This document shows positions 1-64,000 of a DNA stretch of 64,000 nt, in pieces. The stretch spans positions 744,001 through 808,000 of the forward strand of contig NZ_QAOU01000001.1 in the NCBI RefSeq assembly GCF_003050965.1. The letters are read 5' to 3'. The notes under the pieces are model-generated. The model was not told the DNA's origin. It was given only the letters and a program-made list of their open reading frames with translations, and searched no databases. This stretch comes from Nitrosospira sp. Nsp2 (GTDB lineage: Bacteria > Pseudomonadota > Gammaproteobacteria > Burkholderiales > Nitrosomonadaceae). Both the position numbers and the translations under genes were made by a program. Within the stretch, counting starts at the first letter, position 1; each line of letters begins with the position of its first letter.

Positions 1-260
1 GGCGGCTGATCGTTGCGATGCGCCCGCGTGCGCTCGTCGATCGCGGTCAGATCGTACAGCATGCGGTAAGGCCGCTCCGCTTCCAATTTCAGATAGCGCA
101 GGACGTCGCGTACCCTGTTCCGGGAAACCCACTGAGTGGGAAGGTCATCGGCGGTTTTTTGCACTAAACCCATCGGTCCGCCCGGGTTACCGGCGTTCGG
201 GGGCCCAAAGCGACCTTTCAATTCCTCCAGCACATCTGAAGGGCTTGATGTGTTCGGCAT
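1..260 (-). CDS. nuoC: NADH-quinone oxidoreductase subunit C (probably fused C/D), N-terminal part
   Basis: This is the 5' end of a complex I peripheral-arm subunit; the rest lies beyond the window edge. Translation from the ATG at 260 gives MPNTSSPSDVLEELKGRFG and later PYRMLYDLTAIDERTRAHR. That region resembles E. coli NuoCD (PYVMLFDLHGMDERLRTHR), so I expect the fused NuoCD form, but the D part is not visible. It is third in a nuoA-nuoB-nuoC(D) operon read leftwards. It is separated from nuoB by about 280 bp holding a MITE-like element, whereas nuo genes are usually packed tightly. In an ammonia oxidiser complex I mainly runs in reverse to make NADH (known physiology, not shown here). The ribosome-binding site is poor: AGGA lies almost against the ATG. 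Confidence 0.88.
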   Translation of the reverse strand, partial: MPNTSSPSDVLEELKGRFGPPNAGNPGGPMGLVQKTADDLPTQWVSRNRVRDVLRYLKLEAERPYRMLYDLTAIDERTRAHRNDQP

Positions 261-299
261 ATCCTGCTTTAAGGCAATGCTGGAGGCTGCGCTCACGGG

Positions 300-547
300 T
301 TTAACCTAAACCCGGCAGTTGGACAGAGTGAAGTGACAGCCTGGGGATGCAGGGAAAGGCGCAACGACGCGGAATGGTTATTCCATTCCGAGGAGTTGCA
401 ATGCAGCCATACGCCCCAAAAACGTGCAATCAAGCTTGTAGCGAACTCATTCAAAAAGGTGAAAGTCAAGTTTGGGGAAAAACGGTTATAAGGCACAGCG
501 CCGTCCTGAAAAGTATGAGCGGTCAATTGCCGGATTTAGGTTAGACC
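300..547. mobile_element. MITE-like element with inverted terminal repeats, between nuoB and nuoCD
   Basis: Positions 301-320 read TTAACCTAAACCCGGCAGTT. The reverse complement of 525-544 reads CTAACCTAAATCCGGCAATT, matching at 17 of 20 positions, so the 250-bp segment is bounded by imperfect inverted repeats. Inside lies a second hairpin at 361-399 (GGAATGG/CCATTCC core, GCAAC/GTTGC outer arms). No transposase is encoded; the short frames in it resemble no protein I know. The TAA stop of nuoB falls inside the right repeat, so the insertion sits exactly at the end of that gene. I see no clear target-site duplication. A non-autonomous element or a decayed IS end is the best reading; a purely structural operon RNA element is the alternative. 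Confidence 0.6.
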
Positions 548-1197
548 TCGTCCGGACTTCGTAGCGTCGTAGCCCGCATTCGGTCTGCCCGCTTGAGATC
601 CCGCTGGGATCCCGCAGCCGGTCGTTCGATCCCTTGCGGACCGATCACCCAGCTCAATGGGCGCTTTTCCTTGCCGATTGCGTCCTGAAGCAGATTCAGC
701 CCCTGCATGAATGCGTCGGGCCGAGGTGGACAACCGGGAACATAAACATCCACGGGAAGGAACCGGTCTACACCCTGCACCACGCTGTAAATGTCATACA
801 TTCCGCCGGAATTCGCGCACGAACCCATCGAAATTACCCAGCGCGGTTCAAGCATCTGATCGTAAAGACGCTGGAGCACGGGCGCCATCTTGATAAAAAC
901 CGTACCGGAAATAACGATCAGATCGGCCTGACGGGGAGAAGCGCGGATAACTTCGGCGCCAAACCGGGCAAGGTCATACTTGCTGGTGAAGCTGGTCGCC
1001 ATTTCCACATAACAACACGACAGACCGAAATTGTAGGGCCAGACGGAATTCTTGCGGCCCCATGCGACAAGGTCTTGCAATCGCGTCAGCAACACACTGC
1101 GGCGTCCGTCTTCTTCAAAACCGTTATCACGGATTATTGAAGACCCGGACGTTGCCCCAGATGGTTTATCGTATGGCTTACTTAGAGACCACCGCAT
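541..1197 (-). CDS. nuoB: NADH-quinone oxidoreductase subunit B
   Basis: NuoB carries the terminal N2 [4Fe-4S] cluster of complex I that passes electrons to quinone. The protein matches E. coli NuoB closely ([21 protein letters not shown], then [16 protein letters not shown]). All cluster ligands are visible: the Cys-Cys of GLSCCYVEM, the Cys of MGSCANSGG and the Cys of VPGCPPRPD. The open frame extends to 1266, but the ATG at 1197 has AAGGAG eight bases upstream, so I place the start there (218 residues, normal for the family). The start overlaps the end of nuoA by 20 bp, indicating coupling. The C terminus (LRSPDEV) matches the usual end, and its stop codon is supplied by the adjacent inverted repeat. 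Confidence 0.96.
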
Positions 1198-1621
1198 GGT
1201 TTGGGCTCCTTGATTCTTTGGCAAACTTGCCAGCCGAATGCCTTTTGGGCCCCCAATCCAGGGCACCCAGCCGCCATAAATAAGCGAGGGCCGCTCCCAG
1301 AATAGCTATGAAGATGACAGCCTCGATATAGCCGGGCCAGCCCAGCTCACGAAAAGCGACGGCCCAGCCAAAAAGGAACACAGCTTCCACATCGAAGATC
1401 ACAAAGAACACTGCGATCAGGTAGAATTTGGCGGACAGGCGCAAGCGCGCAAGGCCGACGGTGACAATACCGCTTTCAAATGGCTCATCCGTAGCCTTCG
1501 ATCTATGACGCTCCCCAATGATGTACGAAAGCGCCATGACGCCCACAACCAGCGTGACGACGAGGAAGAAGTATGCAACCAGGGGCCAGATTTCTGTTGC
1601 TTGTGTCACGGAAGCATTCAA
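1178..1621 (-). CDS. nuoA: NADH-quinone oxidoreductase subunit A
   Basis: NuoA is a small membrane subunit at the junction of the membrane and peripheral arms of complex I. The 147-residue protein has three hydrophobic segments (about 12-36, 68-90 and 97-117) and the family signature DEPFESGI followed by [24 protein letters not shown] take the TTG at 1621 as start: AAAGGAG precedes it by eight bases and there is no in-frame ATG nearby. It is the first gene of the nuo operon seen here and overlaps nuoB by 20 bp. The C-terminal tail (about 25 residues after [10 protein letters not shown]) is hydrophilic. Confidence 0.95.
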
Positions 1622-3165
1622 GGATTAGGCTCCTTTGGGCTTGGTCCTTTGATTGATTCACCAGGATTAAACAGGCCGGTCCACGCAGAAAGCTGCGGGG
1701 CCAGAGAGGGCTGGCTTCAGGTGGAAGTTTAGTATTTCCCATCGAGCAGCAGACTTCTGTGCGATAGCCAACAAAAAAGTGGTATGCGTACTGTCCGTCG
1801 TTATCCGGCAGTCCTGTCCAGTTGGTTGAACAGTCGCCGACGGAGGTATGTAAGTCACATGCGTGGTAACAAACGTGGTAATTCGACGGTGATCTAAATA
1901 TAGAAGCATTAGAATACAATACCTTAGAACTTAAGTGTGGAGGACACCCTCGCTACGAGCGAGCAAGGAGGGGGCGCTCCTGCTTATATCCTTGGCCTCT
2001 CACGTCGTAGGGGCCAGCCCGTTATAGTCCTTTAATTATTGAGCAGTGTGGCATAGCGCTCTAATTCCCATCCAAATTCCCACCGAAACTCACAAAAGTC
2101 ACCATTTGGAGGCGAGATAACTCGCTGTGACGCGCGTAACAGGATGGCTGGGCGGTGTAGGGGGAGAGATACGTTTTTTTCTTCCTGCGTGAAGCATGGG
2201 TTCTCAGCATCAGATCGTTTGTCCTCGAAGTCGGTGTTATGTGGCCGAATAGGAAGATAAACGGCGGTGTCGTCTTCGACCTCGGCACTCGCACGGATCT
2301 GACCCAAGTTGAATGCGTCCATCCCGAGTCCGTATGCTACAGAGACACGGTGAAATTGGTCAGGACGGAGTGAAGGTGCCTTCAGATGGTTTGGAAGTGG
2401 TAGACGAAGACGCGCAAGCGCTACGCCAGCCGAGGTTGATCGTGCCTGCGTCGCTGCCCGAAGAGAACAACGTTCTCCTCAACCCCAACATCCCGAATTC
2501 CCCAAGGTCACGACAGTCTGGCTGTGCCGGTATAGCGGGATTCGCAACTTTTCATCGCCCATAATTCACGCCACTAAAATGGAATGGCAGTAACACTCAT
2601 TTCTCCCAGCAAACGGATAACAGCCCAGATACGGAATCCCTGTCTGGCATGGGTGCATGAGCTCCACTATCAGAATCGACAAATTGCTGTGGCTGGATTG
2701 GTTGGCGCTCTCTGCACGCAAAGAAGTGATTCTCCGATCATGATCACGGCGCAAGGCAATTTCATGTTGAAGCTAAGATTGTTTGAAATCAAAGAATGGA
2801 CTCAGCTAACACCGCCTAACCCACCGCCTAACCCACCGCCTCATTACCAGAGGAAGTGAAGCATATAAATATACAGCCCCGAACAAACGGCTGAGACCGG
2901 AGCGCACGATGCTAGCGGCGAGGATGTTTAAATTCATCGAAAATTCGTAGCATTTCTCAGGAGAGATGTCGTAATGATATTTCATCCTTTTTTCTTGACT
3001 AACCCTAGTCCTAAAGGGGGGTGGAAACGCGGATGGAGAATCTCAAAGTGTCTGTTCGCAGGAGAGCAGTAACCCTTAGGTGCTACATGCAGAAGGGCAG
3101 AAACGGGTTACAGTAGAGTATGAGGCTTTAACCCCATTGCTTATGGTTGTGCGTACTTTATATGG
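1622..3165. other. Long intergenic stretch upstream of nuoA, no convincing gene
   Basis: About 1.5 kb separates nuoA from the histidine kinase and must hold the nuo promoter. Open frames at 2032-2322 (minus) and 2313-2564 (plus) are overlapping and unlike anything I recognise. On the minus strand, fragments such as HRVSVAYGLGMDAFNLGQI just before and inside the first frame read like decayed coding sequence, but I cannot name it. A short hairpin (CTCGCT/AGCGAG) lies near 1950-1965. The area looks like degenerate DNA rather than functional genes. Confidence 0.5.
2811..2842. repeat. 12-bp tandem repeat, about 2.7 copies
   Basis: The unit ACCGCCTAACCC is repeated from 2811, twice perfectly, then a third copy stops after ACCGCCT. 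It lies in non-coding DNA about 320 bp before the histidine kinase. No function is apparent; slippage is the simplest origin. Confidence 0.8.
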
Positions 3166-5091
3166 ATGATAAAGATGGATTTTTCTTCTCTTCCTCTCTC
3201 GTTACATCCCGAATCCGAGCGCTTCCGGTTGCTCGTGGCCAGCGTAACCGATTATGCGCTCTACATGCTAAGTCCGGAGGGTTTTGTGGTCAGTTGGAAC
3301 GCGGGTGCCGAGCGGTTCAAGGGCTACACGGCCGACGAGATTATCGGGCAACATTTCTCACGGTTTTATATCGAAGAAGATCAGTCCACCAATCTTCCCG
3401 CCAGAGCGCTGCAAACGGCGCTTAGCCAGGGCAGGTTCGAGGACGAAGGCTGGCGGCTGCGCAAGGATGGCAGACGGTTCTGGGCCAGCGTGGTCATTGA
3501 TCCGATTTGGGACGATGAGCGTGCTTTGGTTGGTTTTGCTAAAATCACCCGCGACATCACTGAACGCAAGGAGGCAGCGGAGGCCCTGCATGCCACTGAA
3601 GAGCAGTTCCGCCTCCTGGTCCAGAGCGTAACGGACTACGCCATTTACATGCTATCGCCAGACGGCGTTATCACCAACTGGAATGCCGGCGCGGTGCGTA
3701 TCAAGGGCTACCAGCATGCCGAAGCCGTGGGCACCAATTTCTCGCAGTTCTATACCGAAGAAGACAGGGTCGCGGGCTTGCCAATGGCCGCGTTAAAGAC
3801 TGCAGCGGAAGTAGGTCGTTTTGAAGGCGAAGGCTGGCGTATACGAAAAGACGGCTCCAGGTTTTGGGCGCATGTGGTTATCGATCCGATTAAAAACGCA
3901 TTAGGCGTTTTAATTGGTTATGCGAAAGTCACGCGCGATATTACCGAAAGGCGACAGGCAGCGGAGGCACTGGAGCGCGCCAAGGAAGCCTTGTTCCAAT
4001 CCCAGAAACTGGAAGCGATCGGCACGCTGACCGGGGGTATTGCACATGACTTTAATAATTTGCTCAGTGTCATCATCAACGGCATTGAAATTCTAACTAA
4101 GGAAATTCCAACGCCAATTTCTGCCAAGGTTCTTGAGACGATGCGGCGTTCTGCCACTCAGGGGGCCAATTTAACGCAACAGTTATTGACGTTTGCTCGT
4201 AAACAACCCTTAAAGCAAGACAAATACAACGTAAACAGCGTAATAGGTTCTTTTGAGGCAGTACTTCGCAGAGCCAGTAAAGGTTCCATTAATTTTAGGA
4301 TGCAACTGGATCCGCTTTTGCCTCTAGCAATAATCGATGTGTCGCAGTTCGAGGCCGCGTTATTAAACTTGATTATCAATGCGCGTGATGCCATGCCTGA
4401 CGGCGGAATCATTACGCTGAGTACTGAGCAGGTCGAGCTTCATGAAAACGCAGTGGAGCAACTACCTGCAGGCAGATATGTGAAAGTCACCGTCAGTGAC
4501 ACCGGGATGGGCATGACGCCTGCGGTGGCGACTCAGGCAGTAGAGCCTTTCTTTACGACGAAAGAGGTCGGCAAAGGGACGGGCATGGGCTTGAGCCAAG
4601 TGTACGGTACGATCAAGCAATTCGGTGGGGGCTTGAAAATTGAGACAGCAGTTGGCAAGGGTACCGCTATTTCATTATTCGTCCCCGCGCAGGAAGGGGA
4701 CGCAAATGAAGGACGGGAGGATTCGACAACCGGCAATGAAACAGCGTTGGTCGTGGACGATCAGCCGGAGGTTCTGGACATGACCCTCCAGCTGTTTCGC
4801 AACATGGGTTATAAGGTGCTATCCGCCAATAACGGTGAGGACGCGCTCACCATCCTCGAAAGGATGCCGAATGTCGATGTACTGTTTAGCGATGTGGTCA
4901 TGCCAGGAATAAGTGGCATTGAACTTGCCAGAAAAGCACGCGGCCTTATTCCCAATATAAAAATCATCCTGGCTTCAGGCTATCATGGCCGTTCTTTGAC
5001 GACAGAAAATGCTGACGCCGAAGACTATAAATTTATAAAGAAACCTTACCATTTGTCGGAAATAGCCAAGATTCTTCGAATGGCGAGCTAG
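3166..5091 (+). CDS. Hybrid histidine kinase with two PAS domains and a C-terminal receiver
   Basis: A 641-residue cytoplasmic sensor kinase. Two consecutive PAS domains (about 17-135 and 145-262) are close copies of each other: both carry VTDYA(L/I)YMLSP, WNAGA, RIKGY-type and DITER motifs. A HisKA domain follows with the phosphoacceptor His near residue 294 (GIAHDFNNLL), then the ATPase domain (NLIINARDAM, DTGMGM, GTGMGLS). A receiver domain ends the protein, with the predicted phospho-Asp near 576 (FSDVVMPG). No transmembrane segment is seen, so an intracellular cue is likely; PAS domains of this type can bind haem or flavin, but no ligand is evident. No response regulator is adjacent, so the output is unknown. 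The ATG at 3175 is an alternative start; neither has a strong ribosome-binding site. Confidence 0.92.
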   Translation: MIKMDFSSLPLSLHPESERFRLLVASVTDYALYMLSPEGFVVSWNAGAERFKGYTADEIIGQHFSRFYIEEDQSTNLPARALQTALSQGRFEDEGWRLRKDGRRFWASVVIDPIWDDERALVGFAKITRDITERKEAAEALHATEEQFRLLVQSVTDYAIYMLSPDGVITNWNAGAVRIKGYQHAEAVGTNFSQFYTEEDRVAGLPMAALKTAAEVGRFEGEGWRIRKDGSRFWAHVVIDPIKNALGVLIGYAKVTRDITERRQAAEALERAKEALFQSQKLEAIGTLTGGIAHDFNNLLSVIINGIEILTKEIPTPISAKVLETMRRSATQGANLTQQLLTFARKQPLKQDKYNVNSVIGSFEAVLRRASKGSINFRMQLDPLLPLAIIDVSQFEAALLNLIINARDAMPDGGIITLSTEQVELHENAVEQLPAGRYVKVTVSDTGMGMTPAVATQAVEPFFTTKEVGKGTGMGLSQVYGTIKQFGGGLKIETAVGKGTAISLFVPAQEGDANEGREDSTTGNETALVVDDQPEVLDMTLQLFRNMGYKVLSANNGEDALTILERMPNVDVLFSDVVMPGISGIELARKARGLIPNIKIILASGYHGRSLTTENADAEDYKFIKKPYHLSEIAKILRMAS

Positions 5092-5159
5092 CGGGAACGC
5101 AGTCTGGCTGTTTTTTATCTCGCTAGCCAAGAAAAGCGCGATCAGAAATGTTCTACCCT

Positions 5160-5423
5160 TCAGTAGTAGCCTGAGCTGCCAGAATGGGTGATGTAAACAG
5201 CTGAATAAATGACAAACACTGAATTCAACACGCTTCCGACCCGCGGTTTCGCCCGATAAAATGCCTCATCAGCAGCAGCGATGAGAGTAGAGGGGTCTTC
5301 ACGCCCGCTCCCGCTGATTACGACCCCCAAGCTCGAGATCACGGCGATTTTCCCAGAAGACCAGTCCATAGCTCCTTCACCGAAAGAGCACTTCCGCGTG
5401 CGGCAATTTGTCACATGCGGCAA
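5160..5423 (-). pseudogene. Remnant of a diguanylate cyclase (GGDEF) C terminus
   Basis: The 87-codon minus-strand frame contains SLGVVISGSGREDPSTLIAA followed by ADEAFYRAKPRVGS. This fits the end of a GGDEF domain, where SxGVA leads to a short helix and ADxALYxAKxxGRN. The catalytic GGDEF signature and everything before it are missing, and the tail after RAK has diverged. I read it as the leftover 3' end of a cyclic-di-GMP synthase gene, not an active product. It overlaps the operator-like sites upstream of the secreted protein gene at 5576. Confidence 0.6.
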
Positions 5424-5432
5424 TATGCCACA
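5399..5432. promoter_or_regulatory. Tandem 17-bp palindrome, copy A
   Basis: Two head-to-tail copies of an imperfect palindrome, TGCGGCAATTTGTCACA (5399-5415) and TGCGGCAATATGCCACA (5416-5432), spaced exactly 17 bp apart. The same arrangement occurs at 28409, 48367 and 48545, each time upstream of a gene for an exported or surface protein. A cooperative binding site for a dimeric regulator is likely. The regulator is not identified in this window. Confidence 0.6.
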
Positions 5433-5439
5433 TTGATTT

Positions 5440-5456
5440 ATACCCCCTATGGGTAT
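5440..5456. promoter_or_regulatory. CsoR/RcnR-type operator-like inverted repeat
   Basis: ATACCCCCTATGGGTAT is an inverted repeat ATACCC-N5-GGGTAT. It resembles the G-tract palindromes bound by the CsoR/RcnR family of metal-sensing repressors (the Bacillus copZA operator has a comparable TACCC...GGGGGTA form). It lies 120 bp upstream of the secreted protein gene at 5576 and just after palindrome copy A. No CsoR gene is in the window. The match is by eye. Confidence 0.45.
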
Positions 5457-5575
5457 ATCGTGAGATTCATCTCCTGCTAGCGGCGCATAGAAACGGTTCT
5501 TCAGGAGTTATCTCGATTGTCTTCTTAAAGAATTTTCTTTCAAACCGAAATTGGAATTTTTCATGGAGAATTTAA

Positions 5576-6070
5576 ATGACTACAGGGTGCGTCACTACGT
5601 TTCTCTTCAGCGCTGCGTTGGCGAGCATGTCTCTCCTTGCAAGCGCCCATACCGAAGAATTTTTTGATTCCAGACCGTCGCCGCACGGCGGTCAAATGCG
5701 CATGACCGGGCCTTATCACTTGGAGCTCGTTTCCAGGGATAATGAGATCGTGGTGTATGTGATGGATCATGCCGATAGCGAGCTCAGCGTCAACGGTGGC
5801 TCAGGCAAGGCAATTATTCAAAGCAGCAAGACCAGGACTAAAACCTCGGTGAAACTGGAACAGGCGGGTGACAACATTCTCAAGGGGAGCGGAGATTTTT
5901 CCATCACGCCGGAGACCGTCATTACCGTATTCGTTACGCTACCCGAACAGGAAGCGTACGCTGCCAGCTTTACCCCTCTTAAGCTCAAGGCCAAACTCTC
6001 CAATAAAGCCAAGGTTACCAAACGGCAAGTAGATAGTAGTGAAGGACATTCTCACCATATGCAGCATTAA
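5576..6070 (+). CDS. Small secreted protein, HGGQ/GPYHLELV family, His-ended
   Basis: A 164-residue protein with a Sec signal peptide (about 1-25, ending LLASAHTEE). The mature part has a conserved block HGGQMRMTGPYHLELV followed by EIVVYVMDHAD, a lysine-rich middle, and a His tail (GHSHHMQH). A paralogue at 32629 shares the same blocks. Similar HGG...G.YHLELV openings occur in periplasmic metal-efflux accessory proteins, so metal binding is plausible but inferred. GGAG lies seven bases before the ATG. A CsoR-like operator and a tandem palindrome lie upstream, which fits metal-dependent control. The gene stands alone, flanked by remnants. Confidence 0.8.
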   Translation: MTTGCVTTFLFSAALASMSLLASAHTEEFFDSRPSPHGGQMRMTGPYHLELVSRDNEIVVYVMDHADSELSVNGGSGKAIIQSSKTRTKTSVKLEQAGDNILKGSGDFSITPETVITVFVTLPEQEAYAASFTPLKLKAKLSNKAKVTKRQVDSSEGHSHHMQH

Positions 6071-6294
6071 GTGTCGCAAGGCGGGACGTGGCCTAGGATG
6101 AGCTGCGTTCCGCTTGGGCGCATCAACAAGAAATACGCGGTTAAAAAGAACCTGCCCCCACCCACTTGACAAGGGACTTGAGGATAAGCAAACCCCGGCC
6201 GGGCTCCTAACCGGTTTTGAGAAGGAATCGAAAAACTAAAGTTAATGTCAGAAAGATTTCGCGAAATAATGGGCCTAAGCATAAGCAGGCCGAT

Positions 6295-6521
6295 AGCACG
6301 CGGCTCCAGCACCTGGAGCCGGTGTTGGCAGGACGCGAATGGCTAGCCGGGACCTTCTCCGTCGCCGACATACTCATGGCGGATGTGCTGCGCCTTGTCC
6401 ATCGGTTCGACGGCTGGCGGGACATCCCGCCTGTCGTGACTATGTCGCCCGCGCTACGGCCCGTCCGTCTTTCGTGAAGGCACACGCAGACCAGATGGCG
6501 CATTTTGCTGCGGCAGACTGA
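6295..6521 (+). pseudogene. Frameshifted remnant of a glutathione S-transferase C terminus
   Basis: The first frame reads REWLAGTFSVADILMADVLR to about 6413. The reading then continues in another frame as LAGHPACRDYVARATARPSF up to a stop at 6521. Joined, these make the C-terminal helical domain of a GST (FSVADILMADVLR is a family hallmark; the ending HADQMAHFAAAD is also typical). A one-base deletion near 6413 breaks the frame, and the thioredoxin-fold N-terminal domain is absent. It is a dead fragment within a cluster of gene remnants. Confidence 0.7.
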
Positions 6522-6532
6522 GCAACAACAGT

Positions 6533-6697
6533 ATCCGCTTTATTGACGGTGCTCGCCGGAACCTTCGTGCCGCTCTTTCGGTGGACCAGCCCCCATTCCC
6601 TCCCCTTCACTGTCGCCTCGCGCACTGAGTACTGGCTGTTTGCATACAACTCGAATAGTTTCGAGATGATTGGCGCGACGATCGGATCAATGTCTAC
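6533..6697 (-). pseudogene. Fragment of a large serine recombinase
   Basis: About 55 codons read VDIDPIVAPIISKLFELYAN followed by SVREATVKGREWGLVHRKSG and ASTVNKA. This matches the start of the recombinase domain of large serine recombinases, where a residue string ending in LFELYAxGxYS is followed by an arginine-rich loop and STVxxIL. The resolvase catalytic domain and the rest are missing. It probably marks an old integrated element next to the GST remnant. Confidence 0.6.
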
Positions 6698-6844
6698 TGT
6701 GCGTTGGCGCACCGATAACATCGATATATCGGCGTGATTGTTTATGTGTCTAGCATGTTCTGGATTGTGTGCTGGATTGGATTGCCAAAGCAGAACCATT
6801 AAATGAACTATTCTTCCGTTAACATTTTTTGTTCAATAACGAGA

Positions 6845-7237
6845 ATGGAAATCACATTAGATCAAACAGATGAAGTGCTACGTAAGGCGAAAGCGAAGGC
6901 GCAGGAAATCGGTGTTGCCGTAAATATCGCCCTTTTGGATACTGGCGGGCATCTCAAATCACTTCAACGGATGGATGATGCCTTTATAGGCTCCATTGAT
7001 ATTGCCATCCGGAAGGCGAAAACAGCCATGCTTTTTCGTATGCCTTCTGAACAATTGGGCGAATTTCTTAAGCCGGAAGTAGCAGCCTATGGCCTCGAAT
7101 ATACAAATGGCGGCCTTGTAGGCTTTGCCGGTGGCTTGCCGATCAAGCAGAACGGTGAAATTGTTGGCTATATAGGAGTCTCCGGCGGCGCAATTTCCCA
7201 GGATGCTGCAATCGCTACTGCGGGCAGCGTAATCTAA
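6845..7237 (+). CDS. GlcG/HbpS family (DUF336) haem-degrading-type protein
   Basis: A 130-residue protein of the GlcG/HbpS fold. It begins with the usual helix (MEITLDQTDEVLRKAKAKAQ), then VAVNIALLDTGGHLKSLQRM. IAIRKAKTA and GGLPIKQNGEIVGYIGVSGG are also characteristic. Members have been linked to haem binding or glycolate metabolism, but many have no known role. The frame is open from an ATG at 6803; I prefer 6845 because the family begins at that helix. It is followed 24 bp later by a short-chain dehydrogenase, and both genes are AT-rich compared with their surroundings, suggesting a shared foreign origin. Confidence 0.8.
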   Translation: MEITLDQTDEVLRKAKAKAQEIGVAVNIALLDTGGHLKSLQRMDDAFIGSIDIAIRKAKTAMLFRMPSEQLGEFLKPEVAAYGLEYTNGGLVGFAGGLPIKQNGEIVGYIGVSGGAISQDAAIATAGSVI

Positions 7238-7261
7238 GATCGAAATTAAACCCACCAAATT

Positions 7262-8071
7262 ATGGAAAACAAAACAATTCTGATTACCGGAGCCGGTTCC
7301 GGATTCCGTGAAGGAACAGCCATAGGATTGGCACAATCAGGGTATCAAGTTATAGCCGGGGTACAAATTTCTCCCCAGGTAACGTCACTCCGCAATAAGG
7401 CCAAGGAGTTGGGATTGGAAGGTAACCTTCGTGTTGAAAAGCTCGATATCCTTGATCACTTTGATGTCGAATATGCGTTAACCTGGGATATCGACATCTT
7501 GTTTAGCAACGCGGGCAAGGGTGAAGCCGGCCCGGTGTTTGAAATCCCAATTGAATTAGTTCGCAGCAATTTTGAAACCAATGTATTTGCCCCACTAGAC
7601 CTTGCCCAAAAATTCATTGCCAAATGGATCAATGAAAAAAGAGGAGGTAAAGTGGTCTTCACTTCTTCCATGGGCGGATTATTTACGCCTCCTGGATTTG
7701 GCATTTATGTTGCCACCAAACATGCATTGGAAGCGATTGCTGAAGCTATGTTGGATGAGCTAAAAAAATATAACATTAAAATTCAGACTATTAATCCTGG
7801 TGCATATCTGACCGGATATAACGAAACAATGTCTGACAATGCTTTCCGCTGGCTGGATGATAGTAAAAACTTTACTAAACGTGATGAAATGAAGGCAACT
7901 TTCGCATCATTATTAGACAAACCGGAAGGCAGGCTGGATCCCAAGGAAATGATCGACGCAATGATCAAAATTGTTCCTTCCGACACCGGAAAATTCCGCA
8001 ATGTTGTTCCCAAATTTGTTGAAGATATGATCAAGGAACATCAGATAAAAGCCTGGGATGTTGAAATATAA
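7262..8071 (+). CDS. Short-chain dehydrogenase/reductase
   Basis: A 269-residue NAD(P)-dependent oxidoreductase of the classical SDR fold. The cofactor loop is TGAGSGFREG (residues 9-18), the NNAG-equivalent is SNAGKG, and the catalytic triad is visible as Ser in VVFTSSMGG plus Tyr and Lys in YVATK. The substrate cannot be inferred; the C-terminal region has a long helical insertion (KNFTKRDEMKATF). Codon use is AT-rich, unlike the GC-richer genes on either side, and this type is common in Bacteroidetes and other AT-rich groups. It probably forms an operon with the preceding GlcG-like gene. Confidence 0.88.
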   Translation: MENKTILITGAGSGFREGTAIGLAQSGYQVIAGVQISPQVTSLRNKAKELGLEGNLRVEKLDILDHFDVEYALTWDIDILFSNAGKGEAGPVFEIPIELVRSNFETNVFAPLDLAQKFIAKWINEKRGGKVVFTSSMGGLFTPPGFGIYVATKHALEAIAEAMLDELKKYNIKIQTINPGAYLTGYNETMSDNAFRWLDDSKNFTKRDEMKATFASLLDKPEGRLDPKEMIDAMIKIVPSDTGKFRNVVPKFVEDMIKEHQIKAWDVEI

Positions 8072-8166
8072 CATTCATTTGTAAATCCTATGGCAGTGGC
8101 CGGATAGAACCGAAAAATGCAGATCGGGTTCATAAATTCTTTCCCGACCGGATCGGTAGGCTCGCT

Positions 8167-9225
8167 TTACTCAGATCGGAGAGAAGCCATGTCTATGGAG
8201 AATCGATACTTCACATCCGACTTCACCAGTCTTTCGTAGGCTTCGTTGACCTTCTGAATCGGGATCACTTCAACATCGGCAGTAATGTTGTGCGTGCCGC
8301 AGAAGTCGAGCATTTCCTGGGTTTCCGGAATACCGCCGATGTGCGAGCCGGAGAGGCTGCGTCGGCGCGCGATGAGGCCGAAGGCGACGACACTGAGGGG
8401 ATTTGAAGGAAGGCCAACAATAGTGAGGTTGCCGTCGAGGCTAAGCAGGTTGATATAGGCGTTAATGTCATGTTCGGCGGAGACCGCGTCGAGGATAAAG
8501 TCAAAGCTGCCAGCATGCTTCTTCATCTCGTCCGCATTGCGAGAGATCACGACTTCATCGGCCCCGAGCCGGAGGGCGTCTTCCTTCTTGTGGGGCGACG
8601 TGGTGAAGACGACAACGTGGGCTCCGAGCGCATGTGCAATCTTCACGGCCATGTGGCCCAGGCCGCCGAGACCGACGACGCCAACTTTCTTACCCTTTGT
8701 GACGCCCCAGTGGCGCATGGGCGAGTATGTCGTGATCCCAGCGCAGAGGAGTGGCGCCGCCCCCGCGAGATCGAGATTGGACGGGACGCGCAGCACGAAA
8801 TGCTCGTCGACGACAATGCTGTCGGAGTAGCCGCCGTAAGTCCTGCCACCCAGATACCTGTCGGGAGAGTTAAAGGTAAACCTCAGGTTTGGGCAGAAGT
8901 TCTCAAGGCCTGCTTTGCACTGGGGGCAGGTGCGGTCAGAATCAACCAGGCACCCGACCGCTACGAGGTCGCCGGTCTTGTATTTAGTGACGGCGGAGCC
9001 GGTTGCAGTGACACGGCCCACGATCTCATGGCCAGGAACAATCGGGTAAACAGTCGGCATGAACTCGCTCCACTCGTTGCGGACGGAATGAAGATCGGAG
9101 TGGCAGATACCGCAGAAAAGAATTTCGATCTGCACGTCATGTTCGGTTGGGTCGCGCCGCGCAATTGTCGTTCCGGCAAGGGGGGAGGTCGCACTGGCGG
9201 CGGCGTAAGCTTTTGAGTTGTGCAT
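8167..9225 (-). CDS. Zinc-dependent alcohol dehydrogenase, YahK/cinnamyl-alcohol type
   Basis: A 352-residue medium-chain dehydrogenase that would interconvert aldehydes and alcohols with NADP(H). Catalytic-zinc residues are present: Cys38 of FCGICHSDLH, His66-Glu67 of PGHE, and the later Cys of APLLCAGIT. The nucleotide loop is VGLGGLGHMAVK. The structural-zinc lobe is unusual: the family pattern DSCRTCxxC reads DSDRTCPQC here, so the first of four Cys (residue 97) is Asp, while Cys100, 103 and 111 remain. AGGAG lies nine bases before the ATG. It stands alone, convergent with the SDR gene. Confidence 0.9.
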   Translation of the reverse strand: MHNSKAYAAASATSPLAGTTIARRDPTEHDVQIEILFCGICHSDLHSVRNEWSEFMPTVYPIVPGHEIVGRVTATGSAVTKYKTGDLVAVGCLVDSDRTCPQCKAGLENFCPNLRFTFNSPDRYLGGRTYGGYSDSIVVDEHFVLRVPSNLDLAGAAPLLCAGITTYSPMRHWGVTKGKKVGVVGLGGLGHMAVKIAHALGAHVVVFTTSPHKKEDALRLGADEVVISRNADEMKKHAGSFDFILDAVSAEHDINAYINLLSLDGNLTIVGLPSNPLSVVAFGLIARRRSLSGSHIGGIPETQEMLDFCGTHNITADVEVIPIQKVNEAYERLVKSDVKYRFSIDMASLRSE

Positions 9226-9955
9226 GGCTTTATGCTCCTGTTAAGTTGCACATAAGGCTTGAAGCGCGGCAAAAAAGTATTTTTGGTTTCTTATCTCTTC
9301 CCTTCTTAATCTTTATCAACACCGTTAATTTCAACGAAGTGATGATGTGTCTTGTTTTTCATTTTATTCTACCCTCCCATAAGAAGTGAATTTCAAGGCT
9401 GGCAGTAGCGCTACGAAGCTATAATTTTTTATAGACTCAAAACGCCGAATAGCAAAGAAAAACGACTCCTTCGTGATAAAGGCGGTTCTCCTTGAGATAT
9501 TAGGGCAAAAAAGAGTCGCATGAGCTAAGAGCCCTGGTACGGATAATCCCCTTCTGAAGCCAGTACCGGTAAATTGCCGGACGAGGACTGATTCATTGCA
9601 TGCCGGTTTTTCGGTAAAGAGGATTTTTATCCTACGCTTCTATAACTGATTGCAGAGGTCTTCACGCCGTGAAAAGCCAGGTGGCGAGCTTCCGATTAGC
9701 GCTAAGGTCGAGGCGCTGATGGGTGGCTCGGTCCACCATCAACGGTAGCTATGCTGGATACACCCGTGTACGGGCATCGAACGTTACTTTAATTGAGTCT
9801 GACCTATCATGGGCCGAGTTGGCCGCGGCAAAATGGCCGTCGTCCTCGCCTGACCCTTTCACGTATTTTATCAGCCGTTGAATTATCGAATAGTCTGTTA
9901 TTCATAAGATAACGTTATGCTCCGCCCGTGGAGACGCTACTTATGGGGATGAACG
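9226..9955. other. Intergenic stretch between the alcohol dehydrogenase and the MFS exporter
   Basis: No coding sequence I can support lies in these 730 bp. An inverted repeat GTTAT-N7-ATAAC at 9897-9913 sits 43 bp before the exporter start codon and could be an operator for a local repressor, but no regulator gene is adjacent. The rest shows no clear structure. Confidence 0.5.
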
Positions 9956-11548
9956 ATGAGTCTCTGCACTGCTTCCGCATCCGATGAGTCCGCGATCCTG
10001 GCCGCGCCAGCCGATGCGCCATGCGCCGAGCAGGTTCGCCCCATGGTGCTGGCGGCGACAATACTCGCTTCCGGTATGGTCTTCATTGACGGCACAGTCG
10101 TCAATGTTGCCCTGCCAGCGCTGCAGCACGAATTCGGCGCAAGCGCAGCACAGGTCCAGTGGGTCATCGAATCATATGCGCTGTTTCTGGCGGCCCTGCT
10201 GTTGGCAGGAGGCAGCGCTGGCGACCGGTACGGCCGGCGCCGAGTATTTCTGGCCGGCGTCATGCTGTTTGCCGCGGCATCTGTATGGTGTGGCATGGCA
10301 GCCAGCATGCAACAGCTCATCTGCGCCAGGGCCATGCAGGGCGTGGGTGGAGCACTGCTGGTTCCCGGCAGCCTTGCGCTCATCAGCGCCTCGTTCCCGA
10401 CGGATGTTCGCGGCAAAGCCATCGGCACCTGGTCCGGCTATACCGCGATCACCGCCGCGCTGGGACCAGTGACAGGCGGCTTTCTGATAGAGCAGTGGTC
10501 GTGGCGCGCCGCCTTTCTAGTCAATATCCCGCTGGCGCTGGCGGTGCTGTTCCTCACTTTGCGCTACGTGCCTGAAAGCCGGGGCAGGGAAAAGGGGCCC
10601 CTGGACTGGCTGGGCGCCGCATTGGCAAGCATCAGTCTTGGCTCGCTGGTATTCGCTCTTATCCTGTCCTCTACCGCCGGCTGGCTCAATTTGCGGGTTG
10701 CCGGTTCCCTTTTACTGGCTGCCGTCGCTTCGGTAATTTTTGTGCTGCAGGAGCGTCGGCATCCGGCGCCCTTGCTTTCGCTGGAGCTTTTCCGTTCGCA
10801 CGACTTTTCCGGTGCCAACTTGCTCACTCTGCTTCTATATGCCGCCCTGGGTGGGAGTTTGTATTTTCTGCCGCTCAACCTGATACAGGTGCAGGGCTAT
10901 ACTGCCGTGGAGGCGGGCGCCGCCTTGCTGCCCTTCATACTCACCATGTTCCTGTTGTCGCGCTGGGCAGGCGCGCTGGTGGACCGTTACGGCGCGAAGA
11001 AACCGTTGATGATCGGTCCGGCTATTGCTGCGCTGGGGTTTGGCCTATTCGCATTGCCAGCGACCGGTGGAAGCTATTGGCTTACGTTCTTCCCGGCTGT
11101 GATGGTTCTGGGCCTGGGCATGGCGATTAGCGTGGCGCCGCTCACGACCACTGTGATGAATGCCCTGGACAGCAGCCAGGCCGGCGCTGCGTCCGGCATA
11201 AACAATGCCGTCTCGCGGCTTGCTGCGCTGCTGGCGATTGCGCTGTTTGGCATCGTGATGAGCGTGGCCTTCCGGCATGCGCTAGTTGATCTCGAACACA
11301 AAGTGTCGCCTGTGGTGAGCAGGGAAGTCTTTGCGCATTGGGACAAGCTGGCCGGGATCGATGTGCCGGCCGCAGCGACCCGGGACGAGCAAATTACTGT
11401 AAAGGCCGATGTCGGTGATGCTTTCGTCTATGGATTTCGTTGGGTCATGCTTTTGTCGGCCGTGCTGGCGCTGGCAAGTTCCTATAGCGCATGGCGGCTC
11501 ATAGGGCAGCGTGGTCAACGCCGACCGGAGCAGTTTTATAGCGAATAG
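9956..11548 (+). CDS. MFS drug exporter of the DHA2 (EmrB/QacA) family
   Basis: A 530-residue inner-membrane proton antiporter with about 14 hydrophobic segments, as expected for DHA2. Motif A is visible as GDRYGRRRVFLAG, and the family motif near helix 1 is FIDGTVVNVALPAL. The segment GPVTGGFLIEQWSWRAAFLV is the usual motif C region. Substrates are typically drugs, dyes or organic acids; none can be named here. GGGGA lies six bases before the ATG. It is a single gene without a neighbouring membrane-fusion protein, so it would act in the inner membrane only or with an unlinked partner. Confidence 0.9.
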   Translation: MSLCTASASDESAILAAPADAPCAEQVRPMVLAATILASGMVFIDGTVVNVALPALQHEFGASAAQVQWVIESYALFLAALLLAGGSAGDRYGRRRVFLAGVMLFAAASVWCGMAASMQQLICARAMQGVGGALLVPGSLALISASFPTDVRGKAIGTWSGYTAITAALGPVTGGFLIEQWSWRAAFLVNIPLALAVLFLTLRYVPESRGREKGPLDWLGAALASISLGSLVFALILSSTAGWLNLRVAGSLLLAAVASVIFVLQERRHPAPLLSLELFRSHDFSGANLLTLLLYAALGGSLYFLPLNLIQVQGYTAVEAGAALLPFILTMFLLSRWAGALVDRYGAKKPLMIGPAIAALGFGLFALPATGGSYWLTFFPAVMVLGLGMAISVAPLTTTVMNALDSSQAGAASGINNAVSRLAALLAIALFGIVMSVAFRHALVDLEHKVSPVVSREVFAHWDKLAGIDVPAAATRDEQITVKADVGDAFVYGFRWVMLLSAVLALASSYSAWRLIGQRGQRRPEQFYSE

Positions 11549-12044
11549 CCATCGGCCCGGACTGCACTGATTCACATGGTAGACACGATATCAACCATGG
11601 GCCCTTGTGCTTCATGCTTGCCGGGGAAAGGAAGGGCCCGCATCCGGCCAGGAGCGGTCTTTCTGGACTGGTCTTGAGGCTCAATACCGGACATTCGAGC
11701 GCTAATGAGTCATCGTGGAATGCCAGCAACGCCGAGCTACACGCTGTAAGGCAGACCGATCATGCCGGATTTGAGCAGTTTCGGCTCAAGAAAGGTCAGC
11801 GCATGTCGCTCCCTTACGTCCTTGAACTGCGCCTTCCGTACCCTCAGACAAGGGGTGCAACGACAAGCCGGAACACATCGATCGAACCTGTGTTCGATGT
11901 CTACATAGATACGGCATGGACGGCCGCAGCGCAGTCTGCCAGCAGATTTGCGGGGCCACGAATAGGGGATGTTAAACGACAAGGTGCCATGTGAAATTGG
12001 CATTTTGCGATTTATAACGAGTTAGACTTATAAGGAGAAATACG
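11549..12044. other. Intergenic stretch, no supported gene
   Basis: A 129-codon frame (11605-11994) is open but has no recognisable motif, no good ribosome-binding site and biased composition, so I do not call it. The ribosome-binding site of the following VOC gene (AGGAG) lies at the right end. Confidence 0.45.
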
Positions 12045-12596
12045 ATGGCAGCGGTCAAACAAAAGATCGTTCCGCACCTGTGGTTCGATAGAGAAGCAAA
12101 AGAAGCGGCACACTTCTATTGCTCGGTCTTTCCCGATTCAGGAATCACGAGTATGAATACGCTGCACGACACGCCGTCGGGTGACTGCGATGTTGTTTCG
12201 TTTACTCTTTCCGGCCAGCCGTTTATGGCTATCAGCGCTGGACCTTTATTCAGATTCAATGAGTCCATTTCCTTCATGGTCTATTGTGAGGCACAAGAAG
12301 AAATAGACTACTACTGGGAAAAGCTTTCTGCTGTTCCGGAGGCCGAACAGTGCGGCTGGCTCAAGGACAAGTATGGTCTCTCATGGCAGATCGTACCCAT
12401 TGTCATGGACAAAATGATGCAGGATCAGGATCCTGCCAGATTGGCCCGAGTTACCCAGGCATTTCTCAAAATGAAGAAATTTAATCTTGATGCGCTGCAA
12501 CGGGCATATGATGGGAATAAGCGAGAAAAGCGAAATCGTGGCTATCAGCTGGTTCGGCGGACGGCACTTCGCGTCGCCGCTGAGCCGGAGCGTTAG
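12045..12596 (+). CDS. VOC-superfamily protein, PhnB-like (3-demethylubiquinone methyltransferase-like fold)
   Basis: A 183-residue protein. Residues 5-150 match the PhnB-like VOC group: KIVPHLWFDREAKEAAHFYC, then ISFMVYCEAQEEIDYYWEKL, CGWLKDKYGLSWQIVP, and the C-terminal ARVTQAFLKMKKFNLDALQRAY. The group is often annotated as a 3-demethylubiquinone-9 methyltransferase-like domain, but members usually have no proven activity. A basic tail of about 28 residues after the domain is unusual. AGGAG precedes the ATG. A second VOC gene follows 125 bp later, in the same direction. Confidence 0.85.
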   Translation: MAAVKQKIVPHLWFDREAKEAAHFYCSVFPDSGITSMNTLHDTPSGDCDVVSFTLSGQPFMAISAGPLFRFNESISFMVYCEAQEEIDYYWEKLSAVPEAEQCGWLKDKYGLSWQIVPIVMDKMMQDQDPARLARVTQAFLKMKKFNLDALQRAYDGNKREKRNRGYQLVRRTALRVAAEPER

Positions 12597-12723
12597 GTGG
12601 CGCTGTCAAGTTTGCGCCAAGAGGATGGCGATTTCCTAAAGGCTCGTTCGACTACGTGGCTCTAAAACGCGTCCTGGTGAAACCACAGCCGCTATCGACC
12701 ACCAACCGACAGGGGAAACGATG

Positions 12724-13182
12724 ATGAAAGCTGTCAATATCTACCTTAACTTTGCAGGCAACACCGAAGAGGCATTCAACTTCTACAAATCCGTCTTTGG
12801 CGGCGAGTTTATGGGCGGCATCATGCGCTTCAGGGACTTTCCGCCAACGGAGGGCATGGAGGATATGCCGCCATTAAAGGAGGAGGAAAAGGACCTTGTC
12901 GGGCACGTCGCCCTGCCTCTGACAGAACGAGTCACGTTGATGGGAACGGACATCACTTCAAACATGTCGGAGAAGCTAATCGTTGGCAATAATATCCAGA
13001 TCACTCTTGAGGCCGATAGCGCTGCCGAGGCGGAATCGCTTTTTGGTAAGTTATCCGAGGGCGGCAGGGTTGTGATGCCGTTGAGCGAGATGTTCTGGGC
13101 AGAGAAATACGGCGCGTGCGCGGACAAATTCGGCATACACTGGCAGATCAACTACACCGGCGACAAGGTTCCGGGGTCATGA
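12724..13182 (+). CDS. VOC-superfamily protein, YccL/PhnB type
   Basis: A protein of about 152 residues in one VOC fold. It opens with AVNIYLNFAGNTEEAFNFYK and SVFGGEF, and closes with EMFWAEKYGACADKFGIHWQ, both hallmarks of the single-domain PhnB-like family. These proteins share the glyoxalase/bleomycin-resistance fold and probably bind a small ligand; activity is unknown. Tandem ATGs at 12721 and 12724 are both possible starts after GGGGAAACG. It lies downstream of another VOC gene and may be co-transcribed with it. Confidence 0.85.
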   Translation: MKAVNIYLNFAGNTEEAFNFYKSVFGGEFMGGIMRFRDFPPTEGMEDMPPLKEEEKDLVGHVALPLTERVTLMGTDITSNMSEKLIVGNNIQITLEADSAAEAESLFGKLSEGGRVVMPLSEMFWAEKYGACADKFGIHWQINYTGDKVPGS

Positions 13183-13239
13183 GCCTAGCCCTTGGCACAG
13201 GTGGAAGCATGTTTGGTCTGGGTTGACTCATCCGGGTGA

Positions 13240-13602
13240 TCACGACCCCAAGCCCTGATCCCATGCTCGAGCGATGTCCGAATCGGTATCGATGATAAGG
13301 GGCTCAACATAGAGGATGACTCGCCCTCCTTTCTCATGCACCGCTCTGATCGCTTCCTTGAAATCCTCTTCTGTCCCGAGATCCTTTGAATCCTTGCCAC
13401 AACCTGATGAAATATTTTTGCCCATTCTGAAGCCATCCGATCCGCAAAAACAGCTATGGGTGGTACCGCTTACGGTTTGAGTTGCTAACCAGGTGAGAAG
13501 CTTATTCAGCCAGCCAAGTTTGGCTACGCGTTGCCAAGTCAGCGATGCCGATGACCATGCAAAAGAACGGGCGGGAACGAAAACGAGCTGCACACGACTC
13601 AT
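13240..13602 (-). pseudogene. Unidentified fragment, possibly of a sugar-hydrolase-like protein
   Basis: A 120-codon frame whose second half reads LGTEEDFKEAIRAVHEKGGR then VILYVEPLIIDTDSDIAR. That is the kind of strand-helix segment found in TIM-barrel glycoside hydrolases (a helix ending HxKGGRVxLYV). The first half looks like noise, and the frame stops soon after the conserved part. I read it as an internal fragment of a lost gene, not a complete product. A small unrelated protein is the alternative. Confidence 0.35.
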
Positions 13603-13626
13603 CAGTTAACTCGCTGCAAGAGTCCG

Positions 13627-15408
13627 TTATGCTCCGTGGTCTACTGGCATAGCTTCATGCGATGCAAGCCAGGCATGCACCTCGGCGACCACTGCGGCGC
13701 CTTCACCCACCGCGGCGGCAACACGTTTGGTTGAGTTGGCACGTGCATCGCCGATCGCGAATACACCTGGTATGGAAGTTTCGAGCTGTAGCGGTTGACG
13801 GCCCTTTTTCGAGTTCGCCGACCCAGCATATTCGTCCAGCGATAAGTCGAAGCCGGTACAGACGAATCCCTTATCATTTAACTTTACGCCGCAATTGGCG
13901 AGCCAATCGGTGTTCGGATCGGCACCAACGAACAGAAAAATGCGCCGGGTTGATTTCGTCTCCATGCTGCCGTCTGGGCGATGGCGCCAATGAACGGCGC
14001 TCACTCCTTCTTCGCAGCCTTCGATTGCAACAATCTCGGATTCCGTATGTAAGGTAACGTTCGCCAGCGCCCCGATGCGGTCGATGAGATATTTCGACAT
14101 GTTTTTTGTCAGATCGGCTCCTCGAATCAAGTGATGCACGTGCGCCGCGTGGCTCGCCAGGAATACTATGGCCTGGCCGGCCGAATTGCCGCCGCCGACC
14201 AGCACCACCTCTTCCTGTCCGCATAGCGAGGCCTCGATCGGCGAAGCCCAGTAATAGACGCCGCGACCTTCGTATTTCTCAAGTTCGGGTATGGCGGGAC
14301 GCCGATATTTTGCACCGGTGGCGATAATCATAGTTTTTGCAGAAACCCGTACGCCGCAATCAAGTTGGAGCGCGTAGGGAAAGCCAGAGCAATCGAGCGC
14401 CGTTACTTCGACGGGGACCACCATTTCGGCACCGAATTTCTGCGCCTGAACATAAGCGCGCCCCGCCAGCGCTTGACCGGAGATACCGGTGGGGAAACCG
14501 AGGTAATTTTCGATCCTCGCACTTGCACCCGCCTGGCCGCCGAATGCATGAGTGTCGAGCACCAATACGGAAAGCCCTTCCGATGCAGCATATACCGCAG
14601 CAGCAAGACCGGCGGGCCCAGCGCCAACGATCGCAACGTCGTAGACACGGTCTGCGCTTAGATCTATATACAAACCGAGGCGACGCGCGAGCTCCCTTTC
14701 GGTGGGGCATTTAAGGACCGTTCCATCGGGACAAACAACCAGGGGCACTTCATTTGGCCGCGGTTGGTGTAGCCTCATCACATCTTCTGCAACGTTATCC
14801 AGTGCCGGATTCAGCACCACATAGGGATGACCGTTCCTTGAAAGAAATTCCTGCAATCGCACCATGCCCGCACCGTCCGGAGAGCCAATCAGTAGCGGGC
14901 CGCCTCCTCCGATTTCGATCAGTCCTACACGTCGCAAAATCAGGGCCCTCATAATGCGCTCTCCGAGCTCAGCCTCGGCCACGACCACTGCGCGCAACGA
15001 GGGAGGGTCTATCACCAACGCTTCGACCACCTCCAGGGCGCGCCCATAGGCAAGGGGAGGACGACCCGAAAGCTGGCCCACTTCGCCCGTGAAGTTGCCC
15101 GGTCCGCTTTCAATTATGGGAATCTCGATGCCGAAGCCATCTTTGCGCGTGGTCAGAATGCGTCCACGCAGCAAAACGAACATGCCAGTCCCGGGCCTGT
15201 TGGGTTCGAATAATAGTTCACCCGGTTGCCAGGTGTGCACTGTGCCAAAACGCCGTAACCGGGTAACCTCTGCGGGGGCGAGCTTGGGAAACATCTGCTC
15301 TCGGCGCGACTCCAGGTCTGGCGGCAATGGAAAGTTTGCCGCGTTGGGTGGAACATCGTCCACTTGACCAGACGCTGGCGAGAGCGAACTGTCAGGGACT
15401 TTTTTCAT
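13627..15408 (-). CDS. cNMP-binding domain fused to a thioredoxin-reductase-like flavoprotein
   Basis: A 593-residue protein from the ATG at 15408. Residues about 30-170 form a cyclic-nucleotide-binding (Crp-type) domain (QPGELLFEPNRPG, GEVGQLSGRPPLAYGRALE). After a short thioredoxin-like linker, residues about 255-590 form the FAD/NAD reductase: GAGPAGLAAAVYAASEGL, VVLVGGGNSAGQA and a GDARANSTKRVA flavin motif. The redox CxxC that precedes VVxVGGG in true thioredoxin reductases is replaced by PIEASLCGQEE, so thioredoxin reduction is unlikely. Its ATG overlaps the stop of the UBP-type zinc-finger gene upstream (ATGA), implying coupling. The open frame reaches 15501, but the 4-bp overlap decides this start. 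Confidence 0.88.
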   Translation of the reverse strand: MKKVPDSSLSPASGQVDDVPPNAANFPLPPDLESRREQMFPKLAPAEVTRLRRFGTVHTWQPGELLFEPNRPGTGMFVLLRGRILTTRKDGFGIEIPIIESGPGNFTGEVGQLSGRPPLAYGRALEVVEALVIDPPSLRAVVVAEAELGERIMRALILRRVGLIEIGGGGPLLIGSPDGAGMVRLQEFLSRNGHPYVVLNPALDNVAEDVMRLHQPRPNEVPLVVCPDGTVLKCPTERELARRLGLYIDLSADRVYDVAIVGAGPAGLAAAVYAASEGLSVLVLDTHAFGGQAGASARIENYLGFPTGISGQALAGRAYVQAQKFGAEMVVPVEVTALDCSGFPYALQLDCGVRVSAKTMIIATGAKYRRPAIPELEKYEGRGVYYWASPIEASLCGQEEVVLVGGGNSAGQAIVFLASHAAHVHHLIRGADLTKNMSKYLIDRIGALANVTLHTESEIVAIEGCEEGVSAVHWRHRPDGSMETKSTRRIFLFVGADPNTDWLANCGVKLNDKGFVCTGFDLSLDEYAGSANSKKGRQPLQLETSIPGVFAIGDARANSTKRVAAAVGEGAAVVAEVHAWLASHEAMPVDHGA

Positions 15409-15737
15409 CGTAGCTTGGGATCCCCGAAAGCAACCGATGAAGTGTGGAGGTGTACGGTCGGGCTGCCGGTGAAATCGAGCCTCTCTTCTTCGATGTAGCA
15501 CCGGTCGCGCGGGTCTGGTGTGCTATCACAGCAACCGACGTGACCACACTGGCGGCCCACGCGGAAGTGTACACATGAGTCTCCGGTCTTAAGACAATCC
15601 TCACAGCCATTCGCGGAAGGTATGACGTCGCGAATGCTGTCGAGATGCGTACAAACCATACAACTCCCAGGCTCAATATGTTTAAATCCATCAAACCGTG
15701 CATTTCGTGAGGACGATAGCGAAATTCGCTTGACCAT
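15405..15737 (-). CDS. UBP-type zinc-finger protein
   Basis: A 110-residue protein with the core of a ZnF-UBP domain: CMVCTHLDSIRDV, CEDCLKTGDSCVHFRVG, then CGHVGCCDSTP. The family usually continues with a His-rich segment ending in a WCYVDE-like motif. Here the sequence goes straight to CYIEEERLDF, so the domain is shortened and the His ligands are missing or displaced. The ATG at 15737 has AAAGG eight bases upstream. It is translationally coupled to the flavoprotein gene; this pairing recurs in other bacteria as far as I recall. A role as a redox-linked adaptor is inference. Confidence 0.7.
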   Translation of the reverse strand: MVKRISLSSSRNARFDGFKHIEPGSCMVCTHLDSIRDVIPSANGCEDCLKTGDSCVHFRVGRQCGHVGCCDSTPDPRDRCYIEEERLDFTGSPTVHLHTSSVAFGDPKLR

Positions 15738-15843
15738 GATTTGCGCCTTTTGAAAAACCACGAACCGCTAGTTTTACTGTGTCATCAGAAGCATTATAGG
15801 CATCTTCAACTCCCCTTGTTTGAACGATTGTAGTCATAGCCCT

Positions 15844-17703
15844 TTACAGCCTCACGTCCTCGTTTATGCGTTTAGCTGCCCCGTCCGCGTTCCATAAGAT
15901 AGCCACGCCGAGGATCGCCGATGCTATTGAGGCGGCAAACACCGCGATCTTAGCCACGGCAAAATCGGTCTCTGTCGGGAATGCCTGGCTGGCGATAAAC
16001 AGCGACATGGTGAAGCCGATCCCTGCCAGTGCGCCGGCTCCGATTAATTGCCGCCACGAATATTCGTCGGGCTTGGTGGCGATTCCGAGCCGGACAGCGA
16101 GGACCGATGCCGACACCAGCCCTAGAGGCTTGCCAATCACCAATCCGAAGAAAACCGCAAGCATGAGAGGTTCGTGGCCGACGAGTGCGTCCGCCGCAAC
16201 CGCGACTCCGGCATTGGCCAAGGCGAACAGCGGCAGCACAACGTAGCTGGACGGGGCACCAGCTTTTCGCAGCAGGCGATCAGCCGGCGATTCCAGGCGG
16301 TCGTGGATTGCGTCGAGCGCTCGCATAGCCGGAAGAGAAGGACCGTGCCGCAAGACCTCGCCGCTACGTCGTGCCTCGGTAGTGAGGATTGCATCCGCCT
16401 GGGTCATCAATGCCGTCAGATTCGGGGGGGGCCTCGTCGGAATGAATAGCGCCAGGATCACGCCCGCCATGGTGGCGTGAAGTCCGCTTGCGAGCACACA
16501 GGCCCAGAGCAGGACGCCCAGAAGCACGTAGGGCGTGACACTATAGATGCGGGAACGGTTGAGCAGAGCCAGAGCCAGAGCCGCAACAATGGCCATGGCG
16601 CCTGCGAAATAGCCGAAGTTCATCGTGCCAGAGTAAAAGATCGCCACCACGATGATCGCGCCAATATCATCCACGATTGCCGCCGCCGTCAGGAAGATGC
16701 GCAGCTCGGCCGGCACGCGGTTTCCCATCATCACGATCAGCGCGACGGCGAACGCGGTGTCGGTCGCCATTGGAACGCCCCACCCGTGCGACCAGGCTCC
16801 CGCGGGAGTCAGCAGCATATAAAGGATCGCCGGCACCACCATGCCGCCCACAGCTGCTGCAACCGGGAGGGCTCCCGATCGTATACTCGCGAGGCGGCCC
16901 ACTGTAAATTCGCGCTTGATTTCCAGTCCCACGACCAAAAAGAAGATCGTGAGCAGACCATCATTGATCCAGTGGAGTAAGGACATCCTGAACTCGGCGG
17001 TACCGAGTGAAACGCCCAGATACAGCTCCCACAGCGCCACGAAGTGGGTGCCGAGGCCGGAATTTGTAAAAGCCACAGCAAGAATTGTCGCCAGTAGGAG
17101 CAGGACGCCCGCCGAAGGCGCCCAGTCGGCAAAGTCGAGCGCTACGCCCCGCAATCGGTGGGCGGGCGCACCGAGCATTGCATCAGCGAAAGAGCTCTCA
17201 TCCCAGGGGTCATCATAGCGCCGACCATTGATAAAGAATGTCGGCGTGACCAAGGCGTGGCTGACTTGGGCGCTCTTTACGTCGGACTGGACGCGCGCCT
17301 TGGCACGCTCATCGGTCTCCGTGGCTTCACCAGGATCTGGTAGCGGCATTTCCAGATCTCGGGCAACCGCAATCAGATCCTCCTCTGTCAACGTCTCCGA
17401 ACGCGTCATCAACGCGATATGAGCGTCCCAGAAGCTGTTGGTGTCTTTTGCATGCTCCACTAACTCGGCAGCCCTAAGAGCAATATCGCTTCCTGTTAGA
17501 GGGTAATGCCGGAATACATAACGAAGGCGGTCACCCAGTTGATCACGAACCTGCGCGATTCTCTCATTCGCTGCCCGGCAATGCGGGCACGCGTAGCTTC
17601 CGTACTCTACCAGCGTTATTTCAGCGTTCGCTGGACCGAGCGTGTGGTCGTAGTCGTTATCGACCGGACGATCGAGCTTGCTGCTTAGTTTCATCTGCGA
17701 CAC
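15844..17703 (-). CDS. nhaA: Na+/H+ antiporter NhaA with N-terminal DsbA-like thioredoxin domain
   Basis: A 619-residue fusion. Residues about 20-180 form a DsbA/thioredoxin-fold domain with a CPHC active site (Cys39, Cys42) and the cis-Pro loop VTPTFFINGRRYDD. Residues about 195-605 are a complete NhaA antiporter with about 12 membrane helices and the essential Asp pair at 345-346 (AAAIVDDIGAIIVV). It would exchange sodium for protons at the inner membrane. The fused domain has no signal peptide; its side of the membrane depends on NhaA topology and is unresolved. I use the GTG at 17703 because GAGG lies seven bases before it; ATG 17694 is possible. Similar fusions are known in other bacteria. 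Confidence 0.92.
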   Translation of the reverse strand: MSQMKLSSKLDRPVDNDYDHTLGPANAEITLVEYGSYACPHCRAANERIAQVRDQLGDRLRYVFRHYPLTGSDIALRAAELVEHAKDTNSFWDAHIALMTRSETLTEEDLIAVARDLEMPLPDPGEATETDERAKARVQSDVKSAQVSHALVTPTFFINGRRYDDPWDESSFADAMLGAPAHRLRGVALDFADWAPSAGVLLLLATILAVAFTNSGLGTHFVALWELYLGVSLGTAEFRMSLLHWINDGLLTIFFLVVGLEIKREFTVGRLASIRSGALPVAAAVGGMVVPAILYMLLTPAGAWSHGWGVPMATDTAFAVALIVMMGNRVPAELRIFLTAAAIVDDIGAIIVVAIFYSGTMNFGYFAGAMAIVAALALALLNRSRIYSVTPYVLLGVLLWACVLASGLHATMAGVILALFIPTRPPPNLTALMTQADAILTTEARRSGEVLRHGPSLPAMRALDAIHDRLESPADRLLRKAGAPSSYVVLPLFALANAGVAVAADALVGHEPLMLAVFFGLVIGKPLGLVSASVLAVRLGIATKPDEYSWRQLIGAGALAGIGFTMSLFIASQAFPTETDFAVAKIAVFAASIASAILGVAILWNADGAAKRINEDVRL

Positions 17704-17880
17704 TGAATGGCCTCATCCTATGAACAATATGCCCAATCACTTCGTCTTTGGCTGAGTAGCTGATGTAAATATTATAGATAATAGCTCCGGGAAACCTGAG
17801 GCTATAGGTGCTCAATATCATTCGAGGCCAGGGAGAGCTGATAATCATGAGTCTCCGGTTTACCGCAAAACTCCGTCCCT

Positions 17881-18195
17881 CTATCCGTTAGGATGCGGAT
17901 CAGGGCAGATGGCCTGTTCTGCGAAGAAAGGTGGCACCTGATCATTTAGCAGACTAGCTGCACTAAGGGGGGGCTGGTCGTATAGAGCTTGGGCTGCAGC
18001 CCCCTTGGAATAGGTATCAACTAACGTTTGCTGATAGACACGCCCGACACTCTTGATCTTCCCACTTAATAGGCGTCCTGACCGTGAGCTTTGCCGGAAG
18101 ACATGATGATTTGCTTGAACGATTCCGATCGCCCATTTTAGGGCCATTTCGGTCGATGGGCCTTCATTGGGGCTTACGGGTTTCATCTGCCTCAA
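17881..18195 (-). pseudogene. IS481-family transposase fragment
   Basis: The frame contains SGKIKSVGRVYQQTLVDTYS followed by PPLSAASLLNDQVPPFFAEQ. These match the DDE core region of IS481-type transposases, where VYQQTFVDTYSKVAF contains the second catalytic Asp. The N-terminal HTH and the C terminus are missing and the sequence has drifted. No inverted repeats are recognisable. It is a remnant between nhaA and recQ. Confidence 0.65.
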
Positions 18196-18319
18196 CCAGC
18201 TATAGGTTGGTCACTTCTAAAAATAATGATCAGTTGTCTGCTAGCGAACAGATGCAACCTCTTCAATTCTTCATTATCCCTGCCACTGCGCTACTGTGGT
18301 GACTACAAGGTGCTAAATA

Positions 18320-20020
18320 ATGAATTCTGATCAATCCAAGCTTAAGAAGAACCTACGAAGAACGTTCGGCTTGCAATCGTTAAGGCCCGGACAGGAGCAG
18401 GTTATCCAGAACGTATTGGATGGACGCGATACCCTGGTAATCATGCCGACCGGTGGAGGCAAATCTCTGTGCTATCAACTACCGGCCCTTAGTCTGCCCG
18501 GGATTACACTTGTCGTCTCCCCTCTAATTTCTTTGATGAAGGACCAGGTGGAGAAACTTGAGGAGATTGGAGTGGAGGCCGGTCAGGTTAATAGCTCTCT
18601 GAGTGTGCAGGAAGAGACGGAAGCATTACAGAATATCTCCGAAGCCCAAAGCGACATCGTATATGTAACGCCGGAACGCCTTGCTGATCCGGAATTCATA
18701 GCGAGGCTGCAGAGCCTCACCGTCAGCCTTTTCGTCGTGGATGAAGCTCATTGCATTTCACAGTGGGGTCATGACTTTCGCCCCGCCTATCTTGAACTAG
18801 GCAATGCCATCAGGGCGTTGGGAAATCCACCCATACTTGCCTTAACCGCGACGGCCACGCCAGAGGTGATGGATGATATAACGAAGCAATTGGGACGCAG
18901 ATCGGTTGAGCTCATAAATACCGGTGTCTATAGATCGAACCTCCACTTCAAGGTGATACATACCACCAACGCCGAGGAGAAAATCGATGAGCTCAAGAAG
19001 TTGATCCGGACGACCGATGGCAGCGGAATTATCTATGCAGCCACGGTAAAAGCGGTGGAAGATCTTGCCGCATCACTTCGTGAAGTGGAGCCAACCGTTA
19101 CCCTCTATCATGGCCGCCTGCCAAAAAAGAATCGCAGCGAAAATCAAGACTATTTCATGCAAGGCGAAAGCCGGATTATCGTAGCCACCAACGCTTTTGG
19201 GATGGGTATTGACAAGCCGGACATTCGGTTTGTGGTGCATTTTCAAATACCAGGAAATCTGGGTGCGTATTATCAAGAATGCGGTCGTGCGGGCCGCGAT
19301 GGAAAGGATGCGATATGTACGCTCCTTTATGACCTAAACGATAAACGAATCCAGCAATTCTTTTTAGCGCGCCACTATCCAACCTTTGAGGAATTGAAGG
19401 GTGTCTACAGGGGTATCACGGAGCTGTTGGAGCATCACAGTGTTGTTGAGCTAAGCCAGATACAGGAGAGGTTTAGTCAGTTTTCCAAGAGAAAACTGCA
19501 AATATTGCTGAAGCTATTACAGGATCGCGGAATAATCGTTCGCAATAAAAACCTAGGCTATCGCCTCGGGAAAAAAGAGAATCCTTCGGAGAAAATTCTC
19601 GAGGTCGCAAACACGGCACATGAGAAAGATGTCCACCACCGCAAGGCACTGGAAGACATGGTTTTCTATGCCCAAGCGGGAGCTTGCCGATGGAAGGTAT
19701 TGCTTAAATATTTTGAGGAAGAGTCGGCCTGGGAGCATTGTAAACACTGCGACAATTGCCTGGAACCTCCGGAGCAAGCGCTGGAACTTGCTCCGCCTGA
19801 TCAATGCACAAACCTTCATGAAGAACAAGCAAAGGCTCCCTCTCAAGAAGAACTCGCCATCGGGGTTAGCGTTTCGGTTCCAAAGAGAGGGCAAGGTCAG
19901 GTTATTGGCTGTACTGCCGATATGGTCACGATAGCTTTCCCCGAAGGGGAAGAGGGGACTTATCTTAGAGATCACGTCGAAGTTGCAGGAAGCTCATCTC
20001 AGGAAAACGTTACGGCTTGA
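18320..20020 (+). CDS. RecQ-family ATP-dependent DNA helicase, short form
   Basis: A 566-residue 3'-5' DNA helicase acting in recombination and replication repair. Helicase motifs are clear: Walker A MPTGGGKS (residues 42-49), DEAH box (141-144), [13 protein letters not shown] and [10 protein letters not shown]. The RecQ zinc site is complete with Cys456, 474, 477 and 480. It then lacks the winged-helix extension and HRDC domain of E. coli RecQ and ends with a small domain (about 513-555, [11 protein letters not shown]...[14 protein letters not shown]) resembling DUF3553. A weak ribosome-binding site precedes the ATG. It is not linked to other repair genes. Confidence 0.9.
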
Positions 20021-20637
20021 TCCCATATAACCCGGAACTGCTCAATAATGCAGCATGTTTCGCCAGAGAGTTGCAGAGGAAGCCAAAAGTCGCTCTGGCG
20101 AAAGCCATAGCCGGTGGGTGAGAAATTCCATTGCAATACTACATCCGCACTCACACAGTTGAACCTCGGCTTAATACCAGGAGCAGTTGAAGATACAATG
20201 AGGGCGTTAAAAGATCTAGTGATCTTCTATGAATCTGCAATACGTACAACTTTGCGCAGAGGCCAAAGAATGAAGATGTCTGCACATAGCTGAAAAACAA
20301 AAACCCCCAGCCCTTCCGGCTGGAGGTTTCTCTTGGTACTGCGTTCCATGCAACTAAAGGATAGCTGCTGGCTACGGGTTTATGCACTGCCCGAGTGATA
20401 AGACCTATTTCCTAACGCACTGAAGCGTGCCATCACTAATATTACACCGAGACCCTTCGAGGTCATCTGTCTTCACTAGCGGTGAAGCAGCACCTGGCCG
20501 CAATCCGCTTGGTGTCCGACTAGCTGTTGATCGCTCACGTCCTTGCATGAACCCTGCCTGTGCGGTACACGGACCGAAGCAGTGGGTTAGAAAAGGTAAA
20601 ACTGCTGTTCTCGGCACGGACGCAAGGAGTGAAACGA
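20021..20637. other. Intergenic stretch between convergent recQ-like gene and metE
   Basis: About 620 bp with no gene I can support. It holds one terminator-like hairpin (20304-20326). Short frames on both strands lack motifs. Confidence 0.5.
20295..20333 (-). terminator. Rho-independent terminator-like hairpin
   Basis: CCCCCAGCC-loop-GGCTGGAGG at 20304-20326 forms a GC stem. On the minus strand it is followed by a T-rich run (complement of AAAAACAAAAA at about 20293-20303), so it would best stop transcripts read from metE, about 310 bp after its stop codon. It may also work weakly on the plus strand for the recQ-like gene. Confidence 0.55.
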
Positions 20638-22932
20638 TCAGGCAACCGTGGCGCGCAAGGTTTTTGCCGCCGCGACGAGGTTGGTCAGCGCCGGGATCAC
20701 TTCGCTCCACTGGCGGGTCTTCAGGCCGCAGTCCGGATTAACCCACAGGCGCTCGGCGGGAATGCGCTCGGCCGCTTTTTTAATCAGCTCGACGATGTGC
20801 TGCTCACTTGGGATATTGGGCGAATGGATGTCATAGACACCAGGGCCGATCTCGTTCGGATATTTGAAGTTGTCGAAAGCGTCTAGCAGCTCCATGTCGG
20901 AACGTGAGGTTTCCATCGTGATCACATCGGCATCCATGTTAGCAATCGACGCGATGATGTCGTTGAACTCCGAATAGCACATGTGGGTGTGGATCTGAGT
21001 CTCGTCTTCCACGCCGTTGGCAGTGATGCGGAACGATTCGACGGCCCAGTCGAGGTACTCCTTCCACTGCGACTTTCGTAGCGGAAGGCCTTCGCGCAGG
21101 GCGGCTTCGTCGATCTGGATCACGCGCACGCCTGCTTTTTCCAAGTCCAGCACTTCCTCGCGGATCGCTAGCGCAAGCTGGTAGCAGGACACTGAGCGCG
21201 GCTGGTCGTCGCGCACAAAGGACCAGTTCAAAATTGTGACCGGACCGGTCAGCATGCCCTTCATGGGTTTGTCGGTGAGGGATTGGGCGTACTTGATCCA
21301 CTCGACCGTCATGGCCTTGGGGCGGCTGATGTCGCCGAACAGGATGGGCGGCTTCACGCAGCGCGAGCCGTAGGACTGCACCCAGCCGAACTGGCTGAAA
21401 GCGTAACCATTAAGCTGCTCGCCGAAGTATTCGACCATGTCGTTGCGCTCGGCCTCGCCGTGCACGAACACGTCCAGTCCCAGCGCTTCCTGCTCGCGCA
21501 CGCTGCGGGCGATTTCCGCTTGCATCGCTGTCTTGTAAGCTGCCTCGTTAATCTCGCCGGCCTTGAACTGGCTGCGTGCCTGGCGGATTTCCGTTGTCTG
21601 CGGGAAGGAGCCGATGGTGGTGGTGGGGAATTTTGGCAGTTTCAGCAGCGCGGACTGCCTGGCGGCGCGCTGGGCATAGCCGTTCTTGCGTTCGCCGAGT
21701 TTGCCGTCGATTTTGGCGATGGCCGTCTTGACTGCGGGGTTGTTGACCCGGGGCGAGTTGCGACGCGCTGCGATGGCGGCCCGGTTAACTTCCAGCTCGG
21801 TCTGGACCGCGGCGCGTCCCTGATTGAGGGCGGTAGCGAGCACGCGCAATTCATCGAGCTTCTGCTTCGCGAAAGCGAGCCAGGACTTTACCTCGCCGTC
21901 GAGCTTTTGCTCGCTGTCCAGATCGACCGGCACGTGCAGCAGCGAGCACGACGGTGCGATCCACAGACGCTCGCCCAGGCGCTCGTGCAGTGGCTGCAGC
22001 CAGTCGAGCGCGGCGTTCAAGTCGGTCTTCCAGATGTTGCGGCCGTTAATCACGCCCAGCGAAAGGACCTTATAGGAGGGCAGCAGGTCGAGCAGACTCT
22101 GCACTTCGCTGCCGGCATTGATCGCATCGATGTGCAGACCAGCCACCGGCAGGTTGGCGGCCAGAGGCAGGTTCCCCTGCAGGGCGCCGAAGTAGGTGGC
22201 CAGCAAAAGCTTCACGCGGCAAGATTTGAGGTGGTGGTACGCCAGGTTGAAGGCTCGCGTCCAAGCGGCATCGAGCTCGGTAACAAGCACAGGTTCGTCG
22301 ATCTGCACCCACTCAGCGCCTGCGGCGGCCAGCCTCTCTAGCAGTTCGACGTAGACGGGGAGCAACCGCTCCAACAGGGCCAGCTTGTCAGAATCATCCT
22401 TGGCTTTGCCCAACCACAAGTAAGTAACCGGACCGACGATCACCGGCTTGGCCTTGACGCCCTGCGCCTTGGCTTCCGCCAGTTGTTCCAGTAGCCGCGA
22501 AGGATCCAGCTTGAACTCGGTAGCGGCGCTGAACTCTGGAACGATGTAGTGATAATTGGTATCGAACCATTTGGTCATTTCGCCGGCTGCGACACCGCCG
22601 CAGCAGTGGGCATGTTCATCCGCCGACTGGGCCGAACGGCCGCGCGCCACACGGAAGTAGTTGTCCAGGGCATCCCCGTGAAAGCCGCGTACGCGCTCCG
22701 GAAGGTTGCCAAGCGTGAAACTCATGTCCAACACCTGATCGTAGAAGGCAAAGTCGCCAACCGGCACCAGATCCAATGCTGCCTGGTCCTGCCAGTGCCG
22801 GCGGCGGAGTTCGGTACCCAAGGTCTTCAATTCGTCACGGGAGGATTGTGCTTTCCAATAAGATTCGAGGGCGAATTTCAATTCGCGCTTGGCGCCAATG
22901 CGCGGAAAACCGAGGTTGTGCGTGAGTGTCAT
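20638..22932 (-). CDS. metE: Cobalamin-independent methionine synthase
   Basis: MetE transfers the methyl group of methyltetrahydrofolate-polyglutamate to homocysteine without B12. The 764-residue protein starts at ATG 22932 ([18 protein letters not shown]), with AAGG upstream; the frame extends further without a start as good. N-terminal-domain motifs include [16 protein letters not shown]. Zinc and substrate ligands in the C-terminal barrel are present: HTHMCYSEF (His, Cys), the [18 protein letters not shown] block, and the Cys of [10 protein letters not shown]. It is divergent from metR, the usual arrangement, with a 114-bp shared promoter region. Confidence 0.96.
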
Positions 22933-22981
22933 GATGCTTAGCCTTGAGTGAGTGGAAAACAGCGCCATTCTAGGCCGCATA

Positions 22982-23010
22982 ATTCATGAATAAAAATGGT
23001 ATTATTTCAT
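22982..23010. promoter_or_regulatory. Candidate MetR binding region
   Basis: Between divergent metE and metR lies ATTCATGAAT (22982-22991), followed by TTTCAT at 23005-23010, giving several TGAA/TTCA half sites as in MetR boxes (TGAA-N5-TTCA). The spacing does not match the classical box exactly, so the exact site is uncertain. The position, overlapping both promoters, is what MetR regulation would need. Confidence 0.4.
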
Positions 23011-23046
23011 CCATTAATTAACCTTGCTCATACATGATGATACGGC

Positions 23047-23949
23047 ATGACCATACTTGAACGCGACCACCTTGAAATCGTTCGCGCGGTCGAGCAACAC
23101 GGCTCGTTAACCGCCGCAGCGAAAAAACTGCATCTCACGCAATCCGCGTTGAGCCATGCCGTGCGCAAGCTGGAGGACCAGCTCGGCGTAGCCATCTGGC
23201 ATCGCGAGGGCCGCAGTCTGCGCTCCACACAGGCAGGAGAATATCTGCTTGCGGTGGCCAACCGGCTAGTGCCACAACTCTTGCATGCGGAAGAGCGCCT
23301 CGTACAGTTTGCGAAGGGCGAACGCGGCACGTTGCGTATCGGTATGGAATGCCACCCCTGCTATCAGTGGCTGCTCAAGCTCGTGTCGCCCTACCTCGCC
23401 GCCTGGCCGGCAGTGGATGTGGATGTCAAGCAAAAATTTCAGTTTGGTGGCCTCGGTGCCCTGTTCGGCTATGAAATCGATATCCTGGTGACACCCGATC
23501 CACTCTACAGGACCGGCCTGCATTTCGAGCCCGTGTTCGACTACGAGCAGGTGCTGGGCGTCGGCCCACAGCACCCGCTGCGTCATGCAGCATTCGTACA
23601 AGCAGAGCAACTTGCCGACGAGACGCTGATCACCTATCCTGTCGCTATCGAGCGTCTTGATATCTATACGCAGTTCCTGATGCCCGCCGGGATCAGCCCG
23701 AAACGGCACAAACCCATCGAGACTACTGACATTATGTTGCAAATGGTCGCAAGCGGCCGCGGCGTAGCTGCACTGCCGCGCTGGCTGGTCGAGGAATATG
23801 CGGACAAGCTTGACATTGCGCCGGTTAAGCTGGGCCGACAGGGCATTGCCAAGCAGATCTTCCTGGGCATCCGCAATAGCGATGCCGATATCGACTACCT
23901 GCGCGCTTTCGTCGAACTGGCGCGCGCGCACCGTAATCAGCCAAGGTGA
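23047..23949 (+). CDS. metR: LysR-type activator of methionine biosynthesis
   Basis: A 300-residue LysR regulator. The winged HTH is at about 5-63 ([20 protein letters not shown]), followed by a periplasmic-binding-like effector domain that in MetR binds homocysteine. Features typical of MetR include [20 protein letters not shown] and [18 protein letters not shown]. It is divergent from metE, its classical target. The stop codon overlaps the GTG of queH. Confidence 0.93.
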
Positions 23950-24686
23950 ACGACATGCACGACAAACCAGACTTTATGCGTAATCCCCTGCCATTGCCAA
24001 ATGGCCACGACAAAGTGCTGCTGCATTCCTGTTGCGCGCCGTGCAGCGGCGAAGTGATGGAAGCAATGCTTGCCTCCGGCGTTGATCTCACCATTTTCTT
24101 CTATAATCCAAATATCCATCCACTGAAGGAATACGAACTGCGCAAGGACGAGAACATCCGTTTTGCCCAACAGTTTGGCGTGCCCTTTATCGACGCCGAC
24201 TACGATCGCGACAATTGGTTCGCGCGCGCCAAGGGCATGGAAAACGAACCGGAGCGGGGCATCCGCTGCACCATGTGCTTCGACATGCGCTTCGAGCGCA
24301 CCGCGCTGTACGCGCACGAACACGACTTTCCGGTCATTACCAGCTCGCTCGGCATCTCTCGGTGGAAGAACATGCAGCAAATCAACGACTGCGGGCACCG
24401 CGCCGCCGGACGCTATCCGGGCCTGCTGTACTGGGACTACAACTGGCGAAAGGGCGGCGGTTCGGCACGCATGATCGAGATCAGCAAGCGCGAGAATTTC
24501 TACCAGCAGGAGTACTGCGGTTGCGCTTATTCGCTGCGTGACACCAACAACCATCGCGTCGCAATGGGGCGGGAACGCATCAAGCCAGGCATACTGTACT
24601 ATGGACAGGAAATCGGCACTCCGGCGACCCCTGCCACAGCCGAACCCGAGGCCAAGGCAATGCCTGGGGGCGACGATAATTGCTGA
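23946..24686 (+). CDS. queH: Epoxyqueuosine reductase QueH
   Basis: QueH reduces epoxyqueuosine in tRNA to queuosine, the last step of the pathway, and replaces the cobalamin enzyme QueG. The protein (about 245 residues) shows the family Cys set: [10 protein letters not shown] near residue 28, [17 protein letters not shown], and [13 protein letters not shown], which hold iron-sulfur and metal centres. The GTG at 23946 overlaps metR; an ATG at 23955 is in frame. The C-terminal 25 residues ([17 protein letters not shown]) are a low-complexity tail. Presence of both B12-free MetE and QueH is consistent with a cobalamin-sparing organism (inference). Confidence 0.93.
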
Positions 24687-24848
24687 TTGCGTGCCGATGC
24701 CACGCTGGATAGCTGGAGCCCAGACCGTGCGGAATCGCGGGCTTTTTGTTGTTCGTACCTGAGCAAATTCCGCACTCGGCGACTTCCCTCGATTCATCTG
24801 CCCTTCCGTTTATATATTCTGCAGCTGAGACTAAGTTAACATCCTTGC

Positions 24849-25325
24849 ATGCCATTCCGGATTGCAAACGCTGCTTCAAAAACATTGCGTACGGTCGCGC
24901 TTCTTGAAGCGTTCAAAGGCGCGGTGGTATTGCTAGCAGGTTTTGGCGTGCTGTCCTTGGCTCATCACGACGCTCAGCGGGTTGCCGAACAGTTGGTAGC
25001 GCACTCCCACCTGAACCCGGCTTCCCGGTATCCGCGTATCTTCCTTGATTTGGCTGGGCAGATAACGGAGCCGCAGATACCCCTGATTGCAGCGGGTGCG
25101 GGGCTATATGTCTTTGTCCGGTTTATCGAGGCATATGGTCTCTGGCATTACCAGAAGTGGGCCCAGTGGGTTTCGGCGGCAAGCGGAGCGATTTATGTGC
25201 CTTTTGAGCTTCTGGAGCTGCGCGAACATGTTACCTGGCTAGGTCTCGCCGCACTGGCACTAAACGTGCTGGTAGTTATTTTTATGCTTCATTTTGTGCT
25301 CCACGGGAAGGAGATAGTGAAATAG
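24849..25325 (+). CDS. DUF2127 family membrane protein
   Basis: A 158-residue integral membrane protein with about four hydrophobic segments (near 17-40, 75-95, 105-120 and 128-152). It matches the DUF2127 pattern: RTVALLEAFKGAVVLLAGFG at the start, FVRFIEAYGLWHYQKWAQWV, and IYVPFELLELREHVTW. The function is unknown. The gene stands alone. Confidence 0.82.
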   Translation: MPFRIANAASKTLRTVALLEAFKGAVVLLAGFGVLSLAHHDAQRVAEQLVAHSHLNPASRYPRIFLDLAGQITEPQIPLIAAGAGLYVFVRFIEAYGLWHYQKWAQWVSAASGAIYVPFELLELREHVTWLGLAALALNVLVVIFMLHFVLHGKEIVK

Positions 25326-25544
25326 AGCCTGCCGTAGCAGTGAATCCATGTTTTACGTTACAGACTTGAGACCAGTAGGAAAAAAAGCCCTCGGTTAAGG
25401 GGGAGAAAACGGGCCTCCGCTTCTTCGACATCACCCGAAACGCTGTAAGCGGAATTTGATGCTGCTTTTCTGCTGGTTGAGCAGGAAAAGGTGTGCAGTG
25501 CTTGAAACCGGCAGAGTGATATCTGCGCTGGTTGATTTTTTATC

Positions 25545-26120
25545 ATGAAAAAAATTCTGTTGTTGCTATGCTTGCTGACGCTTGCGGCGTGCGCCGCCCA
25601 AAAGGCATTGAAGGGATTTGATACCGATTTTGATGGTGACAAACCCTGGGCTGAACTGCAGGTACAACTGCCTGCTTACCCCAAAGCGGAGAATCTGCTG
25701 CCATTTGACGCCGGCCCTGCCAGCAATAATCTTTATTACATCGATGCTCCCTCTCTCGTGGTCGGAGAGGAAGGCATAGTGCGCTATACGCTGGTAATCA
25801 AATCACCCGAAGGAGCGATGAACGTAAGCTACGAGGGAATGCGGTGTGCAACCGATGGCGTGAGAGAGCAGGCGAGACTGAAAATATTAATACTTAAATT
25901 TCAGGTTACCGAAAAAAGGCTCTACGCCATTGGCCGTGACGACAGGACCTGGGTACGGGCACGAGTATCAAAATGGGAGGAACTCGAAGATATCTCTCAG
26001 CATTATGCGCAACGGGCGCTTTCCAGATATTTCTTCTGCCCGGCTAATGTTATTGTGAGAAATAAGGAAGAGGCCATTCAAGCGTTGAAGAGAGGCAGCC
26101 ATCCACGCGTGATTCAGTAG
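25545..26120 (+). CDS. CNP1-like family lipoprotein
   Basis: A 191-residue envelope protein with a lipoprotein signal peptide: LLTLAACAAQ puts the lipobox Cys at residue 16. The body has CNP1-like family features: DKPWAELQVQLPAYPKAENL, NNLYYIDAPSLVVGEEGIVR and YTLVIKSPEGAMNVSYEGMR early, and late WVRARVSKWEEL and LSRYFFCPANVIV. Its role is unknown; the family is common in betaproteobacteria. The start follows a T-rich leader without a clear ribosome-binding site. Confidence 0.85.
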   Translation: MKKILLLLCLLTLAACAAQKALKGFDTDFDGDKPWAELQVQLPAYPKAENLLPFDAGPASNNLYYIDAPSLVVGEEGIVRYTLVIKSPEGAMNVSYEGMRCATDGVREQARLKILILKFQVTEKRLYAIGRDDRTWVRARVSKWEELEDISQHYAQRALSRYFFCPANVIVRNKEEAIQALKRGSHPRVIQ

Positions 26121-26293
26121 CGAGCGATAAGACTGAACTCACATGTTGAAGAGCCCATCGGGACAGGCAGCTCTATGTCGAGTTGCGACTTTCGTCGTGG
26201 CACGGCGCTGCACGCCTTCGTCACCGCTTTACTGCTTCATTCGGTCGATCTCATTTTCCTTTCAGACAAATTATTTACTGCGGGCGTGCTCTG

Positions 26294-26390
26294 GTAACTC
26301 TTTCGAGATCGTGGCAGGAGGCGGATCCAGCGGCTACAAGTAAGTAACTCTTTCGAGATCGTGGCGGGAGGCGGATCCAGCAGCTACAAC
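26294..26390. repeat. Direct repeat, two 47-bp copies at a 50-bp period
   Basis: Positions 26294-26340 and 26344-26390 are near-identical (both begin GTAACTCTTTCGAGATCGTG; three differences in 47 bp by eye). The second copy touches the stop codon of the minus-strand gene 26390-27400, so part of it forms that gene's immediate 3' flank. It could be a local duplication of a 3' end or of a terminator region. Confidence 0.85.
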
Positions 26391-27400
26391 TAATCCGGCA
26401 GCAGCGGGCGCAGTTGTAGGGAATGAGGATTTATACTCGCGATCACGGTGTAATCGATGTTTCCGGTTGTACCCTTTTTAATAGACGCCGGCGGTTGCTG
26501 AAAGGCCCACAGTCCCAAGTTGTCGTTGTGCAGGTTCTGGCTGCGGTTGAAAAATGCTCGAACCATAATCGGCCCCGTCATGGGGCCTGTAGTTGAATTA
26601 ATCCTGATTCTGTAGCTCGGTGTATTCCCGTTGGGCTGTCCGACATCATCTGTATGGACAGAATCGAACATCGGCATTCCTTGATCCAGTGAGGTGGGTG
26701 AAATGGGCAGCAGCAGATTTGCCAATGCAGGGCTGTAGGATAACGTCACCACATTCCCACCAGTGAGGAAACGGAGCGCGTCAACATCATGCCGGACATT
26801 ATCAATATACATGGTGGAAACCTGGAGGAGCCGCACTGACTCGAACTTTTCCGTCTGCACCGGATCGGGAACCACATCCTCTGTTAATTCAAACGTCCCC
26901 GCCACATGGAGCGTGGTTGCCAGGTCAGATGGGTCTTCCAGGATCAGCGCCCAAGAGAGATTCATGATCTGACTCGTCGTGGCGCTGTTGCGGGAACCTG
27001 AGCGCGAGCTCGTAATCCGGATCAGCATCCTGCCCGTACCATCCCGACCGAGTTGGGATGTGTCAATAGCGATGCGTTGTAACTGGGGATGGAAGAATAA
27101 GGTTCTCTTCGGAAATGAGGTTGAGGTACCGGAGATTGCCGGCCCGAGGACGAGGCTCTGGCCGAACGGCAACGGTGGGGTAGGATCAGTCCCGACCTTG
27201 AGCCGCAGATAACCGGAAGAGTAGATAACAAGAACCTGAGGGAAACGGTTTGTATTGGGTACGCGTTTCGCAAAGGACAGGAGCTTGGTCTTCCCCATTG
27301 ATTTGCCATCGATTAACACTTCGAATGGATCTTCCGGGATCGCCGCCCGCAGCTTTTTTATCACCCAAACGTTGTTGTTAAACATCCCTATCTGCTGCAA
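26390..27400 (-). CDS. Hypothetical protein, 336 residues
   Basis: I do not recognise this protein. It is rich in Ser, Thr and Pro, with predicted beta-strand stretches (RFPQVLVIYSSGYLRLKVGT, GTGRMLIRITSSR, SYRIRINSTTGPMTGPIMVR) and no signal peptide or membrane segment. The N terminus FEVLIDGKSMGKTKLLSFAK looks like a small beta domain. The long frame and ordinary codon use support a real gene. The start is uncertain: TTG 27400 has AAGGA four bases upstream, while ATG 27385 (MFNNNVWVIKKL) lacks a ribosome-binding site. A 47-bp direct repeat abuts its 3' end. Confidence 0.6.
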   Translation of the reverse strand: MQQIGMFNNNVWVIKKLRAAIPEDPFEVLIDGKSMGKTKLLSFAKRVPNTNRFPQVLVIYSSGYLRLKVGTDPTPPLPFGQSLVLGPAISGTSTSFPKRTLFFHPQLQRIAIDTSQLGRDGTGRMLIRITSSRSGSRNSATTSQIMNLSWALILEDPSDLATTLHVAGTFELTEDVVPDPVQTEKFESVRLLQVSTMYIDNVRHDVDALRFLTGGNVVTLSYSPALANLLLPISPTSLDQGMPMFDSVHTDDVGQPNGNTPSYRIRINSTTGPMTGPIMVRAFFNRSQNLHNDNLGLWAFQQPPASIKKGTTGNIDYTVIASINPHSLQLRPLLPD

Positions 27401-27532
27401 AGCGTCCTTGTTTTTCGGAATTTAGTTACCAGGGCTCATATTTAGCGCTACGAGAGGAAAATCATAGTCCTTTATTTCACGGATGAAGTTAAATACTGCC
27501 AGCCTCAGATCCAAATTGGCTTAGTTTAGTTA

Positions 27533-27802
27533 ATGGATACATGGAACGTATACATGGTGCGCTGTTCGGATGGCAGCTTATATACTGGTATCGCCCTTGA
27601 TGTAGGGCGGCGTGTGGCTGAACACAATACCAATGATGTGCTTGCCGCCAGGTATACCCGCTGCCGGCGTCCGGTCATGCTTGTTTACCAGGAAAAATAC
27701 GATACCCGCTCAGCAGCAAGCAAGCGCGAGTACGAAATCAAGCAGATGGGCAAGAAAGAAAAATTGATGCTGATTAAGGCTGAATTAACCTCGGGAAAAT
27801 GA
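27533..27802 (+). CDS. GIY-YIG nuclease-superfamily protein (UPF0213 type)
   Basis: An 89-residue single-domain protein with the GIY-YIG core: VYMVRCSDGSLYTGIALDVG then RRVAEHN, a conserved ARYTRCRRPVMLVYQEKY segment and EIKQMGKKEKLMLI. Members of this YhbQ-like group are presumed small DNA nucleases, but the role is not established. The Tyr of VYMV and YTGI and the catalytic Arg (RRVAEHN) are present; the distal Glu (SKREYEIKQ) is also there. Confidence 0.88.
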   Translation: MDTWNVYMVRCSDGSLYTGIALDVGRRVAEHNTNDVLAARYTRCRRPVMLVYQEKYDTRSAASKREYEIKQMGKKEKLMLIKAELTSGK

Positions 27803-28700
27803 CAACGACCTGTTCCAAAAGACTGCCATGCATTTATGCAGTTCTCTGAGAAATCCTGCCCATCCGGCTATCCAGAATCATACTGCAGCTCCAGTAAGAC
27901 AGAAGTAGCTTACCAATACGTATCAGTATCGCTGCGGCAAGTAAGCCTGCTGCATACCCGCGCGCCCGAGCCGTGCTTGGCTGCCAACCCAACCCACGGT
28001 TCAGCAGCCAGTCCAGAGGAACGAGAAGATAGCCGCAAGTCATGCCAGTCGATTAGAAGCGAATTCTGGGGACGTCGTATGGGAGGCCTTTGCAATTGCC
28101 TTCTCCGATATATGAAAGCTGTTCAATAAAACTGGAACTGGCAGGGCTGCCACCCATACACAGGAACTATGAAGTGGCAACAAGTTTTCCTGTTTTCACC
28201 AGTGCCATGTAATTGGAGACCCCAGCCATGAAAATTGGCTGAGCCGTTCGCCTTGTGATGTACCAGGCAGCTTCTAACCATTCTCACCTGTCCATTCATA
28301 TCAGCACCGCCCGGTTCTGATAACTCGTCCTTCTCGGAACATAACCAGGTAAGCAAAACCCGCTCGTTTGGCCCGAAGTACGGGCGCTTCAGTGCGGCAC
28401 CTTATATCTGCGTCAATATGCCGCATGCGGCAATATGCCACATTCCTAATTTAAATCATTTGTTTTACAGTTGGTCCCCAGCCATATGACTTTTTGGAAT
28501 GGCGCAATGACTTTTAGTAGGGGCTCTCCAGCCATTTAGACGCGGCGCCACGACAACCGAAATGAATATTTCAAAAGTTTCCATGTTGACAGGAAAATGG
28601 AAAAAATTAATCGTTTTGCATAGTCTGGATTTTATGATCCAGACCAAACGGCAATGACGGGTTTCCGTTACCAGCCCGGCACTTCAAACGAATAAGAAAA
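27803..28700. other. Intergenic stretch before the TonB-receptor gene
   Basis: About 900 bp without a supported gene. Minus-strand frames (27834-28043, with a hydrophobic run YAAGLLAAAILIRIGKLLLS, and 28123-28356) do not match families I know and lack start signals; they may be decayed genes. The right half holds the tandem palindrome at 28409-28442 and an AT-rich leader of 260 bp up to the receptor start. Confidence 0.5.
28409..28442. promoter_or_regulatory. Tandem 17-bp palindrome, copy B
   Basis: TGCGTCAATATGCCGCA (28409-28425) and TGCGGCAATATGCCACA (28426-28442), spaced 17 bp; the second unit is identical to the second unit of copy A at 5416. It lies 258 bp before the TonB-dependent receptor that opens the sulfur-carrier cluster, so that cluster may share a regulator with the secreted and PEP-CTERM genes. 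Confidence 0.6.
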
Positions 28701-30644
28701 ATGAAAAGCAAGAATTACTCGGCAATCGTGTCATTCGCGATGTTAATAATGATTTTCCCCGGTTTAGCAATGTCACAGAGTACAACACCCTCTCCAAAAA
28801 CGCCGCTTTCTCCGGTTGTCGTGACGGCTAATCCGATTATTGATCGCGTCCGTATCGATCCTTTCTCCAGCACGTCCGCTGTGGTCACTGAGAGTCAGTT
28901 ACGTGACCAGAATGCATTCGATCTGGCGACTGCATTGCGACGTACCCCCGGGGTGCAGATATCACGTTACAACCCGGTCGGTGGTTTTGGTGGCGACCAA
29001 GGAGGTGCTGTCTATATTCGCGGGATGGGCGTGAGCCGTCCTGGCAGCGAAATCAAGACTTATATTGATGGCGTTCCATTCTATATGGGCGTCTGGAACC
29101 ACCCACTGCTCGACCTGTTGCCGGTCAATGGCATGCAGTCCATTACGGTCTACAAGAGCCCGCAGCCGCAAATCAACGGCAACAATTTCGCATCGATCAA
29201 TCTGGAAACCAAGCGTGCGTCCGACGATGGCGTACAGGCTAACGCAAGGATTTCCGGGGGCTACTTCAGTACTTTTATCGAGCAGGTGGATCTCGTCGGT
29301 CGCCGCGGAAACGTGGACTTTATGCTGGCACAAGGCCACGCTCAGTCAAATGGGCACCGGCCCAATGCGAGTGGGGAACTGAATAATGTAATGGGTCGTG
29401 GCGGTCTTCGGCTGAATGACAATTGGGCGGTTGGGACCAGCTTTTTGTATGTCACCAACCAGGCACGAGACCCAGGGGACAACCGTCTCCCATCCCCAGC
29501 CATTGCACCGCAATATATTACACAGGCGGGAATGGTATCTGCCTTCATATCCCATAAGCATGGCAACTGGCATGGCGATCTCCGTATTTACCACAACAGG
29601 GGTGAAGGCAACTGGCTGCATCAGGCCGGATTGGAAGGAAATCAGTTTAATAATTTCCAGATGACGGGCGTGCGCTGGAAAGAACAGTTCTCTCTATGGA
29701 AGGGAGGGGCTATTGTTGCCGGACTGGACAGCGACTGGGTCTCGGGCGAATCCCGATTCAATCGCGTAGCGCCGGCGCCGTCGGGCACCTTTAACTCGCC
29801 GACTTTCCGTGTTACATCGCCTTACATAGCGCTGAGCCAGAAGATCGACCTGGGTAAAAGCTGGTCGCTCGTCCCGGCGATTGGTATACGCGTTTATGAT
29901 CATAGTGAATTCCAGACAAAAACCTCGCCGCACGCCGGCCTATCCCTGATATCCGAGAGGATAACGATATTTGGCAATGTCTCGCGTGGCATCAATTATC
30001 CGGGTTTGGAAGCTCCCGTCCTGTCGTCTCTGATTCCCCCGCTCGGACAGACCTGGAAGCAGCTCTCCGCGGAAGAGCTCAATCATGCGGAAGTCGGTGT
30101 GAAGCTGACCCCCACGGAATCAACGCAAATCGATATCAGCGTATTTATCGATCAGGTGAAGAATCGTTATATCTTCGGCTTCCCGCCGAATGTGCCGCCC
30201 CCTCCCCAATTCATAAATCTCGGGACCTACGTTATGCGTGGCGCCGAAATTGCGATCCGACAAAATATTACCTCTGAGTGGACGATATTTGGGGGCTTGA
30301 CGCTGCTTGATCCTAGCATCGACAACTTGCCCTATACACCGAAGAGGGCCGTTACAGCGGGTATAAACGGGCAAATCGGCCCTGTCCGTCTCACGGTTGA
30401 TACCCAGTATCAATCAAGCGTATTGGCGCTCAGCCGTCCGCGGGCGGCGGGGGCCGTCAATACTGAGCAAGTGGATTCATTTGTGATCATGAATGCACGC
30501 GTATCTCATCGATTGCCAATACTCGGTAAAAGAGGGGAGATTTTCGTGGCCATGGAAAACCTCCTGGATGCGAACTATGCCTATCGCCCAGGTTATCCCA
30601 TGCCCGGGCGCTGGGGGCAGATCGGGCTATCCGCAAGCTTCTGA
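28701..30644 (+). CDS. TonB-dependent outer-membrane receptor
   Basis: A 647-residue receptor: signal peptide to about residue 25 (LAMSQS), a short linker with a TonB-box-like stretch (SPVVVTA, about 37-43), a plug domain (about 55-175: LATALRRTPGVQISRYN, VYIRGMGVSRPG, SITVYKSPQP) and a 22-strand-type barrel ending in a terminal Phe (GLSASF). Such receptors import siderophores, metal chelates or cobalamin using TonB energy. The substrate is not obvious. Its position just before the thiocarboxylate genes fits a metallophore receptor. The next gene begins 126 bp downstream. A tandem palindrome lies upstream. No extended N-terminal signalling domain is present. Confidence 0.9.
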   Translation: MKSKNYSAIVSFAMLIMIFPGLAMSQSTTPSPKTPLSPVVVTANPIIDRVRIDPFSSTSAVVTESQLRDQNAFDLATALRRTPGVQISRYNPVGGFGGDQGGAVYIRGMGVSRPGSEIKTYIDGVPFYMGVWNHPLLDLLPVNGMQSITVYKSPQPQINGNNFASINLETKRASDDGVQANARISGGYFSTFIEQVDLVGRRGNVDFMLAQGHAQSNGHRPNASGELNNVMGRGGLRLNDNWAVGTSFLYVTNQARDPGDNRLPSPAIAPQYITQAGMVSAFISHKHGNWHGDLRIYHNRGEGNWLHQAGLEGNQFNNFQMTGVRWKEQFSLWKGGAIVAGLDSDWVSGESRFNRVAPAPSGTFNSPTFRVTSPYIALSQKIDLGKSWSLVPAIGIRVYDHSEFQTKTSPHAGLSLISERITIFGNVSRGINYPGLEAPVLSSLIPPLGQTWKQLSAEELNHAEVGVKLTPTESTQIDISVFIDQVKNRYIFGFPPNVPPPPQFINLGTYVMRGAEIAIRQNITSEWTIFGGLTLLDPSIDNLPYTPKRAVTAGINGQIGPVRLTVDTQYQSSVLALSRPRAAGAVNTEQVDSFVIMNARVSHRLPILGKRGEIFVAMENLLDANYAYRPGYPMPGRWGQIGLSASF

Positions 30645-30770
30645 ACTGAGACTGATATGACTGAGCATTTAATTTAAGAGTGAAGGAAAGTACAAAAAAT
30701 TATTTTTGTCGGAAATGTATTAGTGCCCGATATAAGTGCCGAGCTTTAGGTTTAAAACATGGAGGTTTTA

Positions 30771-31943
30771 ATGCAACTGTTACCGTTAGTACGTCCTTCA
30801 GGAGAGCTAAGTAAAGATGAAATTGCTCGTTATAGTCGACATCTCCTCATTCCCGATTTCGGCCTGGAAGGGCAGAAATGTCTCAAGAACAGTAAGGTCC
30901 TGGTAATAGGCGCAGGTGGACTTGGCTCGCCCGTACTTCTCTATCTCGCGGCAGCCGGGGTTGGGACATTAGGAATTATTGATTTCGATATCGTCGACGA
31001 ATCGAACCTGCAAAGACAAATCATCCATGGGCAATCGGATGTCGGCCGTTTCAAATCCAGGAGCGCAAAGGACTCGGTCAATGAATTGAACCCTTATGTT
31101 CATGTTCAGCTTCATAACGAACGCCTGGAAGCAACTAATGCCATCGAGATAATTTCGGGCTATGACCTCGTTATAGACGGAACGGACAACTTCGCGACGC
31201 GGTATCTTGTGAATGATGCCTGTGTACTTGCAGGAAAGCCGTATGTCTGGGGATCAATCTTTCGGTTCGAGGGACAGGCTTCGGTTTTCTGGGAAAACGC
31301 GCCGGGCGGACTGGGCCTTAACTATAGAGACCTGTATCCCGAACCGCCTCCATCTGAAATGGCCCCTTCATGTGCCGAAGGCGGCGTACTAGGCATCCTT
31401 TGCGCTTCGATCGGCGCAATTATGGCGACCGAAGCAATCAAATTGATCACCGGCCTAGGTGAAACTTTGCTTGGCCGCCTCGCCGTTTACGATGCGCTGG
31501 ATATGACGTATAGATTCATTCCCCTGCGGCGGGCGCCGATAAGAACTCCTATAACGGGATTGATCGATTATCAGGAATTTTGCGGATCGGGGAAACCCGC
31601 TTCCGACAATAAAACAAATGTTCCGGTAATCAGTGCACTGGAATTGAAACAACTGCGGGAAAGCGGCATGGAGATGCAGCTCATTGACGTCCGAGGAATC
31701 GAAGAATGGAACATTGTTCGTATTGAAGGTGCAAACCATATTCCTAAAAACAAGATCATGACGGAAGAAACTTTATCCAGGCTGAATAAAGAGGATCTCA
31801 TCATCCTTCATTGCAAGATGGGCATGCGTTCCAGGGATGTTCTGACGGAAATGCAAAAACATGGCTTTACAAACGTAAAGAGCCTGGACGGAGGAATTCT
31901 GGCGTGGATAAGGGATGTGGACCGCTCATTGCCGAGCTATTAG
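30771..31943 (+). CDS. MoeZ-type adenylyltransferase/sulfurtransferase (E1-like plus rhodanese)
   Basis: This enzyme adenylates the C-terminal Gly of a ubiquitin-fold carrier and replaces AMP with sulfur to give a thiocarboxylate. The E1-like domain carries the nucleotide loop GAGGLGSP, the arginine segment NLQRQIIHGQSDVG, VIDGTDNFATRYLVNDAC, and Cys in APSCAEGGVLG. The rhodanese domain has the active-site loop HCKMGMRS. As in mycobacterial MoeZ, the paired CxxC zinc motifs of MoeB seem absent. I start at ATG 30771 because GGAGG lies five bases upstream (390 residues); an ATG at 30759 is in frame. Partners are the JAMM protease and the carrier downstream. MoeZ is the Mycobacterium comparison. 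Confidence 0.9.
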   Translation: MQLLPLVRPSGELSKDEIARYSRHLLIPDFGLEGQKCLKNSKVLVIGAGGLGSPVLLYLAAAGVGTLGIIDFDIVDESNLQRQIIHGQSDVGRFKSRSAKDSVNELNPYVHVQLHNERLEATNAIEIISGYDLVIDGTDNFATRYLVNDACVLAGKPYVWGSIFRFEGQASVFWENAPGGLGLNYRDLYPEPPPSEMAPSCAEGGVLGILCASIGAIMATEAIKLITGLGETLLGRLAVYDALDMTYRFIPLRRAPIRTPITGLIDYQEFCGSGKPASDNKTNVPVISALELKQLRESGMEMQLIDVRGIEEWNIVRIEGANHIPKNKIMTEETLSRLNKEDLIILHCKMGMRSRDVLTEMQKHGFTNVKSLDGGILAWIRDVDRSLPSY

Positions 31944-32123
31944 CTGAGCCGGCAAACGGTTACGGCTTTCACTTTTACTGACCTGGTCACGCAAGCATCA
32001 CATTTTTGCATTTCCCGAGACTCATACAGTATCGACAATCCGTCATGTTTAAAAAATCCCGTCTCTCCGGCACGAAAATTCTGTGTGTCATTCAATGAAC
32101 CTACTACTCAGGAGTTGAAAATT

Positions 32124-32567
32124 ATGCTGACCATACACGCCAAACTTGTTGAAGCGATGCTTGCTCAAGCACATAAAGATCACCCTATTGAAACCTGTGG
32201 AATCATCGCCGGACCCACCGGTTCAAATCTTCCGCTTCGCTTGATTCCGATGCGTAATGTAGCCCAATCGGAAACCTTTTTTAAATTTGACCCGCAGCAG
32301 CACCTTCAAGTGTGGAGAACAATGGAGATGCGAGGCGAGGAGCCCATTGTTATCTACCATTCGCATACCCATACGCAAGCCTACCCCAGCCGTACAGATG
32401 TCCAGTATGCAACGGAGCCGGCGTCTCATTACGTCATTATTCCTACAGGGCCGGCATATACAGAAGAGATCCGCAGCTTCCGCATCGTGGACGGGATGGT
32501 GACCGAAGAACGAGTCAGGATGTTGGGTTCCTATAAAACAGAATGGGAACTGTCGATGGTTGCCTAG
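32124..32567 (+). CDS. Mec+-like JAMM/MPN zinc metallopeptidase
   Basis: A 147-residue JAMM protease. The zinc signature is complete: Glu23 (ETCGIIAG), then His79-Ser-His81, Ser89 and Asp92 in HSHTHTQAYPSRTD. The following DVQYATEPASHYVIIPT and SFRIVDGMVTEERV closely resemble Mycobacterium Mec+, which cleaves cysteine from the CysO carrier. In quinolobactin biosynthesis the related QbsD trims a C-terminal dipeptide from its carrier to expose Gly-Gly. The neighbouring carrier here has 11 residues after its Gly-Gly, so it is the likely substrate. Start: AGGAG nine bases before ATG 32124. Confidence 0.92.
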   Translation: MLTIHAKLVEAMLAQAHKDHPIETCGIIAGPTGSNLPLRLIPMRNVAQSETFFKFDPQQHLQVWRTMEMRGEEPIVIYHSHTHTQAYPSRTDVQYATEPASHYVIIPTGPAYTEEIRSFRIVDGMVTEERVRMLGSYKTEWELSMVA

Positions 32568-32628
32568 TTGTATAACCCGCGCAACAAACCGAGCCGATTT
32601 ATACGTATCCCCAAGGGAAGGACGAAAA

Positions 32629-33120
32629 ATGAGTAAATCAAGAGCCGTCGCGTTACTTGTCGCTGTTTTGCTGTCAGGGATATCAATGTTTGCCGGAGCC
32701 CACGATGAAGCATATTTCGATTCCAGGGAATCGGCGCACGGTGGGCAAACGCGAATGGCTGGCCCTTACCACCTGGAGCTCGTCGCCAAGGATAAGGAAA
32801 TCGTGCTCTATGTAATGGATCATGCAGACCGTCCGTTGAGCACCGAGGGGGGCGGTGGCAAGGCAAACGTTCAAATCGGCAAGGGCAAGGATAACACCTC
32901 TATCAAGCTGGAACCGGAGGGTGAAAACCTGCTAAAGGGTAAAGGGGATTTTTCTGTCACTCCCCAGACAGTGGTCACAGTATTCGTTGACCTTCCCGGA
33001 CAGGAAGTCACGACCGCCCGCTTTATCCCGCTCAAGGCCACGGCCAAGACTGCCAGGAAACAGAACGCCGCCAAGCCCCAGGCCGGCAGCAAGAACGGAC
33101 ATGACCACCATCACATGTGA
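32629..33120 (+). CDS. Small secreted protein, HGGQ/GPYHLELV family, His-rich end
   Basis: A 163-residue paralogue of the protein at 5576. It has a Sec signal peptide (cleavage near FAGAHDEA), the conserved block HGGQTRMAGPYHLELV and EIVLYVMDHADRPL, a VNQI-type middle region rich in lysine, and a C terminus NGHDHHHM. Both paralogues keep a DFSVTP/DFSITP-VTVFV pattern. The family is unknown to me; the His tails and context suggest metal binding in the periplasm. It sits between the JAMM protease and carrier genes. AAGGA precedes the ATG at 32629; the frame extends upstream to 32560 without a matching start. It lacks the CsoR-like site seen before its paralogue. Confidence 0.8.
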   Translation: MSKSRAVALLVAVLLSGISMFAGAHDEAYFDSRESAHGGQTRMAGPYHLELVAKDKEIVLYVMDHADRPLSTEGGGGKANVQIGKGKDNTSIKLEPEGENLLKGKGDFSVTPQTVVTVFVDLPGQEVTTARFIPLKATAKTARKQNAAKPQAGSKNGHDHHHM

Positions 33121-33229
33121 GGTTTGACCAATCGTAATGGAGCGTCAACTTGAGTTGAAGCCGGTTTCCGCAAGCTCGCCTCTACCGTAGTTTTCGGGTT
33201 TTGTGATCATAAATCGAAAAGGAATAGCT

Positions 33230-33535
33230 ATGCCTATCACCGTAAATGTCCCAACCATACTCAGACCGCTCACCAATAATCAGAAGCGGATTGAAATTTC
33301 TGGTGTCAACGTTCTCGAAGTCATCGATCAAATAGAGCACCAGTACCCTGGCGTGAAGGAAAGACTGATAACCGACGGGATGGCACACAGTTTCATCAAT
33401 ATCTACGTAAACGATGACGACATTCGTTTTGGTAAAGGGTTATCAACAGAATTGCGAGATGGCGATTCGCTGACCATTTTGCCCGCTGTCGCCGGGGGGC
33501 AAGCCGAGCCTGTTCGCGCTCCACATATAAGATGA
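33230..33535 (+). CDS. CysO/MoaD-ThiS-type sulfur-carrier protein with extended C terminus
   Basis: A 101-residue ubiquitin-fold carrier resembling Mycobacterium CysO: MPITVNVPTILRPLTNNQKR at the start, INIYVNDDDIRF in the middle, and LTILPAVAGG near the end. CysO stops at its Gly-Gly; here Gly89-Gly90 is followed by QAEPVRAPHIR. It would need trimming before the E1-like enzyme can adenylate it, as for QbsE in thioquinolobactin synthesis. The upstream JAMM protease is the natural candidate. Start: AGGA six to seven bases before ATG 33230. Its stop overlaps the next gene (ATGA). A short inverted repeat TCAACT/AGTTGA lies upstream at 33145-33158. Confidence 0.93.
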   Translation: MPITVNVPTILRPLTNNQKRIEISGVNVLEVIDQIEHQYPGVKERLITDGMAHSFINIYVNDDDIRFGKGLSTELRDGDSLTILPAVAGGQAEPVRAPHIR

Positions 33536-35424
33536 ATATGAACCGTACCTTAACCGGTTGCGGGATAACCGGTCCATTAGATGGTCATGGTCCGGAGTTC
33601 GCTGCTATCGCATCCTCACTGCTTTACCAGTCCACCGCACTGGGTATGCACATTGAGTCGAGCAAAAGCCCTGCGGAAAATCGCGCCCTATCTTTTGAAT
33701 TCAGGACCCCGCATACCCGGCCTGTCGTATGCGTCGTGGATAATTGGAGCGACGCATCCAGGCAAGCGTTTGCGACTGAAAATATTATGCAGGCGGCATG
33801 TGGGCTTATGTCGGTTCATGGTCGAGCAAGCGGCAAATATCGGCCTCTGGGGTTGAACTACGTCTCGACCTTAACGGCCGCGCTGGCGCTTCAAGGTGGA
33901 GCTGCGGCTTCAATCGGTCAGCTGCGCGGTCTGCCCATACGGCACAGCAGCGTTTCGATGGCAGCGGCAGCGCTATTAAGTCTGGGACAGTATATAGCGG
34001 GAGCAACAGCGTGCGAGTCTCCGGAAGTACTGTTGCCGGACAACAGCGCCCATACCCCCTGTCTTCCCCTGGTTTCGTCGGACGGTATCATCTTTGAACT
34101 CGAAACCCTTGATGTCGGTCCTTGGCAGAAATTCTGGACCGAGGTCGGTGTGAGTTCAACAGTGGCCGGCAAGGGATGGGCCGCTTTTCTGCTGCGATAT
34201 GCTAAAGCCATATCTCCTCTGCCTGATGAACTAGTCAGCGCGATATCAAATCTCGCTTACCAGCATATTTCACAAATATGTGCTCGTACTGGCATGTCAA
34301 TCTGTCCCATACGATCCATTGATGACAGAGCGAAGGATGACGACTGCAGGCACGTGTGGCTCCAGGGACCCTGGGAATTCCTTTACGAGAGAAGTCCGGA
34401 CAGCAGGGCATCAACCCGGGCCAGTGGTGACCTGCCGTTAAGCGGGCTTACCGTCATAGAATCCTGTCGGCGAATTCAAGGTCCTCTCGCGGGACATCTT
34501 CTCGCACTTCTGGGCGCAACAGTTATCAGGATCGAGCCGCCGGGTGGAGACCCGCTGCGAGGTATGCCGCCAATGGCGGAGGGTTGCTCGGCACGATTCC
34601 ATGCGCTTAACCGTCTTAAAACTATTCAGGAAGTGGATATCAAGTCTCCAGTTGGACAAGCGAAAATCAAGGAATTGGTGCGGGATGCGGATGTGTTTCT
34701 GCACAACTGGGCACCCGGTAAAGCGGTGCTGTTAAATCTGGACGATGAAGACCTGGCTGCGGTTAATCCTTCCTTGATTTATGCCTACGCCGCGGGTTGG
34801 GCAACAGACAGGGCGGCTCATTGCCCCTCGAACTCAAGACCCGGCACGGATTTCATGACTCAAGCCTACTCCGGGGTTGCCAGAAAGATCGCGGACACTT
34901 CAGGGAATCATGGCGGCTCTCTATTTACGGTATTGGATGTACTCGGAGGGGTGGTTGCAGCCCAGGGGATTACCATCGCACTGCTTAATCGTTATATGAA
35001 TAAGGTTGGTGCGAAAGTCACTTCATCGTTGATGAGCGCCGCCACGCTTCTGTGTGCGGATGATTTCCGTGAGGTATATAACCTGCCCACTACTCTCAAA
35101 ACCTCAAAAAGTATTATCGACAAGATCTATGACACCAAGCAGGGAAAAATCGCCGTTGAATGTTGCAACGTAGCAACGTTAATGCGATTAGCTGAGGCTC
35201 TTGAAATTGAAACTGATACTGAAACGGCCGATTTTGAGGAGCACCTGGACTCTTTGTTCCGGTCAAGAACCGCTACTGAATGGGCTGAAGTGCTGGAAGA
35301 TGCATGCGTTCCTTCAGCTGTGGTTATCGAAAACCTGGCTGACCTGCAGAACATAGCATATCTGCAGCCGGGCTTGAGTCCTGGCTCTTATACGAGCGTG
35401 AATTCTCCCTGGAGTTTTAGATGA
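33532..35424 (+). CDS. Tandem CaiB/BaiF-type (family III) CoA-transferase
   Basis: A 630-residue protein. The C-terminal half (about 300-600) is a recognisable family III CoA-transferase: LPLSGLTVIESCRRIQGPLA, GATVIRIEPPGGDPL, FHALNRLKT and PGTDFMTQAYSGVA, with Asp440 in the position of the catalytic Asp. The N-terminal half repeats only the second part of that fold: ATENIMQAACGLMSVHG then LTAALALQGGAAA, without the CoA-binding start or the Asp. The family normally forms interlocked homodimers, so this may be a fused pseudodimer with one active site. It would attach or move CoA on a carboxylic acid. It overlaps both neighbours by 4 bp. Confidence 0.82.
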   Translation: MNMNRTLTGCGITGPLDGHGPEFAAIASSLLYQSTALGMHIESSKSPAENRALSFEFRTPHTRPVVCVVDNWSDASRQAFATENIMQAACGLMSVHGRASGKYRPLGLNYVSTLTAALALQGGAAASIGQLRGLPIRHSSVSMAAAALLSLGQYIAGATACESPEVLLPDNSAHTPCLPLVSSDGIIFELETLDVGPWQKFWTEVGVSSTVAGKGWAAFLLRYAKAISPLPDELVSAISNLAYQHISQICARTGMSICPIRSIDDRAKDDDCRHVWLQGPWEFLYERSPDSRASTRASGDLPLSGLTVIESCRRIQGPLAGHLLALLGATVIRIEPPGGDPLRGMPPMAEGCSARFHALNRLKTIQEVDIKSPVGQAKIKELVRDADVFLHNWAPGKAVLLNLDDEDLAAVNPSLIYAYAAGWATDRAAHCPSNSRPGTDFMTQAYSGVARKIADTSGNHGGSLFTVLDVLGGVVAAQGITIALLNRYMNKVGAKVTSSLMSAATLLCADDFREVYNLPTTLKTSKSIIDKIYDTKQGKIAVECCNVATLMRLAEALEIETDTETADFEEHLDSLFRSRTATEWAEVLEDACVPSAVVIENLADLQNIAYLQPGLSPGSYTSVNSPWSFR

Positions 35425-37091
35425 ATCACTCGGGCATCGTAGACATGGTTCCTGCTGAAGTTCGCCGCGAGTGGACTCTAAATGGGATCTATCCAAATAA
35501 ATCCGTATACGAGCTGTTTTGCGAACATGTATGTCAGAACCCTGACAGCCCTGCGGTTGTATCGTTTGATGAGACGATCACTTACGCAGCACTATTAGAC
35601 AGGGTGCGTCGTCTTGCAGCCAGCTTCAAAGCAGTGGGAATTGTTTCCGGAGATGTCATCGCTTATCAACTCCCGAATGGTTGGCAGAGTTGCGCGATCG
35701 ATCTCGCTGCCGCTGCAATAGGAGCGATTGTGGCACCGTTCCCCCCAGGGCGTGGGCGCCTTGAAATTGTGTCATTGCTAAGACGGTGCGCCGCGCGCGT
35801 AATTATTGTTGAGCATGAATACGCCGGGGTTGACCTCTGTGAACTTATTGAGTCAATACGCCCAATTCTGCTGTCGCTCCGTGTTCTCGTCGTGGACGGA
35901 AAAGAGCGAAACGGGTGGCACACGATGGATAGCTTGTTTGGAGCCGAGCCGATTGAATCAAGCCAATTACCCACCGTTTCCCCTGACTTCCCCGTTCGGC
36001 TGCTCATCTCGTCCGGAACAGAATCCGAGCCAAAGTGGGTTGCTTATTCCCACAACGCGCTGATTGGCGGACGAGGACGTTTTCTGCAACGAATACACGT
36101 CGATGGTAGTGCTTTCAGGGGCCTCTATCTGGTGCCGCTGGGCACGGCGTTCGGTTCAACCGCAACATTCGGGGTTTTATCCTGGCTCGGCGGAGTCGTT
36201 GTTCTGCTGCGTCAATTCGACGTCGCCGCTGCCATTCAAAGTATTGCCGAATTGAAGCCGACCTACATCTTTGGTGTTCCCACCATGTTCCAACGCATCG
36301 CCGCTGATCCGGCATTATCAAAAGCGGATACGTCCAGTCTGATCGCTATTATTAGCGGTGGAGCGAAAATTGATGAAACGTCAATCCGACGATGTACCGA
36401 GGCGTTTCGATGTGGCTTTATCAGTTTATACGGATCTGCGGATGGTGTTAATTGCCACACCACCCTTCATGATGATTTGGAAGCGGTTTCTTGCAAGGCA
36501 GGGAGGCCTAACCCGGAGGTTTGCTCTATCCGGATAGTAGATGACGAGAAGAAGGAGGTTCCCCAAGGTTGTGTCGGAGAAATAGCTGCCAGAGGTCCGA
36601 TAAGTCCTATGCAATATGTGAATGCTCCTGACCTGGATGCGCTATATCGAGACGCGGATGGCTGGGTTTTTACCGGTGACCTTGGTTTTATCGATGATGA
36701 TGGGTATCTGGTGCTATCCGGGCGCAAGAAAGACATCATTATTCGCGGTGGTCTCAATATCAGTCCTGCCCAAATCGAAAACATCGCCGTTTCCCATCCG
36801 GCTGTTGTCAGCGCTGCCTGTGTACCTGTAGCCGATCCGGACGTTGGCCATCGGGTTTGCCTTTGCCTGGCATTGAAGGATGGGATTGAACGTCCATCGC
36901 TATCCCAATTCACTCGTTACTTGCATGAGAAGGGCCTGGATACGAACAAATTGCCGGAATATTTGCGCTATTACCGCCAACTGCCCCTCAGTCCGGCAGG
37001 AAAAATCGATAAGAAGCGCTTATCCGCCGAGGTGGAGTTCAGCAACTACACGGCCAAAGCTGGCCTTGCCCAATTGGCGAATCAATTGTGA
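35421..37091 (+). CDS. AMP-forming acyl ligase (ANL superfamily)
   Basis: A 556-residue adenylating enzyme that activates a carboxylic acid as acyl-AMP. Motifs: the phosphate loop LISSGTESEPKWVAYSH (variant of SGTTGxPK), YGSADGVNC, GWVFTGDLGFIDDDGYLVLS, GRKKDIIIRGGLNISP, and the lysine end PLSPAGKIDKKRL. The substrate is not obvious. In PDTC and thioquinolobactin clusters a related ligase activates the carboxylate before sulfur transfer from the carrier; the analogy is inference. Start: GGAG seven bases before ATG 35421. Overlaps of 4 bp with both neighbours indicate a single translational unit. Confidence 0.9.
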   Translation: MNHSGIVDMVPAEVRREWTLNGIYPNKSVYELFCEHVCQNPDSPAVVSFDETITYAALLDRVRRLAASFKAVGIVSGDVIAYQLPNGWQSCAIDLAAAAIGAIVAPFPPGRGRLEIVSLLRRCAARVIIVEHEYAGVDLCELIESIRPILLSLRVLVVDGKERNGWHTMDSLFGAEPIESSQLPTVSPDFPVRLLISSGTESEPKWVAYSHNALIGGRGRFLQRIHVDGSAFRGLYLVPLGTAFGSTATFGVLSWLGGVVVLLRQFDVAAAIQSIAELKPTYIFGVPTMFQRIAADPALSKADTSSLIAIISGGAKIDETSIRRCTEAFRCGFISLYGSADGVNCHTTLHDDLEAVSCKAGRPNPEVCSIRIVDDEKKEVPQGCVGEIAARGPISPMQYVNAPDLDALYRDADGWVFTGDLGFIDDDGYLVLSGRKKDIIIRGGLNISPAQIENIAVSHPAVVSAACVPVADPDVGHRVCLCLALKDGIERPSLSQFTRYLHEKGLDTNKLPEYLRYYRQLPLSPAGKIDKKRLSAEVEFSNYTAKAGLAQLANQL

Positions 37092-38281
37092 AAACACAAC
37101 CGCGCTGTATGGAATTGGCGCGATCCCTTTCGGTAGAGGTGAGAGGCTTCGTCGATGAGCAAATCCTTCCCCATGAACCAATGTTGGCCGATGGCGGAGA
37201 TCTGGCGGCCGGATTGCAATCCGAGCTTACCGAAAAAGCCCGATCTGCCGGGCTGTGGGGCTTGTTTTACCCATTGTCTCATGGCGGAAAGATGGCATCG
37301 CTTGAAGAGTACCTTATTGTTGCGGAACAGGAAGGGCGTTCGGAATTCTCTCCGGCAATTCTTGGGAGCCATTCCGCATTGGACGCGCATATGCTCCTGG
37401 AATTTGGTACCAACGAAATCCGTAAAAATTTCCTTGAACCAATGGCGGCCGGGAAAGCCGTTCCGGCTTACGGGATGACTGAGCCGGGACATGGCGGATC
37501 GTTCCCCGGCTTGATATCGACGACCGCACAGTTCGAAAACGGGAATTGGACGATCAACGGCAGAAAATGGTTTGTTGGCAACGCAGACCGCGCCACTTTT
37601 GTTACGGTCCTGGCACGCACCGCCGGGGAAGATTTGCCGCTCGGCAAGTCACACTCCATGATTCTGGTCCCGACAGATACACCCGGATACAAGGTCGAGC
37701 GCCAAATCTCGATATTGGGTCGTTTCCTCGGTCAGGGCGAGATGTCTTTCACAGAGGTCGAAGTCCCTGAGAGCAACCTCTTGGGATCCAGTGGCGGCGG
37801 GATGGATTTGATGAGCCGACGCCTTCGAAGGGGGAGGCTGCTACGCTCGATGAATTGGATAGGACTGGCCCAACGATGTTTCGATCTCATGGGCGCCCGG
37901 ATAAATTCCGGCCGTGGCCTCTCGGCGCGACTGCATGAAAAGCAACTGGTCCGCCAACACCTCGTCACGGCGTACCAATCCATAGCAAGTGCGAGGGAAT
38001 TGATTCGAGTCGCTGCCCGCGGCGTTGACGGGGGATGTCCAAATGATGTCCAGATCAATGTCGCGAAAATCGCTGCGTCGCAAGCACTTTGCATTGCCTC
38101 GGACTCGGCAGTGCAAATCTATGGCGCGGAAGGCATTAGCGATCTTACCCCGCTCTCCGGCATTTATAGAATTGCCCGGACGTCACGCATTCTGGACGGT
38201 ACCGACGAGTCCCTTGTCAGCTCAGTGGGGCGCCGGCTCATCAATTTCTTTAAAGAAGAAGACACCTATCACTTTGCCTGA
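37088..38281 (+). CDS. Acyl-CoA dehydrogenase family flavoenzyme
   Basis: A 397-residue protein of the acyl-CoA dehydrogenase fold, FAD-bound: AYGMTEPGHGGSFPGLISTT and FENGNWTINGRKWFVGNADR in the beta domain, then QIYGAEGISDLTPLSGIYR in the C-terminal helices. Where the medium-chain enzyme has the catalytic Glu in YEGT, this protein has ILDGTDES (Asp near residue 370), similar to the ADGPDE pattern of ACAD10/11-type members. It would oxidise a CoA-bound acid at the alpha-beta bond or a related position. Start GTG at 37088 overlaps the ligase stop (GTGA); no ribosome-binding site of its own. An MFS transporter follows after 99 bp. Confidence 0.87.
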   Translation: MKTQPRCMELARSLSVEVRGFVDEQILPHEPMLADGGDLAAGLQSELTEKARSAGLWGLFYPLSHGGKMASLEEYLIVAEQEGRSEFSPAILGSHSALDAHMLLEFGTNEIRKNFLEPMAAGKAVPAYGMTEPGHGGSFPGLISTTAQFENGNWTINGRKWFVGNADRATFVTVLARTAGEDLPLGKSHSMILVPTDTPGYKVERQISILGRFLGQGEMSFTEVEVPESNLLGSSGGGMDLMSRRLRRGRLLRSMNWIGLAQRCFDLMGARINSGRGLSARLHEKQLVRQHLVTAYQSIASARELIRVAARGVDGGCPNDVQINVAKIAASQALCIASDSAVQIYGAEGISDLTPLSGIYRIARTSRILDGTDESLVSSVGRRLINFFKEEDTYHFA

Positions 38282-38380
38282 TCCCATGGTTGCCGATCTG
38301 TCGAAATTTTTCTACGAATTGGGGTCTGGCTTCGCGGCTCGGACGAGGGGCGCCCCTCTCCCGACGGGATCAGGTTATAA

Positions 38381-39598
38381 GTGCAAGGCATGATGGCTAT
38401 CTGGTTTCGCGTTGTACTGGTTCTTGCCATGGCCATGCCCATGCTGGTTTTATATGCAATCAGCGCGCTCGGGCCATTCCTGACACTGGACCTTCATTTC
38501 AAGCCCGAGTTACTCGGCTACCTGTTAATGAGTTCGTTCGGTCTGGCAGCCGTTTTATCGCTATGGGCAGGTGCGTTCGTCGATCGGGTTGGTACGCGTT
38601 ATTCGCTGATCGTACTTTTCTCGACTATTGCATTTGCGTTCACCCTGATCGCAACGGTCCAAAATTTTTATGGTCTGCTGGCCGCCACCGCTATTTGCGG
38701 GATCGCTCAGGCTCTCGCAAATCCGGTAACAAATTTACTGATCACGCAACAAGTTCCCGCGGAGAAAAAAGCAAAAGCTGTGGGGCTGAAACAAGCTGGA
38801 GTTCAGCTCGCGGCTCTCTTCGCGGGTCTGGTGCTCCCAGGCATTGCATTACGATATGGCTGGCCGACCGCATTCGGGCTGATTGTTCCGGTGGCAGTGT
38901 TACTCGGTATAGCGGCCCCGCTCTTTACGCCCGGGAAACATAGCGGAACAAACAGGGGCTTCTCGCTCTCGCCTCCAAATTCGCTGTTAATGTGGTTAAT
39001 CGTTACCCAGTTTTGCGTTGGCGTTTCGCTCTCTGCTTTTGTCACGTTTTTACCAACTTTTGCCGCCCGGCAAGGTATGCCGCTATCGCTGGCTGGCTCT
39101 CTAATTGCCGTTTTCGGTGTTATGGGAGTGATTTCCCGGATTGTATTGACACCAATAGGGGCAAAACTTAAAGACGAGTCGGCTCTTTTGCTGTTACTGA
39201 TCGCTATTGCGGCTTGCGCAATAGCAGTGACGATGCACGCCGATCTGGAAAATCATTGGCTGTTATGGATAGGGGCCGCAAGCATGGGGCTTACCGCGGC
39301 AGGCACGAACGCAATAGCGATGAGCATGCTGGTAAGGGACCCGAAATTTGGTCCGGTAACGATCACATCCGGATATGTCTCGGTTGGATTCTTCAGCGGT
39401 TTTGCACTGGGTCCGCCGCTTTTCGGCGTTTTGTCGAGTTCTTCCCCGGATATGTCGTCTGGGTGGGTCGTGCTCATTGGCGTGCTCATGGCCGCGTGCC
39501 TCACGGTACTGGCGCTCGCCTCTGCCCGTCGACGGAAGACTCAGGCGTTAGCAGTTGCAGCCAGCCACGGCCAGCGTACTTCCACCGTGAAGATGTAA
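38381..39598 (+). CDS. MFS transporter, 12 helices
   Basis: A 405-residue major-facilitator transporter with about 12 hydrophobic segments and no signal peptide. Motif-like sequences include AGAFVDRVGTRYSL between helices 2 and 3 and AIAMSMLVRDPKFGPVTITS late. The family handles many small molecules; its place after the acyl-CoA dehydrogenase and near the TonB receptors fits export of a product or import across the inner membrane, but direction is not predictable. GTG 38381 follows CAGG with a six-base gap; ATG 38390 is an alternative. Its last 51 bp overlap the convergent hydrolase gene. Confidence 0.85.
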   Translation: MQGMMAIWFRVVLVLAMAMPMLVLYAISALGPFLTLDLHFKPELLGYLLMSSFGLAAVLSLWAGAFVDRVGTRYSLIVLFSTIAFAFTLIATVQNFYGLLAATAICGIAQALANPVTNLLITQQVPAEKKAKAVGLKQAGVQLAALFAGLVLPGIALRYGWPTAFGLIVPVAVLLGIAAPLFTPGKHSGTNRGFSLSPPNSLLMWLIVTQFCVGVSLSAFVTFLPTFAARQGMPLSLAGSLIAVFGVMGVISRIVLTPIGAKLKDESALLLLLIAIAACAIAVTMHADLENHWLLWIGAASMGLTAAGTNAIAMSMLVRDPKFGPVTITSGYVSVGFFSGFALGPPLFGVLSSSSPDMSSGWVVLIGVLMAACLTVLALASARRRKTQALAVAASHGQRTSTVKM

Positions 39599-40369
39599 AA
39601 ATGTCAGGATTTCACGAACGAATAAATCGGGTGCGCTTCGCATCGCGCTGTGCTGTTGTCCCTTGAGAACCGCAGTCTGACTGGGAGATAGGGATCGATG
39701 AAGCATCTCGGCGATAAGGTGGCGGCGATGTGGGCTTTCGCCGCCAAGGAGGAGCAGGGCCGGAATTCCGAGCGCGGTGAAACGGTTCGGTTCAAAAGTG
39801 TAATGGCTGATACTCCGCAATTCGCGATGAATCGTATGAGCAGCGGCCAGGCGTCCTGGCCAGCTCGGTCCCGCTTGCAGGGCAGCAAGCTCATGGGGCG
39901 GTGATTTGACGATTTCGCGAAAAAAAAACAGAAGCGCTTCTTCCCGGTTTCCTGAATCGAGCAGGGCTTGCAGGTGTGTGTCGAATTCAGGCGACCAACC
40001 GCTGCCAGCAAGCGAAATGGACGGTTCGTAGAGGAGAAGCGAGTCAATGTTGGAGGTCAGAAGTGCCGCTTCCAGGGCACACAGCCCTCCAAAAGAATGT
40101 CCGAGAAGATGCACCGGCTGGCCTATGGCGTCAATGACAGCGGCGATATCTTCGCTTTCGCGCTCAAGAGCGTAGTCGTGGCGGTCGCCGCTGCGTCCGC
40201 GTCCTCGCCGATCAATGGTCCAGACGCAGAAGTGCTGTTCGAGCGCGGCCAATACCGGGGACCACGCAAAGTGATCTCCAGACGTGCCATGCACAAGTAA
40301 CAAGGGTCTACCGGCGCCGCTACGCCAACACGCGATGGGAACCCCATCCTTGGAGGAAATGAATTCCAT
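39548..40369 (-). CDS. Alpha/beta hydrolase
   Basis: A 273-residue alpha/beta hydrolase: PLLLVHGTSGDHFAW with the oxyanion loop, IDRRGRGRSGDRHDYALERE, and the nucleophile elbow GHSFGG (Ser in VHLLGHSFGG). The acid (Asp or Glu) and His are in the expected C-terminal half (LKGQQHSAM holds the likely catalytic His). No signal peptide. The substrate is unknown; a thioesterase or ester hydrolase in the cluster is plausible. It is convergent with the MFS transporter, overlapping it by 51 bp, so it is transcribed against the main operon. No ribosome-binding site is clear. Confidence 0.85.
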   Translation of the reverse strand: MEFISSKDGVPIACWRSGAGRPLLLVHGTSGDHFAWSPVLAALEQHFCVWTIDRRGRGRSGDRHDYALERESEDIAAVIDAIGQPVHLLGHSFGGLCALEAALLTSNIDSLLLYEPSISLAGSGWSPEFDTHLQALLDSGNREEALLFFFREIVKSPPHELAALQAGPSWPGRLAAAHTIHRELRSISHYTFEPNRFTALGIPALLLLGGESPHRRHLIAEMLHRSLSPSQTAVLKGQQHSAMRSAPDLFVREILTFLHLHGGSTLAVAGCNC

Positions 40370-40434
40370 GATTGCCCAGATTGTAGATTCTTTGCGCGGA
40401 AAAACAAGACTCGCTGGAAGGTAAGAATTTAAAC

Positions 40435-41946
40435 GTGGTGAAAGTTAATCATCAGAAATGGTTGCAATCGTTAATTCTGTGGGTGTCAGCCGCCATCATA
40501 TTTATATTTCTAACCAGCGATGCCTGGGCCGGGGACGGGAGCAAGCCACTAGGTCATATCAATCCATACCTGCGCACGACCGGCGAGCTTTACGGCAGCT
40601 ACGAGGCATGGGATTTCTTTCGCCCAAGCCCCGCAATAAACAATGACAATTCCTATGATTTGTGGGCGTTGCGAGCCAGGCTTGGTGCATTGCTCACTAC
40701 TTCATATGTTGACGGTTATGCGCAAGCCCAATATGTCGGTTTATACGATCTCCCGAATGATGCGGTCGCGTCCCCCGGCGGCCCGCTTGGCCTCGGCGCC
40801 GCCTATTTCCAGGCAAATCAATCCACCAATGTGAGTAATATTTTTTTAAGGCAGGCTCATCTTGACTTCAAATTCAGTTCGCTGGGCGTTCCGGGAGCGT
40901 TTCTGAAGATTGGCAGATTCGAATTTATGGATGGCATGGAATACAAGACGGGCAATGAGAAATTCGACAGCCTTAAAAGATCTCGTGTCGCTCAGCGTCT
41001 TCTGGCCTCGAATATTGTCCATGTGGGTCGAACCTTCGACGGATTTGCGGCGGTTTATGATCAAGCCGGCTTCAATATGACAATGACCGCTACTCGCCCA
41101 ACTCAAGGCGGCTTTACTGCCGAAGGACAAAGCCAGATCAGCGATATCAACCTGTTCTATGCGGCGGTAACGAGTAAGAAGGATGTACTGTTGCCCGGAA
41201 CCGAAGGCCGGATTTTCTATGTGAACTACGATGACAAGCGCAACACGCAGGTTGTGGATAATCGCGCCGCCGCCGATCGGCCCCGTCTTGACAGTCAAAA
41301 CCTGAATATCCATACCGTTGGCGCACACTTGCTGGCGCTTCATCAACTGAAAGGGGGCAGCGCAGACGCTTTACTTTGGGGGGCCTACCAGTTCGGCGAT
41401 TGGACAAATCAGAAGCATCAAGCCTGGGCCTTCGCTGCAGAGGCAGGTTATCAATGGTCTGATGCAGCCTTCAAGCCATGGCTCCGCGCGCTCTACTTTG
41501 TCAGCTCAGGCGACGATGACGCGGCGGACCTGAAGCATAAAACTTTCTTTTCCCTCCTTCCAAATGGCCGCGGCTATGTCAAATTCCCTTTCTACAATCT
41601 GATGAATATGCAGGATGCGTACATACAGCTGAATTTGTCGCCCACCCCGCAAACCAGGGTAACAATAGACCTGCATCATCTGTCGCTCACCAGTTCCAGC
41701 GATCTGTTCTATAAGGGACTGGGTCCTACGATGAAATCGGGAGCCTTTGGCTATTCGGGGCAGTCTTCCGCGGGCAGTAGCGATGTAGGTCAATCGCTTG
41801 ACATCAGTTTCACGCATACCCTTACAAAAGCCTTATCGTGGAGATTCTATTACGGGCACGCGTTCGGTGGCACTGTCCTCAGAAGCATTTATCAGGGGAA
41901 AAAAGACGCAGACATGGTCTACCTGGATTTCAACCTCGTATTTTGA
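40435..41946 (+). CDS. Outer-membrane porin of the alginate-export (AlgE-like) type
   Basis: A 503-residue protein with a signal peptide (about 1-32, ending DAWAGD) and then a beta-rich body in which aromatic-ended strands alternate (SYDLWALRARLGALLTTSYV, LDFKFSSLGVPGAFLKIGRF, WRFYYGHAFGGTVLRSIY) up to the terminal Phe (FNLVF). The fold matches alginate-export-domain porins, including channels for sugars and small anions. It starts at GTG 40435 (AAGG further upstream). The next gene, a GH88-like hydrolase, begins 8 bp after its stop, so the two are probably co-expressed. Confidence 0.82.
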   Translation: MVKVNHQKWLQSLILWVSAAIIFIFLTSDAWAGDGSKPLGHINPYLRTTGELYGSYEAWDFFRPSPAINNDNSYDLWALRARLGALLTTSYVDGYAQAQYVGLYDLPNDAVASPGGPLGLGAAYFQANQSTNVSNIFLRQAHLDFKFSSLGVPGAFLKIGRFEFMDGMEYKTGNEKFDSLKRSRVAQRLLASNIVHVGRTFDGFAAVYDQAGFNMTMTATRPTQGGFTAEGQSQISDINLFYAAVTSKKDVLLPGTEGRIFYVNYDDKRNTQVVDNRAAADRPRLDSQNLNIHTVGAHLLALHQLKGGSADALLWGAYQFGDWTNQKHQAWAFAAEAGYQWSDAAFKPWLRALYFVSSGDDDAADLKHKTFFSLLPNGRGYVKFPFYNLMNMQDAYIQLNLSPTPQTRVTIDLHHLSLTSSSDLFYKGLGPTMKSGAFGYSGQSSAGSSDVGQSLDISFTHTLTKALSWRFYYGHAFGGTVLRSIYQGKKDADMVYLDFNLVF

Positions 41947-41954
41947 GAAGCCTT

Positions 41955-43100
41955 ATGCATCTAATGAAAGAAGGAAGCAGCAACGAACAGGCACAGATGC
42001 TGAGCCGGGAAGAAGTGCTAAAGGCGCTTGAGTCGTTAATTCGTCGCATGGACACCATTGACGCTCAGTGCAAGGATGGTTTTCCGCTTTATTCCCCAGG
42101 ATCTACGGACCAATGGACCGTCTCTCCGGGAGGTTCGTGGGTTGGCGGCTTCTGGAGCGGATGGTGGTGGCTGCGCGCGCGAGTCACGGGGTCAATATCG
42201 GATAAATGCAAAGCTGCCGAAATCTGCGCGCGCTTGTCGTCCAAGATCGCCGCCGATTCCATCAATCGCTGCCAGATTTTCTGGTATGGCGCGGCGCTCG
42301 GGAATCTCTGGTTCGGCGACATCAGCGCGCGCTCGTTGGTCGAAGAATCCATCGCAGCGATCGGGGCCTCCTACGATCGAAAAATCAATTGCATTCCGCT
42401 TGGTACCGGCATGGGTGGAGGACGGGAAGGAAATCAATGCGTCACGATAGACACGCTTGCGTCCTTGATCCAGCTTCTCAACCGCGGCGAGCACAGCGTC
42501 TATCCTTATATCTCGCGCTGTCATGCCGATACCATACTGGATACCTGCTTTACCAAGAACGGGGCGTTTCATACAGCGGCACACCTCCGCGCTGCGCGTC
42601 TAAGAGCAACCGATCGGGCGGGTATGTGGTCTCGCGGTCAAGCGTGGGGAATGTTGGGATTAAGTCGAGCCGCAGCGCAATGGGGCGAGCCCTACCTGAC
42701 TTATGCCCAATCCGCATGTCACTACTGGCGGCAGTCGCGCCATAACCTGCTGGCGCCCAACCGGTTGGATGATCCGTCCGGTCCTCCCGATCCTTCGTCT
42801 TCCGTGATCGCATCCCTGGCAATGCTGGTCCTGGCCGATCTTGTGCCTGACGGGGATGAATGGCGTCTCTACGCCCATCAGCAGATTACCGCGGTCACTC
42901 TCAGCCGGTACTTCATCGGCTTCGAGGAAAATCACGGCCGGGAAAAATATAAAGAGGGGAAAGCCCAGGGAATATTTTGGGGCTGTTGTTACAAAACCAA
43001 TCGTGGACACGATGAACTGGTCGAGTCGGCATGGGGCAGTTTTTTGCTCATGGCGGCGCTCTGCGTTCTAGCCGATATCATCGAGCCAAGCGATTGCTAG
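41955..43100 (+). CDS. GH88-like (unsaturated uronyl hydrolase-type) glycoside hydrolase
   Basis: A 381-residue alpha6/alpha6-barrel protein without a signal peptide. It shows GH88-like features: WVGGFWSGWWWLRARVTGS, RGQAWGMLGLSRAAAQWG, and a C-terminal GCCYKTNRGHDELVESAWGS. In GH88 enzymes two Asp act as catalytic residues on unsaturated glucuronyl oligosaccharides; I cannot map them with confidence. The start at ATG 41955 is chosen because it is 8 bp after the porin stop; the frame extends upstream inside the porin gene. The pair could process an imported sugar. A glycoside hydrolase in an otherwise autotroph-like neighbourhood is notable. Confidence 0.68.
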   Translation: MHLMKEGSSNEQAQMLSREEVLKALESLIRRMDTIDAQCKDGFPLYSPGSTDQWTVSPGGSWVGGFWSGWWWLRARVTGSISDKCKAAEICARLSSKIAADSINRCQIFWYGAALGNLWFGDISARSLVEESIAAIGASYDRKINCIPLGTGMGGGREGNQCVTIDTLASLIQLLNRGEHSVYPYISRCHADTILDTCFTKNGAFHTAAHLRAARLRATDRAGMWSRGQAWGMLGLSRAAAQWGEPYLTYAQSACHYWRQSRHNLLAPNRLDDPSGPPDPSSSVIASLAMLVLADLVPDGDEWRLYAHQQITAVTLSRYFIGFEENHGREKYKEGKAQGIFWGCCYKTNRGHDELVESAWGSFLLMAALCVLADIIEPSDC

Positions 43101-43157
43101 CAATGGTCACTATTCAAACGGTGGATTCGTAAGTAGTCGTTTAAGGAGTTACTTGAA

Positions 43158-44456
43158 ATGCTAAAGAATATACCCTGCAAATCTGTCACACAGACGCTGT
43201 TCTGCTTGTATTTGATTTTGAGTTTCGTTGCCTCCTCCCCGGTTGCCGCTAAAGAGCCCCCCGATGCACCCATTCTCCTGCATGCGGCGCGGGTTTTTGA
43301 CGGCAGCAAGATGAGAACGAATACTTCGGTACTGGTGATAAATGGAAAGGTCGCAGAAATCAACACCCGCGACTCGTTCAAGTCCAACTCCGCGCGCACT
43401 ATTGATCTGGGCGATGCAACCATACTGCCTGGCTTTATCGAATTGCACGCGCATCTCGCATTTCAGAATATTCCGGCCGCCACCGTTCTGAAGCATGGAA
43501 TCACAACTATTCGCGATGTGGGTGGGCCCGTGCATATGCCGTACGGGGGAGATGGAAGCTTGCGTGTTCTCACTTCGGGACCGATTATTACGGCACCAGG
43601 CGGATATCCCATCCCCATGATGGGAGAAAAAAATATCGCCAGGGCAGTTTCCACGGAGAAAGAAGCCAGGGATACAGTTCGCGATCTGATCAATGGCGGT
43701 GCGGTCGTCATCAAGATCGCGCTTGAGCCCGGCGGCGAACAGGGCGCCCCTTGGTCGTCCAGTCACGGTCATAGTCAGGGTGCTGCCCACAACCACCACT
43801 CCGGTCATTCGCACCATGACATATCGGATGCACAACAGACGCACATCCATGATAAGCCTGCCCGACATGCTTCCCAATCAAAGAAAACCTGGCCGCTGCT
43901 GCCTGAAAATATTGTAAAGGCAATTGTGGATGAAGCACATAAGAACAACCGTAAGGTAACTGCACATATTGCCGAAGAACAGGGCGCGCAAATTGCCATC
44001 AATGCAGGCATCGATGAATGGGCTCACGTGCCTTGCGACATCATTCCCGAAACATTATTGAAAAAGGCAGTGGAGCAAAACGTAAAAATAGTCACGACAT
44101 TGGACACCTTATCGAAATGTTCGGGTATTGCTGCTAATGCCAGTACCTGGGCGGCACTGGGGGGTGAATTTTTATACGGCGCAGAAGTGGCGCATCCGGA
44201 CATCCCTTGGGGTATCGATGTGCAGGAGCTTATATATATGAGGCAAATGGCGAAGATGGACCTTACAGATGTTCTGCGTGCCGCGACCTCGAAGGCAGGC
44301 GAGCATCTGAATTTCCCGCTATTGGGTACGCTGCAACAGGGTGCGCCCGCCGACATTATTGCAGTGAAAGGCAATCCTGCTCATAACCTGAAAATTCTGG
44401 AATACCCCGATCTTGTCCTTTCGGGCGGCAAGATCATAGTTAATAACTTTGACTAA
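43158..44456 (+). CDS. Exported amidohydrolase with a His-rich insertion
   Basis: A 432-residue metal-dependent amidohydrolase with a signal peptide (cleaved near PVAAKEP). Metal ligands are visible: His97-x-His99 (ELHAHL), Lys186 in VVIKIALE (carbamylated in the family), His270 (KVTAHIAEEQ), His290 (DEWAHVPC) and Asp348 (GAEVAHPD). Between Lys186 and the next His a 35-residue insertion (203-237) contains 11 His in a low-complexity pattern (SHGHSQGAAHNHHSGHSHH), which suggests extra metal binding. The reaction is unknown; it could be a dipeptidase- or organophosphate-hydrolase-like enzyme of the periplasm. It begins 57 bp after the GH88-like gene, with AGGAG upstream. Confidence 0.86.
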   Translation: MLKNIPCKSVTQTLFCLYLILSFVASSPVAAKEPPDAPILLHAARVFDGSKMRTNTSVLVINGKVAEINTRDSFKSNSARTIDLGDATILPGFIELHAHLAFQNIPAATVLKHGITTIRDVGGPVHMPYGGDGSLRVLTSGPIITAPGGYPIPMMGEKNIARAVSTEKEARDTVRDLINGGAVVIKIALEPGGEQGAPWSSSHGHSQGAAHNHHSGHSHHDISDAQQTHIHDKPARHASQSKKTWPLLPENIVKAIVDEAHKNNRKVTAHIAEEQGAQIAINAGIDEWAHVPCDIIPETLLKKAVEQNVKIVTTLDTLSKCSGIAANASTWAALGGEFLYGAEVAHPDIPWGIDVQELIYMRQMAKMDLTDVLRAATSKAGEHLNFPLLGTLQQGAPADIIAVKGNPAHNLKILEYPDLVLSGGKIIVNNFD

Positions 44457-44550
44457 ACATTGGCCCGTTCAGGATATTCCGCTGATGCGCTGTTGCGAGG
44501 ACAGGCCTGCAGGGTCGGAATTTTCCCCTGGGGGACGTTCATTAAGATCT

Positions 44551-46602
44551 TTACATGTTAAAGACAACTCTGAACCACAGCGCTCGCCCGGGCTCATTGA
44601 CCCGGCCGAAATTGACAAACCCTGGCGGGACGTCCCCGATCCGTCGGCTAAGGTGTTCGTAGTACGTGCGATCGAAGATATTTTCAATGCCCATGCTCAA
44701 TTGAACCGGTTTGATCGGTTTCCAGGTCATGGACATATTCGCCGTTTCAAATCCCGGTGTAGGCGTGGGGTTATCGATACCAAGCGAATTACCGTAGCCG
44801 GGGTCGATACGGTCCTGTTTCATCACGGCACGTCCGGCCAGGGTAAGCGAGAAGGTTCCCTGCTGAAAAATGAGGCCAAACCTGCTATCGAGCGGTGGCG
44901 TTTGTGCAAGCGGTACCGAGCCCTGTCCATGACCGGTCAGATTCTCGGCCCTTATCCAGGCAAGGTTACCAAACAGCCTCCACTGAGGTGTAATCTGCTT
45001 GGTCACATCAAACTCGGTGCCTACACGGTCTACATCCACGTTTTGTGAGTTAATGCCCTGGCTGACCAGAATGTAATCATTGATGCGGCTGCCGAACACC
45101 GTGACTGATCCTTGCCATGTGGATTTACTTACAGTTAGCCCTATATTTATTTCGCGGTTTTTTTCTTTTTTGAGATTGAATCCATTAAAACTCGCGCGTT
45201 CCAGATTGCTCGCCGGACGCTCCCCGTTTGCCAGAGAGATGAAAGCGGTGGCGCCGGACAGGATCTCCTTTTCAATGCGAATGAAGCCGCTATTGGTTAT
45301 ATCATCGCGCTGGCTATTTGAAGTAGGCAGCGGCGCGCCAAGGAAGGTGGTCAGCTCTCCCGAGTGGGTATTAAAATAGTCTCGCCGCGCACCCGCCTTA
45401 ATAGTGGTAGTGGGATTCACGGTATACGTCACCTCTGAGAATGCGGAATTGGTGATTGTGTGAAGATCATAGAAAGGAACAAATATTCTACTGGTAGTGC
45501 AGGAGGTGATGATGCATAGCGTTCCCGCCGTCTGGTTATCACCGGCGAATTTTTCATCCTTGTGTTCGTAGCCAATCACGCCCTCTGTTTTAGCGTTCAG
45601 ATCGAATGTGGCAACAGTTCGCGCGGAGCGTCCCCTGAAAGTCTGCATCAAGGTTCTGCGATTGGTATTGGTGATGAGTGGTCCAGGTGGATCTGGATTA
45701 AGTATGTCCACTGTTACCGGTCGGAGGGTAAAGTTGTCCATATGGTGATCGAGATTCCGGTCATAAATCTGCAATTCCAGTTTCCTGAATTTTTCTGAAA
45801 TATTTGCCACCGTAAAACGGCTTCCCAGGATTACCCGCTTGAAGTGAATCCCATCGCCCATCAGTGAAAATGCGGGGAACGCAACCTGAGCGTCACCCTG
45901 TTCCGCACTGAACTCGGCAGTAATGTCTTTTGTGGGTGTAAATGTCGCGATCAGCTTATTTGAGTTGCGTTTGAAGAAAGAAAAGAATTCCTGACCCGAG
46001 CCGTCCTTGTAGTTGTCGCCCCGGTTAAAACTCGAGATACCTCGCAACTGGACCAAGGGAGCCCCGATCGTTACGTCCGCCGTCAAATCGCGGCGGCCGA
46101 AACTGCCCAAGCCACCCACCAATCGAGCGCGTACATCAGGCTTCTCAAACTTTTTTGGGGTTTCATTGAATATGACCAGCCCGCCCATGCTCGAGCCGTA
46201 CAGGACGCTGTTGGGTCCTTTCACTACCGTGACGTGGTCGTGGGCGTCCGGCTGGATATAGGACGTCGCCGGGTCGGTCCCGTGGTTGGCGCCGGCCTCC
46301 TCCAGGCTGTCGTTCATGACGATACCCAGGCGAGGGCCACCCAGACCTCGCAGGTATATAGTCCCGGCGGTGCCGCCGATTTTGGCCGCGGAAAACTCTG
46401 GCTTCTGTCGTAGAAAGTCTGCCGCATCACTACTTGGACGCGGGTTCCATTTGAGCGCCTCTTTCTCGATCAGGGGCTCCTTCACCCGAGTGGTCGAGAC
46501 ATTTACCTCGCGTAAAACCTCCTGCCCCATTGCCTGGCCTGACAAAGCAGCAAGAACGAACCAGCCACAGGAGAGGGCACGTAGTTGAGAGGAAAGACGC
46601 AC
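44551..46602 (-). CDS. TonB-dependent receptor, OprC/NosA copper-receptor type
   Basis: A 683-residue outer-membrane receptor with a signal peptide (about 1-26, ending QAMGQE). The plug resembles copper receptors such as OprC and NosA: SSDAADFLRQKPEFSAAKIG, GTIYLRGLGGPRLGIVMN, DPATSYIQPDAHDHVTVVKG and LYGSSMGG. The barrel ends with VNEPGRALWFRVVFNM. The copper link is an assignment by similarity of the plug, not proven. It is convergent with the amidohydrolase and shares the cluster with the thiocarboxylate genes. Expression would be separate, from a promoter near 46660. Confidence 0.85.
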   Translation of the reverse strand: MRLSSQLRALSCGWFVLAALSGQAMGQEVLREVNVSTTRVKEPLIEKEALKWNPRPSSDAADFLRQKPEFSAAKIGGTAGTIYLRGLGGPRLGIVMNDSLEEAGANHGTDPATSYIQPDAHDHVTVVKGPNSVLYGSSMGGLVIFNETPKKFEKPDVRARLVGGLGSFGRRDLTADVTIGAPLVQLRGISSFNRGDNYKDGSGQEFFSFFKRNSNKLIATFTPTKDITAEFSAEQGDAQVAFPAFSLMGDGIHFKRVILGSRFTVANISEKFRKLELQIYDRNLDHHMDNFTLRPVTVDILNPDPPGPLITNTNRRTLMQTFRGRSARTVATFDLNAKTEGVIGYEHKDEKFAGDNQTAGTLCIITSCTTSRIFVPFYDLHTITNSAFSEVTYTVNPTTTIKAGARRDYFNTHSGELTTFLGAPLPTSNSQRDDITNSGFIRIEKEILSGATAFISLANGERPASNLERASFNGFNLKKEKNREINIGLTVSKSTWQGSVTVFGSRINDYILVSQGINSQNVDVDRVGTEFDVTKQITPQWRLFGNLAWIRAENLTGHGQGSVPLAQTPPLDSRFGLIFQQGTFSLTLAGRAVMKQDRIDPGYGNSLGIDNPTPTPGFETANMSMTWKPIKPVQLSMGIENIFDRTYYEHLSRRIGDVPPGFVNFGRVNEPGRALWFRVVFNM

Positions 46603-46650
46603 GTTAGTTATCTAATGAATAGCCAATTGATCATCGGAAGTGATCATCAT

Positions 46651-46682
46651 AAAAAGGCCGCCCCTCCGTGAGGAGAGCGGCC
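46651..46682 (-). terminator. Rho-independent terminator of the PEP-CTERM gene
   Basis: GGCCGC (46656-46661) pairs with GCGGCC (46677-46682), with an inner CTCC/GGAG stem. On the minus strand the stem is followed by a T run (complement of AAAAA at 46651-46655). It lies 33 bp after the stop codon of the gene at 46715-47356. Confidence 0.85.
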
Positions 46683-46714
46683 TCTAGTGCCAAACTGCAA
46701 CAATCAATCGCTGG

Positions 46715-47356
46715 CTATTTTTCAGTGCGGGCGCGGCGTCTGCGTAAAACTGCGCCCATCAAGCCAATTCCAGCCAGGAACATGGCATAGGTTTCCGGCT
46801 CAGGGATGGCGGGCGCGAAATTGACTGAGAGCGCGATCTGATCACGGTAGGGATCGCCCATGCTCGCCATGGGAGTTTCGTGCCACATGGCGGTGTTCAG
46901 GTTGACGTAGATATTATTGGCGTCAAAAGTGACCTGGGATGGCGAAAACCCTTCAACCAGATTGCCATAGGTCGACGGGGTGTAAGTCGTGTTGGTAACT
47001 GAAGCACCGAGGATGTCGGCTAAATGACCGCCAGTATCGGAGATCTTGAAACCAATGAATGCGGGACTGCCCGAATTCATGAATTCGTCAGCCTTATTCC
47101 AGGTGAGCGATAAGTTATTGCCCACGGTATCGATCTTCCAGCCCGACAGATTGGGAATTTCCACAGCGCTTGCGCTGCCTGTGGCGTCCGCCTTCGAAAG
47201 CGAAAAGAAAGAGCTTGTCGGGCCAACGGCTGAGACACCGTAATCCACTGTAAAGGTGTTGCCATCAAAAGTATTGGTTGCCGCATAAGCGGCAGGCGCC
47301 AGGGCGAACAACGAGCTTACGGCGGCGAGACTGAGACGCTTCTTGAATTTAGTCAT
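46715..47356 (-). CDS. PEP-CTERM sorting domain protein 1
   Basis: A 213-residue secreted protein with a signal peptide (about 1-25, AAYAATN) and a C-terminal PEP-CTERM domain (PEPETYAMFLAGIGLMGAVL then RRRR) that is cut and anchored by exosortase A. The middle is Ser, Thr and Asn-rich, beta-like (WKIDTVGNNLSLTWNK, DANNIYVNLNTAMWH), with no enzyme motif. It is the second of two PEP-CTERM genes in tandem, 82 bp after the other; a strong terminator follows. Such proteins are secreted to the exopolysaccharide matrix (known for the family). Confidence 0.92.
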   Translation of the reverse strand: MTKFKKRLSLAAVSSLFALAPAAYAATNTFDGNTFTVDYGVSAVGPTSSFFSLSKADATGSASAVEIPNLSGWKIDTVGNNLSLTWNKADEFMNSGSPAFIGFKISDTGGHLADILGASVTNTTYTPSTYGNLVEGFSPSQVTFDANNIYVNLNTAMWHETPMASMGDPYRDQIALSVNFAPAIPEPETYAMFLAGIGLMGAVLRRRRARTEK

Positions 47357-47438
47357 GTTTATTCCTCCATGGGTGAATCAATAACATCGCTAACATCGGA
47401 TAGTTAGAGCCACATTTGGCAAGCTACTTTAGTATTAA

Positions 47439-48260
47439 CTATATGCTATCTTCGGAATTGCGCTTTGATTCACGCCGGCGAACGATGGCTCCCATCAGCC
47501 CCAGGCCGGCGAGCAGCATGGCGTAGGTTTCTGGTTCGGGCACTACGCCAGCCACCAATGTGCCGCTGACTCCGTACTTGGTGAGAATATTAGGATTCGA
47601 AATCTCCTGAGCCAGATAGTCCGACCCTCCCACAAATACCGAGTAATCCCCGGCTGCCAGATTCGAGAAGGTGTGGGAGACCTTACCGTCAGCGACACCG
47701 TCGAAACCGGAGACCGACCCACTCGCAGTACCATCATAGGCATGGCCTATATGTTTGAAAAAGCTCAGGCTTGCCGGAACTCCATTGACGGTGTCCGCGT
47801 CATTGCCGATCTTCCAATCGTCCAATGCTCTGAAGGCACCTTCGGTGCCAGCCGGGCGGTGTGCCTTGGACATAGCGGACGAATCATAGTCTGCGCCCAT
47901 AGGGGCAAGATGAGCCAGCCCTTGATAAAGCGAAAAACCCGGCGTCAGTCCCAGCTCGGACGTGGAGGTGATTCCGCTGTGGTCCGTGACTGTGGATGTT
48001 GCTTGCTGAAACGTAAGTGTTACATCAGCGGGGTTTAGCAATGTAAACCGGTAAGACGCCGTTTTATGGGCATCGCCATAGTCCGCGTCGGTGCCGTCGA
48101 TCCAGCCATAATTGCCGGTAACCCCTTGGCCGGATAAGGTGGACGTCGCCGAAGTACCATCGAATGTACCGAAGTTACGCCCGGTATAGCCGACGTGCGC
48201 CATTGCCGGCAATGAAGTCATGCCGACGAGAAGCAATGCATACCTTAAAGTTTTTTTCAT
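47439..48260 (-). CDS. PEP-CTERM sorting domain protein 2
   Basis: A 273-residue secreted protein: signal peptide (about 1-21, LPAMAHVG), a Ser/Thr/Gly-rich beta body (ASYRFTLLNPADVTLTFQQA, DYSVFVGGSDYLAQEI) and a C-terminal PEP-CTERM domain (VVPEPETYAMLLAGLGLMGA, then IVRRRESKR). The exosortase system is not in this window. Two tandem-palindrome elements lie upstream (48367 and 48545), so its expression is likely controlled with the other palindrome-linked genes. It precedes the second PEP-CTERM gene. Confidence 0.92.
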   Translation of the reverse strand: MKKTLRYALLLVGMTSLPAMAHVGYTGRNFGTFDGTSATSTLSGQGVTGNYGWIDGTDADYGDAHKTASYRFTLLNPADVTLTFQQATSTVTDHSGITSTSELGLTPGFSLYQGLAHLAPMGADYDSSAMSKAHRPAGTEGAFRALDDWKIGNDADTVNGVPASLSFFKHIGHAYDGTASGSVSGFDGVADGKVSHTFSNLAAGDYSVFVGGSDYLAQEISNPNILTKYGVSGTLVAGVVPEPETYAMLLAGLGLMGAIVRRRESKRNSEDSI

Positions 48261-48366
48261 ATTGTTCGTTAAACTCCCATTTGATATTCAAGATTGAAAT
48301 ACACGTCACGTTGGTGCGAGGATTGACGCGCGTAAGGGAGTATAACGAGCCATGGCAATCAATCAG

Positions 48367-48400
48367 TGCGGCATATTGCCGCATGTGACAATATGCCGCA
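48367..48400. promoter_or_regulatory. Tandem 17-bp palindrome, copy C
   Basis: TGCGGCATATTGCCGCA (48367-48383) and TGTGACAATATGCCGCA (48384-48400), spaced 17 bp. It lies 107 bp before the start codon of the PEP-CTERM gene 47439-48260 (minus). Confidence 0.6.
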
Positions 48401-48544
48401 GGCACGGAAGTGCTTGAGTGGAAACGAGGCTCAGCTGCTTCCAGGAAGCAGGGCGGATAGATGTGATAAAGAATTGTTCTGTATTAGATTCTACTGTCTT
48501 TTACCGATGGCGCTATACTACTTTCAAAGCAGCCAACCCCATGG

Positions 48545-48576
48545 TGTGACATATTGTCGCGCGGCAATATGTCACA
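48545..48576. promoter_or_regulatory. Tandem 17-bp palindrome, copy D
   Basis: TGTGACATATTGTCGCG (48545-48561) overlaps CGCGGCAATATGTCACA (48560-48576), so the units are spaced 15 bp here and 17 bp in the other copies. It lies 285 bp before the PEP-CTERM gene 47439-48260. Confidence 0.55.
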
Positions 48577-49395
48577 TTCCCAAGCTGGTATCCCCCCTCT
48601 ATAATCGGGCTGCTTCTTGTTGCTAAGCATTAGTGCGAGTAAGCGTTTGTATCTGTACTTTCATTGTTTTTCCCCCCTAGGTTTCATTACCTATTTAGGC
48701 TCGTGACATTCGCCCAAGGATGTTACGAGCCTGTTCTTTTCCCCTTTGGTCACGATCAGGACCCGGGGCTATCAAAATCGCTGGGCAACCACAGTTAGAG
48801 AACCGTTTGGAAAGCGAATCCAAGTAGAGACGGGTCTTAGCCATGTTGTTTCGAGCAAATAAATAGGAATACAGGCTTTATATTTTCGGTTTCACTTTGA
48901 AACGGGATGAGTCCTTATGCCTGACCTGCCTGCAGCTCGGTCCCATAAGACCAAGTATTCACCAAGGGGAGCAATAACAAAGCGAGCGGCTTATTTTGTT
49001 GAGGGCATGGTGCCCATGCTCGGCCGAATGAAGTCAGCCTCTCGACGACTTGATCTCAATATTCAGCACGATATTGCTCGCTACACCTGTCAGCTGGGAC
49101 AGAAGGATTAGGAATTTTCTTCGCCTGCTAATGCAAGCCCTCCAGCCCCGTCCGGTCAAAGGCTTCTCAACTCGCGCGCATATCCATGGTTTCTTCTTCC
49201 CAGCTGCTTCGTTCGGAGTTCGATAGCCCCAGGTCGTGCCGATCAAGAGCAGTTCGCCAGTGTGGAGCATGATCATCCATGGAGATTGCCCAGGGTCGAC
49301 GTTATAGGAAGGGCTATTGTCTCCCGGCCTTGTGAGGTGTTCCTTAATATGGACGCGAAGCGATTATTGGCTAATGCCGGGGCGTCTCCGATTGT
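48577..49395. other. Intergenic stretch with a stem-loop
   Basis: No gene is supported. A strong stem (AGGCTCGTGACAT at 48697-48709 with ATGTTACGAGCCT at 48720-48732, one G:U) is followed by GTTCTTTTCCCC, a terminator-like form. A 64-codon frame at 48917-49111 and others lack motifs. Confidence 0.5.
48697..48732. terminator. Terminator-like stem-loop
   Basis: A 13-bp stem with one G:U pair and a 10-base loop, followed on the plus strand by GTTCTTTTCC. There is no plus-strand gene just upstream, so it may end an untranslated leader or small RNA read from the palindrome region, or simply insulate it. Confidence 0.4.
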
Positions 49396-49879
49396 TCAAG
49401 TCTGCCGCACATTGCTGTTCTTTCGCCATTGCCAAGGCGGAGTAGGGGAAGAATCCGCCCATAGTCCCCGCTTTCCTACTTTTGCCCCGTGCTCCAGCAC
49501 ATACAGATCGTGGTCCTTTGCGTAGCGCCGATACACCCAGGCCATGCCGCGATTAACCTGTTCTGCATTGGCATCAACGCCAGCACATTTGACACGGGCT
49601 ACGATTCGCTGATGACGGTCTTTTACACGTGGGGAGACTTCCGCCTCCTTGCCGAAACATAGATCAGAGAGGGACTGCCTCGACTTTGCCCCGATCTGGG
49701 GCATCTATCTCAGCCAGGCGTATCTCGTGTTGCCGCTTTGATGCGGTCAGGACTGTTAAGGTGTCCCCACCTGTTATGCCCACGACCCTTCCACTGAACG
49801 TTGCAGCTTGTGCGGCTGAAAGACAAAAGCCAAACATTGCGATGATTACTAACCTCGATGCTGGGTCAAAGTGTGGCAT
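49396..49879 (-). pseudogene. Thermonuclease-like (SNase) gene with a frameshift
   Basis: Two overlapping minus-strand frames make one SNase-like protein. The 5' part (49664-49879) has a signal peptide (SAAQAATF) and FSGRVVGITGGDTLTVLTAS then EIRLAEIDAP. The 3' part (49396-49704) continues as QIGAKSRQSLSDLCFGKEAE, RIVARVKCAGVDANAEQVNR, GMAWVYRRY. The join near 49692-49702 needs two extra bases between the DAP and QIG codons, so a 2-base deletion is likely. The predicted product would be a secreted Ca2+-dependent nuclease. As it stands it is broken, unless a sequencing error is involved. Confidence 0.75.
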
Positions 49880-50266
49880 TTTGAGCAGGGATAAGGTATG
49901 GCTGACCTATCGACATTGAACAATACTACAAGCCGGCTAACTTTCTAATCGTGCGCAATTAATATTATTGTGAACGTTCGCCCGTCATGGCTGTTCGATG
50001 AAGTGCTGGTTATTCATTTTGCTCTCCTTTTGCGTGATTAACATTGTCTGGAAAAGCCGTCCGCATCCGCGAAACCCCTTGGCCTCAATTCCCTCAAGTT
50101 CAGCCTCCGGGCAGATAGGGCAGAAAAGGGCTTGCCTGTTTGGCGGAATGGGTTTGGGCCTTACAGGTTTGGGGAAGGTTTGCGGATATAGGGAACCGCC
50201 CCTATAGCGCCATCAGCTTGCTCCGTTAACTCAAATCCATGTTCTAAAGCAATTTCTCTCACCTGT
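49880..50266. other. Intergenic stretch, nothing supported
   Basis: About 390 bp; short frames (such as 49998-50207, plus) have no motif, although it starts with a hydrophobic run. Confidence 0.4.
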
Positions 50267-50863
50267 TCATTGTTCACGTGTTTTCCTCATGTCCCTTTCT
50301 TTAAGATCCACCTTCTTTCTCTTGATTATTTCATTTCGCATTTCGTTGAACTGCTCCCGCATCTCATGCTGGATGAAGACCTTTCCCACTGCCGCAGGAA
50401 TCCAGATTTTCGGGATCGCATTGGTGCGATGGATCACACGGGTTTGTCCGCCTTCGTCAATCAGATAAGTAGCACCGTCCAATTTGCGCATATTGCCACT
50501 GATCAGGTGCGACCGTATTTCATGGTAAGGAATCAATCTTACTTCCCGGGTTGACTCGAACGGATAGCTCAGAGGGCCGTAACTCCCAGCGCCGCGCTGA
50601 AAAATCGTAAGCCTGGCTTCAGAAACACTGACCACCTTGCTCTCCTTCAAGTTGGAGACAAAATCAGCCATGCGGTCGAAGTCGGTCAGCACGTCCCAGA
50701 CCTCCTGCTGGGTTGCCGCCACCGCAAAATTAAGGTCAATAATAATGTTTTCTCCAGCTATGTTTACCTCAACTTCAATGTCCTTACCCTTTAGGGAATC
50801 TGCGGACAACCCCGACGCAAATAGCATTGACCACATGAATAGCAAGAAGGAAGCGTTTCTCAT
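50267..50863 (-). CDS. SRPBCC (polyketide cyclase-like) secreted protein
   Basis: A 198-residue protein from ATG 50863 with an N-terminal signal-like segment (ASFLLFMWSMLFASGLSAD). The body matches the SRPBCC fold used by coenzyme Q-binding/cyclase-like proteins: FAVAATQQEVWDVLTDFDRM then ADFVSNLKESKVVS, RREVRLIP-type strand, and a C-terminal helix (FIQHEMREQFNEMRNEII). These bind hydrophobic ligands; function is unknown. A GTG at 50875 would extend it by four residues. It is divergent from the decayed umuD gene. Confidence 0.8.
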   Translation of the reverse strand: MRNASFLLFMWSMLFASGLSADSLKGKDIEVEVNIAGENIIIDLNFAVAATQQEVWDVLTDFDRMADFVSNLKESKVVSVSEARLTIFQRGAGSYGPLSYPFESTREVRLIPYHEIRSHLISGNMRKLDGATYLIDEGGQTRVIHRTNAIPKIWIPAAVGKVFIQHEMREQFNEMRNEIIKRKKVDLKERDMRKTREQ

Positions 50864-50997
50864 TGGCACACACAAGAGAGGGAGCCGGGTTACTTGCTCG
50901 TGGAATGGGAGGGAATTCTAAGCTGCTACAAAATTATAAACAGATCACTTGGGCTGTGGTAATTGAACGCCGTTACAGAGTTCAGCGAAGGCTAGTC

Positions 50998-51595
50998 ATG
51001 GGCGCACGCGGCGGCAGAAGGGAAGGGTCAGGTCCGAAGAAATCCATGAGTCCGTACGGGGAGAAAACATCCGTGATACGGGTACCCCTCAGCCTCAAGT
51101 CGGGCATTCTGCTCTATCTCGAACCGTTTAGAAAAGCGTCACAGCAGGGGAATGCGGATACGATCGCTTTCCCCATCGCAAGCCTGGATCCCGCGTCCCT
51201 GCCTCGTCCCATCTACAGCGGCAAGATACTGACAGGCCAATCCCGCTTTCCTTCTCCGGCCCGGGACTATGAACAGAAAACCCTGGACCTGAATGACCGC
51301 TTCATTGCCAACCCGCCCGCCACGTTCTTCTTCAACGTCAAGGGACGTCTCCATGGTCGGCGCTGGCATCTTCGATGGCGCCACATTGATCATCGACCGC
51401 TCCATCAAGGGCAAATCCTACAGTATCATCATAGCCGATGTGGATGGCGAATGGATGGTCAAGCGCCTGTACCAGCGCAGCGGGGTTATCAAGCTCCTGT
51501 CCGAGAACCCGCTCAATGAACACACTATCCTCAAGGGAGGACAGGAACTGGTCATCCTCGGCGTGGTGACCTATGTCATCAACGAAGCGAAATAG
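50998..51595 (+). pseudogene. umuD: umuD-type gene with a frameshift
   Basis: Translation from ATG 50998 gives an N-terminal UmuD-like segment (LSLKSGILLYLEPFRKA), then LNDRFIANPPATFFFNVKG. The frame then breaks near 51342 and the C-terminal peptidase domain continues in another frame: MVGAGIFDGATLIIDRSIKG, then IIIADVDGEWMVKRLYQRSG and VTYVINEAK to 51595. The catalytic Ser region (MVGAGI, normally SMVGAGI) lies at the break, and the Lys is in VKRLYQR. Both halves are recognisable, so decay is recent. AAGG lies before the start. It would have been part of a umuDC SOS operon. Confidence 0.75.
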
Positions 51596-51686
51596 ACCGG
51601 TCTTTGCGTTGGCTGATGCCAACTCCTTCTATGCATCCTGCGAAAAAGTATTTCGTCCCGATCTCAGGAATTCAATGAGCAGTTGA
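51594..51686 (+). pseudogene. umuC: umuC N-terminal fragment
   Basis: The frame RPVFALADANSFYASCEKVF followed by RPDLRNSMSS ends in TGA at 51686. It matches the start of the UmuC polymerase (VFALVDANSFYASCERVFRP). Only about 30 codons remain, and the initial ATG is missing. The 3' part was lost, confirming that this umuDC operon is dead. Confidence 0.78.
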
Positions 51687-51883
51687 CCCTTTGCACGTCC
51701 GGAGTCTCCCGGACCCGCGTAAGATTCCCGCTGCGATTGGGCTTGCTCATGATGGGGTAAAATGGACCCATCCGGGGTGTTACGCCGATCTGAAAGGAAT
51801 GACGAAACCGGTACCCAGGCGATAGATCGACCTGAAATAGTGGAAAAATGTGAATATCACCAAATCAACATAAAGGAGTCATC

Positions 51884-52393
51884 ATGGAAATCAACGAACA
51901 ACATAATGCCGCCCTGGCTAAAGTGGCTGAAATGGTGGGCGATGCCAGATTCGCGATGTTGACTACCCTGGAAAAAGACGGGGTCTTGCGTAGCCGCCCT
52001 ATGGCGACCATGCAACTCGACGGCGAAGGCAATCTTTGGTTTTTTACATCGCTGTCATCGTCAAAAATTGCGAAAGCGCAGCCGGATCAGCAAGTCAACC
52101 TCTGCTATGTTCGCGCAGATAAACATGATTATCTGTCCGTATCCGGTGCTGCTGAGCTGGTCGATGACAAGGAGAAAATGCAGGCCTTATGGTCTCCTTG
52201 GATCAGACCCTGGTTTCCAAAGGGGCTGGACGATCCAGACCTCGCGTTGCTCAAAGTCAGCATTATGGAAGCCGAATACTGGGATGCGCCTGATAGCGCT
52301 ACCGCGCGTGCATACGGACTTGTCAAAGCGCTTGCGACAGGGGATACCGATGCGCTGGGTGAACATCGCAAGATAGATGTGAAAGAGGAGTAA
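51884..52393 (+). CDS. Pyridoxamine 5'-phosphate oxidase family (general-stress-type) protein
   Basis: A 169-residue FMN-binding split-barrel protein resembling general stress protein 26. Typical stretches are MLTTLEKDGVLRSRPMATMQ, LWFFTSLSSSKIAKAQ and VNLCYVRADKHDYLSVSGAA, followed by EAEYWDAPDSATARAYG. It probably binds a flavin or similar cofactor; physiological role unknown. AGGAG precedes ATG 51884 at seven bases. Isolated gene. Confidence 0.9.
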   Translation: MEINEQHNAALAKVAEMVGDARFAMLTTLEKDGVLRSRPMATMQLDGEGNLWFFTSLSSSKIAKAQPDQQVNLCYVRADKHDYLSVSGAAELVDDKEKMQALWSPWIRPWFPKGLDDPDLALLKVSIMEAEYWDAPDSATARAYGLVKALATGDTDALGEHRKIDVKEE

Positions 52394-53078
52394 TCGGTAC
52401 AGCCTTTTAACAACGTCTCCCGGGCGCCCGGTCAAGACGGGGCGGCAGGAAGTTTCGCCGCTTGCTGCTTCAACTCTCCCGTACATGGATTCTGGCCTTC
52501 TTCATCGCCCATATAGCCGATGCTGATTTTCAGCTCGTTTTTGCTTCGAAGTATATTTAACGGCGTTGCCGATCAAATTTACACATACCTATTCAAGCGT
52601 TGCCAGGTCACCCATCACCTACTGCGGCAAGGACCCGAGGTTTCATGAGACCTGCCGGTCTCTAACCGTCGTTTCGAGCTTCCCGACGATTCTCTGACTA
52701 CCTGGTCCAGGTAGAAGGAGGAAATAAGCAGAAGCACTGGCTGCGGGCATTCAAAATAACCCGGATGCGCTCCCGGTGACAGCGCCGTTTTCAGGTAGGC
52801 GGCCGGAATTTCCACTTTTGACCGATGCTGACTTTGGCGGCAGGTCCGGGGTCGGGTTTTCCGTTTCGGCCCCAGTACTGATTCTGGGGCGGGCCAGGTT
52901 AATGGCTTGAACCGTGAACGGTTTGCGCTCCGGGTGGTCAACTTCGTTTGCCTGTGAGCGCAGCGAAAGAAATTCTATTGTCCAGTACGGCGCATTAACC
53001 GCTACCTTCGTCACCTTTTCTCATCCCGTTGCCCGCCTTGGGCTCACTCTCCACTTCCGCAAGTTCTAGCGGGGACGG
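52394..53078. other. Intergenic stretch, nothing supported
   Basis: About 690 bp before the second histidine kinase. Frames such as 52615-52941 (minus) and 52751-53014 (minus) have no recognisable motifs. Confidence 0.45.
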
Positions 53079-55520
53079 ATGCAAACCTACATTATTGATG
53101 GAAATAACATGGCTCTCTCACCTGCCTTACTATCATGTCGCGGAGAACTGGCATCTCTCATACAGGCATTCGACTGGGCGGCCACGCCGCTGGGGCCAAC
53201 TGAGCAATGGCCTGTCTCTCTTAAGACGATACTAAATGTAGTGCTGGACTCCAACCATCCCATGTTTGTCTGGTGGGGGCCGGATTTAATCCAGTTTTAT
53301 AATGATGCGTATCGAAAGACCCTTGGGCCTGAGCGGCACCCGAGTGCGCTAGGCCAGCCTGGCCGGGAGTGCTGGGAGGAAATCTGGCCCATTATTGGAC
53401 CACAGATCGAATCCATCATGGCCGGCGGTCCACCGACCTGGAATGAAGACCAGCTCGTACCCGTAACGCGGAACGGCACGCGGGAAGATGCCTGGTGGAC
53501 GTACGGCTACAGCCCAATCCGTGACGCTATGGGTGTACGCGGGGTGCTGGTCGTATGCAATGACGTCACCAAAGAACATTTAGCCAACGACGAGCTGAAA
53601 CGTGTGAATGAGCGCCTTGCGGAGGAAATTCTGCGCCGCCGGCATGAAGCCGACCGCCTGAAAGTCTTGTTCCAGCAGGCCCCCGGGTTCATGTGCGTCT
53701 TGCGCGGCCCGCAGCATGTTTTCGAGTTTGCAAACAATGCCTATATGCGACTCGTTGGGCATCGCGAAATTTTGGGTCGACAGGTCCGCGAGGCCATTCC
53801 CGAAGGCGAAGGGCAGGGCTACTTTGAACTTCTCGACGAGGTCTTTACGACTGGGCGGCCTTTCTTTGCAAACGAGGTGCCGCTTTTGCTTCAACGGGGT
53901 TCAGGATTGCCTTTAACGCAATTGTATATCGACTTTGTCTATCAGCCCATCATTGAGTCCGATGGCTCCATCTCAGGTGTATTTGTCGAAGGAGCGGACG
54001 TTACCGAGAAAAAACATGCACAGGACGCACTCCGGGTAAGCCAGGGACGATTAGAGGAGGGAATGTTGGCAGCCCGCATGGTAGTTTGGGACTGGAAACT
54101 GGCTAGCGGAGAGCTGAGCTTTTCTGGAAACGCTTCGGAAATATTTGGCGCCGATTTGGAAAGAGTGGCGCGGCCCTGGGAGTTGCTGCATCCGGAGGAT
54201 CAGTCGGTCATGAAGAATGCGTGCGAGGAGGCAATCGCAGAACGGGGGAAATTTCAAGTCGTGGTACGAATTATTCATCCCCAAAACAGTGGGATTTTTT
54301 GGTCGGATGTCCGCGGAAAAATCATCGTCGACGAGGCAGGCCAAGCCCTTGCGATACGAGGTATCGCCCTGGATGTCACGGAACGCAAACGTGCAGAAGA
54401 AAAGCTGCAGGAAGCCGACCGGCGTAAAGACGAGTTCCTGGCGATGCTGGCGCATGAGCTGCGCAATCCGCTGGCGCCCATCAGGGCAGCGGCCCAACTT
54501 CTAAAGATCGACACTGTTGACGAGCAACGTCTAAGGCAGGCCAGTGAAATTATTGGCCGCCAGGTCGAGCATATCACGAGCCTCGTTGATGACCTGCTCG
54601 ATGTAGCCCGCGTTACTCGTGGGCAGGTATCTCTGGAAAAACATCCGGTGGATATCAGGAGCCTGATATCCGATGCTGTCGAGCAAGCAGGCACGGCAAT
54701 CGAGAGCCGGGGACATCGGCTCGTATTACCTCAGGCGACGGAATCGTTCCAAGTTCTTGGAGATCGCAAGCGGCTGGTGCAGGTGATAGTGAATCTTTTA
54801 GACAATGCTGCCAAATACACTCCGGAGGGCGGGAACATCGTGGTTCACCTCGACGCGCATCGTGAGCAACTGATGCTCGTCGTTCAGGATGATGGGATCG
54901 GCATCGAGCAAGAGCTTCTTCCGCGCGTGTTCGAACTGTTTGCCCAGGCAAGACGCTCTGCCGACCGGTCACAGGGGGGGCTGGGAATCGGTCTTTCTCT
55001 AGTCAAGAGTCTTGTAGAGTCTCACGGGGGCAGCGTAACAGCAGACAGCAAAGGGACTGGTACCGGGACCAAATTTACCGTCTTGCTTCCCCGTTATATT
55101 GAACCGCAAGCTCCTGCCCTTCAAAACGAAGATGTGGCTATTTCTTCGCCGGGTAAAGCACTACGCATAATGATCGTTGATGACAACCAGGATGCGGCGC
55201 TTATGCTGTCCATGTTACTGCAAGCCGCAGGGCACGAGACAGTCATAGAGCACAATCCCTACCGCGCTCTTGAACGAGCACCTCTGGAATTACCGGATGT
55301 ATGCCTGCTTGATATTGGCCTGCCCGACATGGACGGAAATGAACTCGCGCGCCGGCTTCGGTCGATTCAAGCCCTGGCGCAAACGGTCTTGATAGCAATA
55401 ACCGGATATAGCCAGTACGAGGATCGTAAAAATTCACTTGAAGCGGGCTTTAACCATTACCTTGTGAAGCCTGTCAATGTGGAAGAGCTTGTCGCCTTGC
55501 TGGCTGAGCTTCGGACTTAG
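53079..55520 (+). CDS. Hybrid histidine kinase with three PAS-type regions
   Basis: An 813-residue cytoplasmic sensor. PAS-type regions lie at about 35-180 (PMFVWWGPDLIQFYNDAYRK), 196-315 (APGFMCVLRGPQHVFEFANN) and 325-440 (MVVWDWKLASGELSFSG). HisKA follows with His459 (LAMLAHELRNPLAPIRAAAQ), then the ATPase domain (NLLDNAAKYTPEGGN, DDGIGI, GGLGIGLSLVKSL). The receiver has phospho-Asp745 (CLLDIGLPDMDGNELA). No membrane segment, so a cytoplasmic or ligand-based signal is likely. No response regulator is next to it; the Crp/Fnr-type gene downstream is on the opposite strand. Confidence 0.92.
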   Translation: MQTYIIDGNNMALSPALLSCRGELASLIQAFDWAATPLGPTEQWPVSLKTILNVVLDSNHPMFVWWGPDLIQFYNDAYRKTLGPERHPSALGQPGRECWEEIWPIIGPQIESIMAGGPPTWNEDQLVPVTRNGTREDAWWTYGYSPIRDAMGVRGVLVVCNDVTKEHLANDELKRVNERLAEEILRRRHEADRLKVLFQQAPGFMCVLRGPQHVFEFANNAYMRLVGHREILGRQVREAIPEGEGQGYFELLDEVFTTGRPFFANEVPLLLQRGSGLPLTQLYIDFVYQPIIESDGSISGVFVEGADVTEKKHAQDALRVSQGRLEEGMLAARMVVWDWKLASGELSFSGNASEIFGADLERVARPWELLHPEDQSVMKNACEEAIAERGKFQVVVRIIHPQNSGIFWSDVRGKIIVDEAGQALAIRGIALDVTERKRAEEKLQEADRRKDEFLAMLAHELRNPLAPIRAAAQLLKIDTVDEQRLRQASEIIGRQVEHITSLVDDLLDVARVTRGQVSLEKHPVDIRSLISDAVEQAGTAIESRGHRLVLPQATESFQVLGDRKRLVQVIVNLLDNAAKYTPEGGNIVVHLDAHREQLMLVVQDDGIGIEQELLPRVFELFAQARRSADRSQGGLGIGLSLVKSLVESHGGSVTADSKGTGTGTKFTVLLPRYIEPQAPALQNEDVAISSPGKALRIMIVDDNQDAALMLSMLLQAAGHETVIEHNPYRALERAPLELPDVCLLDIGLPDMDGNELARRLRSIQALAQTVLIAITGYSQYEDRKNSLEAGFNHYLVKPVNVEELVALLAELRT

Positions 55521-55625
55521 TGAAGCGTTGGCTCTGCAAGTTCGAAGGAACCAAAGCCAGGCAAGGGGGTAGCCTTACATACATTGATGCCGCCTCTTGT
55601 CGGATCCTGCTTCGATCCCCGAGAT

Positions 55626-56348
55626 TTAATGGTTACAAGCGTCGGCCGGCAGCAGGTTGTTATATTCCTCCCTAAGCATTAAGTAGCCCTCGTGTACTCG
55701 GTCTTCCATCAGCTTTCGATTCACTACCGTGATATGTCCCCGTCGGTATTGTATTGCACCCTCCACCTGTAGCATATGGGCCGCCATGCTCACACTCTCA
55801 CGCCGCACGCCGAGCATCTTGCTTACGAACTCATGAGTCATCGTCATGGAGTCGGTTGGTAAACGGTCCAGAATCATCAGGAAAAAGCAGCATAGTCTTT
55901 GCTCAATCGTCAGGTAGACTTCTAACGCGCTCTGCTCCGTTTGAAGAAGCAAAGTTCGACTGAAACGTAACAACAACTGCTGTAGAGCGCCTCCCGACTC
56001 AAATTCCCTTTTCAAGGCATTTGCTTTAATACGGTACCCATAGCCCGCGCTTTGTACCAGCACGGTGGCCGGGGTGCCATCCCAGCCGAACAGTAAAAAC
56101 ATATCGGTCACTCCTTCATTGCCGGTCATGGAAACGAGTCTGCTGATACCCGACCTAAGCTCGTAGACTCGCGCAGCGATGAAAGTTGTAGGAAAATAAA
56201 GCTGCGTTATCCGGGTGCTTCGTTCGTGGATGACGTAACCCAGGGGCAGGTGGACCAATTCAAGAAATGGTAGTAAACGCCTGTATTCTTCATCGGGTAA
56301 AGCCCCGAGAATCTTGTTTTGCGTTGGGCTCTGTAACAAGTGAGTCAC
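55626..56348 (-). CDS. Crp/Fnr-family transcriptional regulator
   Basis: A 240-residue regulator: an N-terminal cNMP-type barrel (about 20-135: LPLGYVIHERSTRITQLYFP, NEGVTDMFLLFGWDG) and a C-terminal HTH_Crp (about 160-220: MTHEFVSKMLGVRRESVSMA, then EGAIQYRRGHITVVNRKLME). Fe-S Cys of FNR are absent. The ligand is unknown. It starts at GTG 56348 without a good ribosome-binding site. It is convergent with the histidine kinase. Confidence 0.88.
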   Translation of the reverse strand: MTHLLQSPTQNKILGALPDEEYRRLLPFLELVHLPLGYVIHERSTRITQLYFPTTFIAARVYELRSGISRLVSMTGNEGVTDMFLLFGWDGTPATVLVQSAGYGYRIKANALKREFESGGALQQLLLRFSRTLLLQTEQSALEVYLTIEQRLCCFFLMILDRLPTDSMTMTHEFVSKMLGVRRESVSMAAHMLQVEGAIQYRRGHITVVNRKLMEDRVHEGYLMLREEYNNLLPADACNH

Positions 56349-56938
56349 GATGGAAGGTCGATCTTCAAATAATGCAATCCAATGCTGCTCCGGGCTCGTT
56401 CGCGATCAGTTCAAGCGTATCTAATAACCCGTCAATAATATCAAGCGTTAATCGGAGCTACTACTGGACTTCAGTCCAATGGCTACCCCTCCATTAGCCG
56501 ACATATCACTGATAACGCGCAGGCGAACAGCAAGTTCGTGTCGCCAGGACCACCCGTTGCCCTTCCGCATGCTCCAGCATCAAATTGAATCTTTCCAATT
56601 GAATCAAAGTAGACGGCGTGCCCTGTCGCGAGTGCCGAAAAATCCTCCGCTCGTCACGCACTCTTCCCTGTAAGGTTTTACAGTATTCACATCCCTGATC
56701 ACGTGATGTAATCCTCCTACGAACTTCCACTCAGCGATTGCCGGACAGGTTACCTGTTAACGCCATGCCCATCGGGGTCTTTTCCCGGCCAGATTAACGG
56801 CGACGTTTCGCCGAAGATGTGCGACAGGGACAGCCGTTGTAATTGAGGCGTAAGAAAAGCCAATTAAGTAAGGAAGCTGGATGATGATAACCCTTCACCA
56901 GATATCCCAATCGTATAAAACCTGGAAGAGGGGTTCAT
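56349..56938. other. Intergenic stretch before the glycan operon
   Basis: About 590 bp. A 74-codon minus-strand frame (56506-56730) has no known motif. The ribosome-binding site GAGGGG lies just before the next ATG. Promoters for the regulator gene and the glycan operon must be here. Confidence 0.45.
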
Positions 56939-58279
56939 ATGAAAGAACACGTGTGGGAAATCGCTATATGCGGGACCTTCGACGTCCAGAACTACGGAGA
57001 TTTGCTCTTTCCTATCGTTGCCGAGGCAGAATTGACGAAGCGGCTGGGCGCGGTGAAGCTTCACCGATTTTCCTATCACGCTAAATCTACGCCGGAGTGG
57101 CCCTATACCGTTACATCGGTGGCGCAATTGCCCAACCTCGCGATGCGCCTGGACGGTGTCCTCATCGGTGGCGGATTTATTATCCGGTTTGACAAAGACG
57201 TTGCCCCCGCCTATGGTCCGCCAACTCCCGAAATACATCACCCCACCGGGTATTGGCTAACCCCGGCCCTGATTGCCTTGCAGCACGGCATTCCACTGAT
57301 CTGGAATGCACCGGGCATGCATTGCAACATTATCCCCAAATGGGCAGAACCATTAATGAGGCTGGTCCTTCAAAACAGCCGCCACATCCGGGTGCGTGAC
57401 AAACCCTCGCAAGAGGCGCTGACGTATTTTTGCAATGACCCGCAGATAGGGGTGGTGCCCGATACCGCGTTCGGAATTTCCCGAATGGTCAACCCCCAGT
57501 CGTCAGCAGAACTTAAAATTCTGAGGGAGCTTTCGGGATTGACGGGGCCCTACATTATTGTCCAGGCAATCCATTGCATTGCCCCCTTCATTCGCTTCGT
57601 ACAAAAACATCCGCAAATATTTGAAGGCTTACGCGTCCTGCTCCTCCCTGTCGGGCCAGTACTGGGGGATCACGAGGCCGTGATAGAGAGCGGGTTTCCG
57701 AATGCTGTGCGGCTGCCGTCATGGCCACCGCCACTTCTACTTGCAGAGTTAATCAGTCACGCGGAAGCCGTGGTTGGTCACAGCTACCATCTGGCGATCA
57801 CAGCGCTTGCGTGCGGAGTGCCGGTCTTCAGTTCGGCTAACCTTTCGGAGGGCAAATACACGGCCCTGTTGGAGTTTGAAACCATCTTCCCCCTTCCCCG
57901 GGAAAATGAGGATGAACCGCAGTGGTTTTTGTCACGGCTTGGAAAAAGCCGTCCCTCGTCAGCTGCTCTAAAGGCTTTGGCGCAACTCGATGAACATTGG
58001 GATCTCATTGCAAACATTATCAGAGAGGGGAAAGTTCACACTCAACCAATGCTGGGACGATTTTTGCAGGATCTTCCCAATTTACTCGAAGCTGGCACAG
58101 TACAGCCTGTCGCGTCTGTCCCGGATCAGCGTCAAGTTGATCAACTCAAGCGTGACCTGTTTCTCGCTCACTCCCAGATCACGGCGTTATACAGTTCGCG
58201 TTCATTCAGAATCACGGCGCCGCTGCGGCATATCGTTCGCAGGTTAAGCACTTATAAAACAAGGGAATTGGATGATTAA
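56939..58279 (+). CDS. Polysaccharide pyruvyl transferase family protein
   Basis: A 446-residue protein. Its body matches pyruvyl transferases such as CsaB/WcaK: AICGTFDVQNYGDLLFPIVA at the start (nucleotide-like loop), GVLIGGGFIIRF, then a central HSYHLAITALACGVPVFS near the end. It would add a pyruvate ketal to a sugar of an exopolysaccharide. The last 40 residues contain SRSFRITAPLRHIVRRL, similar to a segment at the start of the glycosyltransferase two genes later. GAGGGG lies five bases before ATG 56939. It overlaps the next gene by 8 bp. Confidence 0.82.
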   Translation: MKEHVWEIAICGTFDVQNYGDLLFPIVAEAELTKRLGAVKLHRFSYHAKSTPEWPYTVTSVAQLPNLAMRLDGVLIGGGFIIRFDKDVAPAYGPPTPEIHHPTGYWLTPALIALQHGIPLIWNAPGMHCNIIPKWAEPLMRLVLQNSRHIRVRDKPSQEALTYFCNDPQIGVVPDTAFGISRMVNPQSSAELKILRELSGLTGPYIIVQAIHCIAPFIRFVQKHPQIFEGLRVLLLPVGPVLGDHEAVIESGFPNAVRLPSWPPPLLLAELISHAEAVVGHSYHLAITALACGVPVFSSANLSEGKYTALLEFETIFPLPRENEDEPQWFLSRLGKSRPSSAALKALAQLDEHWDLIANIIREGKVHTQPMLGRFLQDLPNLLEAGTVQPVASVPDQRQVDQLKRDLFLAHSQITALYSSRSFRITAPLRHIVRRLSTYKTRELDD

Positions 58280-58964
58280 TTTCACTGAAATCTCAAGAAA
58301 AGAGCTAAATGTTCAACCTTTTGCCTGGACCGAGATAGGAAATCTCTATTCCCCGGCGAACGCAACCGCGCTGGCATCGTCCTTTCCCTGTGATAACTTC
58401 AAGACAATCGCGGCTTACGGCGGTGAGAAAAGTTATTTTTATGAGGCGCGTGCATTGATCGGGATGGGCTCGAACTCGGTCGCGAATCCAGAGCAGCTAA
58501 GCGGAGCATGGCTGGAGCTTGCACACGATTTGCTCTCTGATAGTTACCGCGAAGCTATGTCCTCACTGACTGGACTTGATCTCAATACCCGGCAGATGGA
58601 GGTCAATGTCTTTCACTACGGGCCAGGAGCTCATCTCGGACCGCACCGTGATCTTCCTGAGAAAATCGCCACGCATGTATTTTATTTCAATGACGAATGG
58701 AATCTCGCAGATGGAGGCTGCCTGGCCATCCTGAATTCATCCGACGCCGCAAATGTCGCGGCACACGTCCTGCCGATTGTCGGAAACTCGGCAGCTTTCA
58801 TACGATCGGAACATTCCTGGCACGAAGTAACGCGCGTCAGGGATGGTTGTAAGCAGTCACGGCGCAGCATGACGGTTACGTTCTATCCCACGAGTTCTAT
58901 AAGTTCGATGTGGCCGCCCGACGAAGTTCCCCAATTACACAGTTACGGGAGCGCCGGTGACTGA
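58272..58964 (+). CDS. 2-oxoglutarate/Fe(II)-dependent oxygenase
   Basis: A 230-residue prolyl-hydroxylase-like oxygenase. The iron triad is visible as His-x-Asp in LGPHRDLPEKI and a distal His (SEHSWHEV); an Arg (QSRRSMTV) is in the 2-oxoglutarate position. Strands such as FHYGPGAHLGPH and HVFYFNDEWNLADGGCLA are typical. Its partner substrate may be an amino acid residue or a glycan/lipid of the operon. Its start overlaps the pyruvyl transferase by 8 bp, and its stop overlaps the next gene by 8 bp, so all are expressed together. Confidence 0.86.
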   Translation: MINFTEISRKELNVQPFAWTEIGNLYSPANATALASSFPCDNFKTIAAYGGEKSYFYEARALIGMGSNSVANPEQLSGAWLELAHDLLSDSYREAMSSLTGLDLNTRQMEVNVFHYGPGAHLGPHRDLPEKIATHVFYFNDEWNLADGGCLAILNSSDAANVAAHVLPIVGNSAAFIRSEHSWHEVTRVRDGCKQSRRSMTVTFYPTSSISSMWPPDEVPQLHSYGSAGD

Positions 58965-61155
58965 TCGGGATTCTCGATTAGCCGAGTGCGAGCCGGCGGT
59001 AATTGAGCGAGATGCGGCCCTGGCGCACCTTGATTTCCTGAAAAATACCCGGTCATGGCGAATCACGAGTCCTTTGCGTTTTCTCATGCGCCTGATGCGA
59101 TGGGGCCTAACGTCGGAAGATCGAAGCCGCATCATGCGATGGTGGAAAGATCGCAACCGGAAGCAGCGCATCGCCGCAAATGTTAAAAGTGATCCCACCG
59201 CACCTGCAAAGGGCGGGCGGGTTCGATCTTTCGCTGACCTGCCTGCTCTGCGTCCCCTGCGTAGTCGTAAACCTGCTGCCGCCGTGAATAACAAATTCGA
59301 CGTTATCTGCTTCGCCAACATCGAATGGTCGGCGCGATTCCAGCGGCCGCAACAAATGATGCGTCAGTTCGCGGAACACGGCTATCGGGTTTTTTACGTC
59401 GTCCCCTCCCGTGTTTCATCGGGTAGGCAGGCTTATAGCGTCAACCAGGTTTTGCCAGGGATATTTGAGGTTGCGCTGTCGAGGCATGCGGTACAGGATT
59501 TTTATACCGAAGGCATGAGCGACGAGAACGTCGACGCCTGCTTGCTATCTCTGGAAAAGATGTCTGAGGCCTTTCGTATCAAGACCGCAATCTCCGTCAT
59601 TCATCTATCATATTGGACACCTCTTGTCTTGCGGCTCAGAATGGATTTGGGATGGCGCATCCAATATGACTGCATGGATGACTGGGTGGATTTCCCGCAT
59701 ATCGGAACAGCATTATTACGGCAGGAGGAGGTGCTTGTAGCGGAGGCCGATCTGATAACCGTCACTGCCTCCGTGTTGAACAAGAAGTGGTCTGCGCATA
59801 ACCCGATTTGTTCGCTAATCAGAAACGGCGTGGACTTTTCATTCTTCACGCGCCACTGCGTTCCAAATAATCTGCTGCCGGAAATCAAGCGACCGATCAT
59901 CGGATTTTATGGCGCGCTGGCAGAATGGGTGGACTATCAACTGCTCGCCGATGTAGCAATGAGGCGACGCGACTGGAATTTCGTGCTCGTCGGAGACATT
60001 TTTGTATCCGATCTCGCGGGGCTTGAATCCATGCCCAACGTGCACTTGATCGGAAGAAAGCCCTATGCCGAGATGCCGCATTACCTTTATCGTTTCGACG
60101 TTTGCCTGATTCCGTTCCGTGTTTACAACGTTACCCACGCGGTTGATCCGGTCAAGTTTTACGAATTTATGAGTGCAGGAAAACCGGTCGTGTCGGTGCC
60201 GCTGGAAGAAATGAAGGTCTATGAAGAATTCGTCTATTTTGCCAATAGTCCCGAAGAATTCATCGAAAAAATTGAACTGGGATTAGATGAGCGAGCGCTT
60301 GAGCTCGTAACAAGCCGTGTAGAGCTTGCCCGCGCAAATGACTGGAAGAACCGGTTCGACGACACGCTCCGCGCCATAACCGATGTATATCCAGGGGTTT
60401 CGATTATCATCGTCACCTACAACAATCTCGAGCTTACGCAGCGATGTGTCGAGAGTGTTTTCCGGAATACAACTTATCCAAACTACGAAGTGATCATCAT
60501 CGACAATGCGTCAGTTGATGACACGCGCAACTATTTGCGCTATCTGGCTCGCAGCAAACCTGCGGTAAAGGTCGTTCTCAATGACGAAAACAGCGGATTC
60601 GCGGCTGCAAATAACCAGGGGTTGCGTATGGCCCAGGGAGATTACCTGGTATTGCTCAATAACGATACCGTAGTGCCGAAGGGATGGGTCGAGCCCATGC
60701 TGCGTCATCTCGATTTGCCGCATGTCGGGCTGGTCGGCCCGGTTACGAATTCGGTCGGCAACGAAGCGAAAATTGAGGTTGAGTATTCAAGCCTGGATCA
60801 GATGGAGGATTTTTCGGATCGCTATACGGCGCAACATCGCGGTCATGTCTTCGATATATCCATGTTGGCCATGTTTTGCATAGCGATGCGTCGCGAAGTA
60901 TTTGAAAAAATCGGTTTTCTCGATGAAAAATTTGGTGTCGGGATGTTCGAGGACGACGACTATAGCCGCCGCGCCCACAATCTGGGGTACAGAACCGTGT
61001 GCGCCGAAGATGCGTTCGTTCATCACTATGGCCAAGCGTCATTCAAGAAGCTTATTGCCAGCGGCAAATATCAGGAATTGTGGGACAGAAACCAGGCCTA
61101 TTTCGAAAGCAAATGGGGCGCATGGAAGCCGCACCTGCAACGCGGGAGCCATTGA
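58957..61155 (+). CDS. Two-domain glycosyltransferase (GT-B plus GT2)
   Basis: A 732-residue protein. A short N-terminal helix with LKNTRSWRITSPLRFLMRLM precedes a GT-B-like domain (about 115-465: IGFYGALAEWVDYQLLADVA, HAVDPVKFYEFMSAGKPVVS). A GT2 domain follows (about 478-732: VSIIIVTYNNLELTQRCVES, IIDNASVDDTRNYL, LLNNDTVVPKGWVEPML, MFEDDDYSRRAH). It would transfer two sugars, or one domain may be regulatory. No signal or membrane segment. GTG 58957 overlaps the upstream stop; the methyltransferase gene starts at its own stop (TGATG). Confidence 0.86.
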   Translation: MTDRDSRLAECEPAVIERDAALAHLDFLKNTRSWRITSPLRFLMRLMRWGLTSEDRSRIMRWWKDRNRKQRIAANVKSDPTAPAKGGRVRSFADLPALRPLRSRKPAAAVNNKFDVICFANIEWSARFQRPQQMMRQFAEHGYRVFYVVPSRVSSGRQAYSVNQVLPGIFEVALSRHAVQDFYTEGMSDENVDACLLSLEKMSEAFRIKTAISVIHLSYWTPLVLRLRMDLGWRIQYDCMDDWVDFPHIGTALLRQEEVLVAEADLITVTASVLNKKWSAHNPICSLIRNGVDFSFFTRHCVPNNLLPEIKRPIIGFYGALAEWVDYQLLADVAMRRRDWNFVLVGDIFVSDLAGLESMPNVHLIGRKPYAEMPHYLYRFDVCLIPFRVYNVTHAVDPVKFYEFMSAGKPVVSVPLEEMKVYEEFVYFANSPEEFIEKIELGLDERALELVTSRVELARANDWKNRFDDTLRAITDVYPGVSIIIVTYNNLELTQRCVESVFRNTTYPNYEVIIIDNASVDDTRNYLRYLARSKPAVKVVLNDENSGFAAANNQGLRMAQGDYLVLLNNDTVVPKGWVEPMLRHLDLPHVGLVGPVTNSVGNEAKIEVEYSSLDQMEDFSDRYTAQHRGHVFDISMLAMFCIAMRREVFEKIGFLDEKFGVGMFEDDDYSRRAHNLGYRTVCAEDAFVHHYGQASFKKLIASGKYQELWDRNQAYFESKWGAWKPHLQRGSH

Positions 61156-62126
61156 TGCTCAAGAAATTATTCAACCGTTTGGGCGGGCACGCCACTTCGG
61201 CTTACGAAGACCCGAAGGAAATTACCGCGAACCATTGGTCGGAGAATATGGCGGGCTCGGATGCGTTCTCGCCGCAAGTGTACTGGCTGGCGGTACCGGA
61301 GATCCAGAAACGCTTTTGCCAACGGGCCTGCCGCGGAAGTGATTACCCTACATGGGTGGAATACTGTGTCGGCACCTTTCTAAATAGCGATGGCGCGGTA
61401 TTCAATATGTTGAGTATTGGTTGCGGTAGCGGCGCGCTTGAAAGGGATCTGTTCCGGCTCAACGCCTTTCATCACTGCGATGGGATTGATATTGCACCAG
61501 CGGCGATCGAAACCGCGATAAGGGAAGCCGTCGCGATAGGTGCACGATCCATTGATTACCGCGTTGAAGACGTCGAAAAAACAGACCTGCCCGCAGGGCG
61601 ATACGATGCCGTGTGGTTCAATGGATCACTGCACCACATTCGCGAACTGGAAGTGGTGTGCGAACGGGTACGCCGTTCGCTAAAGCCGACCGGCTGGCTG
61701 TTTTTCAATGAATATGTCGGCGCTAATCACTTCGGGTTCGGGCCGCCGCAGGTCGCCGCGATCACGCACGCTTTTGCCCTGATCCCGGAGCGCTATCGCG
61801 TGTCGTTTGCCCGTGGTTCGTTTGGCCAGATTCAGCACGTGGTACCGTTGCCTGACCCAATCGAAGTCGTGCGCACCGATCCTTCGGAAGCAGTGCGTTC
61901 GCAAGACATATTGAATGTCGTGAACGATTACTTCGACATTAAGACGATCAATCCCTGCGGGGGCTCGCTATTGCAGTTTCTTCTGCATGGCATAGCAGGA
62001 AATTTCAGACAGGAAGACCCGCACTCCATGCGCCTACTCCAGATGCTGTTTGACATCGAGGATGGGCTGATCGAATCCGAGGCATTGAAGAGCGACTTTG
62101 TCGTGGTCGCTGCTAAACCACTATAA
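61155..62126 (+). CDS. Class I SAM-dependent methyltransferase
   Basis: A 323-residue methyltransferase: SAM-binding motif I MLSIGCGSGALERDLF, then the acidic motif HCDGIDIAPAAIETAI, and YDAVWFNGSLHHIRELEVVC typical of motif II-III. A leader of about 60 residues and a long C-terminal half (LQFLLHGIAGNFRQEDPHSM) are less conserved. Acceptor unknown; from context a glycan or lipid. The ATG at 61155 overlaps the glycosyltransferase stop. This ends the operon. Confidence 0.87.
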   Translation: MLKKLFNRLGGHATSAYEDPKEITANHWSENMAGSDAFSPQVYWLAVPEIQKRFCQRACRGSDYPTWVEYCVGTFLNSDGAVFNMLSIGCGSGALERDLFRLNAFHHCDGIDIAPAAIETAIREAVAIGARSIDYRVEDVEKTDLPAGRYDAVWFNGSLHHIRELEVVCERVRRSLKPTGWLFFNEYVGANHFGFGPPQVAAITHAFALIPERYRVSFARGSFGQIQHVVPLPDPIEVVRTDPSEAVRSQDILNVVNDYFDIKTINPCGGSLLQFLLHGIAGNFRQEDPHSMRLLQMLFDIEDGLIESEALKSDFVVVAAKPL

Positions 62127-62371
62127 ATGCTGAAGGCTGAGCCCGTACGATTTTACAGCGAAGGCTAACGTGCTTTCACTTTCACGTTGTTGCGTTGTCG
62201 CGCTGGCGATAATTGCGCGAACGGCGGAAATCATTAAGTTGCCAGCCCCTTATTCCTCGTAAAATTCACCGCATACAGCAATTCGCCGAAAACTCAAAAG
62301 CCGGCTGACATGTGGATCAAGGCCGGCAGTGCCGTGCTCGTGCTGGGCGCGAGGCGAGGGCTCGCCGAGCT

Positions 62372-62593
62372 TCAGCCAGTTTTTAGTTTAACCGCGAAAT
62401 CCGCGATCCCGATCTTGAAAAGGAACCTGGCCGCGGTATCGAGGGTTTTGAATTGGCGAGTCTCGCGTCGGGAAGTTTCCAACGGATATCCGTCGGCTAC
62501 GATCATGTAGCCGTTTGTCATGACAGCATAGCTCACCTGGATACGCTTGAGCGCGCCGGCATTCAGCAGAAGTTTAAGTTCTCGCTCGGTCAT
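62372..62593 (-). CDS. Small plasmid-type protein, ParC-like candidate
   Basis: A 73-residue protein from ATG 62593 (MTERELKLLLNAGALKRIQV), ending TRQFKTLDTAARFLFKIGIA. The pattern, an N-terminal LLLNAGALKRI then FKTLDTAARFL, is typical of small plasmid proteins found with replication or partition genes, including some called ParC-family. No function can be claimed. It lies after an HTH gene on the same strand, 101 bp away. Confidence 0.55.
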   Translation of the reverse strand: MTERELKLLLNAGALKRIQVSYAVMTNGYMIVADGYPLETSRRETRQFKTLDTAARFLFKIGIADFAVKLKTG

Positions 62594-62694
62594 TTTTTTC
62601 TCATTTTTATTATCGTCCAACCAACGTTTCTTTCGCGGCATACGTATACAGAAAATAGTTTGGCGATGGTACGGCCAGGTGCGACCGCGGGGCA

Positions 62695-62931
62695 TTACTG
62701 AAAGTCCGCATCCGCGTCGAATAGCTTGCCTTGCTTCACGACTACCAGCAAATCGCCAGGTTTGACTTGAAGAAAATCGCACAGCTTGGACAGTACTTGG
62801 CGGTCAAAACTGTTCACCTTGTCGTAGTAATAGCGATCAATGGTGGCACGTGCGATACCCGTCGCCCGACACACGTCGGAGACTTTGAGGCGCTTGGCTC
62901 CCAGGATCGTGGAAAGGCGGCAGCTGATCAT
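62695..62931 (-). CDS. Cro/CI-type HTH regulator
   Basis: A 78-residue DNA-binding protein with one HTH_3/XRE domain: GAKRLKVSDVCRATGIARAT, then SKLCDFLQVKPGDLLVVV. It has no ligand domain. It probably represses its own promoter: a perfect 20-bp palindrome is 13 bp upstream of its ATG. The pair with the 73-residue protein resembles plasmid or phage control modules. No ribosome-binding site is visible, which may mean leaderless translation. Confidence 0.75.
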   Translation of the reverse strand: MISCRLSTILGAKRLKVSDVCRATGIARATIDRYYYDKVNSFDRQVLSKLCDFLQVKPGDLLVVVKQGKLFDADADFQ

Positions 62932-62943
62932 TACGAAGCAATC

Positions 62944-62963
62944 ATTAATCGATATCGATTAAT
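62944..62963. promoter_or_regulatory. Perfect 20-bp palindrome, probable operator
   Basis: ATTAATCGATATCGATTAAT is its own reverse complement. It is 13 bp upstream of the HTH gene start codon, where it would cover the promoter. A further ATTAAT half site is at 62979-62984. This arrangement is typical of Cro/CI autorepression. Confidence 0.7.
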
Positions 62964-63433
62964 ATAAGCTATGTAAAGATTAATGTCGAGCGAGCAGAGC
63001 ACGGACGGGGTGAGTCCAACCGGAGTACTGGCTCCCCATCGATTCTGTGTGTTCTGCGAGAGCGGTTTTTCATTCCGCATCCCCCAAAATCAGCCCCTAT
63101 ACGCTCTATGAAAAGTTTCCTGGAAGTATTGATCCCGTTATTTCAGCGCCTTCTGCTTCTTGATCCCATTCCGTGAAAATTAATAAATTATTAAAAGATA
63201 GATTTGAAAAATCCAGCTTATTAGCTATGTTGAATGAGACACACGTCGTGCCAGGAATAGTGACACCCGACTCAACCTCTTCCATGTTGATGATTTTGTT
63301 ACAAGAAATAGAAGAGGCTCAGAAACGGAAACGGGGGGACAGAATAGCGGCGCCGAACAGAAATGGATTTAGAAGCGGCATAGCGTGGTCACGGTGTAAT
63401 CGAAGATGCTCAACTTATCTGAGGAAAGCTGTC
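62964..63433. other. Intergenic stretch before the TIGR03118-type gene
   Basis: About 470 bp with no supported gene on either strand. GAGGAAAG before the ATG at 63434 is the ribosome-binding site of the next gene. Confidence 0.5.
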
Positions 63434-64000
63434 ATGCGAAAAGTCCGATACTGTTTGTATTCACTCACTGCAGGCGTGGTGTTATCTACCTCCATCCATG
63501 CCTGGGCTGTTCCTTTCAATCAAACCAACCTGGTTAGCAGTGATCTGGTGGCGCACCCAGCGCCAATTGGGGATCCCGATATTAAAAACGCATGGGGTAT
63601 GTCGTTTGGTCCATCTAACCCATTCTGGATCTCCGGAAACGGTTCTGGAAAATCGGTGATATATAGCGTGGACCCGGTGACCCAGGTTCCCACCCAACAG
63701 CCACTGAAGGTAACGATTCCCGGCAATGGCAGTGTGACAGGCCAGGTCTTCAACAGCAATGCGGCATCATTCAATGGTAATCAGTTTCTCTTCGTGAGCG
63801 AAGACGGCACGGTTTCCGGCTGGCGGCCAGCGCTGGGCAGCACGGCTGAAGCTATCGCCCCGGCGTCCTCGGCCAACGTTTACAAGGGTGTTGCCCTGGG
63901 CAGCGTCGGGGGTAATGATTATATGTACGCGGCGAACTTCAGGGCGGGCACGATCGATGTCCATAAGGGCGTTAACGGAGCTCCGTCCCTACCGGGCTCG
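63434..64000 (+). CDS. TIGR03118 family secreted protein, N-terminal part
   Basis: A protein cut by the window edge after about 189 residues. It has a signal peptide (cleaved after HAWAVP) and then a beta-propeller-like pattern typical of TIGR03118: NQTNLVSSDLVAHPAPIGDP then DIKNAWGMSFGPSNPFWISG, GNGSVTGQVFN and FLFVSEDGTVSGWRP. Family members are often linked to the PEP-CTERM sorting system and carry that domain at the C terminus, but it is out of view here. GAGGAAAG lies five bases before ATG 63434. Confidence 0.85.
   Translation, partial: MRKVRYCLYSLTAGVVLSTSIHAWAVPFNQTNLVSSDLVAHPAPIGDPDIKNAWGMSFGPSNPFWISGNGSGKSVIYSVDPVTQVPTQQPLKVTIPGNGSVTGQVFNSNAASFNGNQFLFVSEDGTVSGWRPALGSTAEAIAPASSANVYKGVALGSVGGNDYMYAANFRAGTIDVHKGVNGAPSLPGS

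What the first reader, a model, noticed from the sequence alone, without database searches (positions are those of the whole stretch)
28701..39598. A thiocarboxylate-forming gene cluster with a CysO/Mec+/MoeZ core, likely for a new metallophore
Seen: a TonB receptor, MoeZ-type E1-rhodanese, JAMM protease, ubiquitin-fold carrier, CoA-transferase, AMP-forming ligase, acyl-CoA dehydrogenase and MFS transporter in one direction; carrier, CoA-transferase, ligase and dehydrogenase genes overlap by 4 bp each. Known: this protein set makes thiocarboxylates, in cysteine synthesis (CysO/Mec+/MoeZ with CysM) and in pyridine-2,6-dithiocarboxylate and thioquinolobactin biosynthesis. Inference: with no CysM nearby but with a ligase, CoA-transferase, dehydrogenase and TonB receptors, the product is a small sulfur-bearing metal chelator rather than cysteine. 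No precursor-supplying gene (kynurenine or dipicolinate pathway) is visible, so the scaffold would be new.
Basis: partly seen in the sequence, partly recalled or inferred. Interest (0 to 1): 0.93.

Follow-up and report, generated by a model that had tools for sequence, protein, structure and literature searches.

The report
PDTC-type metal-chelator genes in ammonia oxidiser
This soil ammonia-oxidising bacterium carries a gene cluster that most likely makes a sulfur-bearing metal chelator of the same type as a known Pseudomonas compound, and a shared DNA control site ties it to an outer-membrane receptor of the copper-transporter family.

Summary
In detail: all eight named genes are there, in one direction, with the three 4-bp overlaps. 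The host is a Nitrosospira.

"Thiocarboxylate metallophore" is supported; "new scaffold" is not. The order E1-JAMM-carrier-CoA-transferase-ligase equals pdtF-G-H-I-J, and dehydrogenase, MFS and UGL follow in the same order in Pseudomonas loci that match the published pyridine-2,6-dithiocarboxylate (PDTC) cluster; the ligase is 63-67% identical to theirs. PDTC needs no local precursor gene if, as recalled, its skeleton comes from the lysine pathway. A 2006 paper already listed Nitrosomonas europaea, and "Nmul", for this operon type.

New here: the ammonia oxidisers have their own version (other receptor, porin, amidohydrolase) and tandem 17-bp palindromes upstream in 14 of 14 Nitrosospira/Nitrosovibrio loci, a close pair in 8 of 9 Nitrosomonas-type loci. 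The tandem pattern occurs at four places in this genome; one precedes a PEP-CTERM operon ending in a TonB receptor closest to the copper transporter OprC. No convincing Fur box was found. A copper or zinc role is plausible but unproven.

The parts
28409..28442 (.). two abutting 17-bp palindromes TGYGRCANNNTGYCRCA, putative operator of the cluster
   Evidence: 2-3 tandem copies (up to 2 mismatches each) upstream of the TonB gene in 14 of 14 loci; 4 distinct tandem places in the own genome, reversed-pattern control 0
28701..30644 (+). TonB-dependent receptor (TonB1), candidate importer of the metal complex
   Evidence: present in 13 of 13 genus relatives; only one weak PDB match
30759..31943 (+). 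E1 (ThiF) + rhodanese, PdtF/MoeZ type; rhodanese Cys352
32124..32567 (+). JAMM/Prok-JAB peptidase, PdtG/QbsD/Mec+ type; Glu and HSH-x7-SxxD motif present
   Evidence: the only Prok-JAB match in the genome
32629..33120 (+). His-rich small protein with putative signal sequence, no Pfam or NCBIfam match; paralogue at 5576-6070
33230..33535 (+). ThiS/MoaD/CysO-like sulfur carrier, ...AVAGG plus an 11-residue tail
33532..35424 (+). [quoted passage not shown] catalytic Asp440
35421..37091 (+). acid:CoA ligase, PdtJ type
37088..38281 (+). acyl-CoA dehydrogenase, ACAD11-like, Asp at the catalytic-base position
38381..39598 (+). MFS transporter, probable exporter
39548..40369 (-). alpha/beta hydrolase, accessory (7 of 13 relatives)
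40435..41946 (+). Alginate_exp-type outer-membrane channel (11 of 13 relatives)
41955..43100 (+). GH88 unsaturated-glucuronyl-hydrolase-like enzyme, eighth core gene, also in the Pseudomonas loci
   Evidence: (TM 0.80 to UGL)
43158..44456 (+). amidohydrolase with putative signal sequence (by eye) and a His-rich loop
44551..48260 (-). linked by motif, not by synteny: two PEP-CTERM proteins (47439-48260, 46715-47356) and an OprC-like TonB receptor (44551-46602)
48367..48400 (.). second tandem motif place (a related pair lies at 48545-48576)
5399..5432 (.). third tandem motif place, upstream of the paralogue of the His-rich protein (5576-6070)

Best explanation
A pdt-type operon of an ammonia oxidiser that makes a pyridine (mono- or di-)thiocarboxylic acid, probably PDTC itself or a close analogue, exports it, and takes its metal complex back through a TonB receptor. 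Proposed steps: the rhodanese domain collects sulfur as a persulfide; JAMM exposes the carrier's C-terminal GG; the E1 domain adenylates it and forms the carrier thiocarboxylate; the ligase turns a dipicolinate-type acid into its CoA ester; the two-domain CoA-transferase swaps CoA for the carrier's sulfur through Asp440; the dehydrogenase aromatises a dihydropyridine precursor; the UGL-like protein acts on a ring double bond (the least certain step). MFS exports; TonB1 and the porin bring the complex back; His-rich proteins handle the metal. Shown by sequence: gene content, order, motif residues, conservation, shared upstream motif. Inferred: substrate, product, metal, transport direction, regulator.
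For: Domain order equals PdtF-G-H-I-J (names in PMC1779556 Table 1; order pdtCKPELMFGHIJON over 14 loci in PMC3570484). In 18 of 18 Pseudomonas/Advenella loci the same genes run on through dehydrogenase and MFS, and a UGL-like gene follows (match over half the query in 17; split hits in L068); ligase 63-67%, E1 60-69%. L047 reads TonB-methyltransferase-MFS-PigD-like-PigE-like-F-G-H-I-J-ACAD-MFS-UGL. Dihydro-methyl-alkyl-pyrroles, what PigD/PigE-type enzymes would give (recalled), are reported from F113 (the three named ones from F113 alone of four strains; other members of the same network cluster from all four) and earlier from P. putida DSM 3601, a PDTC strain by a cited title. Asp440 in 44 of 44. 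Carrier fused in frame to the CoA-transferase in one relative, L034. The genome has one other ThiF match and two other ThiS matches, so this set looks dedicated.
Against: No compound is known to me from any Nitrosospira. No characterised pdt sequence (strain KC, F113) was at hand, so 'L047 = pdt' rests on order, gene count and the alkylpyrroline match. PdtK, P, E, L and M counterparts are absent from the conserved block; in the own genome PdtL gave no match (a search without positive control) and PdtM only aminotransferase matches. TonB1 has no relative over half its length beside 18 of 18 Pseudomonas/Advenella loci (flanks of at most 10 kb, which cut the receptor in L047). Ligase pocket positions aligned to DhbE His234/Asn235 are Thr/Ala here and Ser/Ser in Pseudomonas, so the substrate need not be identical. 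N. europaea was reported unable to produce siderophores, with a CAS assay (PMC3050691 passage), although another strain of that species carries the cluster (L041).
Confidence: 0.62

Rival explanations
1. The cluster makes a thiocarboxylate on a scaffold other than dipicolinate.
For: The AOB block lacks counterparts of PdtL, PdtM and PdtP and carries other accessory genes; CoA-transferase identity to Pseudomonas is only 45-50%; two ligase pocket positions differ.
Against: Ligase 63-67% identical overall; dehydrogenase, MFS and UGL kept in the same order; PigD/PigE-like genes are explained by a separate alkylpyrroline product.
Confidence: 0.2
2. A thiocarboxylate is made mainly as a toxin or redox agent against competitors, and the receptor serves salvage rather than metal nutrition.
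For: [quoted passage not shown] a dedicated MFS is present.
Against: A TonB receptor heads the block in 13 of 13 genus relatives, and the shared motif stands before an OprC-like receptor operon and a His-rich protein.
Confidence: 0.1
3. The E1/JAMM/carrier set serves cysteine synthesis or protein conjugation, with ligase, CoA-transferase and dehydrogenase degrading an acid.
For: The carrier's two best PDB matches are 4n6e_B and 3dwg_C, the latter being CysO (recalled); the E1 is closest to the MoeZ model.
Against: No cysteine synthase among the 26 of 46 window ORFs of at least 120 aa scanned with Pfam; two-domain CoA-transferase with the thioacid-cassette Asp; transporters in the block.
Confidence: 0.05

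Closest known systems
pdt cluster (pyridine-2,6-dithiocarboxylic acid), Pseudomonas
   Same: Order E1-rhodanese, JAMM, carrier, two-domain CoA-transferase, ligase, then dehydrogenase, MFS, UGL-like; ligase 63-67% identical
   Different: No PdtE-type importer, methyltransferase, PigD-like or PigE-like gene in the conserved block and a different receptor; instead TonB1, porin, amidohydrolase and an upstream motif seen only in Nitrosomonadaceae loci
Operon type 4a of Iyer et al. 2006 (PMC1779556)
   Same: Lists Neur and Nmul with PdtF, G, H, I, J homologues under siderophore biosynthesis (passages seen)
   Different: The passages seen name no dehydrogenase, UGL, transporters, control motif or metal for it; the whole text was not read
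Thioacid cassette PtmA3/PtmU4 (PMC6006322)
   Different: Substrate is a platensimycin aryl acid; carrier and JAMM genes lie outside its cluster
qbs cluster (thioquinolobactin)
   Same: Same sulfur-transfer logic; capped carrier processed by QbsD (passage)
   Different: Xanthurenate skeleton (passage); no kynurenine-pathway gene among the scanned ORFs here; no qbs sequence was compared
OprC (copper TonB transporter), for TonB2
   Same: All six distinct PDB sequences matched at E<=1e-10 are OprC, best 1.3e-73; best NCBIfam model TIGR01778, 346 bits
   Different: Below the TIGR01778 cut-off of 472; OprC's CxxxM copper pair (recalled) is not matched, its HxM pair (recalled) is

Membership tests
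pdt-type thiocarboxylate cluster | E1-rhodanese, JAMM, carrier, CaiB-type CoA-transferase, AMP ligase together | tested here: met
   names from PMC1779556
pdt-type thiocarboxylate cluster | same gene order as pdtFGHIJ and the genes that follow | tested here: met
   18 of 18 Pseudomonas/Advenella loci through the MFS. That these loci are pdt is itself inferred
pdt-type thiocarboxylate cluster | PDTC receptor and importer (PdtK, PdtE; roles recalled) | tested here: not met
   TonB1 finds no relative beside 18 of 18 Pseudomonas/Advenella loci within flanks of at most 10 kb; one MFS only in the conserved block
pdt-type thiocarboxylate cluster | PdtL/PdtM (PigD/PigE-like) | tested here: not met
   (no positive control); by inference these make alkylpyrrolines, not PDTC
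pdt-type thiocarboxylate cluster | product PDTC | not testable with these tools
   needs culture chemistry
[quoted passage not shown]
CysO/Mec+/CysM cysteine pathway | cysteine synthase CysM linked to carrier and JAMM | tested here: not met
   none among the 26 of 46 larger window ORFs scanned; the rest and the genome were not searched
GH88 unsaturated glucuronyl hydrolase | UGL fold | tested here: met
   pLDDT 90.5; 2fv0_A, TM 0.80
GH88 unsaturated glucuronyl hydrolase | both catalytic Asp (D88, D149 of Bacillus UGL; roles recalled) | tested here: not met
   D149 aligns with Asp166, invariant in 17 of 17; D88 aligns with Gln here
OprC-type copper receptor (TonB2) | TIGR01778 above cut-off | tested here: not met
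   346 of 472 bits

The most novel reading that the evidence does not exclude
Ammonia-oxidising bacteria make a thiocarboxylate chalkophore (or zincophore), a small-molecule counterpart of methanobactin, that feeds copper to ammonia monooxygenase, under a dedicated unidentified regulator that binds tandem 17-bp palindromes and also controls an OprC-like receptor, PEP-CTERM proteins and His-rich proteins.
Probability: 0.25. Interest if true: 0.85.

Novelty: new variant of a known kind. Interest (0 to 1): 0.55.

Why it matters
N. europaea is described as making no siderophore (passage). A conserved pdt-type operon in 35 of 125 genomes of the family searched, without a convincing Fur box and sharing its control element with a copper-family receptor operon, would explain how some ammonia oxidisers compete for metal, and says which metals to test. 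It also adds two conserved genes (ACAD11-like dehydrogenase, UGL-like enzyme) to the likely PDTC-type pathway, and suggests that PdtL/PdtM of Pseudomonas make alkylpyrrolines.

Tried and rejected
Fur box upstream of TonB1, MoeZ and JAMM in 14 loci (42 stretches): best sites 6-9 mismatches of 19, mostly within the range of 50 shuffles each; one stretch (upstream of MoeZ in L024, 6 mismatches) beat all its shuffles, and its relatives do not share it. Methanotroph link as evidence for copper: it looked striking, but the two families searched hold the gene in 3 of 237 and 1 of 248 genomes, counts that include the genomes used as centres, against 2 of 398 including the own genome in a phylum sample; too weak to use, and the AOB enrichment may be one ancestral gain. 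Three of the four methanotroph genomes are MAGs and may be misbinned. Of the five genomes behind L069, L039, L057, L047 and L041, the AMO family rang in two (L069, L057) and not in N. europaea L041, so a miss there says little. TonB2 as part of the cluster by position: rejected. CusR/CopR-type copper box for the motif: considered from memory only; arm spacing differs. Structure of the His-rich protein: pLDDT 55.5 from three sequences, not used. A plasmid search gave one partial 41% match. My label GH88 began as a guess from memory and was then tested. Papers: of the ten opened I saw passages only; the others are search listings. Statements that something is not in print rest in an open-access library.
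Full report
What is there. The window lies in a 3.46 Mb genome. The eight genes of the finding are confirmed, with the three 4-bp overlaps. The JAMM gene probably starts at ATG 32124, and a His-rich protein (32629-33120) sits between JAMM and carrier. Comparison with 13 same-genus relatives shows a conserved unit 28701-44456: TonB receptor, E1, JAMM, CoA-transferase, ligase, dehydrogenase, MFS, UGL-like gene and amidohydrolase in 13 of 13, porin in 11, alpha/beta hydrolase in 7, His-rich protein in 1 (ORFs of at least 120 aa, 45% identity or more). The carrier, too short for that call, is in 13 of 13. Of the other ORFs printed (starts 20000-60000), one has neighbours: the PEP-CTERM gene 47439-48260, in 2 of 13. 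The stretches held reach only about 3-5 kb upstream of the TonB gene, so the upstream border is less well tested than the downstream one.

Distribution. 13 of 21 same-genus relatives plus the own genome have the full-length CoA-transferase; 35 of 125 genomes of the family at E<=1e-80, own included; 2 of 398 in a phylum sample, own included, at E<=1e-60. Named loci (44 loci) are Nitrosospira/Nitrosovibrio (10), Nitrosomonas (7), two MAGs named only Proteobacteria that fall among Nitrosomonas in the tree, five loci of four methanotroph genomes, Ralstonia, Rugamonas, Pseudomonas (16) and Advenella (2). A tree of E1, CoA-transferase and ligase (window and 42 of 44 loci) puts the AOB together (support 0.97), with Methylobacter and Methylococcales just outside, and Pseudomonas/Advenella apart.

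Why pdt. Iyer et al. 2006 name PdtF (E1-rhodanese), PdtG (JAB), PdtH (ThiS-like), PdtI (CaiB-like), PdtJ (AMP ligase) and list Neur and Nmul for this operon type (PMC1779556, passages; I read Nmul as Nitrosospira multiformis). The P. fluorescens F113 PDTC cluster is written pdtCKPELMFGHIJON, 14 loci (PMC3570484, passage). The Pseudomonas locus L047 reads TonB end, methyltransferase, RhtX/FptX-like MFS, PigD-like, PigE-like, then E1, JAMM, carrier, CoA-transferase, ligase, dehydrogenase, MFS, UGL-like. With pdtC, which lies outside the stretch held, this makes 14; the published string has 13 letters for 14 loci. Independent support: PigE-like is far over its cut-off (1429 against 850 bits); PigD-like is under its cut-off (663 against 950); dihydro-methyl-alkyl-pyrroles, the kind of product these enzymes give in prodigiosin synthesis (recalled), are reported from F113 and earlier from P. 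putida DSM 3601 (PMC7415375, passage). The three named ones came from F113 alone of four strains; three other members of the same network cluster came from all four. A cited title ties DSM 3601 to PDTC. So PdtL/PdtM probably make a second product, and their absence from the window does not speak against PDTC. Window against the 18 Pseudomonas/Advenella loci: ligase 63-67%, E1 60-69%, dehydrogenase 47-57%, CoA-transferase 45-50%.

Chemistry. Residues: rhodanese Cys352; JAMM Glu and HSH-x7-SxxD; CoA-transferase Asp440 in the GTDF motif in 44 of 44 sequences covering it (L070 is cut), the counterpart of PtmU4 Asp430, whose change cut activity 125-400-fold (PMC6006322, passage). The dehydrogenase is closest to ACAD11 and has Asp where most family members have Glu (recalled), as ACAD11 has. 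In DhbE, His234/Asn235 contact the ortho-hydroxyl acid (recalled); here the aligned residues are Thr/Ala, in Pseudomonas Ser/Ser: against an ortho-hydroxy acid, compatible with a pyridine acid, but also a difference between the two groups. The UGL-like protein has the UGL fold (TM 0.80), keeps one catalytic Asp (166) and lacks the other. The carrier ends at GG in 35 of 43 relatives and is extended in 8 and in the window, one of the 8 (L034) being an in-frame fusion to the CoA-transferase; yet JAMM is found in 43 of 44 loci (the exception, L043, is a cut contig). JAMM may then do more than trim, for example free the carrier from adducts as Mec+ does (recalled). In the close relative L027 the carrier stops right after GG, so the window's tail looks like a lost stop codon.

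Metal and control. No convincing Fur box was seen. Upstream of the TonB gene stand two or three abutting 17-bp palindromes TGYGRCANNNTGYCRCA in 14 of 14 loci (up to 2 mismatches each; the consensus was read from these sites). In Nitrosomonas-type loci two copies 15 bp apart precede the E1 gene in 8 of 9, one copy in the ninth (L041); none of the 25 other loci of L035-L070 outside Nitrosospira/Nitrosovibrio has a pair. In the window there are 12 matches with up to 2 mismatches against 2.9 expected. In the whole genome the tandem pattern with up to 3 mismatches is found at four distinct places, reversed-pattern control 0; 400 kb of a relative hold no pair and no perfect single site. The other three places are: before a paralogue of the His-rich protein (5576-6070, 55% identical); before an operon of two PEP-CTERM proteins and an OprC-like receptor (48260 to 44551); and before what looks like a decayed copy of that operon on contig 2. 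The PEP-CTERM link recurs: in L021 and L022 a homologue of the first PEP-CTERM protein (56% and 54%) lies next to the cluster with its own motif about 100 bp before it, one site in L021 and a pair in L022. No OprC-like gene is in the stretches held of these relatives, so the receptor link is one genome deep. The receptor matches OprC at 1.3e-73 but is under the TIGR01778 cut-off and lacks the CxxxM pair (recalled) while keeping the HxM pair. The amidohydrolase has 9-15 His within 40 residues in 16 of 18 relatives, 7 in Methylobacter and 5 in Methylosinus; the window has 11. PDTC is tied to iron and zinc transport in Pseudomonas (PMC7374359, passage). All this fits copper or zinc rather than iron alone, but is indirect.

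Against. The motif's regulator is unknown, no product is known, and a CAS assay on N. europaea was negative, which argues against an iron siderophore there but equally against any strong chelator under those conditions.

Verdict. A real, conserved metallophore-type operon of the PDTC kind in ammonia oxidisers: core in print since 2006; accessory genes and control element not seen in the passages and listings searched.

Noticed in passing
L047:2792-7761 and L059:2540-7593: PigD-like and PigE-like genes (prodigiosin MAP pathway) stand where pdtL and pdtM are expected; they probably make the alkyl-dihydropyrroles reported from PDTC-associated Pseudomonas.
   Followed up: partly
L034:9692-11902: The sulfur carrier reads in frame into the CoA-transferase in N. 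multiformis Nl18, a natural hint at direct sulfur hand-over.
   Followed up: partly
window 33500-33535: Carrier C-terminus extended by 11 residues after GG; in the close relative L027 a stop codon follows GG directly.
   Followed up: yes
window 5399-6070: Tandem palindromes before a paralogue of the cluster's His-rich protein.
   Followed up: partly
G000 contig 2, 629278 onwards (L103, L105): Three motif copies before a frame-broken PEP-CTERM gene followed by a remnant resembling a TonB receptor end, apparently a decayed copy of the 48260-44551 operon.
   Followed up: partly
L021:2989-3903 and L022:15291-16245: Homologues of the PEP-CTERM protein 47439-48260 lie next to the cluster in two relatives, each with the same palindrome about 100 bp before the gene.
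   Followed up: yes
window 15844-17703: Fusion of a thioredoxin/DsbA-like domain to a Na+/H+ antiporter.
   Followed up: no
L020:10730-11701: Two adjacent JAMM copies, both 82% identical to the window's, in one relative's cluster.
   Followed up: no
L046:16390-19476: Rugamonas cluster has a TonB1 homologue (66%) but only a distant (25%) dehydrogenase hit, lying after it.
   Followed up: no
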